Program-made: the position numbers and the translations under genes | Notes under the pieces: generated by a model | The model's input: the letters and a program-made list of their open reading frames with translations, nothing else | The model's database searches: none | What the model was told of the DNA's origin: nothing | Part shown: positions 1-28,927 of the stretch, one piece after another | Numbering within the stretch: the stretch's first letter is position 1 | Layout: every line of letters begins with the position of its first letter | IMG/VR virus record: IMGVR_UViG_3300011270_000015 | Location: 1 to 28,927 of that record | Strand: one strand, 5' to 3' | Length of the DNA: 28,927 bases | Source: a virus

Positions 1-459
1 CCCGTCGCGTTAGCACCCGCCGGATTCGCGACTTTGATGCTGAGCAAATCTTTCGCGCCGGCGGCTCCAGTCGTGGTGAACGTATGCGTAGTGTCAGCGC
101 AGTGGGTCGTCGTATCTTCGCCGAGAGCGTCGTTAACTGTGCAAGTCAGCGTGGTGCCCACCGCATTTTTATCGACTGTGATGACCGGCTTATTTGCGTT
201 TGCGGCCGTCGTGAGGGTCACTTGGAGATTTGATACCGTACACGCTGTGGGAATCATTTGCTGCGCGTTGGCTTCCGTAGTGAGCAGAGCCACCGCTGCA
301 TCGTCTCCGCAGGCGATGAAGTCAGTCGTCGTGGCAGCGATGCTGGCCGTGGTGCCCATACAGAAACTTGTCGCTCCCGTGGTCTGATTCGTCCCGCCAT
401 TAGCGAGGCTCAAAGGCACTGTCGCGGTGGCGAGCGCGGTAAAGGCGACGTTATTGGTC
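1..459 (-). CDS. Tail-fibre-like protein, downstream part (partial, frameshifted)
   Basis: A minus-strand frame is open from about 459 to the left edge with no stop, so the gene continues outside the window. It reads TNNVAFTALATATVPLSLAN and then GGTNQTTGAT, the Gly/Thr/Asn-rich style of phage fibre and collar proteins, followed by a Thr/Ala-rich stretch with five cysteines. There is no start of its own. It continues the upstream ORF (451-828) exactly if one G is removed from the AAAGG run at about 455-464. I therefore treat it as the second half of one gene. Whether the shift is a sequencing error, a mutation or recoding cannot be told from one sequence. Confidence 0.6.
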
Positions 460-828
460 CTTTGTGCACGCGATCGCGCCGGTACTGGCGAGCGTACAGT
501 CCTGACTCAAGGTGACCGGCGCATAAGCTGTCCCCCCCGCATTACCGACAAGAATCTGCGCAGCGCTTGGCGCGGTGTTTGGATAAATCGTGCTCGAAGC
601 GCCGACCTGATCGAGCACCTTCCCGGTGCTGTCGACAACACGCACGGTGCGATCTGGGCTTGCTGAGGTCGCGGAGGCTACCCCGCCGAGTACGGTGCCT
701 GTGCTGCTCACGATTTGGACCGTCATATCGAACGAAGCAGTGACCGCACGCATGATCGGCGCGTGGAAGATGCCGATGCCGAAGCCAAGCACGACCCCAA
801 ACAGAACGATGCGCCAATAATATTTCAT
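451..828 (-). CDS. Tail-fibre-like protein with N-terminal membrane segment, upstream part
   Basis: The ORF starts at an ATG overlapping the upstream stop (ATGA), with GGAG nine bases before it. A TTG 33 bases further upstream is less likely. Residues 5-20 are strongly hydrophobic (IVLFGVVLGFGIGIF), so the product may have an N-terminal membrane anchor, which is unusual for a fibre. After that come repeated short motifs of the type SSTGTVLGG and DSTGKVLDQV and a segment VGNAGGTAYAPVTLS typical of phage fibre repeats. The ORF stops at TAA just after GAIACTK, exactly where the fibre pattern continues in the +1 frame. Function as a fibre or host-contact protein is inferred from composition and position only. 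Confidence 0.55.
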   Translation of the reverse strand: MKYYWRIVLFGVVLGFGIGIFHAPIMRAVTASFDMTVQIVSSTGTVLGGVASATSASPDRTVRVVDSTGKVLDQVGASSTIYPNTAPSAAQILVGNAGGTAYAPVTLSQDCTLASTGAIACTKDQ

Positions 829-1019
829 CCAGTACGGCTCCGAAGTAGTCCCGCGTCCCAACGGGGTTCGACGCGCACGCCGGGGTTATTCCAATAGCGC
901 CGCGCCATCGCAAGCGCGTCCCACTCATGTACCAAGTGCGCCACCACGTAGGGCAGGCCGTCGTCATCGTGGACGATCACCTGCCAACGCGGAGGACTTA
1001 TCGGAGATGTTACGTCCAT
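825..1019 (-). CDS. Small hypothetical phage protein (64 aa)
   Basis: This 64-residue ORF starts at ATG with AAGGAG five bases upstream and ends in an ATGA overlap with the fibre-like gene, so the two are probably translationally coupled. The sequence is rich in Trp, Asp and His (WQVIVHDDDGLPYVVAHL), looks like a small soluble protein, and has no motif I recognise. Confidence 0.6.
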   Translation of the reverse strand: MDVTSPISPPRWQVIVHDDDGLPYVVAHLVHEWDALAMARRYWNNPGVRVEPRWDAGLLRSRTG

Positions 1020-1032
1020 GATAACTCCTTGC

Positions 1033-2064
1033 TTATCCGTTTCGCGACCATACGTCGGCCTCCGCCGTAGTCAAAGGATCGAAATCGGTCGACCGTCTGC
1101 GTCCCCGTAGCGTCTCGATCATAAAGGTCTGGTCATCCACGCCCGAGTCGTTGCGGATAGCCTGATCGATGAGCGTGTTCGCCCGCGTTTCCTGCGCGCG
1201 GTATTCGTTCCGCATCAGCGCCGCCACGTCCACTTGGCCCTTGCGCGCGGCCTTCATCATCTCGTGCCGCATCATCGGGATGAACGCGAGTTCCTTAGCG
1301 ATGTAGTCGTCCAGGGTAACGGGAATCGCCTCGGCAAAGCCAATCACCGGCGGAATCGACCAGTATGTGTAATGCACAATGGTCGAAATCAGCGGGGCCG
1401 GATAGAACTCCAGCATCTTGGGCTGACCCGTGGCAGTTAGCTGGCTCTGAAACTCCGATACGCACCACGGATAAGGCCCCACGAGATAGCGCGACGGGTA
1501 GAGTTCCTGCATCCTCTCCGGCGAGATGAACTTGAGCCACTTGAATAGGTAGTCGAGCGCGAACGTGCCGAAGAACCGCGCATCGGCCGCAGCCGCGAAG
1601 AACCGGGGCGTGATGTAGTAGCTCTGCGAAGCTAGCGGAGTACTAGGCGTGAACTGGGCGTTGCTCTCCGAGACGAACGGCAGTTCAAGGAGTAGTGTTG
1701 CGGCGGTTTGAGAGGTCTCGACCTTGGCGATTTTGTACCATGTCTTGAGTTGATAGACACGAAAGAACTGACCTTCGAGGACGTTCGTCCACAAGGGAGA
1801 AGCCGTGGCGTCCCCCACCACAGTCTTCGAACCCACAGTGACAGTGACCGTGCCACCCGGATTAACCACGCCCTGTGGATTGGTTTGGCCGCCGAGTGCA
1901 CCAGTGAGATACATGGCGCCGAGTTTGCGGAGCGCCTTGTACTTCGTGCGCGCATAGAGTTCCGAGATTTTCTGGGAGACGAAATTGCCGACGATCTGGA
2001 TGTTGATGTCGGAATCTAACTCCGCTTTGGCTTGGCGGGCGATTGTCTCGATGGTGACGGCCAC
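1033..2064 (-). CDS. Probable virion protein, adaptor-like (343 aa)
   Basis: The ORF begins with GTG five bases after the stop of the preceding small gene. No in-frame ATG is near, and a weak AAAGAG lies upstream. The N-terminus (about 1-50) is predicted helical. The middle is beta-rich. The C-terminal third (about 235-310) has the pattern VTLDDYIAKELAFIPMMRHE followed by a long basic helix, which resembles connector or adaptor proteins in which a helical bundle packs against the portal. Its place in the head cassette fits a structural role. The exact family is not certain, and it could equally be a tail component. Confidence 0.55.
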   Translation of the reverse strand: MAVTIETIARQAKAELDSDINIQIVGNFVSQKISELYARTKYKALRKLGAMYLTGALGGQTNPQGVVNPGGTVTVTVGSKTVVGDATASPLWTNVLEGQFFRVYQLKTWYKIAKVETSQTAATLLLELPFVSESNAQFTPSTPLASQSYYITPRFFAAAADARFFGTFALDYLFKWLKFISPERMQELYPSRYLVGPYPWCVSEFQSQLTATGQPKMLEFYPAPLISTIVHYTYWSIPPVIGFAEAIPVTLDDYIAKELAFIPMMRHEMMKAARKGQVDVAALMRNEYRAQETRANTLIDQAIRNDSGVDDQTFMIETLRGRRRSTDFDPLTTAEADVWSRNG

Positions 2065-2068
2065 ACGG

Positions 2069-2254
2069 TCATCTCTTTAGATATTTGCGGATATCTTTGG
2101 CGGGATCTTCCTGCATTAGCTGGCGCCGCTTAGTTGCGACTGAGCTGGATGGATCATATTGAGGATCCTCCTTGTCTAGTAACCGCTGAATTCGCGCCCT
2201 GTCGGGGGCGACTTTCAAGCTCGTTCCAGTTGGTTGCGCTGCAACGCTGCTCAT
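2069..2254 (-). CDS. Small basic/charged protein (61 aa)
   Basis: The ORF starts at an ATG that overlaps the stop of the previous tiny gene (ATGA, 2251-2254) and ends five bases before the GTG of the 343-aa gene. The sequence is hydrophilic and charged with no predicted membrane segment; its C-terminus is KDIRKYLKR. It belongs to a chain of very small coupled genes between the capsid and adaptor-like genes. Function unknown. Confidence 0.5.
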   Translation of the reverse strand: MSSVAAQPTGTSLKVAPDRARIQRLLDKEDPQYDPSSSVATKRRQLMQEDPAKDIRKYLKR

Positions 2255-2400
2255 ACCCCGAATCCCTTCTTGAAGCGCTTCTGAATGGACTCAACACCGC
2301 GCTCGACAGCCGCCTTCTTCTGCATCCCGTTACGCTTGCCCTTCTTGGTGCGGCGAGGAGTGTAGACCCCGAATGTGCGTGATTTGCGACCTCTCGCCAT
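2251..2400 (-). CDS. Small highly basic protein (49 aa)
   Basis: This 49-residue ORF starts MARGRKSRTFGVYTPRRTKK and is about one third Lys plus Arg. The start overlaps the previous gene's stop (TAATG at 2398-2402) and the stop overlaps the next ATG (ATGA), so its reading frame is fixed at both ends by neighbours. Such composition would suit nucleic-acid binding or packaging with the DNA, but this is inference. Confidence 0.5.
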   Translation of the reverse strand: MARGRKSRTFGVYTPRRTKKGKRNGMQKKAAVERGVESIQKRFKKGFGV

Positions 2401-2552
2401 TACTTGCTCGCTACTGGATGCCCAAAGGCTGTCGGTTTGGGGCGATGAATCACGGCACCGCTGGGAGCCTGCAACTTGCGAGGGTTCTGCTCCTTGGCGC
2501 CACAGGCCATATGGGACTTACCGCGCACCCCGCATGGTCGCGGTCGGCTCAT
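2400..2552 (-). CDS. Small basic protein (50 aa)
   Basis: The ORF starts MSRPRPCGVRGKSHMACGAK at an ATG overlapping the stop of the Lys-rich peptide gene (ATGA) and ends in TAATG with the next gene. A second in-frame ATG at 2510 would give 36 residues. The overlap favours the longer form. It holds two cysteines, many basic residues and several prolines. Function unknown. Confidence 0.45.
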   Translation of the reverse strand: MSRPRPCGVRGKSHMACGAKEQNPRKLQAPSGAVIHRPKPTAFGHPVASK

Positions 2553-2635
2553 GTGCTCATCTTCTTGGCGAACATACCCTTCGACATCATCTTCTTCTTG
2601 CTGCCCTTCTTTTTTGGCATCGGCTTTTTCTTCAA
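2549..2635 (-). CDS. Lysine-rich micro-protein (28 aa)
   Basis: The product is almost entirely Lys, Met, Ser and Gly (MPKKKGSKKKMMSKGMFAKK near its end). I place the start at TTG 2635, which overlaps the upstream stop as TTGA and has GGAGG ten bases upstream. The alternative is ATG 2620, giving 23 residues. The gene ends in an ATGA overlap. The composition suggests a DNA-binding or condensing peptide, or a peptide packed in the virion. This is inference only. Confidence 0.4.
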   Translation of the reverse strand: MKKKPMPKKKGSKKKMMSKGMFAKKMST

Positions 2636-2835
2636 TGGCTTAGTGCCTCCGAAATATTCGTGCGTTTCCGTTTCTTGCCCTTCTTCTTTGACTGGCCGGT
2701 CTGGCTCATCATAATCGCGATGGCCTGACTTCGATCTGTGACCCTCGGCCCCTTCTTCGAACCGCTACGCAACTGGCCATGCTTGAATTCGTGCATGACC
2801 TTTTGAGCCTTACGTTTGCGTGCGGCCTTTTTCAC
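2632..2835 (-). CDS. DUF6496-like small basic protein (67 aa)
   Basis: The centre of the protein reads KVMHEFKHGQLRSGSKKGP and then VTDRSQAIAIMMSQTG, which matches my memory of the phage/bacterial DUF6496 family (KVMHEFK, LRSGS, QAIAIA). Start: GTG at 2835 overlaps the stop of the upstream virion protein (GTGA). A longer in-frame reading exists but would run 100 bases inside that gene. Function of the family is unknown to me. The C-terminus is strongly basic (KKKGKKRKR). It heads the chain of four smaller basic genes downstream. Confidence 0.6.
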   Translation of the reverse strand: MKKAARKRKAQKVMHEFKHGQLRSGSKKGPRVTDRSQAIAIMMSQTGQSKKKGKKRKRTNISEALSH

Positions 2836-3392
2836 GACAGCGGCGAAGTCACCACAACCAGCGCGGCCGGAGCGCCAGCGGCGGTAGCACCCGCAAGGGT
2901 CTGGAAACCTTGACTCATCGGGATGTATCGCATGAACCACTGCATCCGGCCCGTTCCGCCGTCAGAGCCCGCGCAGTTGATGCGGATCACGCCTGGTTGC
3001 AGGAAACACGCCATTGGTGCTGTCGTAAGAACCGACCCGGCGATTACGATGCCCGCCGTGCCGCTGATTGTTGCCGCCGTTCCGAAGCCGTTCACGAGGT
3101 TATAGAAGGCCCCAGCGACGAGTGCGTTGATGTCGGAGGTCGCGCACATGTCGGTGGCCGTCGACGTGAGGGTATCCACAAACTGAAGTTTCGTGGCATT
3201 CGCGACGGCACCCACCAAAGTCGTGACAACTCCGAAGATGCACTGGAGCCAGATTGGCCCGCCGGTGATCGTAAAAATGGTCTTAGTCGTGGTCTGCGGT
3301 AACGCCAGCGGATTCGTCTGCCCCAGCATCGAAACGCCAGGTGCATCGAGTCCGTAGGGGAATCCCGTAAACCGTGGAGCCGGATTTGCCAT
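2832..3392 (-). CDS. Virion structural protein, paralogue of the next gene (186 aa)
   Basis: Residues 34-165 resemble the neighbouring 151-aa protein (3402-3857) along the whole length: TIFTITGGPIWLQCIFGVVTT against TIFTVTGHIWVQAIYLIVTT, and later RYIPMSQGF against WAPMSPGA. The two genes are adjacent, so they look like a tandem duplication. This copy has an extra N-terminal 30 residues and a longer, Ala-rich C-terminus. The sequence is mostly beta and small residues, as in head decoration or fibre proteins. Position just after the capsid gene supports a virion role, which is inferred. Confidence 0.6.
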   Translation of the reverse strand: MANPAPRFTGFPYGLDAPGVSMLGQTNPLALPQTTTKTIFTITGGPIWLQCIFGVVTTLVGAVANATKLQFVDTLTSTATDMCATSDINALVAGAFYNLVNGFGTAATISGTAGIVIAGSVLTTAPMACFLQPGVIRINCAGSDGGTGRMQWFMRYIPMSQGFQTLAGATAAGAPAALVVVTSPLS

Positions 3393-3401
3393 GATGCTCC
3401 C

Positions 3402-3857
3402 TTAAACTACTGTTGCGCCCGGAGACATCGGAGCCCACAAAATCTGGTGCTGGACCGCGCCCGTGCTCGTCGCGCCAGTCGTAATCGTGATGATTCCGGA
3501 GCCCGCCATGATGAAGGAAATCGGTGGTGCGGTGATGGGCACAGCGATCAGGACTCCATTCGCGTTATTGATCGCCGTGGTCGCGAAGGTCGTCACCGGC
3601 ATGAAAATCTGTCCCACGGCAGCCGCGTTCAAGTCGGCGGTCGCATTGCTTATGTCCACAGCGGTTAGCGTCCCCACCTTGGCGGACCATTTGACGGTAG
3701 TCGCCTGCGCCTGGATGATCGTGGTGACGATCAGATAGATCGCCTGCACCCAAATATGGCCGGTGACGGTGAAGATCGTACCGGCAGCGGTCGCGGGTAG
3801 CGCAAGCGCGGCGCTCTGCGAGGTCCGAAGTCCCGTCGAAACTACTTGCATTGGCAC
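3402..3857 (-). CDS. Virion structural protein, tandem paralogue (151 aa)
   Basis: The start is GTG at 3857, with AAGGAG eight bases upstream. The internal ATG at 3851 is too far from that site. The protein is beta-rich with many Ala, Thr, Val and Ile residues and no charged clusters, and resembles its neighbour 2832-3392. It lies 57 bases after the major capsid gene. Head decoration or a surface fibre are reasonable roles, and no catalytic motif is visible. Confidence 0.6.
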   Translation of the reverse strand: MPMQVVSTGLRTSQSAALALPATAAGTIFTVTGHIWVQAIYLIVTTIIQAQATTVKWSAKVGTLTAVDISNATADLNAAAVGQIFMPVTTFATTAINNANGVLIAVPITAPPISFIMAGSGIITITTGATSTGAVQHQILWAPMSPGATVV

Positions 3858-3914
3858 GTGGATTTCTCCTTACTTACGTAGGTCATTAGCTCGGCGCCAC
3901 CTTCGATTCCGTGG

Positions 3915-4835
3915 TTATGTGGGATGCGCCCCTTCTATCCACTCGTAAGCTCCAAAATAAGATGTGATTCTTTGATAGAGACTGAAATAGCCATTTTCTG
4001 TGTACGGATCGTCGAAGTGGTTGGCCCTAGGCCGATTCCGCCACAAGAAGTACGCATCCGAGTCTGGAAGCGGTGCTGCGGCAAAGTAGTCGTTGGCCGA
4101 GGTCAGGTAATGCAGGATGCGCCACTGGAGCGCCTCGGGAACGATGGAATTGAGGTCGTTGTTGGCGGTCTGCGGCTGACCTGAGGAACCGAGAACTTCG
4201 CGGATGAGAAAACGATTCGTGGGTGTCAGCAGCAATCGAGTGAGAGCAACCGGACGCTGCAACCCGCGCTGATTCACTCGGTTCTCGGCGCGTAGAATCA
4301 TATTCTGGAGGCCGGTAACACTGAATGTGAGATCTGGCGATCCCCGGTTGGCCTGGGTGCCACCGCCCGATACGGTATTGAGACCGCCCAACAGTGGGTG
4401 CGCGGTGTGGCACAGGGAGACGCCATCGTATCCAGGAAAAGCGTTGTTGAAGGCGTTGATAAGGATTTGTGCCGCAACTACTTCCTGCCGGAAGCGGCCA
4501 GCGCGACCTTCCTCGCGCCATTGCGCCGCCATGATGTCGTAGAGGTCGTCGTCGTACATCTCGAACGTGACCTCGAACAACATCCCGTAGGGCACTGCGG
4601 CCGGGTTGATCTGACCACCGAGGATCGGCTGATCGCGCCGGAACTGTTCGCCTTCGGGCTTCTGCGGCATCGCACCGAGGCCGGTCGCTTGCAGGTAAGT
4701 CTCGGGGTTGACCAGCATGTCGCGGACGTTGATCCACATGGGATATTCGAGCGGTCGCTCTTTGCCCACGTCCAGCAGCACGCCCTGGAACTTGGTCGAG
4801 AGCAAGTTGGAAAATCCTGGTGTTGCAGCCGGCAT
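3915..4835 (-). CDS. Major capsid protein (HK97-fold type, Mu gpT-like)
   Basis: This 306-residue protein should form the icosahedral shell. Residues 142-151 read CHTAHPLLGG, followed by a Gly/Asn-rich loop and then a helix SVTGLQNMILRAENRVNQRG. This arrangement (a helix ending in a His-Pro-Leu segment, then a conserved P-domain helix, then LLLTPTNRFLIREVL) is familiar from Mu gpT-like capsid proteins. The N-terminus contains the typical FSNLLSTKFQGVLLD start. The length fits a capsid protein without a large pro-region. GCGAGG lies nine bases before the ATG. It sits between a decoration-type gene and the paralogous pair, downstream of the scaffold candidate, as in head operons. Confidence 0.8.
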   Translation of the reverse strand: MPAATPGFSNLLSTKFQGVLLDVGKERPLEYPMWINVRDMLVNPETYLQATGLGAMPQKPEGEQFRRDQPILGGQINPAAVPYGMLFEVTFEMYDDDLYDIMAAQWREEGRAGRFRQEVVAAQILINAFNNAFPGYDGVSLCHTAHPLLGGLNTVSGGGTQANRGSPDLTFSVTGLQNMILRAENRVNQRGLQRPVALTRLLLTPTNRFLIREVLGSSGQPQTANNDLNSIVPEALQWRILHYLTSANDYFAAAPLPDSDAYFLWRNRPRANHFDDPYTENGYFSLYQRITSYFGAYEWIEGAHPT

Positions 4836-4850
4836 ACTGTTAAACCTCGC

Positions 4851-5372
4851 TTATTGCAGGATGTTCGCGCTCAGGAATTTCACCCATACGCGACCATTCA
4901 CGGTTCCGGCTGGCGACCAGGCGGGAAATCCGATTATGAGCACCCGTTGATTCGCAGCTTTCTTGTCCACGTCGGCATACCAATAAAGCGGTGTGCCCGC
5001 CGGCGATGAGCCAATCGTGTCCTTCGTAACGCCGATCGTCGTTTCGACATCCGTAGCCGCCAGAACAGCCGTGGCGCTCGCCTTTGCTGACGCTTGGTCG
5101 ATACTGATCTCGTAAACGATGTCGTCGTTAGGCAGTGTGAACATCGCGTTATGAGTGGCTGCGGTCGCATCGTTATGAGCTGGCCCCACTGATACGCCAT
5201 CGATACGAGTCGGATTCGCACCGCATTCCTGGATGTTCCCGCCCGATGCGACGAGGAGAGCCCCATCGAAGTAAGTTTGCGTGGCAGCTTCGGGCGTGAT
5301 GAAATTCACCGCGCCCGAGTATTTGCCCTCTTGGTAGGAGAGCTTCATCGCCGCAAGGGCAAGGTTCGCCAT
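4851..5372 (-). CDS. Capsid-associated virion protein, possibly decoration/cement (173 aa)
   Basis: The ORF starts MANLALAAMKLSYQEGKYSG with AGAGGA seven bases upstream and lies directly before the capsid gene in transcription order. It is beta-rich, neutral and without membrane segments. Short Ala/Gly-rich proteins next to capsid genes are often decoration or cement proteins. I do not recognise the family, so this role comes from position and composition. Confidence 0.55.
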   Translation of the reverse strand: MANLALAAMKLSYQEGKYSGAVNFITPEAATQTYFDGALLVASGGNIQECGANPTRIDGVSVGPAHNDATAATHNAMFTLPNDDIVYEISIDQASAKASATAVLAATDVETTIGVTKDTIGSSPAGTPLYWYADVDKKAANQRVLIIGFPAWSPAGTVNGRVWVKFLSANILQ

Positions 5373-5384
5373 CGTGTATTCCTC

Positions 5385-6056
5385 TTACTCGGTTCTCACT
5401 TGCACGCCGGTCGGCAATCCACGGCCGGCTTTAAGCGCGTCGCTGACTCGTTCGATCTGCCCGTTGGTGCCGCGAAAGATGGTGCGGCGCAGGAGCGGGT
5501 CGTTGGGGTCGCCGTGGGCTAAAGGACCGTAGCGCCGCGTCGGGGAGTTCGGGCCATAGTTCGCATCTTCGGCCCAGTTGAGTTCCACATCACCGATTTT
5601 CTGGCGCGCTTTCTCGTCGAGGTAGGCTTCGCGCTTCTCGTGAAGTTCCTTCGGGCACCAATAGAGAAGCACGTCGCCAACACCACGCAGTGTCGATGCG
5701 CCAGCCGCATCCTGCCCCTTGTAGTCGTCGCATTCCTTGTCGTCACCCCTCACTGGCTGGAAGCCCATCGTTTTGTAGGCGGCAGTCACGACGTTGTGGG
5801 CCTTGATCCACACGTAATGCCGCTCGGCACGGGGGTTGGTGACGACGAGATTGTGAGTCTGCTCGTCGAAATACTGGAGAATCTCGTTCTCCGGTTTCAG
5901 CGCATCGGTGTTAAGACCACCTGCTTCTGCGTCCTTCTCGATTTGAGCAGCGAGTTCGTCTGTGCGCTTTCGATTCTCTTCGTCGCGCGTGTGGCCTGCG
6001 GGGAGTTGCCCGAGATGCTCAGGCGGAAGTGACGGGTCTCGGATTTCCTTTGCCAT
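5385..6056 (-). CDS. Hypothetical head-operon protein (223 aa)
   Basis: The ATG follows the TAG of the scaffold candidate with no gap. The N-terminal 65 residues are hydrophilic and helical (EENRKRTDELAAQIEKDAEA). The middle (about 75-160) has conserved-looking aromatic residues (HYVWIKAHNVVTAAYKTMGF, and VLLYWCPKELHEKREAYLDE). Position between the scaffold and decoration genes suggests a head morphogenesis or minor virion role. I do not recognise the family. Confidence 0.5.
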   Translation of the reverse strand: MAKEIRDPSLPPEHLGQLPAGHTRDEENRKRTDELAAQIEKDAEAGGLNTDALKPENEILQYFDEQTHNLVVTNPRAERHYVWIKAHNVVTAAYKTMGFQPVRGDDKECDDYKGQDAAGASTLRGVGDVLLYWCPKELHEKREAYLDEKARQKIGDVELNWAEDANYGPNSPTRRYGPLAHGDPNDPLLRRTIFRGTNGQIERVSDALKAGRGLPTGVQVRTE

Positions 6057-6890
6057 CTACTTGTCCAAGCCGAGCGTGGGATTGTCGGCAAGTTCGCGGT
6101 CGCGCTTGAACCATTCCTCGCGGTTCTGAAAGCCCTGAGTTCGCGCGAAGGTATCCGGCGTGTAGCCTTTGCGTTCCTTGGAGCGAAACGACTCTGCGGC
6201 GCGATCTCCGAATTGTTCAATAATGGTTTCGGGCAATTTGTCTTTCTGACTGTTCACGGTGCGTCCATTCGTCGAGCCTGGAAGCGGTGCTTGGGTGTCG
6301 AGCTTCTGTTGCCGTAGCGTGGCGTCTTTATCGCGCGCCCGAATCTCGGTGAGGTGGCGACCCGCAACCATTCGCGTCGCATCCCTCACCCAGTCGAGCA
6401 TGATGGTCTGGCCAGGCCGCAGGCCTTTGATCAGCACCTCTCGGACTTCGGTTTCGTACTCTTTGAACAGGTCGCCGAGTTCGGGGTCAGCCTTCATCTG
6501 CGTCAGCACAACGCCGTTGATCGCTTCGGCACCTTGCGTACGCAACGGGGTGACGTGCTCAACCTCAAATATCTGGTCGCGCAGTTCGTCGCGCTTTCGC
6601 TGAAGGGCGGCAATGGGCTTGCCTTCCTGCACGGCCTGATCGATCTGCGTATCGAGAGTGCTGACTTGCCCGCGCAACTCGGCGGGATCGGGACCAGCCG
6701 GAGCGGCAGCAACGAGGGGAGCCTTCGGTGTCAGTTCACTGATAACGCCGCGGACGATGTTCTGAACGTCTACGGACTTGAAAGTAGCTTCGGGCGGGGC
6801 GGGCGGATCCTTAGGTGGATCGACGGGCGGGTCTTTACCCGGATCTCCAGGAGGATCTACGGGCGGCTTGGTTACATCGTCTTCGGGCAT
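6057..6890 (-). CDS. Putative scaffolding protein (277 aa)
   Basis: I place the start at ATG 6890, with GGAG six bases before it. A TTG at 6902 is less well placed. Residues about 1-40 are an acidic, proline-rich low-complexity stretch built of PPVDPP and DPPKDPP units. Residues 70-110 form a charged coiled-coil type helix (AELRGQVSTLDTQIDQAVQE). The C-terminal half is charged and helical and ends KRDRELADNPTLGLDK. Lack of globular hydrophobic core, high charge and a place between portal and capsid genes are typical of phage scaffolding proteins. The assignment is by character and position, not by a family motif. Confidence 0.6.
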   Translation of the reverse strand: MPEDDVTKPPVDPPGDPGKDPPVDPPKDPPAPPEATFKSVDVQNIVRGVISELTPKAPLVAAAPAGPDPAELRGQVSTLDTQIDQAVQEGKPIAALQRKRDELRDQIFEVEHVTPLRTQGAEAINGVVLTQMKADPELGDLFKEYETEVREVLIKGLRPGQTIMLDWVRDATRMVAGRHLTEIRARDKDATLRQQKLDTQAPLPGSTNGRTVNSQKDKLPETIIEQFGDRAAESFRSKERKGYTPDTFARTQGFQNREEWFKRDRELADNPTLGLDK

Positions 6891-6937
6891 CTGGTTCTCC
6901 AAACGCCCTCTATGGAATCGGCCGCCCTATGTCCCTC

Positions 6938-6997
6938 GAAAAACAGCGACGCTCTTCGTGGTCCGGTGGGATGACCGAAACCATAAAGAGCGTCGCT
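6938..6997 (-). terminator. Probable Rho-independent terminator or attenuator
   Basis: A perfect 12-bp inverted repeat (AGCGACGCTCTT, arms 6945-6956 and 6986-6997) has a 29-base loop that itself contains a shorter CGGT/ACCG pairing. On the minus strand the second arm is followed by GTTTTT, the usual T-run. It lies in the only sizeable gap of the head operon, between the 78-aa gene and the scaffold gene. It could lower read-through from portal into scaffold and capsid, or mark a separate transcription unit. Confidence 0.6.
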
Positions 6998-7028
6998 ACC
7001 TAGGCTCTATGAGAAATAGAACGCGATG

Positions 7029-7265
7029 TCAACTATGGCCGTTGTCAACGGTTGTGTCGGCGGGAAGATTTAAGGCCTGATCGACGTGAGTCTGGAGGTC
7101 GCGGATGGCGCGCACTTTACCCTTTGCGAGCCATACCATCTCGGTAATTCCGGCACTTTCCATTTCGTTGCGGCAATCCTCGAGTCGCTCACGCAACCAC
7201 GCCTCGAAGTGTTCGCGCATTAGTCGATCCGTCTTCAAGGCGTGAAAGAAATATGAGCCGGTCAT
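7029..7265 (-). CDS. Small helical protein (78 aa)
   Basis: The ATG overlaps the stop of the 57-aa gene (ATGA). The product is charged and largely helical (REHFEAWLRERLEDCRNEME, then a MVWLAKGKVRAIRDLQTHVD segment). Short helical proteins between portal and scaffold genes are common in phages. I do not recognise this one. The probable terminator follows it. Confidence 0.6.
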   Translation of the reverse strand: MTGSYFFHALKTDRLMREHFEAWLRERLEDCRNEMESAGITEMVWLAKGKVRAIRDLQTHVDQALNLPADTTVDNGHS

Positions 7266-7435
7266 CCGGGTCTCCCCAGCAAGTCCATCATTTCCTCGAC
7301 GCCGATAACACGATTCGCATCAGGTAATATGAACGCTCGAAAGTAGCGGTCCCAATAGAGACGCGGCGGATGATCCATCAAAATCATCGGGTCGCCGTCC
7401 CGATTGTCACTGCCACGCCATTCGTCGAATGTCAT
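7262..7435 (-). CDS. Small hypothetical protein (57 aa)
   Basis: The ORF starts MTFDEWRGSDNRDGDPMILM. Its ATG overlaps the portal stop (ATGA at 7432-7435), and its own stop overlaps the next ATG in the same way, so the frame is bracketed by coupled genes. It contains an aromatic cluster (RLYWDRYFRAFIL). Function unknown. Confidence 0.55.
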   Translation of the reverse strand: MTFDEWRGSDNRDGDPMILMDHPPRLYWDRYFRAFILPDANRVIGVEEMMDLLGRPG

Positions 7436-9321
7436 TGAATCGGCACTCCTCCCGCCTCAGTCGGCGGAATATCCTGTGGACCTTGCGGCGCGCCACCTTG
7501 AGCACGTTCCTGCATCATCTGCGCGAGGCCATTCAACCCGCCCTGTGCCTGCGGCGGTAACTGCTCCGTCATTTGCTTGATGCCCTCGACTTCCGCGAGG
7601 TACGCATCCACGTCGCTGACTGTCTCGAAGGTGCGGAGAATTCTGCGCATGAGCTTGATGCTGGCAGCTTCGATGGCCTCGACGAGCTGTTTCATTTCCT
7701 GCGTCGGCGCCTGCGCCTTCAACTGCTCAAGCTGAATGCGGCTCTGGTAATACTTCTCAGCAAGTTGCGAGAGCATCACCCAACTCTGTCGGTCAGCCTC
7801 GCGGTTGATCGATACCGACGACGCGGTGACTTGGATGTCCACGGCATCGATCAGGTTATCGACCTTGCCCATCAGTTCGAGGAACTTGTCGGCCTTGTCG
7901 CCTAGAACGTTCTTGATGTCCTCGATAACCGCTTTGTCCTTAGCCTTGATGCGTTCTTGGGTGCGATACAGGCACTGCCGAATGGCCGCTGCGATACATC
8001 CGCGCATGTTGCGAAACGCCGGAGTGAAGCGCCGGTTGGCGGCCTGCATGTATGACATTGCAGAAATACCAGGGGTACGAGTACCCAACCGTCCTTGAGC
8101 CGCCTGTAGGTCGCTCACCCCTGTTCGGCGTTCCGCAAAGCTAATCGTCATCATCTCGGCCTGTGTCGATGACGGGTAGATATCCGCCATCTTGATTCCC
8201 TCGACCTCGTCCTTGTTAGCCTTGAGCACAAGTCCAGGCCAGATTTTCGCTAAAAAGGACGCCACCGCTGGAGCTGCGCGCCAGATGCGCGCATTTGCGA
8301 GCCGCATGTTTAGCACACGCTCGTTGTGGATGGTCGAGACTTCATCCTCGAACGGCGTGTTCATCCGCATCACGCCCAAGCCCCACGCGACGTGCGGGCG
8401 AAGCTGGTAGACAGCGAACTCGAACGGGCGGGCATCGTACTTGGCGAACGCCACCGACATGATCTTGTTCGTGGTTACGTCTGAGACGATTTCGAGTTCT
8501 TCGAGGAGGCCGTCGTCGTCGATGTCGTACTCGCCGCAGCAATATTCGATCTGGTAGAGTTTACCCGCTGCCGCCTCGGATGAGTGCTCTTTCGCTACAT
8601 CGAGGCGCTTCTGCCGGACCTCGGAAATATTCGCAGCGGTCTTGATGCCTTCGGTATTCCACCCTTTCGGGTTATGGTCGCTCTTCTCGTAAAGGCTGAT
8701 GTCGGGCTCAGTGAGCCACATATCCATCGAAACCCACCGCGCGGTTTGCACGTTGCCACGATCGCCTTCGGGTAAGTGGAAGTCCTCGATGGCGAGCGGG
8801 ATGATGCGCGGGCCACGGTCGATGATTTTGTAGGTGTCGGTGACTTTGACCTTCTCTACCCACGGGATGTAGAAACACATTGAGCCGAGCTTGATGCAGT
8901 CAAGCGTCGCGGGCGGGATAGCGTCGTCGACGTTGAATGCCTCGCGGCAGCCCCAATCCACGTAGTCTTGCACCGCGTCCGAATAGTCCTCGTAACCCTT
9001 GCGGGGCAGCACCTGAAGCATCTGGTCGGTCTGGTAGAGCAGTTCGATCAGGTTGGCGTGAATATTGTCGGTAGCGATCGCGCCGAGGGTGATTTCGATA
9101 TTGGGAGCGTCGGAGACCGTGCCTACCGAATCGCGGACGCTGGACGGCGGGATACCTTCGTACATCCGCATCTCGTCCATCCAACCAACTTCAATGGCTT
9201 TGCGGGCGGATTCGGAGCGGAGACGTTCTTCCTGCCGCCAACGGGAGAGATTGCCTAGCTGCTCATCAGTCAGGGAGTCAAAATCGATCTGCTTCCCCCC
9301 TGACTTGTCAATGATACGCAT
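7432..9321 (-). CDS. Portal protein
   Basis: This 629-residue protein should form the ring through which DNA enters and leaves the head and on which the tail is built. It starts at an ATG that overlaps the upstream stop (TAATG). The N-terminal 230 residues contain helices and a YEGIPPSSVRD segment. The core has PFEFAVYQLRPHVAWGLGVM and the long helix region after FEDEVSTIHNERVLNMRLAN, the pattern of podovirus/P22-type portals, with a barrel-helix C-terminus rich in charged residues. The last 45 residues are Gln/Gly/Pro-rich and probably disordered. Length and place in front of the scaffold and capsid genes agree with the call. Confidence 0.8.
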   Translation of the reverse strand: MRIIDKSGGKQIDFDSLTDEQLGNLSRWRQEERLRSESARKAIEVGWMDEMRMYEGIPPSSVRDSVGTVSDAPNIEITLGAIATDNIHANLIELLYQTDQMLQVLPRKGYEDYSDAVQDYVDWGCREAFNVDDAIPPATLDCIKLGSMCFYIPWVEKVKVTDTYKIIDRGPRIIPLAIEDFHLPEGDRGNVQTARWVSMDMWLTEPDISLYEKSDHNPKGWNTEGIKTAANISEVRQKRLDVAKEHSSEAAAGKLYQIEYCCGEYDIDDDGLLEELEIVSDVTTNKIMSVAFAKYDARPFEFAVYQLRPHVAWGLGVMRMNTPFEDEVSTIHNERVLNMRLANARIWRAAPAVASFLAKIWPGLVLKANKDEVEGIKMADIYPSSTQAEMMTISFAERRTGVSDLQAAQGRLGTRTPGISAMSYMQAANRRFTPAFRNMRGCIAAAIRQCLYRTQERIKAKDKAVIEDIKNVLGDKADKFLELMGKVDNLIDAVDIQVTASSVSINREADRQSWVMLSQLAEKYYQSRIQLEQLKAQAPTQEMKQLVEAIEAASIKLMRRILRTFETVSDVDAYLAEVEGIKQMTEQLPPQAQGGLNGLAQMMQERAQGGAPQGPQDIPPTEAGGVPIQ

Positions 9322-9707
9322 TACGTACCGCCAGCGGCGCCAGTAATCGTGACGGGGGTGGCAGGCACGTTGTTCACGAGCACGTTCGAGGTAAGGCCCG
9401 CCGCGAGGCTACTGTCGATAAGCAAAAGCAGGCCGCCCGCCTTTAGCGACACGATCCCGTCAGTCGGGGCCACGCTGGCAAGCTTGAGGAGCAGCGGTCC
9501 ATCGACCGCCATCGCAAGGACGTTGATCGCGGCAGACTGCTCGATGGATGGCAGCGCGGTGTAGACGCCAACACCATCACTGCCCGCTTTCTGGATGTTG
9601 ATTAGCTGCGATTGATTGACGAATACCCGTGCGCGGTACTCAAAGATTTGGTTCGGCTCGGCTCCGGTGTCGGAGTCGATCAGAACGGTGACCGACAAAT
9701 AAGGCAA
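9321..9707 (-). CDS. Small beta-rich probable virion protein (128 aa)
   Basis: The only suitable start is TTG at 9707, four bases after the previous stop, with AGGTGA just upstream. The stop overlaps the portal ATG. The protein is beta-rich with many small and hydrophobic residues (GGLLLLIDSSLAAGLTSNVL) and no enzyme motif. A virion role is inferred from position only. Confidence 0.5.
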   Translation of the reverse strand: MPYLSVTVLIDSDTGAEPNQIFEYRARVFVNQSQLINIQKAGSDGVGVYTALPSIEQSAAINVLAMAVDGPLLLKLASVAPTDGIVSLKAGGLLLLIDSSLAAGLTSNVLVNNVPATPVTITGAAGGT

Positions 9708-9710
9708 GGG

Positions 9711-10025
9711 TCACCTGTAATAGAACTCAAGGATACCGTGAGGCAGCGCGGCGACCACCAATCCGTTGATCGAGACCGAATCGACGAACTTATAATCGTC
9801 GGCGAAGTTCGCACCCGTGGCGGCCTGACTGCGCCAAATCTCGTCGCCGTCCTGGTCCTGGAGGATGACGACATCGCCAGCGGCCGCATCTTTTGCCGCC
9901 CACAGAACCGTACCAAGGGCGATACGCTGCTTCGTCCAACTGAACGGGATGGCCGGAATCAGCGCCCCACCCACGTCCGAGGCGTCGAAGATGACCGGCC
10001 AACTCGTGATGTCGGTCACGCCCAT
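9711..10025 (-). CDS. Small beta-rich probable virion protein (104 aa)
   Basis: The ORF is 104 residues, starts at ATG and ends just before the TTG-initiated 128-aa gene. The sequence (SWTKQRIALGTVLWAAKDAA, and VVILQDQDGDEIWRS) looks like a small beta-sandwich structural protein. Phages with this organisation often carry such small proteins near the portal. The specific role is unknown. Confidence 0.5.
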   Translation of the reverse strand: MGVTDITSWPVIFDASDVGGALIPAIPFSWTKQRIALGTVLWAAKDAAAGDVVILQDQDGDEIWRSQAATGANFADDYKFVDSVSINGLVVAALPHGILEFYYR

Positions 10026-10028
10026 CGC

Positions 10029-10211
10029 TTATCGCCCGTTCGGTTTGGTCGTCCCTGCCGAGGTCGCTGCTGGATCCTTGGCGTTTCGCTTCGGCTTGAA
10101 TCCGCCTTGATACTTGCTCGCGCTGTCGCTGCGGCCCGATTCGTAGGTGTTCGACTCCGAGCGGTTGATCCGCGCGAATTCCTCGGCTCGATTAGAACTG
10201 GTCCCTGCCAT
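10029..10211 (-). CDS. Small hydrophilic protein, first gene of leftward head operon (60 aa)
   Basis: The ATG has AAGGAG seven bases before it and is the first start after the divergent gap. The product is rich in Ser, Asn, Arg and Lys and probably unstructured. Function unknown. Confidence 0.55.
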   Translation of the reverse strand: MAGTSSNRAEEFARINRSESNTYESGRSDSASKYQGGFKPKRNAKDPAATSAGTTKPNGR

Positions 10212-10308
10212 ATGGGTGCTCCTTGGTTCTGCTGAAACAAACCCCGTTACTCCAAGCCTTTAGCCTAAACGTATAGCAGGCGCAACCATGCTCTGATAGA
10301 AAGGCGTT
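10212..10308. promoter_or_regulatory. Divergent intergenic gap, probable promoters of both structural operons
   Basis: These 97 bases separate the leftward head operon from the rightward tail operon, so at least one promoter in each direction is expected here. I see no strong -35/-10 pair. TATAGC (10272-10277) and its reverse complement neighbourhood are the nearest to a -10. A phage-specific RNA polymerase or activator could explain weak matches. This is inference from gene directions. Confidence 0.4.
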
Positions 10309-10911
10309 ATGGCCAAGGTCGATACACTCGCGCTCGTGACATTCCTGAGCAGCGGCACGAACGACCCCTCGACCTCGGATCGCTACTACAACGACACGAT
10401 GATCGAACTGGCCGAAGAGAACTGGACCTGCGACGCGCAAGCGTTTGCTATTACCTCCGGCCAGACCGAAATTAATCTCGGCACGATGCTGATCAACGTC
10501 GTCAATCTGCTTGGGATCATCTACGACGACCGCGAAATCGATGAAATCCCGCTACGCCAGCTTGAGATGCTCGACCCCTACTGGCGGGACTCGCGGGGTA
10601 TCACGACCAGCTATACCGAAGAGGACGTGAGCAAAAAGACCATCGCCCTGTACCCAACCCCCGATAGGCCGAGCACCGCGCTTGGCGGCACCTTTGGTGA
10701 GCCGTTGGGCGGTGATTATGCCACCTATAACGCCGTTGTCTTTTACAGTCAGGCGGCGCTCGACCCGATACAGCCGCCGTCCTATCTCGAACTCCCTACG
10801 GCACTTCGCATCATGGCCCGCGAGTTCAACCGCGAAAGCGATCATCCCGATCCGGCGCTGTCGGCTCTCAGTGATCAGCTCACGATGCTGTTCAAGGAAA
10901 TGCTCGGATGA
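10309..10911 (+). CDS. Phage adaptor-like protein (200 aa)
   Basis: First gene of the rightward tail operon, with AAAGG upstream of the ATG. It has two helical blocks separated by a beta region containing WTCDAQAFAITSGQTEINL, and a C-terminal helix bundle (LRIMAREFNRESDHPDPALS). This resembles the DUF6682 phage adaptor class that sits between portal and tail nozzle. The resemblance is from general pattern and is not certain. It ends in an ATGA overlap with the next gene. Confidence 0.55.
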   Translation: MAKVDTLALVTFLSSGTNDPSTSDRYYNDTMIELAEENWTCDAQAFAITSGQTEINLGTMLINVVNLLGIIYDDREIDEIPLRQLEMLDPYWRDSRGITTSYTEEDVSKKTIALYPTPDRPSTALGGTFGEPLGGDYATYNAVVFYSQAALDPIQPPSYLELPTALRIMAREFNRESDHPDPALSALSDQLTMLFKEMLG

Positions 10912-11558
10912 GTGAGCACTGGCGCATCTCGCCGACTCCTTCGCCGAGTGAACTGGCGAATCAGATCAACCGCATGTTCGCGGCGATCAAGAAGCGGATC
11001 GACTCGCTTCCCGTCACGGCAGGTCAGGCAGTTACCAAGGTTCAGGCACCACAGACTGTCGCGTTCGATCCGGGGACGCCGGGGATCGGTGGCGGGACCA
11101 GTGTGCCACCGGCAGCAGGCACGCAATTAGGCGGTGACGTAACTGGCACCCTTGATCAGACCGTAGTCGGTGGAATCCAGACCGTCCCCATTCTTGCACC
11201 GACTGTAGATGGCACCGTTGCAACCTACGTCGCGGGTGTCCCAGACATCGAATGGAAAACGCCCACCTCCTCATTGATTTTCGATTCACAGACCATCCTC
11301 ACCGGAACCACCCTAGGAACCGTTACGTGGGCGCAAATCTTCCGCTTCGTCAGCTATAAGGTGTTTATCGCCTTCTTTAACGGGTACGAAAATACAACGG
11401 GCGTCGCGCAAACCATCGTCTTCCCAACAGCGAACACTCAGACGCCGATCTTTATCGCCAACGTCACGCCAGCTTGTACGGTTAGTACGACGACGTTGAC
11501 TTTGCCTATCAATATGGTCGGTACTGAAACCGGCTTCGTGATCGTGGAAGGGTACTAA
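10908..11558 (+). CDS. Tail/collar fibre-like protein (216 aa)
   Basis: The N-terminal 40 residues are helical and polar. A Gly/Pro-rich linker follows, then TQLGGDVTGTLDQTVVGGIQ, a motif seen repeatedly in phage fibre and collar proteins, and a beta-rich C-terminus (about 120-216) ending VGTETGFVIVEGY, which looks like a trimerising head domain. It is coupled to the adaptor-like gene through ATGA and followed closely by another structural gene. Confidence 0.6.
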   Translation: MSEHWRISPTPSPSELANQINRMFAAIKKRIDSLPVTAGQAVTKVQAPQTVAFDPGTPGIGGGTSVPPAAGTQLGGDVTGTLDQTVVGGIQTVPILAPTVDGTVATYVAGVPDIEWKTPTSSLIFDSQTILTGTTLGTVTWAQIFRFVSYKVFIAFFNGYENTTGVAQTIVFPTANTQTPIFIANVTPACTVSTTTLTLPINMVGTETGFVIVEGY

Positions 11559-11559
11559 T

Positions 11560-12645
11560 ATGTCTGTCGATTTTCTCGAAAGCTTCGATAACTACACGAC
11601 CTTCACCACCGGCCAACTCGGTAAGTGGCAGACCATCAACAACAATGGTAACGTCCTCGGCTTTCACCCCACTGGAGGCCGCAATGGAACTCAGTCCCTT
11701 TCGGCACAAGCCAGTGGAGCCATCAATGCACCTGGGGGCTATTTTCAACGCGGATACGCGACGACCACGCGAGAGATTATCGGGATCGCAGTCAAGGTGA
11801 GTGTGTTCGATGTGGCTGGAACCTGCTATCCGCTGCAATGGCTCGATGGGACTACGCCACAGGTTAGCTTAGCCATCGGCCCCACAGGTCTCGTGAGTCT
11901 AATTCGGGGCGCGACCAACAGCGGAGTAATCTTGGCGACTTCCGCGAGTCCGGTGATCGCCGCTACCGGCGTGTACTACTATCTCGAACTCGATGTGACC
12001 TTTAACAATGGGGCCGGCGCCTTCACGCTGCGAAGTAATGGGGTGCAGGTATTTACGGCCGCCGCACAGAACACGGCACCTAGCGGAGCCAATCAGATGA
12101 CCACGCTGCGGCTAGGTACTATAAATAATAATCCGGCTGGCTTCACGAACTTTACCCAAGTCGACTTCGACGATATTTACACCATCAACCCGAACGTGGG
12201 CGCGCGCAACCTCGCATTTCTCGGCGACACCCGCGTGTTCGCTTCCTTCCCGAACGCGGATGGCGGAACTTTGCAATTCACGCCGTCACCAAATCAGGCG
12301 CACTATCTCAACGTCAGGGAAGTCGAGCAGGATGGCGACGCAACGTACAACTTTGACGCGAATGCGCTCGACATCGACCTCTACCAGCACACGCCGACGC
12401 CCGCTAGTACTGGAACGGTGTTCGCCGTTCAGCTCTGTCAGGTCAGCCGCAAGGACGATGCGGCGGCGCGCAGCACATCGAACTATCTCAAATCCGGGGC
12501 GAGCGTAGTGCAGGGTGCCGTGGACCCTCTGTCCCAAAGCTATGCGTGGTATCTTGATGTGATCGAAGTTGACCCGGCGACCACGAACCCGTTCACCAAG
12601 GCCGGAATCGACGCAGCGCAGATTGGAGTCATCGTTGCAGCATGA
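11560..12645 (+). CDS. LamG/concanavalin-like virion protein (361 aa)
   Basis: Residues about 1-205 have the beta-sandwich style of LamG/concanavalin A-like domains: an N-terminal FLESFDNYTTFTTGQLGKW, alternating strands, and VDFDDIYTINP near the end of the domain. The remaining 150 residues form another beta-rich part. Such domains are common in phage tail and base proteins and often bind glycans. The gene starts two bases after the preceding stop and ends in ATGA overlap with a small gene, so it belongs to the tail operon. Confidence 0.6.
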   Translation: MSVDFLESFDNYTTFTTGQLGKWQTINNNGNVLGFHPTGGRNGTQSLSAQASGAINAPGGYFQRGYATTTREIIGIAVKVSVFDVAGTCYPLQWLDGTTPQVSLAIGPTGLVSLIRGATNSGVILATSASPVIAATGVYYYLELDVTFNNGAGAFTLRSNGVQVFTAAAQNTAPSGANQMTTLRLGTINNNPAGFTNFTQVDFDDIYTINPNVGARNLAFLGDTRVFASFPNADGGTLQFTPSPNQAHYLNVREVEQDGDATYNFDANALDIDLYQHTPTPASTGTVFAVQLCQVSRKDDAAARSTSNYLKSGASVVQGAVDPLSQSYAWYLDVIEVDPATTNPFTKAGIDAAQIGVIVAA

Positions 12646-12848
12646 CGTGGATAGATTCTCTTGAGCAAGCACATATTTTCCCCGTGGGTGGTCGAGTGTT
12701 TGAACTGACCAACTATCGACGGCCATTCCAGATTTACGGCATCGATCTGACCTACGAAATGTTACTCGTTCAGTTCATCGACGATCATAGCCAGATGATG
12801 GTCTCCCGTGCTTTATGGGAGGCGGGATGGAGGGAACTTAAGGCCTAA
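12642..12848 (+). CDS. Small hypothetical tail-operon protein (68 aa)
   Basis: The ORF sits between two structural genes with ATGA overlap at the start and TAATG at the end. It contains a mixed alpha/beta segment (GGRVFELTNYRRPFQIYGID). It could be a small tail or chaperone protein. Nothing identifies it. Confidence 0.55.
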   Translation: MTWIDSLEQAHIFPVGGRVFELTNYRRPFQIYGIDLTYEMLLVQFIDDHSQMMVSRALWEAGWRELKA

Positions 12849-15268
12849 TGCCTCGTATTTCCTTCACCAACTTCAACCGTCGTCTGAACGTCGCCGGTGG
12901 CCGAGAGCAAGTACCGGAAGGGTCACTGCGACGCGCGCGCGGCGTCGCACCCGAACTAACTGGCTCGGTGCAGTCGATGTTTCCGCCATTGGTACTCTAT
13001 GGCATCAAGTCGCTGAACCTCATCCGTTTCAACGACAAGCGCTATCAATTCGATGGGAAGATTCTCTATAAGTTCGGCACACCGCTAACCAGCGGCTTCA
13101 ACGGCAATCGGGCGACGTTCGTCACGATGCCGCCCGCATCAGGCTTGCAGGATTACCTCTTCATGGCTGGCGCGGGAAAGCTGATTAAGGTCGCGCCCGA
13201 CGATACCGTCACGAACTGGGGCATAGATCGCCCGCCCGACCAACTTGCTGTAACCAAGGTCGCGCAGGACATCATCACGATCGATAATTTCGACTCGCAC
13301 GCGGCGAACTGGACTACGCATCTGTGTTCGCGTAGCGACGACAACACGGAGTTTCAGTTCGGCACGGGGAGTCTCAAGGTGACCCCTGCCGCACTCGCGC
13401 CACTGTGGTTTATCAATTCTACTGTCGGTTATCCGAAAGACCTGTCGAAGTATCCCAATGGCGATATTTCGCTGCCAACCGATTTAATCTCGCTGTGGGT
13501 GAGTTGCGACGTTCCAGCAAAGACGGTCTGGTTCTGGATCATGTTCGATGTGAGCGACGGCACGTTCAAGAACGACTATTACCTGGCCGTCATCCAGATC
13601 GTCACGAGCACGAACAACCCGAAGGCGGCCGGAGCAAATGCACTTATCCCGGTTGATAAGGACCGCTGGACGCAACTGACGCTGGCGAAAAGCGAGTTTC
13701 AGCGCATCGGCACGAAGCTAAACCTCGACTGGAGCAATGTCGTCGCCGTGCGTATCGAGGCGGGCGGTCCCGGCTCCATCCCGCCTAACCCCGTCGTCAA
13801 TCTCGACCAGTTCCAGATGATCGGCGGGCAACCTCTCGGGGTCGGTCCTGCTGCTACCAGGGGCGGCAGCGAGTACGAGTATTTCTCGACGTTTCTGAAT
13901 CTCGTGACCGGCAATCGCAGCAATCCACAGCCCGACTCGGCAAAGGTGTTCGGTGTCGCCTTGCAAGCGAACTCGCTGACGCAAATTCCAACCTCGGCCG
14001 ATCCGCAGGTTGGCGCGCGGGAGTTGTGGCGGACATCGGCGGAGAACTTCGGGGGATCACAGACCGCATTCATCCTCGATACGATCTACGACAACACGAC
14101 CACTACCTACAAAGATGTCACGGCCGACACTTCGATTCCGATCACGCAAACTCCGTGGGTCGCATCGTCGGCCTATATCCTCAACCAGCTCGTCGACGGG
14201 GGTAACGGCTACTATTTCAAGGTCACTGTGGCGGGGACGACTGGGGCGGCATCGCCGACGTGGCAGATCCCGCAATCGACGTGGGTTGCACTCGGCGCGT
14301 TTCTACTCAATACAACCATCGCGCCACGCGCCGCGGCCGGTCGCTTCTTCAAGGCGACCACGGCGGGCACCACTGGTCGCGTTCAACCTAACTGGGCAGC
14401 AGTCGCTGGTGGCGGAACCGTTACCGATGGGACTGTTGTATGGACCGACCAGGGCACACTCTCGACGGTAGACAATACCGTCACGTGGCTCTTCCAGGGC
14501 ATCAACTCCACGCCTGTGCTCGGGAATCAGGCGATCCAATTTGACAACATCAAGCCGTTCTCGACGATCGGCGACGCAGTGGGTCCGTGGCAAGGCTCGA
14601 TGGTCTGGACGCGGGACAGCGCAGCGGGCTCACGCGGCAATATCTATTTCTCGCCACCTGGACGCGCCGAGGGGATGGGCCTGTTCATCAACGTATCGAC
14701 CGATACCGACCCGACGCAGAAGGCGGTCATCTGGCAGGAGCAGCTTTTCCTCGTAACCGTGAACGCAATCTATCGGCTGGACGGCACTTATCCCAATATT
14801 GTGCCGCAGAAAATCTACGACCATTCCGGCTCGACCTTCCCGTTCACGATGGTCGCCGATAAGCGGGGCATCTACTATCGGGACCAGGACGCGATTCATG
14901 GGATGAACTATGCGGGCAACCCGATGGTGGGATTCGAGCAACTGGCGACGATTCTTCGCCATCAGCCCGCCGAGAACCTACCCGCCTTTCTGCCCACTTT
15001 CGCGGGGTTCGCACGAGAGGAAATCTACTGGTCGGATGAGACGCAGGTTACCCTCGCGATGAACCTCAATCCTGAGACGGGGCATGCGTGGCGCTCGTTC
15101 AACGTGGCAATGACCGCCATTTATTACGAGGAAGAGACGGGGGAGATTATCGCCAGTTGGAACGGTGTCACGGGGCTGTGGGAGCATCCAGATTTTACGA
15201 TCATCCCCGGCGACAATCTGCGGGTCAGTCAGGTGAGCATCGAGATCGCAATGCCGAATCTACCTTAA
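12848..15268 (+). CDS. Tail nozzle-like protein with two inserted sugar-binding-type modules (806 aa)
   Basis: The N-terminus (FNRRLNVAGGREQVPEGSLR) has the opening style of podovirus nozzle or stabilisation proteins, and the rest is beta-propeller-like, as in T7 gp12 and P22 gp10. Residues about 140-330 form a further beta-sandwich containing repeated W and D residues. Residues about 433-533 contain two tandem modules, each W-x-x-x-x-x-Y/F ... G-T-T-G-x-x-x-P-x-W, the pattern of small carbohydrate-binding modules often found in phage tails. The C-terminus returns to the propeller type (AVIWQEQLFLVTVNAIYRLD). It probably forms the distal tail tube. This call rests on pattern recognition, length and position. 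Confidence 0.65.
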   Translation: MPRISFTNFNRRLNVAGGREQVPEGSLRRARGVAPELTGSVQSMFPPLVLYGIKSLNLIRFNDKRYQFDGKILYKFGTPLTSGFNGNRATFVTMPPASGLQDYLFMAGAGKLIKVAPDDTVTNWGIDRPPDQLAVTKVAQDIITIDNFDSHAANWTTHLCSRSDDNTEFQFGTGSLKVTPAALAPLWFINSTVGYPKDLSKYPNGDISLPTDLISLWVSCDVPAKTVWFWIMFDVSDGTFKNDYYLAVIQIVTSTNNPKAAGANALIPVDKDRWTQLTLAKSEFQRIGTKLNLDWSNVVAVRIEAGGPGSIPPNPVVNLDQFQMIGGQPLGVGPAATRGGSEYEYFSTFLNLVTGNRSNPQPDSAKVFGVALQANSLTQIPTSADPQVGARELWRTSAENFGGSQTAFILDTIYDNTTTTYKDVTADTSIPITQTPWVASSAYILNQLVDGGNGYYFKVTVAGTTGAASPTWQIPQSTWVALGAFLLNTTIAPRAAAGRFFKATTAGTTGRVQPNWAAVAGGGTVTDGTVVWTDQGTLSTVDNTVTWLFQGINSTPVLGNQAIQFDNIKPFSTIGDAVGPWQGSMVWTRDSAAGSRGNIYFSPPGRAEGMGLFINVSTDTDPTQKAVIWQEQLFLVTVNAIYRLDGTYPNIVPQKIYDHSGSTFPFTMVADKRGIYYRDQDAIHGMNYAGNPMVGFEQLATILRHQPAENLPAFLPTFAGFAREEIYWSDETQVTLAMNLNPETGHAWRSFNVAMTAIYYEEETGEIIASWNGVTGLWEHPDFTIIPGDNLRVSQVSIEIAMPNLP

Positions 15269-15280
15269 AGGAGCGTGCGC

Positions 15281-15445
15281 ATGTGTTACCACGAATGGAT
15301 TCGCAACGTCTGCGAAGTGCTTCAGGCGGGAATCGATAGAGCCGAACCGACCGGATCGAACATTGAGCCTCGCGCCATCGTTTCTTTCAGCGTCGAGCTT
15401 CTACAGAAGTTGATCACCGAGGCGCCGGAGTCCGCACATGGCTAA
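15281..15445 (+). CDS. Small hypothetical protein (54 aa)
   Basis: The ORF starts MCYHEWIRNVCEVLQAGIDR with AAAGGAG about seven bases upstream and fills the gap after the nozzle-like gene. Its end overlaps the next start by eight bases. It is predicted helical with a mixed charge pattern. No family recognised. Confidence 0.55.
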   Translation: MCYHEWIRNVCEVLQAGIDRAEPTGSNIEPRAIVSFSVELLQKLITEAPESAHG

Positions 15446-15857
15446 TCAGGGCTATCCACTCGGACGACAGTACATACAGGGCGGAGGGGCAGCTACCTGG
15501 AATCCGACCGCTGACACCATCAAGGCGTGCTTAGTCTCCAACGTCTACGTGCCGAATCTCGTAACGGATCAATTTCTGAATAATCTCGGAACGAACCGCG
15601 TCGGCACTGATCAGACTCTCGCCGGCAAGGCCGTCACCAATGGGTTCCTGACTGCCACGAACGTGACGTTCCCTCTCGTCCCTGGCGGTTCGACGGTCGC
15701 TTTCCTTGTTGTCTATAAGCTCGTCGGCGGTGGTGGCGTTGGCGACAATACCTCGCCACTCATCGTGATCTGGGACACCATAGTCGGATGGCCGTTCGCC
15801 ACGGGCGGCACGGATGTCGTGATTGCTTGGAACGCCAGCGGTCTCTTCAGGGTCTAA
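15438..15857 (+). CDS. Phage structural protein of common small type (139 aa)
   Basis: The ORF begins MANQGYPLGRQYIQGGGAAT and shows a familiar order of segments: an early DTIKACLV, a central NVTFPLVPGGSTVAFLVVYK strand block, LIVIWD, and a C-terminal GTDVVIAWNASGLFRV. This small beta-rich protein type is frequent in phage tail regions. Its precise role is not known to me. Confidence 0.6.
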   Translation: MANQGYPLGRQYIQGGGAATWNPTADTIKACLVSNVYVPNLVTDQFLNNLGTNRVGTDQTLAGKAVTNGFLTATNVTFPLVPGGSTVAFLVVYKLVGGGGVGDNTSPLIVIWDTIVGWPFATGGTDVVIAWNASGLFRV

Positions 15858-15860
15858 CTA

Positions 15861-17129
15861 GTGCCTACTTACGATCCTGCGGTTCGCGCTGGCGGCGGCG
15901 GCTCGGTCGGCAACCTTGGCGCCACCTCGGCGGTTGTACCGAAACCGCCTAACACTGCCAACAACGACCTGATCAGAGTCGCCGGTAAGGTCGGAAATGG
16001 CGCACAGATCAATGCGCCGGATGGCACATGGACGCGTGTCAACGGCGTTGTTTCTAGTTATCAGGTATTTACGAAACGCGCGGGCGGTGCCGAACCGGCC
16101 AGTTATACCTTTACGTGGGATGGAAGCAACCAGCCGAATATCTTTAACAGTCTGGCCATCTATAGCCAGGGCGGCGGCACCATCAGCCTCGACACGGGAA
16201 CCCTCAGCGAGGTCGGCAGCGCCACTCAAAAGACCAGCGATGCCGTCACGCCGAGCAAGAATGCGCTAGTTCTGGTCAGCTATCAGGAATTTGTAATCAG
16301 CGAACCGGGTCCGCCGATCGGCCCCGGCGGGCTTACGCAAGTTCAGGCCGTTGGCGGCTTCGGTTCTCCTAGTATTTGGTCCGGCTACGTATATGTCCAG
16401 GCTGGAGTCAGCTCCGGCACGTTCATCGCATCGAATAATGGCGGCGATCCAGGTTCCAACTTTCACTGGAGTTCCGACACTCTCTCGCTGATTTCGAGCA
16501 TCGTCAATCCAGCAAGTCCGCCCTTCATCGATGACGAAGTGGTGTTCGCTCCTGCTACGTCACAGACTTTCCTACCGCCGTTTATCGACGACGAAGTGGT
16601 CTTCGCTCCGACTACCGGCATCGGCGCGATGCATACGACGACTGAGAACGCCGAGGTCGCTCTACAGGCAACCTCCGCCAGCACGCGCATGCGTGTCACC
16701 ACCGAGAACGCAGAACTCGCGATACAGCATCTGCTCAGCGCTACCAACCTGCGGATCACACAGATGACCGCCGAGATCGCGTTGCAGGCGCAACCGCCTG
16801 TCAGTCCCGTAGATTTCGAGATTCAGACGCCGGGGATCATCCGCGACAGTGCACAGCAAGAAACCGGCAACCGACTGCTCCTTGGGGTGAATTGCAACAT
16901 TTCGGGGGTGCCCCAGATCCTGACGCCGATCCTCATCATCGATGGCATCGAGTACACCTTGCCGCGCATCACGAGCATGTCTCGGGTGATTATCGATATG
17001 CCGATTCACGGATTCCACGGGCGCTTTTGGGAGGGTGTGCGGCTCACGGGACGGTTGACAGGCCGCGTCGAGGTCTTCCTGGTCGATATAAGCACGAAAC
17101 AGGGCGTGCCTAGCCCTCGCGCCGGATAA
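15861..17129 (+). CDS. Fibre-like tail protein with internal repeats (422 aa)
   Basis: The ORF starts at GTG three bases after the preceding stop. The N-terminal 200 residues are a beta-rich domain (YQVFTKRAGGAEPASYTFTW). Residues about 218-250 hold two copies of PPFIDDEVVFAP, period 19 residues. Residues about 260-310 hold three 20-residue units (TTENAEVALQ, TTENAELAIQ, MTAEIALQ). The C-terminal 110 residues form a globular end. Repeats followed by a terminal domain suit a receptor-contacting fibre. The function is inferred. Confidence 0.6.
   Translation: MPTYDPAVRAGGGGSVGNLGATSAVVPKPPNTANNDLIRVAGKVGNGAQINAPDGTWTRVNGVVSSYQVFTKRAGGAEPASYTFTWDGSNQPNIFNSLAIYSQGGGTISLDTGTLSEVGSATQKTSDAVTPSKNALVLVSYQEFVISEPGPPIGPGGLTQVQAVGGFGSPSIWSGYVYVQAGVSSGTFIASNNGGDPGSNFHWSSDTLSLISSIVNPASPPFIDDEVVFAPATSQTFLPPFIDDEVVFAPTTGIGAMHTTTENAEVALQATSASTRMRVTTENAELAIQHLLSATNLRITQMTAEIALQAQPPVSPVDFEIQTPGIIRDSAQQETGNRLLLGVNCNISGVPQILTPILIIDGIEYTLPRITSMSRVIIDMPIHGFHGRFWEGVRLTGRLTGRVEVFLVDISTKQGVPSPRAG
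16518..16610 (+). repeat. In-gene direct repeat, period 57 bp (19 codons)
   Basis: Two copies beginning CCGCC encode PPFIDDEVVFAP, at 16518 and 16575. DNA differs mainly at third codon positions, so the copies are under protein-level constraint or have diverged since duplication. Confidence 0.7.
16635..16790 (+). repeat. In-gene tandem repeat, period 60 bp (20 codons), three copies
   Basis: The GAG codon of the conserved AE pair recurs at 16653, 16713 and 16773, exactly 60 bases apart. The repeat gives TTENAEVALQ, TTENAELAIQ and MTAEIALQ. It probably forms a fibre shaft segment. Confidence 0.7.
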
Positions 17130-17146
17130 GGTGTAAGACGAGAGAC

Positions 17147-17323
17147 ATGAAGTTCGTACCTACGCGCGGACTGTGCTCCGGTTGTTATCCGCATCATGCT
17201 TCAGATGTTCACGAAGACCTTTGCTTGTGCGGCTGTCCGGGCGGGCGCGCTCCAATCACTGAGGAACAGGCACAGGACTTCGAGGACCGGATGACGACGG
17301 CTCTGGAGCGGAAGACTTCGTGA
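17147..17323 (+). CDS. Small cysteine-rich, zinc-ribbon-like protein (58 aa)
   Basis: This 58-residue ORF contains CSGC near residue 12 and CLCGC near residue 31, a spacing that could bind one zinc. The C-terminus is acidic and helical (EEQAQDFEDRMTTALERK). It ends in a GTGA overlap with the GNAT-like gene. No role is known, and a small zinc protein could mediate protein contacts. Confidence 0.5.
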   Translation: MKFVPTRGLCSGCYPHHASDVHEDLCLCGCPGGRAPITEEQAQDFEDRMTTALERKTS

Positions 17324-17877
17324 TTGCCTACGAAGGAAAATATGCCCCTCTTCTCGTTCAATGGTGGGCGGAACTCCAGAATAGCGGCGACTTTGCGAAG
17401 ACGGTTCACTCCTCGATCCGCGACCTTGATGCTTTTATCGGTTATTTTCGCGGTCCTGCTGCACTCATGTTTGAAGTCGACGAACGGGGTATCTGGTTCG
17501 CGGCTGCGGCCTCTCCATTTTTCGACGGTGCGCTCTGGGACGTTTGGATTCGCATCGACAAGCGGCATACCAAATCTGCGCTCAAGGCTATCGAGTTGTC
17601 CTACACGCTCGCGCTGGAGAAGTATCCGAGCCTGTTTGGATTCACGCAGCAGTCGGAGTTGCACGCCATTCATCTCAAACTCGGGTACGTCTACGCAGGA
17701 CGGTTGCTGAATAACATGGATGGGCAGACGCAGTACGTGTATCAGCTCACCCAATCTGCGTGGCTGGATCGAAAGCGCCTCACGAAAGCCATCCGCGACA
17801 GGAAACGGGAAGTGCGTGTGCTGGAGCGAGATATGAAACAAAGAGATTCGACGGCGCACCTCAACGGAGTAGCCTGA
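17320..17877 (+). CDS. GNAT-fold-like protein (185 aa), possibly internal virion protein
   Basis: The ORF starts with GTG at the GTGA overlap. The order of segments, an N-terminal helix with WW, a beta-hairpin AALMFEVDERGIWFAAAASP, WDVWIRIDKRH, a long helix, and IHLKLGYVYAGRLLNN near residue 120, resembles the GNAT acetyltransferase fold, in which GF/GY near the end precedes the last strand. T7-type phages have an internal virion protein (gp13) that I recall as having this fold, and this gene lies just before the ejection candidates. I see no clear acetyl-CoA pyrophosphate loop, so catalytic activity is doubtful. Confidence 0.5.
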   Translation: MIAYEGKYAPLLVQWWAELQNSGDFAKTVHSSIRDLDAFIGYFRGPAALMFEVDERGIWFAAAASPFFDGALWDVWIRIDKRHTKSALKAIELSYTLALEKYPSLFGFTQQSELHAIHLKLGYVYAGRLLNNMDGQTQYVYQLTQSAWLDRKRLTKAIRDRKREVRVLERDMKQRDSTAHLNGVA

Positions 17878-18074
17878 TGGAACCCAATATCCAGCTTCAC
17901 CGCCCAGACGGTTCATCGATCCTTCTCGAAGTGCGCTGCGCAAATGAGGATGATTTTTGGGAGTTCTGGGTAGTGATACAGAAAGGATGGGACGGTCCAG
18001 GATACGGCAGAACCTTCTCCTGCGATTTTGATAAACCAGGGCGGCCATTCACGGGTCTTGACGGAGCATTCTGA
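17877..18074 (+). CDS. Small hypothetical protein (65 aa)
   Basis: The start overlaps the GNAT-like gene stop (TGATG) and the end overlaps the next ATG in the same way. It starts MEPNIQLHRPDGSSILLEVR and is acidic with aromatic residues (DDFWEFWVVIQKGW). Unrecognised. Confidence 0.5.
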   Translation: MEPNIQLHRPDGSSILLEVRCANEDDFWEFWVVIQKGWDGPGYGRTFSCDFDKPGRPFTGLDGAF

Positions 18075-18298
18075 TGGACGACGACCGACCCGGTGCCTTC
18101 AGTGTTTTATCGCGCACATTTCGGCAGAGCTTACTCCTGCACAACGGCATGGAGGGCGATCGGATCGGAGAACATAATCTTGCATTCCTGGCGCGGCTCG
18201 TGATGGAAGGCTGGGCGTTCCATGATTCGCGCGGCGTATGGCTTACACCCTTGGGTGTCCGCGAATTAATTAAGTCGGTTCGCGAGGAGCAACCCTGA
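18074..18298 (+). CDS. Small hypothetical helical protein (74 aa)
   Basis: The ORF overlaps both neighbours with TGATG. It contains HNLAFLARLVMEGWAFHD and then VWLTPLGVRELIKSV, which has the look of a winged-helix-like segment. A DNA-binding role is possible but unsupported. Confidence 0.5.
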   Translation: MDDDRPGAFSVLSRTFRQSLLLHNGMEGDRIGEHNLAFLARLVMEGWAFHDSRGVWLTPLGVRELIKSVREEQP

Positions 18299-18849
18299 TG
18301 CCATTCGGCGGCGGCAGTAGCAGCACGAGTTCGACCAATTCGCCCTGGGCGGGACCGCTCGGCAATATGGGCAAGTCAGCGTGGAAGATTGCGCAGCCAC
18401 TGATGTCTACGCTCGGCTCACAGTTCCTCGAAGCGTTGAAGACTGGCGGTGTAAACTCGTTCATTCCGTGGATCAACCGCGCTGTAGACGCGAGCCGGAT
18501 GTCAGCATCGAAGGGTATCGAAGGGCTGCGGCAGAATCTTGCGCGGAGCGGACAGGGCAATAGCGCCTTTGGCGAAGCTGAATTGTCGGAAGCGAATATG
18601 CAGGCGGGCAATCAAGTCGCCAATACACCCGAAGAGATGATCATGAGTTTCATTCAGGGAGCCCCAGGTTTTGCCTTGGGAACCGGCAAATTGGCTGAGG
18701 GCGCGATGGGGATGGCTGGTGGGTTACAGAATACAAGCACGACGCAGAATCAGCCGGGGTTCTGGGATTTGTTCATGCAGAGTATGCAGATGGGTAGCCA
18801 GATAGGAGCCAGCGCTGTCGCGCCCGCTCCCATGTTTGCGCACCCGTAG
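18298..18849 (+). CDS. Internal virion (ejection) protein candidate (183 aa)
   Basis: The N-terminus is Gly/Ser-rich (FGGGSSSTSSTNSPWAGPLG), followed by amphipathic helices rich in Ala, Met, Gln and Gly (IEGLRQNLARSGQGNSAFGE). This composition is shared by phage ejection proteins that must unfold and leave the capsid. It is the first of several such genes ending with an SLT-domain protein. The assignment is by character and order. Confidence 0.5.
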   Translation: MPFGGGSSSTSSTNSPWAGPLGNMGKSAWKIAQPLMSTLGSQFLEALKTGGVNSFIPWINRAVDASRMSASKGIEGLRQNLARSGQGNSAFGEAELSEANMQAGNQVANTPEEMIMSFIQGAPGFALGTGKLAEGAMGMAGGLQNTSTTQNQPGFWDLFMQSMQMGSQIGASAVAPAPMFAHP

Positions 18850-18859
18850 GGAATCAATC

Positions 18860-19960
18860 ATGGCAGGTGCACTTCTAGGTCTAATCAGCGGCGGCGCGCT
18901 CGCATACGCAGCCGGAAAAATGGGCGAGCACGAGCAGCAGAAGCAGCAGGACCGACAGCTCGAACAGAAAACGCTGCACGACATCATTCTTGATCCGTCC
19001 AGTCCGAGTTTCGATCCGACAGCCGTCCATAATCCGCACTTCGAGAAGCGTCTTAGGAAAGCCTACGACAACAAAGAAGTGGCCGATACCCTGATGTTTG
19101 CAGCTAGGGGCCTGTCCGCCGGTAAGCAGCGCGAGCAGCAGGCATTTCACGCACAGCTAGGCCAACTGATCATGGGCAAGGCTGGCGGTCAGGGGCCGCA
19201 AGAGCCCGGTGGTGCGCCGTCCCCTGTGACGCCGAGTCCGTCGTCCGCTGGTGGCATGCTGTCGGCCTCAGCGCCCAGCGCTGGGCCTGGACCTACGCCC
19301 GGTCCGCGCCCCGCTGCGAGCCCCGAGCAGGCTGCGCCTGACGCTCCAGTCGCACCGCTGGATTTCTCCAAGCAGATTGATAGCTTGCGTCGACAGCAGA
19401 TAACGGCGTCTGGGAACCCCGACCTCAGCGACGAGCATAAAAAGGCGGTGGGGGATTTTTACGAGAAGCTCATCAAGGACAAGTTCGAGGAATGGAAGGC
19501 GTCCGCGAGTACCAAGGAAGAGAAGGCTGCGGTCGCAGCCGCCGAGACTACAGCACGTGAGCACGCCAAGCTCGCCCCAGACATCACGGCGGGTCGAGAG
19601 GCTGCCGCCGGTAGGGTGGCGACCTCTAGGGCGCGTGCGAGCCTATCTGTCGCTGGCTCTGCCGAAGCGATGGATGTGCTCAAGCGGAAGCACGATATTA
19701 CCGCTGGCGGCAAGTCTGGATCGGCAGAGACTGAACGCAAGAAGCGGATCGATGTGGTGACGGCGCTCGGCAACCAGTACGACAAGGAACACCCCATCGC
19801 ACGGCTCAGTCCGCTCGGGTCCGGCGATGCTCGCAAGAAATACATCCGTGATGCGCTCGGCGGTATTGACCCGGAAGCTTACCTTCAGGGTGAGGGCACC
19901 GCAGACCCATCGACCGATCCGGCGACTTCAGTGGCCGACAAATACTTCCCGAAAAAGTAA
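18860..19960 (+). CDS. Internal virion (ejection) protein candidate (366 aa)
   Basis: I start at ATG 18860, with AGGGA about seven bases upstream. A TTG at 18836 would overlap the previous gene. The N-terminus has a short hydrophobic Ala/Gly segment (LLGLISGGALAYAAG), then a Gln-rich helix, a Pro/Ala/Ser-rich linker at about 115-175, and a long charged helix region at about 190-290. These features match large ejection proteins. The next gene starts directly after its stop and carries the SLT domain. Confidence 0.5.
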   Translation: MAGALLGLISGGALAYAAGKMGEHEQQKQQDRQLEQKTLHDIILDPSSPSFDPTAVHNPHFEKRLRKAYDNKEVADTLMFAARGLSAGKQREQQAFHAQLGQLIMGKAGGQGPQEPGGAPSPVTPSPSSAGGMLSASAPSAGPGPTPGPRPAASPEQAAPDAPVAPLDFSKQIDSLRRQQITASGNPDLSDEHKKAVGDFYEKLIKDKFEEWKASASTKEEKAAVAAAETTAREHAKLAPDITAGREAAAGRVATSRARASLSVAGSAEAMDVLKRKHDITAGGKSGSAETERKKRIDVVTALGNQYDKEHPIARLSPLGSGDARKKYIRDALGGIDPEAYLQGEGTADPSTDPATSVADKYFPKK

Positions 19961-21013
19961 ATGGCCGCTCGCCCCGAGCTGATTGATGCCGTAATTCGGC
20001 AAGAATCTGGGGGACGCTCGAATCCGCCCGATGCGGGCAGGGGGGCCGTGGGTCTCATGCAGATCGAGCCTGCCACGGCGAGGGCTTACGGCTTCGATCC
20101 TTCTCGTCTGCACAATCCGGCGTACAATCGAATGGCGGGCACCGCCATCCTTACGAGCCTCGTCGACGAGCACAAAGGTAATGAACGCGAAGCGCTCAAG
20201 TCGTACTATGGTCGCGGCAAAGCTGGGAAAGGCATGCCGACCACGGATGAATACGCTGATAAGGTATTGAAGATGGCTGGTTCCCCGACAAGTTCAGGAA
20301 CACCGATGCAGCGAATGATCGCCGATCCTGGCTTCGCCAAGATGAATCAGCCGCAAATGTACGACGCGGTTATGGCGGGGCTGGAAAGATCGGAACCGGG
20401 ATTTACCACCAAAGACCCTGCTTTTAAGCATCGCGTCGCAACGGAGATTCTGACGCGCGCGGGCAAACTCAAGACTGGGACTGCGCTTCAGGGTGGGGGC
20501 GGCGAACTACGCAAGCCGCTTCCCGGCGCCGTTGAGTTCGGTGAGAATTATGTGGCACCAGCCGTCGCGGGTACGGCGGGAGCATTAGGTGGTGCCGCGG
20601 TGGGTGGAGCTGTCGGTGGCCCACCGGGCGCAGTAGCGGGCGGCGCTGCGGGCGCGGGCGTCGGGGTGGCAGCCGCCGACTATCTTTCCGCGCGCATCAA
20701 TAAAACGTTCTTCGGTCGCAATCCCGACCTGTCGTGGCCGAACGTCGCTAAGAACGAGGCCGTCAATGCCGCCATCGGCGCTGCCAGTGAGCTGATTCCG
20801 GTTGGCCGGGTCGCAGGCAGTATCGTGGGTATCAATCCGCTGCTAGAAGGCGCCGGGCTCGCTCAGCAAGAAGCCGCGGAGCCGCTGAACGATTCGGCGA
20901 ACAGCAGGAGGCCAGTGGCCAGGCCCGTTTGGCGGCTGGCGTTGGGGCGCGCGACAAGACGGCGCAGGCACTCGCACCCGAGGCGCGCGGTCAGGCGATT
21001 CAGCAACGGCTAG
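19961..21013 (+). CDS. SLT-type lytic transglycosylase domain of ejection protein (350 aa as read)
   Basis: Residues 10-70 form an SLT domain: IRQESGG with catalytic-type Glu15, GAVGLMQIEPATARAYG, and NPAYNRMAGTAIL. The domain cuts peptidoglycan for DNA entry, as in T7 gp16. A Gly/Ala-rich linker (about 200-240) follows. From about residue 307 the reading turns into an Arg-rich stretch (RRPVARPVWRLALGRATRRR) that looks like off-frame sequence, while the frame used by the next ORF gives plausible protein (AAERFGEQQEASGQARLAAG). A missing base near 20881 would join both into about 868 residues, with the SLT domain at the N-terminus. Confidence 0.65.
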   Translation: MAARPELIDAVIRQESGGRSNPPDAGRGAVGLMQIEPATARAYGFDPSRLHNPAYNRMAGTAILTSLVDEHKGNEREALKSYYGRGKAGKGMPTTDEYADKVLKMAGSPTSSGTPMQRMIADPGFAKMNQPQMYDAVMAGLERSEPGFTTKDPAFKHRVATEILTRAGKLKTGTALQGGGGELRKPLPGAVEFGENYVAPAVAGTAGALGGAAVGGAVGGPPGAVAGGAAGAGVGVAAADYLSARINKTFFGRNPDLSWPNVAKNEAVNAAIGAASELIPVGRVAGSIVGINPLLEGAGLAQQEAAEPLNDSANSRRPVARPVWRLALGRATRRRRHSHPRRAVRRFSNG

Positions 21014-22569
21014 GGCGTACAGCACGGCAAGGGGCTCAGGCGCGCGCAACGCCGGCCGAACAGGTTGGGAAGGCTGCGCTACCGAGCGAGGAGACCATAG
21101 ATCGTCAGCAGCAATGGGGCGATGCTGTGTTCAATCCGATCCATCGCGCCTCGAATGAACTCGGCCATAAGTACGAGACTTTATTCGCGGGAGTCAAAAC
21201 GAAGCCGATTCAAGATACCGATGCGATCAAGAGCAAGGTCGCCCAGATCGCTCAGTTTGGACAAGACACGGGACATTCGCCGGGGCCGCAACTGCGCGGA
21301 CTGATGCAACGCGCCGACGCTCTTGCCGCTCCCAAGCCGGTGGATATTGGAGCCATGCTCAAGAGTAAGAAAACGCTCTCGATGAGCAATGAAGAATGGG
21401 CGGCACTTAAACAGCGCATGTCCACGGGTGACACCAGCGGCGGCACGCCCGCAAATATTCAGAGTTTGCTCGGCTTGCGAAGTGATGCTCTTGGCCTTAT
21501 TCGGGGCGGAGCATCGCCTCGCGACAAATCGGCGGCTTTCGATTTGATCGAAGGCATAGACAGCACTCTTGAGAATTCGGGGTTGGTCGATAAGAACCAA
21601 TTGACTGCCATCAATCGGCGCTACGGGTCATACCGCCGCACATTCGATACTTCGTTCCGTCGTAAGATCGCAGGCGAGTTCGAGCCGACCGACGCAGCGG
21701 GCGACATCTTCGGATCACCGCAACGCATCGAGCAAATCTGGAAGGGTGCGACCGACGAAGAGAAATCGACGCTGCGCGGCACTTACGCGGACTGGCTCCT
21801 GAAGAACGGCGTCGACAAGGCTCCGGGCATAATGAAACAGGAGGACCAGCAGCAGGTACTTCAGAAACTCTATCCCGGCACCCCGCTTGCTGACCCTGCG
21901 AATTGGGTTCACCTCGAAGACAAACTCGTCAGCGCCGAGAACGTGATGAATACGTCACCACAGTTGCGCCAGGAATTCCAGAAGCAGATGGCAGCTCGCC
22001 TAACAGAGATTCGGACTGAGGCGGCGGGTGAGGCGGTCAAGTGGGCACAGAAAGAAGCGAAGAATCTCGGACCCTACGGTGAGGCGATGGCCAAACAAGC
22101 GCGACTCGCCAGAACGCCGGAAGAGGGCGCACAGGTCGTCATGGATTTTATGAAGCGTCATCCCGAGAACGCAGCCATCGAATCCTTGATGTCGGGGCGG
22201 GTTGAAGAAGGGGCCATCGGCAAATCACTGAAGGCTCGCGTCTTGCGCGGATTGACCTGGTATCCGGAGATTCTCGTCGCCACCAGCCTCATGGGTCATC
22301 CGAGCATGTTCGCAGCCGCAGGCTTAGGAATCGGAGCGATCACCGGCGTCCACGGCGGGATGCAATATCTGGTGAAGGCGGCGCTCAAAAACCCTAGGAA
22401 TGCACAGATGCTTTGGGAAGCGGCCAATAGCGGGAGCGCTCCGATTCGTAGTCGCATCCTCGGCAGAATGTTAGCAGACGCGGTGACCGCGGACGCGGCA
22501 GCGGGCTTGCAGCGAAAAGCCGGCACGTCCCTCAAGCAGCAGGGAGAAGAGCAGCCTACGTCAGAGTGA
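20929..22569 (+). CDS. Ejection protein, downstream part after apparent frameshift (546 aa as read)
   Basis: As read, the only start is TTG 20929, without a ribosome site and inside the preceding ORF. The frame is meaningful further upstream, to about 20878, so I think this is the C-terminal two thirds of the SLT protein, shifted by one base. The sequence is helical and charged with Ala- and Gln-rich stretches (about 1-60). A hydrophobic stretch near the end (about 430-480: WYPEILVATSLMGHPSMFAA) may be membrane-active. It ends at the convergent boundary with the leftward operon. Confidence 0.6.
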   Translation: MAAGVGARDKTAQALAPEARGQAIQQRLGRTARQGAQARATPAEQVGKAALPSEETIDRQQQWGDAVFNPIHRASNELGHKYETLFAGVKTKPIQDTDAIKSKVAQIAQFGQDTGHSPGPQLRGLMQRADALAAPKPVDIGAMLKSKKTLSMSNEEWAALKQRMSTGDTSGGTPANIQSLLGLRSDALGLIRGGASPRDKSAAFDLIEGIDSTLENSGLVDKNQLTAINRRYGSYRRTFDTSFRRKIAGEFEPTDAAGDIFGSPQRIEQIWKGATDEEKSTLRGTYADWLLKNGVDKAPGIMKQEDQQQVLQKLYPGTPLADPANWVHLEDKLVSAENVMNTSPQLRQEFQKQMAARLTEIRTEAAGEAVKWAQKEAKNLGPYGEAMAKQARLARTPEEGAQVVMDFMKRHPENAAIESLMSGRVEEGAIGKSLKARVLRGLTWYPEILVATSLMGHPSMFAAAGLGIGAITGVHGGMQYLVKAALKNPRNAQMLWEAANSGSAPIRSRILGRMLADAVTADAAAGLQRKAGTSLKQQGEEQPTSE

Positions 22570-22630
22570 TGTAGATTCCCTCGAACTCTTCGTCCTCGGT
22601 CATCTTCGCAAGGCAGAGCGCCGCACACAT
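22556..22630 (-). CDS. Possible 24-aa peptide after the ATP-grasp gene
   Basis: An ATG in a TGATG overlap with the ATP-grasp stop opens 24 codons, MCAALCLAKMTEDEEFEGIY at the start. It runs 14 bases into the end of the convergent ejection gene. Coupling supports it, but length and overlap make it uncertain. Confidence 0.3.
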   Translation of the reverse strand: MCAALCLAKMTEDEEFEGIYITLT

Positions 22631-23901
22631 CACCAGTCGACTCCATAGGATTGTCCCTTCTCGATCATCTCTTCGATCTGCTCGAACACATCGTGCTTGA
22701 AGGTTAGTTGGTCGCCCTCGATTTCTTTGGCGATGTCGAGGCATTCCTGTTTGACTTTCTCCAGGTCGTCGCCAGTGGTGACCACCGACACCACCTGCTC
22801 GACGTTATGCGGGAGCGTCCAGTATTCGCCGTCGTCGTCGCGGTAGAAGTAATACAGCAGGATGTTGTCGCGCAACTCTTCCGGGAAGCGGACGTGCATC
22901 GGGTGCTCTTTGGCCCACGGGGAGGAGAGCATTAGTTGGCAGCAGAACTTAGCGCGATAATCGGGGAATGGGGATATGCCCCGCGACCCACCGTCGATAA
23001 TCGGTGCGAGATTCTTACAAAGCTTCTGATGGGCGCCATCCCCAGGGCGCGGCATCCGGCACGTGGCGTCGATAAAATAACACAGTCCCGATTCGGTCAC
23101 GCGCATCTCCCCGCTGAAGAAATTTGTGTAAGGTTCTTCTGAGGATAGTGCTCGCGTTACCGCATCAAGTGATTCGGCCATACAATCGGGCTCACCCTCG
23201 ATTATCGTTGAGATTAGGCCACGATCTTTATCTTCATAGCCGAGCAGCATCGGAGTAAGAATGCTCCCATTCATGACGATCAGGTCTATCCCCGGCTCGA
23301 CGCTATCGCCTTCGATGGGTTCCTGGAGCATGAAGCGGATCTTGTCGCCGGCGGGACCGACCGTGTGGGCTAAGTCATCGAACCAGGAGCGCGACGCGGG
23401 CCAGCCTTTGTGCTCATAGGTTTCCGTGGCACCGCGATAATACTGGGAGAGCTTGATAAACCTGCGCTCATCCCGCCACCCGTCATGCTCGCTTAAGGCG
23501 TGGCGCAAGCTATCAATGCCATTTATCGTAACTGCATCGGCAACTGGCAGTCCCGCGTCCTTCATTAGTTTGTGAAGTTTCCATCGATCCAATTCGAGCA
23601 ATTCGCCAGGACCGGAGCCCCACACGTTCTTGCCCATTGCGCGCAGATGCTGCTGCCAGTCGGTGAAGTAGAGATCGGGGAAGACCCAGATGTCAGGCTC
23701 GTCGGGCGAGTCGAGCAAGGACCAGGGGAAGTCGATTCTCTTTACGCCTTCGTCTTCGAGGCCAGTGCCGAGCATAGTCGCCTTGGGCTCGGCGAAGGAT
23801 GAGACCCAGGGCGAGAAGTACCCGACCTCGCCGTCGAGATCGCGGGCGAGCAGGCGCGCGAGTTCGATAGTCAGACCGTAATCGACGACGAGGGCTTTCA
23901 A
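22630..23901 (-). CDS. ATP-grasp family protein (423 aa)
   Basis: ATP-grasp enzymes join a carboxylate to an amine or thiol using ATP. Here DRWKLHKLMKDAGLP (about 105-119) and FIKLSQYYRG (148-157) provide the two Lys-containing ATP-contacting segments, MLQEPIEG (about 191-198) the hinge, and FIDATCRMPRPGDG (about 276-289) the Mg-binding end with its Asp and Arg. The N-terminus (KALVVDYGLTIELARLL) is a Rossmann-like preATP domain, as in glycinamide ribonucleotide synthetase. The substrate is unknown. Start: TTG 23901 overlaps the upstream stop as TTGA and has GGAGG nearby; a longer reading would overlap that gene by 100 bases. Confidence 0.6.
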   Translation of the reverse strand: MKALVVDYGLTIELARLLARDLDGEVGYFSPWVSSFAEPKATMLGTGLEDEGVKRIDFPWSLLDSPDEPDIWVFPDLYFTDWQQHLRAMGKNVWGSGPGELLELDRWKLHKLMKDAGLPVADAVTINGIDSLRHALSEHDGWRDERRFIKLSQYYRGATETYEHKGWPASRSWFDDLAHTVGPAGDKIRFMLQEPIEGDSVEPGIDLIVMNGSILTPMLLGYEDKDRGLISTIIEGEPDCMAESLDAVTRALSSEEPYTNFFSGEMRVTESGLCYFIDATCRMPRPGDGAHQKLCKNLAPIIDGGSRGISPFPDYRAKFCCQLMLSSPWAKEHPMHVRFPEELRDNILLYYFYRDDDGEYWTLPHNVEQVVSVVTTGDDLEKVKQECLDIAKEIEGDQLTFKHDVFEQIEEMIEKGQSYGVDW

Positions 23902-24233
23902 TTCTTCCTCCCGCTCTGATAGATGGTCGCGACAATCTCCCGCGAGGCGAGCATCTGTTCCTTCGTCGCAGGCATCCAATTGCCGCAGTCGCAAATGTTC
24001 AAGTCCTCAGGATCGTGATTCTTCACATCGAGGCCGGGGAGCGTCGAGTCGCGGCCATGTAGGAGCCAGACGGTGCCGTCGTCGTGGAAGACCTGAATCC
24101 AGAAATGCCCGCCCATGATGTCTTTGTGGCAGGTCAGGCCGGAGTGAGCCTCGGCAGTAGTCTGCGCCGCGAGCGGCAGTCCGCCGATGAACTTGGCGTA
24201 GGCGAGGCGCTGTTCGGCCGTTATCTCGGGCAT
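23898..24233 (-). CDS. Hypothetical protein (111 aa)
   Basis: I start at ATG 24233 in a TGATG overlap with the terminase nuclease stop. A GTG one codon earlier is possible. The protein starts MPEITAEQRLAYAKFIGGLP and has a beta-rich middle (GGHFWIQVFHDDGTVWLLHG) and a pair of cysteines in ICDCGNW. No family recognised. It is coupled to the ATP-grasp gene through TTGA. Confidence 0.55.
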   Translation of the reverse strand: MPEITAEQRLAYAKFIGGLPLAAQTTAEAHSGLTCHKDIMGGHFWIQVFHDDGTVWLLHGRDSTLPGLDVKNHDPEDLNICDCGNWMPATKEQMLASREIVATIYQSGRKN

Positions 24234-24904
24234 CACTTCATCTCCGCCTGTGCGAATGCGGCAACAACGCGCTCTTCGATCTGAGCCTCGGTCAGCCGCA
24301 GCGTCCTCAGATAGTTGCGATACTGCTGGACTTCGCCGGTCACTTCGTCGTTGGTGTGGCGCGCGGGTAAGAGCTTAATCGCCCCCGCCAGAGCATCGAG
24401 AATATCCTTGAACTGAGAGCCGGGAAAGGCTTCCCATTCGCCGCGCAGGTCGCTCATATCAGTGAGAGCAAAGATGCGGCCGGCCGTCGCGGCGGGCTGG
24501 AGTGTCGTCTCGATGCGCACGTCCTTGTCGGAGCCGAGGGTGATTTTGGTGAGCGGGAGTTTCTTGCCCTTCTCGCGAGCCTCGCGGATGAGGGAGTCGG
24601 CAAAGAGGGACTGGTTCGCGGATGAGTCGATGCCGATGGTGGCGGGATGGAAGTCGCTATAGGTTTTGAAGATTTCGTCGCAGAGTTCGTCGGTCGTGCA
24701 GTGCCGCGCCCATGCCTTGCGGATGAAGATGCGGTCGATATCGTCCTGCGAGACCACCACGATGGCCGAGCGGGAGCGGTAGTTGGCGCTGCGCGACTTG
24801 TTGGCGTGACCGGGGACGCGACCGCCGGCCGAATCGACGAAGCCCACTGTGTAGAGGGTCAGGAGCGGGATACGGATGGTGAGGGTGTCATTCATTCGTG
24901 CCAT
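24233..24904 (-). CDS. terL: Terminase large subunit, nuclease domain only (223 aa)
   Basis: The protein looks like the RNase H-like nuclease half of a large terminase, which cuts the DNA concatemer during packaging. Three acidic positions fit the metal site: Asp24 in VGFVDSAGG, Asp93 in IGIDSSANQ, and Asp167 or Asp170 in FKDILDALAG. In ordinary terminases it follows the ATPase in one chain. Here the ATPase is a separate gene about 480 bases upstream. I start at ATG 24904; ATG 24895 is also possible and neither has a clear Shine-Dalgarno site. The short preceding gene overlaps the start. Confidence 0.65.
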   Translation of the reverse strand: MARMNDTLTIRIPLLTLYTVGFVDSAGGRVPGHANKSRSANYRSRSAIVVVSQDDIDRIFIRKAWARHCTTDELCDEIFKTYSDFHPATIGIDSSANQSLFADSLIREAREKGKKLPLTKITLGSDKDVRIETTLQPAATAGRIFALTDMSDLRGEWEAFPGSQFKDILDALAGAIKLLPARHTNDEVTGEVQQYRNYLRTLRLTEAQIEERVVAAFAQAEMK

Positions 24905-25100
24905 CAATCAGATGATACGTTTCGTACCCCGCAATGAAACTGAGCCGTATGGGTCGTATATTTAATTCAGCGGCCACCTGACGTATCTGTTGTGTGGTCA
25001 GCTCACCAAAGAGAAAGCCATAAAGGACAGCTTCTTGCAAAGCACGGAAATTCAATTCAGCCATCCTCGTTCCCTCGCTTCGTTGCGGCGCCGCATTCAT
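24888..25100 (-). CDS. Small protein between terminase halves (70 or 58 aa)
   Basis: ATG 25100 overlaps the previous stop (ATGA); ATG 25064, twelve codons in, has GAGGGA six bases upstream and may be the true start. The conserved-looking body is AELNFRALQEAVLYGFLFGE followed by LTTQQIRQVAAELNIRP, helical, with a possible short helix-turn-helix. The function is unknown. It lies between the ATPase and nuclease genes and overlaps the latter. Confidence 0.5.
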   Translation of the reverse strand: MNAAPQRSEGTRMAELNFRALQEAVLYGFLFGELTTQQIRQVAAELNIRPIRLSFIAGYETYHLIDGTNE

Positions 25101-25315
25101 AACCAGCCCTGAGAAATCTTCTTGCACAATTCAGGATATTTGCGTTGTAGAAGTGCGCGCAGGGTTTCTATTACACATCTATCGTGTACTTCATGAGTTT
25201 CTCCGGTCTTCTCGTCCCACGCATCTTTTCGATAACTAGCATCCATGTTTGAGAAATCGGCATGAGATGTAAGTGTCTTCAGAATTGCCGCTAACAGATT
25301 GTCGTCGATTTCCAT
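25097..25315 (-). CDS. Small protein between terminase halves (72 aa)
   Basis: ATG 25315 follows directly after a TAG of a tiny upstream ORF. The sequence is acidic and helical (MEIDDNLLAAILKTLTSHAD) with a central HEVHDRCVIETLRALLQRKY. It ends in an ATGA overlap with the next gene. Unrecognised. It may be a small cofactor of the split terminase, which is speculative. Confidence 0.5.
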   Translation of the reverse strand: MEIDDNLLAAILKTLTSHADFSNMDASYRKDAWDEKTGETHEVHDRCVIETLRALLQRKYPELCKKISQGWL

Positions 25316-25387
25316 CTACTTTAGTCGCGTCCCTCTCCCTGCTTCGTTGCAGGCGAGTCTTCGACTGCCTCCACTGTGATACCGCAT
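25316..25387 (-). CDS. Possible 23-aa peptide (leader) after terminase ATPase gene
   Basis: ATG 25387 directly follows the ATPase gene stop (TGA), and its TAG directly precedes the ATG of the 72-aa gene. It would encode 23 residues starting MRYHSGGSRRLACNEAGRGT. The perfect fit between two genes is suggestive, but the stretch may simply be a leader. Parts of it resemble sequence before 25064 on the same strand. Confidence 0.3.
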   Translation of the reverse strand: MRYHSGGSRRLACNEAGRGTRLK

Positions 25388-26638
25388 TCAATTCAGTAGG
25401 CCCCGCTCTTTAGCTTCATTTCGTCGCCGCGCAAACAATTCAGTGAGGCGCACCCAAGTCGCTGAACCCTCGTCCTGCGCGCGCACCTTGCGTTCCATCC
25501 GTGCGAGCAGGCGCTGTTCGTGTTGCTCCTCACTCTCATCGTCATCCCAGCCTTTGCGCGGGTAGAGCCGATCTAGGCTGATACCGCGTTGAAATTCAGT
25601 ACGCCGGGTCCAGTAGGCGGACGTGAACTTACCGCCGGCGACCATCCGATCTGCGGCGCGCACGTCGGCGTCGTCCTTGTCGAAGACGATGAAGCCGTTT
25701 TTGATCTCGTAGGTGCGGACTTCCGCCCAGTCGAGCGCGGAGAAGGACGCGTTCAGCGGGTTGTTCATGTAGTTGGCGCTAAACAGCACTTTGCCCATGC
25801 CCTCCTCTTCCTGGAGGGCGAGTAGTGCTTCGAGAGGATAGCGCTCGGGCCAGATGGGTTTGCCGTCTTCGATCGCGGCACGGATGTTGACTGCCACGGT
25901 CGGGTCTTTTTTCCATTCCACGTACACGTCGTTGGCGGTCCAGTGAGTGCCGATGCCGACTTCGATGGAGCGAGTGAGGTCGTTGAGGCGTGAGCGGAGC
26001 GATTTGCGGCGCATCTTGGCGCGGTTCATCACGACTTCGGAGAGTGCCGCCTCGAAGCAGGCGATGTCGTCGATGATGATCAGGTCGTAGTGGCGCTGTT
26101 CGAGGGCAGTGCCGACACCAATAGCCGTGATGCTAGGTTCCGCAATGCCGATTCGCTTACGATGTACTGTGATTCGGTCTTCACCCCAAACCCCGCCGCT
26201 AGCAACAGCATCACGTCGGGGGTCACTAAAAAATACTTCCTTCCAGAGATGACGCAGCAGGTGGTTGCCTTCAAGGTGTTGTCTAATGACTGACAGATTT
26301 TCGGTCGCTTTTGGGGTTGTTTCGCCATGTAGCAATATCCTCGTATCGCAGCCGGGCATGCCTTTGAATAGTAAGTTGTTCGATGCGGGCTGAATCAGCG
26401 ACCAGATGGGGAAGGCATGAGAGCCGATGGTGGTTTTAAGGTGTACCACGGGTAACATGAGCAGTTTGCGACGACTAATAGCTGTGTCTTGCAGCCAATT
26501 ACAGACTGGATGATGCAGATGCTCCGACAGGTCGGGCATGCCAAGCACAAAACGGGCGAGCATGTAGAGACTTCGCTCGCAGCGGGCCTTACGCCGCCAG
26601 AAATTCCTTAGTCTTTGGAATGCGCGCAAGATCGCCAT
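25388..26638 (-). CDS. terL: Terminase large subunit, ATPase domain only (416 aa)
   Basis: This is the motor half of the DNA packaging terminase. Residues 59-72 read LLMLPVVHLKTTIG, a Walker A variant like the PRGHLKTT form of many phages. DLIIIDD (about 185-191) is Walker B with the catalytic acid, and GTHWTANDVY (about 231-240) is the coupling motif. Around residue 300 the NYMNNPLNASFSALDW segment marks the end of the ATPase region, where a nuclease would normally begin. Instead, about 100 charged residues follow (DDDESEEQHEQRLLARMERK) and then a stop. I chose ATG 26638, which overlaps the upstream gene by 50 bases, because RCERSLYMLARFVLG belongs to the family pattern. ATG 26573 would lose it. 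Confidence 0.7.
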   Translation of the reverse strand: MAILRAFQRLRNFWRRKARCERSLYMLARFVLGMPDLSEHLHHPVCNWLQDTAISRRKLLMLPVVHLKTTIGSHAFPIWSLIQPASNNLLFKGMPGCDTRILLHGETTPKATENLSVIRQHLEGNHLLRHLWKEVFFSDPRRDAVASGGVWGEDRITVHRKRIGIAEPSITAIGVGTALEQRHYDLIIIDDIACFEAALSEVVMNRAKMRRKSLRSRLNDLTRSIEVGIGTHWTANDVYVEWKKDPTVAVNIRAAIEDGKPIWPERYPLEALLALQEEEGMGKVLFSANYMNNPLNASFSALDWAEVRTYEIKNGFIVFDKDDADVRAADRMVAGGKFTSAYWTRRTEFQRGISLDRLYPRKGWDDDESEEQHEQRLLARMERKVRAQDEGSATWVRLTELFARRRNEAKERGLLN

Positions 26639-26876
26639 AGCCGCCCCACCGGAGTCGTTTGCGGAGTTCTTCAAGCTCGGCTTTTGAGAGTCCTTCATCG
26701 GTGGTTTTCTTCTCAACTGCCGCATCGACCCTAGCAATCGGCTGGCGAGAGGGCTTGAGCAGCTTCTTCTTGCAGTCGTCACAGAGCCGCGGCGGCCGGC
26801 CCGTGCTCTCGAACGTGAACGGCTTCTCGCAGTTCGCGCATGTGGCAGACTGTGCGGCTTTGAGAACGCCCTTCAT
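26589..26876 (-). CDS. Zinc-ribbon protein upstream of terminase ATPase (95 aa)
   Basis: Residues about 12-38 hold CANCEKPFTFESTGRPPRLC and then DDCKKK, i.e. CxxC and CxxC separated by about 17 residues, a classic zinc ribbon. The remainder is a charged helix (SKAELEELRKRLRW). The start is ATG 26876 in ATGA overlap with the two-TM gene. Its position directly before the ATPase gene is where a small terminase might be, but the size and fold are unlike usual small terminases. DNA-end recognition is a possibility only. Confidence 0.6.
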   Translation of the reverse strand: MKGVLKAAQSATCANCEKPFTFESTGRPPRLCDDCKKKLLKPSRQPIARVDAAVEKKTTDEGLSKAELEELRKRLRWGGYGDLARIPKTKEFLAA

Positions 26877-27094
26877 AGTGAAGCGAGCCCAATGATTCCA
26901 GATATCAGGCCAACCGTCGCGCCTACGATCATCATCGCGAAAGTGCCTTCAAGAAAATCGCGTACTCCACCCTTCTTCGAATCGGGCAGGTCGCGATTCT
27001 CTATCCACAGCACGAAGGGAATGACCACGCAGCTACAGAGACCAAGGACGGCGGCGCCCATCAATGGCATTATCGGTAATGTCCACCAATTCAT
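26873..27094 (-). CDS. Two-transmembrane-segment protein, candidate holin (73 aa)
   Basis: Residues about 5-30 (LPIMPLMGAAVLGLCSCVVI, continuing PFVLWI) and about 51-73 (FAMMIVGATVGLISGIIGLA) are membrane segments joined by the polar loop ENRDLPDSKKGG. Class II holins have two membrane segments and about this length. No endolysin gene is next to it in this window, so the call is tentative. AAGGG lies about ten bases upstream of the ATG. Confidence 0.4.
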   Translation of the reverse strand: MNWWTLPIMPLMGAAVLGLCSCVVIPFVLWIENRDLPDSKKGGVRDFLEGTFAMMIVGATVGLISGIIGLASL

Positions 27095-27111
27095 TTTTAG
27101 TGGCCCTTCAT

Positions 27112-27372
27112 CTAGTTGTGGGCCTCGATGGGATAACTGCTGTACGCGTTGCGGATTAGCTCGGCGATCTCTGTCGGCGTACCGCGCACCAGCATGGATT
27201 GCTGGACGATTTGCCCATCTGGTCGCACGGCAAAGCCGCCACCAAAGATAATCGCCGAGTGACTGAGTAGTGGTTGCTTCGAGTTCGGGTCCATGGCTTG
27301 GCCGATATATAAAATAGTGTCGGTGTTTACGATCACAGTAGAACCATCGGCACCTTTAAGTGTCAGCAGCAT
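27112..27372 (-). CDS. Small hypothetical protein (86 aa)
   Basis: The ATG has GGAGGAAGA immediately upstream, a strong ribosome site. The protein is mixed alpha/beta: MLLTLKGADGSTVIVNTDTI, IFGGGFAVRPDGQI, then a helix TPTEIAELIRNAYSSYP. It has the look of a small protein domain with no active-site motif. Function unknown. Confidence 0.55.
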   Translation of the reverse strand: MLLTLKGADGSTVIVNTDTILYIGQAMDPNSKQPLLSHSAIIFGGGFAVRPDGQIVQQSMLVRGTPTEIAELIRNAYSSYPIEAHN

Positions 27373-27478
27373 TCTTCCTCCACCGTGCTTGTGCGGCCTT
27401 CTTCGCCTGCTCCCGGCTCGTCATCGTCTTCGGACATCGGTGTGCGCGACCGCACTTCCGACAGTGGACCAGCTTCAC
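27356..27478 (-). CDS. Small basic cysteine-containing protein (40 aa)
   Basis: GTG 27478 overlaps the stop of the upstream gene (GTGA). It encodes MKLVHCRKCGRAHRCPKTMT at the start and a Lys/Arg/Ala helix at the end, with CxxC plus a third Cys that may bind zinc. It overlaps the next gene by 17 bases. Small size keeps confidence modest. Confidence 0.45.
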   Translation of the reverse strand: MKLVHCRKCGRAHRCPKTMTSREQAKKAAQARWRKNAADT

Positions 27479-27642
27479 GTTGCGCACGCGCCGCGTTCGA
27501 TAGCCAGAGCCTCGCTGACAGACTCACCACAGGTGTGGCAATACCACTGAGCCCATGTCTCGGGGCCGGTCTGCTCAGCAGGATGTTTCGCGCAGTCAGG
27601 AACGCGGCAATAGCGGATGTCGGGGTGTTCGCACATAGCCAT
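27475..27642 (-). CDS. Small zinc-ribbon-like protein (55 aa)
   Basis: The frame contains CEHPDIRYCRVPDC and YCHTCGE, six cysteines and histidines spaced like a zinc ribbon. The start is uncertain: ATG 27642 (used here), ATG 27636 and ATG 27660 are all in frame and none has a clear Shine-Dalgarno site. It overlaps the next gene through GTGA. Together with the neighbouring cysteine-rich genes it forms a small zinc-protein cluster ahead of the terminase. Confidence 0.5.
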   Translation of the reverse strand: MAMCEHPDIRYCRVPDCAKHPAEQTGPETWAQWYCHTCGESVSEALAIERGACAT

Positions 27643-27997
27643 GCTCAATATCACGAGCATCCCGCATTTGTCTACGGCAAAAATATATTTCGCGCGGGGA
27701 CTGACATTCAGCAGTATATACACACGGGGGCCTGGGGGTTCTACCGGGGGTGTCGGATCGAAGGAGGGAGGACATTGAAGGACAGAGACGCCAGCGCCGC
27801 AGCACAATTGCCACGGCGTCAGCGTATAGCGAAGGAGTGTGGAGATGAACAGGTCCGAGCTTAGCGTCGCCAGATCGACGCGTCAAGCGCAGTGACACGG
27901 ACAATAAGACGGACAATCTCGTTCAGTGAAGCAGAATAGTCATTGACGCTGCTGAGCTATTAGTCAGAGCGCCGCTGATTGAGTATCAGCCGGTCTA
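27643..27997. other. Non-coding, regulatory-looking stretch
   Basis: No convincing gene occupies these bases; ORFs crossing them in both directions lack ribosome sites or protein-like composition. The stretch contains three runs of five G (27726-27750) followed by a GGAGGGAGG segment, an AT-rich patch near 27685-27720 with possible -10 sequences (TATACT on the minus strand), and a 9-bp direct repeat (27897-27917). It leads to the parS site. It probably holds the leftward promoter of the small-gene/terminase operon, not resolved. Confidence 0.45.
27897..27917. repeat. Direct repeat ACGGACAAT, two copies, 12-bp period
   Basis: ACGGACAAT occurs at 27897-27905 and 27909-27917, separated by AAG. 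Spacing near one DNA helical turn suggests a protein-binding site on one face, about 80 bp from parS. Confidence 0.5.
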
Positions 27998-28013
27998 TGT
28001 TTCACGTGAAACA
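27998..28013. promoter_or_regulatory. parS: Exact bacterial parS (ParB-binding) site
   Basis: The sequence TGTTTCACGTGAAACA is a perfect 16-bp palindrome and is identical to the chromosomal parS consensus bound by ParB/Spo0J in many bacterial phyla. A chance match to a fixed 16-mer in a window of this size is about 7 in a million with equal base use. It lies between the leftward 76-aa gene and the cysteine-rich/terminase genes, outside coding sequence. No ParA or ParB gene is in the window. Host ParB binding is the direct prediction. What the phage gains from it is unknown. Confidence 0.85.
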
Positions 28014-28015
28014 AG

Positions 28016-28035
28016 TCACTTGCGCTCACTTGCGC
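28016..28035. repeat. Tandem 10-bp direct repeat TCACTTGCGC
   Basis: Two perfect copies, 28016-28025 and 28026-28035, start three bases after the parS site. The second overlaps the stop codon of the leftward 76-aa gene. Confidence 0.6.
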
Positions 28036-28256
28036 TCTAGTAGGCGTGCGTTGAAGCCTGTGGTGCGATCGGCACTCTCACTCAGCAGAGCCTCAAGTCC
28101 AGCAATGCGAGTCTCTAAGGCTCTTAAGCCGTGCCACACCGTTAGATGCGGTCCAGATTCCTTCCAACGCCTGATAGCGAGCGCACGCATGAACCTAGAA
28201 CGCTCGATAGCATCTACGTTTTTCCACCGCATACGGGCCATTTCAGAAGCGGTCAT
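28026..28256 (-). CDS. Small basic protein with RW repeats (76 aa)
   Basis: From ATG 28256 the sequence starts MTASEMARMRWKNVDAIERS and continues RFMRALAIRRWKESG. The repeated MARxRW / AIRRWK units resemble small phage and bacterial proteins with paired basic-aromatic helices that are suspected to bind DNA. A C-terminal helix (LRALETRIAGLEALLSESAD) could dimerise. A longer in-frame start exists at 28340 but would run through the divergent promoter. It is transcribed away from the RHH gene, so the two probably share a regulatory gap. Confidence 0.5.
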   Translation of the reverse strand: MTASEMARMRWKNVDAIERSRFMRALAIRRWKESGPHLTVWHGLRALETRIAGLEALLSESADRTTGFNARLLERK

Positions 28257-28304
28257 TATCGTGCACGCTAGCGAGCTGACGTTGCGAATGCAAGGCGGTG
28301 GAAC

Positions 28305-28333
28305 TTGACATTTCAACAACTCTGTCCTATTTA
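28305..28333 (+). promoter_or_regulatory. Probable sigma70-type promoter for the RHH gene, with candidate operator
   Basis: A perfect TTGACA (28305-28310), a 17-base spacer and TATTTA (28328-28333) form a promoter whose predicted start point is about base 28340, at or beside the ATG of the RHH gene. TTGACATTTCAA at the -35 box is a near palindrome and could be an operator for autoregulation. Confidence 0.55.
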
Positions 28334-28340
28334 TACGCAC

Positions 28341-28517
28341 ATGACATCACATCAACTCACAAATGGCATTATCATTCATGCGACTCTTGAGAAGAAGATG
28401 GATGAAATAATTATTAAATTGGCGAAGGGGGAAAACCGGAGCAAATCCAATATGATTCGGCAATTATTAGGAGAGGCGATAGAGGCTAGAGAGAAGAATC
28501 GACATGATGAGCCTTGA
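28341..28517 (+). CDS. Ribbon-helix-helix (Arc/CopG-type) regulator (58 aa)
   Basis: The protein has an N-terminal strand IIIHATLE (about 10-17), helix MDEIIIKLAKG, the turn ENRSKSN, and helix MIRQLLGEAIEAREKN, the order and length of RHH DNA-binding proteins. These act as dimers whose strands insert in the major groove; typical roles are repressor or partition/copy-control protein. No ribosome site precedes ATG 28341, and the promoter places the transcript start almost on it, so translation is probably leaderless, as for lambda cI. A TTG at 28305 would lie within the -35 box. The gene is noticeably more AT-rich than the structural genes. Confidence 0.65.
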   Translation: MTSHQLTNGIIIHATLEKKMDEIIIKLAKGENRSKSNMIRQLLGEAIEAREKNRHDEP

Positions 28518-28543
28518 CAGCTTATGTGCATTATGATTAGATT
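28514..28543 (+). promoter_or_regulatory. Possible second rightward promoter
   Basis: TTGACA (28514-28519) overlaps the RHH stop codon; TAGATT (28538-28543) lies 18 bases downstream as a moderate -10. It would drive the small genes that follow, under possible control by the RHH protein. Confidence 0.4.
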
Positions 28544-28574
28544 GTAGTTATCACGCTGATAGGGGAGAAAAGAG

Positions 28575-28703
28575 ATGACACTTCTAATCACCACACTGGC
28601 CTTCGTCGCATACATGACCGTCGGCCAGATCGTCCGCAACCGTGCCCAGAGCCGACGCTATGAGCACATGCTCGTTCGTATGATTGAACTGGAGCGGCGC
28701 TAA
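28575..28703 (+). CDS. Small membrane protein (42 aa)
   Basis: The ATG has AGGGGAG seven bases upstream. Residues 2-19 are hydrophobic (TLLITTLAFVAYMTVGQI) and the rest is Arg-rich and helical (RNRAQSRRYEHMLVRMIELE), predicting a single membrane segment with a basic cytoplasmic tail. Small early phage proteins of this type are common. No function known. Confidence 0.55.
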   Translation: MTLLITTLAFVAYMTVGQIVRNRAQSRRYEHMLVRMIELERR

Positions 28704-28731
28704 CCAACCCACGCTGACGGAGGGATGAAAG

Positions 28732-28927
28732 ATGACGCATTTCGGCTGGGTGATTGAACGTTATGTAAATTCCGTTCTGCTGTATTGGAGTGGACGTGGC
28801 CCTGATAATTTTCTGCCGAAACACGATGACGCTATTCTGTTTGCGCGTGAGCAAGACGCTGCTGTCGTGTTGAGTCGGATTTGCGGAGGTTACGGCCGAG
28901 TAACACAACACGGATTTATGGAGGAGG
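28732..28927 (+). CDS. Small early-type protein, cut by right edge
   Basis: The ORF starts MTHFGWVIERYVNSVLLYWS, with GGAGGG about ten bases upstream, and remains open to the right edge (65 codons seen). The pattern WVIER, YWSGRGPDNF, DDAILFAREQDAAVVLS and a final HGFMEE resembles a widespread phage small protein type of unknown function, probably near its end here. Confidence 0.55.
   Translation, partial: MTHFGWVIERYVNSVLLYWSGRGPDNFLPKHDDAILFAREQDAAVVLSRICGGYGRVTQHGFMEE

Follow-up and report, generated by a model that had tools for sequence, protein, structure and literature searches.

Can the two activities of a phage large terminase be carried by separate genes, or does such an arrangement merely record a broken gene? 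The large terminase subunit (TerL) is normally one protein with a motor (ATPase) half and a cutting (nuclease) half, and in the packaging motors of tailed phages both have been described in one chain. In the stretch of viral DNA analysed here (hereafter the window: 28,927 nucleotides, IMG/VR record IMGVR_UViG_3300011270_000015), an original prediction made from the sequence had placed the two halves in separate genes with small genes between them. This description and its coordinates hold, with all the genes concerned on the minus strand (Table 1). In a profile search, the ATPase ORF matched positions 264-525 of PHROG 38 (terminase large subunit; E 3.9e-32) and the nuclease ORF matched positions 561-718 (E 1.8e-20), which are successive, non-overlapping stretches of one profile; a DNA-level search gave the same outcome. 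Alignments placed in the ATPase ORF a Walker A-like PVVHLKT, the Walker B motif DLIIIDD, the coupling motif GTHW and FSANYMNNP. Of the residues expected in a PHROG 38 packaging ATPase, the Lys and Thr of Walker A and the Asp pair of Walker B are present, and the Arg-Gly of PRGHLKT is absent. In the nuclease ORF, three Asp residues (in VD, IGID and DILD) align with the acidic residues of TerL, and the acidic triad of an RNase H-like nuclease thus lies within 24233-24895 by both profile and alignment. The two domains do not share one polypeptide, as PHROG 38 TerL domains would; they occupy separate ORFs with stops between them. The nuclease has its ATG at 24895 and its stop at 24233 (the ORF as listed spans 24233-24907). 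Beyond its conserved domain the ATPase continues for about 90 aa as an extra charged tail, and a search with this tail gave no credible match. Structure predictions for the two halves were of low confidence (pLDDT 37 and 42), and in a PDB profile search solved terminases were matched by the ATPase alignment only.

Table 1. Features of the terminase region of the window.
Feature	Position	Strand	Basis or remark
TerL ATPase half, 416 aa	25388..26638	-	PHROG 38 profile match, alignments
TerL RNase H-like nuclease half, about 220 aa	24233..24895	-	PHROG 38 profile match, alignments
ORF23, 23 aa	25316..25387	-	ATG directly after ATPase stop; ATPase frame
ORF72, 72 aa	25097..25315	-	ATG directly after ORF23 stop; ATPase frame
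ORF58, 58 aa	24888..25064	-	GAGGGAACGAGG-ATG leader; stop overlaps nuclease ATG
Repeat copy A, 45-nt direct repeat	25386..25430	-	ATPase C-terminus RRRNEAKERGLLN, stop
Repeat copy B, 73% identical	25050..25094	-	RRRNEARERGWLN, stop; leader and first codons of ORF58
95-aa gene upstream, CxxC pair	26589..26876	-	overlaps ATPase start

What lies between the halves? The ATPase frame runs on from RRRNEAKERGLLN and its stop through ORFs of 23, 72 and 14 aa, each with its ATG directly 3′ of the preceding stop. Three in-frame stop-ATG junctions therefore follow the ATPase in succession (25388-25050, minus strand), and two of them share TGAATGCGG and thus possibly derive from one duplicated event. ORF58 is in a frame different from that of the ATPase and overlaps the nuclease start. 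The G+C content is 46-49% in the gap, as against about 61% in the flanks. By codon-usage score, the coding evidence is modest for ORF58, whose score was reached by 1% of composition-matched shuffles (p 0.01), and weak for ORF72 (12%, p 0.12), and ORF23 gave no coding signal. ORF72 and ORF58 are likely small genes; ORF23 is more likely a leader or a relic than a gene. Neither ORF72 nor ORF58 had a Pfam match, a convincing PHROG match or a homologue among phages, no homing endonuclease gene was found between the halves, and the viral contigs yielded neither a homologue of ORF58 nor an exact match to its leader DNA.

The interval also contains a second copy of the ATPase 3′ end. The last 13 codons of the ATPase and its stop recur 336 nt downstream with 33 of 45 positions identical, the next best site in the window reaching 25. 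Nine of the 12 differences fall at third positions (binomial p 0.004, the test being post hoc), and seven of the nine changed codons are synonymous in the ATPase frame. Copy B is most simply taken as a relic of an ATPase 3′ end. If so, either a duplication or an exchange between related phages through recombination would have brought in ORF72, and the earlier layout would have been ATPase, ORF58, nuclease.

Is the split confined to this virus? Scans of viral and genome contigs with the window's own halves returned distant loci only, or none, with nothing closely related to the window among them. The best phage match of both halves was Podoviridae sp. ctLwi270 (MW202554; tblastn for the ATPase, 2e-9 for the nuclease), in which an ATPase with an intein-like insertion is followed by a 62-aa gene and then by the nuclease, whose start overlaps the stop of the 62-aa gene. 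The deposited record labels both halves terminase large subunit; the two-gene arrangement is therefore already on record, apparently without discussion in the literature. Scanning the viral contigs with the ctLwi270 ATPase gave 68 loci. The 13 with 59-71% identity (L033-L045, the ctLwi270 clade) were all split; they include near copies (L034/L035, L038/L039 and L040/L041) and so represent about ten distinct contigs. Among the remaining 55, more distant loci, 54 were continuous, with both domains in one ORF, and one was truncated. Within the clade the ATPase ends at one conserved site (NILAEVG or NILVEA, then stop) and in most members overlaps the next start. Both halves are under purifying selection there: the pairs with correctable synonymous change gave dN/dS values of 0.088, 0.028 and 0.074 (ATPase) and of 0.065, 0.063 and 0.046 (nuclease), which are approximate because synonymous distances are high. 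In ctLwi270 (L007 about 6735-7440) and L045 (602-2386), the TerL ATPase carries an intein-like insertion at one shared site, which precedes C-QQ(M/Q)N(N/D)P.

We sought the same arrangement in other phages, as was suggested with the original prediction, and found it in ctLwi270 and 13 related contigs. A split fixed in all of these, with purifying selection on both halves, bears out the view that the break is not a frameshift and favours a genuine two-gene terminase. The original prediction also took relatives with one continuous gene as a sign of a recent disruption. Such relatives exist (e.g., L002 and L046-L057), but they are distant, and what they indicate is a derived split rather than a recent disruption.

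The original prediction further allowed that the small ORFs might encode extra terminase subunits. As such they could bridge the ATPase and the nuclease. Their placement within the chain between the two halves would suit such a role, as would a common family of 71-80 aa that is conserved at the same position in one subclade (L037, L038, L039 and L042; dN/dS 0.13). However, the intervening ORFs of split members are mostly non-homologous, comprising this family and unrelated ORFs of 62 aa (ctLwi270) and 94 aa (L043), and in 8 of the 13 clade contigs there is no gene between the halves, which overlap. In the related pair L043 and L044 (93% protein identity in the ATPase and 90% in the nuclease, with synonymous sites near saturation), the extra gene of L043 sits exactly at the TAATG stop/start where L044 passes straight into the nuclease. 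We consider bridging subunits unlikely, and ORF72 and ORF58 are probably passenger genes.

Might the window instead hold a decaying or mis-assembled terL, split and with a damaged Walker A? Nearly all the relatives compared have a PRGHLKT-like Walker A, with PRG or a close variant, where the window has PVVHLKT (about 26434-26452, minus strand). The simplest reading of the window's CCCGTGGTACAC, set against the expected CCCCGTGGTCAC, is a pair of compensating one-base indels, which makes it conceivable that the window's enzyme is weakened or that its sequence contains an error. The window also has GTHW where relatives have GTRW, and its gap holds one copy of the duplicated ATPase end. Yet both ORFs are full length in the window, the acidic residues of the nuclease are intact, its codon usage is native (0.29 bits per codon), and analogous splits are stable in a clade. 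Moreover, Youna2 and L003 likewise lack the Walker A Arg, which is therefore not absolutely required. Decay or mis-assembly is accordingly a rather improbable account of the locus. Because one group of related viruses keeps the same split working, this looks like a real two-part enzyme and not a broken gene.

Introns are known in phage terL genes: that of ICP1 is intron-spliced, as shown by RT-PCR (PMC10448857), and that of Campylobacter phage IBB_35 contains one intron and one intein (PMC3322345); the TerL of Mic1 has two inteins (PMC7156551). The gap might accordingly be a self-splicing intron or the remains of one, the mRNA being spliced to encode a single TerL. As in ICP1 and IBB_35, terL is interrupted in the window, but unlike theirs the interruption bears no sign of an intron. 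An Rfam search of the interval on either strand, at gathering and at permissive thresholds, matched no group I or II intron and no other family; the ATPase continues into its own tail of about 90 aa beyond the conserved domain; and the 8 clade contigs with overlapping genes offer nothing to splice. The suggestion of intron remains thus fares poorly, and we regard splicing as very improbable. The Pfam match list contained no intein family for either half, and on visual inspection the end of the ATPase is an unrelated tail. That stop-codon readthrough adds ORF23 and ORF72 to some of the ATPase, as three successive in-frame stop-ATG junctions might suggest, is hardly credible, in that the stops are not alike (TGA, TAG, TGA), two of the junctions share one sequence, termination-reinitiation predicts stop-ATG equally and the pattern is not common to the clade members.

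How often has the split arisen? In the ATPase tree the ctLwi270 clade holds together (100/100) with the window outside. The window itself goes with L002, whose TerL is continuous, in a weakly supported grouping (82/74 in the nuclease tree). The AU test disfavours a single origin on the ATPase data (p 0.035) but does not reject it on those of the nuclease (p 0.128). In a smaller tree built before, the ATPase leaned the opposite way, with the window joined to ctLwi270 at 73/80. The split in the window may have arisen independently of the ctLwi270 clade, but because the branches are long and the trait itself served to define the group, two origins are a lean rather than a result. As the window's place in the split clade is not firm, the evidence from the clade applies to it by analogy.

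We regard it as likely that this virus has a PHROG 38-type TerL made as two polypeptides, with a stable split, a junction prone to insertion, small genes as passengers and halves that presumably associate. The two ORFs are separate and intact, every sampled member of a sister or convergent clade has the split, both halves are under purifying selection in that clade, and the inserts vary. On this two-polypeptide reading, both window ORFs would be translated, the ATPase and the nuclease being made from one tightly packed gene cluster, probably by way of stop and start codons that overlap or adjoin. The break would lie in the interdomain linker, destroying neither active site, and the halves would presumably meet on the portal and assemble non-covalently into a working motor. 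The stop/start junction could take in small genes with harm to neither half; ORF72 and ORF58 would be passengers of this kind, and some of the inserted DNA in the window may have arrived when the ATPase 3′ end was duplicated or underwent recombination. One may speculate that the charged ATPase tail is a docking segment.

Known systems resemble this arrangement in part. In ctLwi270 and the 13 clade contigs, as in the window, the break in a PHROG 38-type TerL falls within the linker that joins the two domains, and some of these loci have a small ORF at the break. Unlike that of the window, their ATPase stops right after the conserved linker and lacks the long tail; their intervening ORFs are unrelated to those of the window or absent; ctLwi270 and L045 carry the ATPase insertion, which the window does not; and ctLwi270 shares no other detectable genes with the window. 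Friedrich and co-workers are said to have described in 2007 how an inserted gene divides nrdA of Aeromonas phage Aeh1, which encodes an essential enzyme, and leaves both parts functional. There the inserted gene reportedly encodes a homing endonuclease, whereas the small ORFs of the window have no nuclease similarity. In Parabacteroides phage phiPDS1 (MN929097), the two TerL domains likewise fall in two CDS, for which its authors suspected an assembly or code problem (PMC10773633). We considered phiPDS1 as a precedent for the window and rejected it, since its terL (L027 23502-25054) has a frame change, perhaps a programmed frameshift or a sequencing error, in an otherwise continuous coding sequence, with no gene between. 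The open-access literature, to which our search extended (subscription papers lay outside it), yielded no description of a conserved two-gene TerL with variable genes between.

Among the open problems of packaging motors is how they switch back and forth between pumping and cutting. Because it would have these activities on separate proteins, such a lineage would let each be added, removed or mutated independently of the other in a system found in nature. It is possible, though on balance doubtful, that a two-component large terminase has arisen twice in one TerL family, assembling non-covalently, with the ratio and timing of its parts variable and cutting switchable apart from translocation. 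Annotators should be aware that terL can come as two genes, given the use of TerL as a phage marker.

The product of the 95-aa gene upstream of the ATPase is a candidate small terminase or zinc-finger protein. A portal-like ORF (7432-9321, minus strand; Pfam SU10_portal, E 2e-10) lies about 15 kb from the terminase genes. On the plus strand, 19961-21013 encodes a transglycosylase-like internal virion or tail protein, and the plus-strand genes adjoining it look structural.

Follow-up and report, generated by a model that had tools for sequence, protein, structure and literature searches.

A perfect parS palindrome upstream of a phage terminase operon as a candidate loading site for host ParB

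The window analyzed here is an entire IMG/VR record, a linear stretch of 28,927 bases without end repeats that is probably a fragment, and its composition is continuous at about 56% GC. Upstream of a leftward operon containing the terminase genes is a non-coding gap that holds a perfect 16 bp palindrome. The features of this region are as follows.

24233–24907, minus strand: terminase large subunit, nuclease part, as its own gene (phrog_38, E 1.8e-20, profile positions 561–718 of 760)
25388–26782, minus strand: terminase large subunit, ATPase part (phrog_38, E 2e-32, profile positions 266–525 of 760)
26589–26876, minus strand: small leftward-operon gene whose end overlaps the longest terL frame (positive codon score; no family match)
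27112–27372, minus strand: small gene of the leftward operon (positive codon score; no family match)
27475–27642, minus strand: small Cys-rich protein gene, the first leftward of parS (profile match to phrog_22461; start codon at 27642 inferred)
27643–28025, no strand: parS-containing non-coding gap upstream of the terL operon, which runs leftward (no coding signal in any frame)
27998–28013, no strand: parS, perfect palindrome TGTTTCACGTGAAACA (exact match)
28016–28035, no strand: tandem repeat, two copies of TCACTTGCGC at 28016–28025 and 28026–28035, overlapping the stop codon of the neighboring ORF
28026–28256, minus strand: small ORF with a weak coding signal (from the ORF list; codon score about neutral; no PHROG or Pfam match)
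28341–28517, plus strand: gene for a CopG/Arc-type ribbon-helix-helix protein (PF01402 above its curated threshold, E 6e-6; phrog_3431, Arc-like repressor)

The palindrome at 27998–28013 is identical to the 16 bp chromosomal-type parS consensus TGTTTCACGTGAAACA as quoted in PMC10197239, and the first-pass annotation was correct in naming it so; it is present as a single exact copy, with no second site in the window at up to three mismatches. The number expected by chance in the window is 3e-6 from base composition or 4.5e-6 from a first-order Markov model, close to the earlier estimate of about 7e-6. The earlier description of a non-coding gap beside direct repeats also holds, with no coding signal in the gap and a 10 bp duplication as the repeat; a mechanical ORF on the plus strand (27979–28308) covers parS, with a poorer codon score than the ORF antisense to it. 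The same description had placed the site between divergent small genes, which is wrong: parS lies 13 bp past the stop of the leftward ORF 28026–28256, about 355 bp upstream of the leftward gene 27475–27642 and about 1.2 kb upstream of terL, so that its two flanking genes are codirectional, and the divergent gap is at 28256–28341, away from parS. We found no promoter adjoining the window parS, and no intrinsic terminator, tRNA or Rfam family in its region. A stable hairpin followed by a U tract was not seen, and the fold z-score is 0.04; with no terminator and no Rfam match, we discarded a terminator or other RNA element as the identity of the site.

No phage isolate matches the window closely at the DNA level, and searches of viral contigs with TerL, MCP and portal recovered only two relatives, contig L126 (MCP 78% identical), which is the nearest, and the distant contig L136 (MCP 38%). 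A scan of the genome and its relatives for further copies, as proposed in the first-pass annotation, gave the one site in the window and none in L126 or L136, neither of which covers the window's parS region; L126, a fragment of 15 kb, stops short of it. Among 60 more distant MCP-family loci in genome contigs (738 kb) there was no site at up to two mismatches, and membership of the MCP family was accordingly rejected as a predictor of parS. One member of the family, the pelagiphage HTVC027P, does have a site with one mismatch, and in another, an Alcaligenes phage, the palindromic variant TGTTCCACGTGGAACA lies upstream of the gene for the terminase nuclease. That no close relative covers the parS region would leave room for a chance match, or for a chimeric assembly that joins host DNA here, which had been raised as a concern from the outset. 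However, the expected count is a few millionths, the GC content is continuous, and no host origin-region gene adjoins parS, which is accompanied instead by the terL operon, small phage-type ORFs and the ribbon-helix-helix gene; we regard chance or chimerism as extremely unlikely.

The comparison with L126 also bears on the arrangement of the window's other genes. The large terminase appears to be split, with the ATPase and nuclease parts matching separate stretches of phrog_38 and two small ORFs between them; the nuclease part is 52% identical to its L126 counterpart. Head-region genes and portal come straight after the nuclease gene in L126; in the window they are set apart from it by some 14 kb (10240–24230), consisting mostly of plus-strand tail genes. 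An ORF of 454 aa on the minus strand at 22630–23994 resembles an ATP-grasp-type enzyme by eye and has no Pfam or PHROG match.

We then asked how often the 16-mer occurs in phages, using as controls two palindromes of the same composition as parS, one of which retains the CACGTG core. The exact 16-mer is present in 286 of 50,697 isolate phage records, which include related records and so do not represent as many independent origins, and the control palindromes are found in 0 and 0. It is also present in at least 120 IMG/VR stretches, compared with 1 and 5 for the controls. The isolate BLAST matches fall at 824 places, equivalent to about 412 sites because a palindrome is counted on both strands; a 16-mer has an E-value of 8 against the limit of 10 used, and these are counts of exact matches with no homology claimed. 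Near-sites in carrier genomes are mostly parS-like variants (such as TGTTTCACGTGGAACA and TGTTCCACGTGGAACA), and a reversed control pattern gave no matches in the same genomes at up to two mismatches. These comparisons of sequence suggest that the parS 16-mer is a genuine, non-random site in phages, occurring far beyond chance.

An alternative interpretation is that a phage regulator, such as the ribbon-helix-helix protein encoded about 330 bp from parS, uses the palindrome as its operator, and that the likeness of the palindrome to parS is coincidental. We consider this very improbable; the exact 16-mer appears repeatedly in phage groups that are unrelated and, as far as seen, share no such gene, its variants are themselves parS-like, and the control palindromes are absent from the isolates.

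By name, the isolate records with the site are mainly from phages of Listeria (87), Microbacterium (49), Arthrobacter (29) and Gordonia (25); no other group exceeds 20 records, Bacillus and Lactobacillus having 11 each. The carriers span Pecentumvirus, Harbinvirus, Woesvirus, Jesfedecavirus, phi29-like phages and an inovirus. Escherichia and Klebsiella phages contribute no more than six carrier records each, among at least 338 and at least 448 records in the collection, and enterobacteria are not known to have a chromosomal ParABS. A correlation with the host, such that carriers are rare where chromosomal ParABS is missing, is only suggestive, since Mycobacterium phages (at least 466 records in the collection) carry the site equally rarely.

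Most carriers have one site per genome, and some have clusters of three to six. Several individual arrangements are of interest in their own right. The inovirus bajarodino virus 6 has six exact parS copies in a filamentous genome of 5.9 kb, and eight bajarodino records have parS. In the T5-like Vibrio phage phi 3, parS and a one-mismatch variant are found at 821, 2934, 109190 and 111303, near both ends of the genome, and the left copies, next to the pre-early genes A1/A2, fall inside the annotated terminal repeat. In the phi29 relatives B103 and Chedec 11, exact parS either adjoins gene 16, which codes for the packaging ATPase, or is one gene before it.

Proximity to packaging genes (terL, or gene 16 in the phi29-like phages) and the clusters of sites could point to a different role, in which replicated phage copies draw ParB away from the host origin, or SMC is loaded by ParB and compacts phage DNA for packaging. 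One site per genome, the usual case, would however make a poor decoy early in infection when set against several sites on the chromosome, and a role for SMC would be conjectural; we view both forms as improbable.

In the first parS sample, 72 of the 138 sites not at contig edges are intergenic as defined with a simple ORF caller, compared with about 13% of random positions. TerL is encoded by 11 of the 52 genes directly downstream of intergenic sites and the remainder are varied; these TerL cases come mostly from one clade. The apparent link to the TerL family in this sample is in part an artefact of the family's spread, as it is represented in 2,715 isolate records. Because the family is so widespread we gathered a separate sample of relatives of one marine TerL, chosen by TerL alone so as to avoid selection on parS, and retained the 40 members with at least 74% TerL identity and enough upstream sequence. 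The site is present in 18 of the 40, a proportion that may overstate its share in the wider family because parS carriers made up most of the query alignment, and it is exact in 17 of the 18. In 17 of these 18 it lies 31–142 bp upstream of terL, and in the other it is 1,064 bp upstream. A terL sister group at 60–65% identity has the exact site in 0 of 28 members, so the trait is patchy.

We aligned 17 copies of the site, 16 from the marine clade and one from a 68% relative, and found 99.6% conservation of the site against a mean ungapped identity of about 33% in the 40 bp flanks. As the copies were picked for having the site, the informative part is the divergence of the flanks around a palindrome whose position is nearly fixed. 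This conservation is the strongest evidence for selection on parS, as judged from aligned sequences, and it concerns a phage group other than that of the window.

The carriers rarely appear to have a ParB of their own. ParB_N was found in none of 49 records, of which 47 are IMG/VR carriers and two are pelagiphages; such absence is weaker evidence in the IMG/VR records, many of which are fragments. Among 19 named phages the domain is present in a single one, Microbacterium phage Quhwah, and missing from the other 18. A ParA-like AAA_31 domain was found in 0 of 21 records, and a tyrosine integrase in three of 35. The window contig, probably incomplete, has no ParB_N (PF02195), HTH_ParB (PF17762) or ParA-like (PF13614) domain; the first-pass claim that ParB is missing thus stands for the 28.9 kb contig only. 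The idea that the window is a phage-plasmid with its own ParABS is likewise unsupported; judged from the contig, the phage has no self-contained ParABS.

Extrachromosomal mycobacterial prophages encode their own ParAB, unlike the window contig, in which none was detected. The two are alike in that phage DNA has parS-type sites (PMC7157519, for the prophages). A closer parallel is the reported trapping of the phi29 genome in spores through host Spo0J (PMC9437464, citing Meijer et al. 2005), in which a virulent phage exploits a host ParB. The phi29 relatives B103 and Chedec 11 have exact parS copies and no ParB_N, and the window similarly combines a parS-type site with no ParB_N in the contig; phi29 nonetheless belongs to a different phage group. 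SGI1, which uses the ParABS of IncC plasmids through parS mimics (PMC10954446), is alike in being a mobile element that has the parS of another replicon and exploits that replicon's ParAB, but there the ParB is plasmid-encoded and the element integrative, whereas the window has the chromosomal consensus in a phage. The window site is parS-type by sequence, and by analogy with phi29 and Spo0J it may work in the same way. We found no description of chromosomal-type parS in ParB-less phages as a general feature in the open-access literature searched.

The explanation that we favor, and to which we give about even credence, is that the window 16-mer is a selected parS that loads host ParB onto the DNA of a phage apparently without its own, most likely for partition or positioning. 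Host chromosomal ParB would bind the phage parS during infection, close as a CTP clamp and slide over several kb of phage DNA, and the host would then treat the phage genome like an origin region. In the use that we judge most likely, host ParA would partition or position the phage genome in delayed or non-productive infections, as reported for phi29 and Spo0J, and, as a by-product, ParB that spreads across the terL operon close by may damp down late genes. Binding, spreading and benefit are what we infer here, from a site that is present, non-random in phages and accompanied by a lack of detectable ParB and ParA domains. Use through host ParB, as originally proposed for this site, has good indirect support from the enrichment over control palindromes, the intergenic bias, the near-absence of phage ParB and the marine-clade footprint, whichever of the proposed purposes (segregation, persistence, regulation, decoy) applies. 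Partition or positioning is placed first because the positions of the sites are too varied across phages for one regulatory role.

The main rival is local control, in which ParB would slide from parS into the region that holds the promoter of the leftward terL operon and keep late genes down at low phage copy number; replication would then multiply parS, dilute ParB over the copies and release the late genes, so that the system acts as a copy-number timer. The window parS heads the terL operon, the marine-clade sites are near -10-like TATAAT motifs as well as close to terL, TerL recurs among the downstream genes, and in Pseudomonas aeruginosa ParB-parS represses or silences promoters next to parS, according to PMC5521831. 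The P. aeruginosa system is comparable in that a chromosomal-type parS is bound there by ParB, but there parS is chromosomal and origin-proximal, and the genome encodes parAB. Against this, sites elsewhere adjoin varied genes (tail, portal, endolysin and, within a terminal repeat, pre-early genes), one clade supplies most of the 11 TerL cases, and the window parS is at some distance from terL with no promoter found next to it. We consider local control rather unlikely, although the division between it and partition is a judgement and not a result. It is difficult to see an obvious benefit of segregation to a lytic phage, given that 32 of 35 records are without a tyrosine integrase, and parS near terL would fit local regulation at least as well as partition or positioning.

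More broadly, and with confidence a little short of even, capture of host ParB through a perfect parS may be a common and repeatedly acquired strategy of phages, lytic ones included, of which the window phage would be one case; in some lineages the site may have become fixed at the head of packaging operons, linking late-gene timing or genome position to ParB supply. If so, a single 16 bp site would connect many phages that have no partition genes to the segregation machinery of the host, with consequences for phage persistence, late-gene timing and phage interference with host chromosomes. Use of host ParB is directly testable, as several named carriers have culturable hosts, including Lactobacillus phage Bromius, Bacillus phages B103 and Chedec 11, Gordonia phage Woes and Listeria phage P100.

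A further motif was seen in the marine TerL clade, where GGGNCCC or GGGNNCCC is present in 34 of the 40 members within 145 bp around the terL start; about 0.19 occurrences are expected per 145 bases, and the motif is possibly a cos/pac or translation signal.
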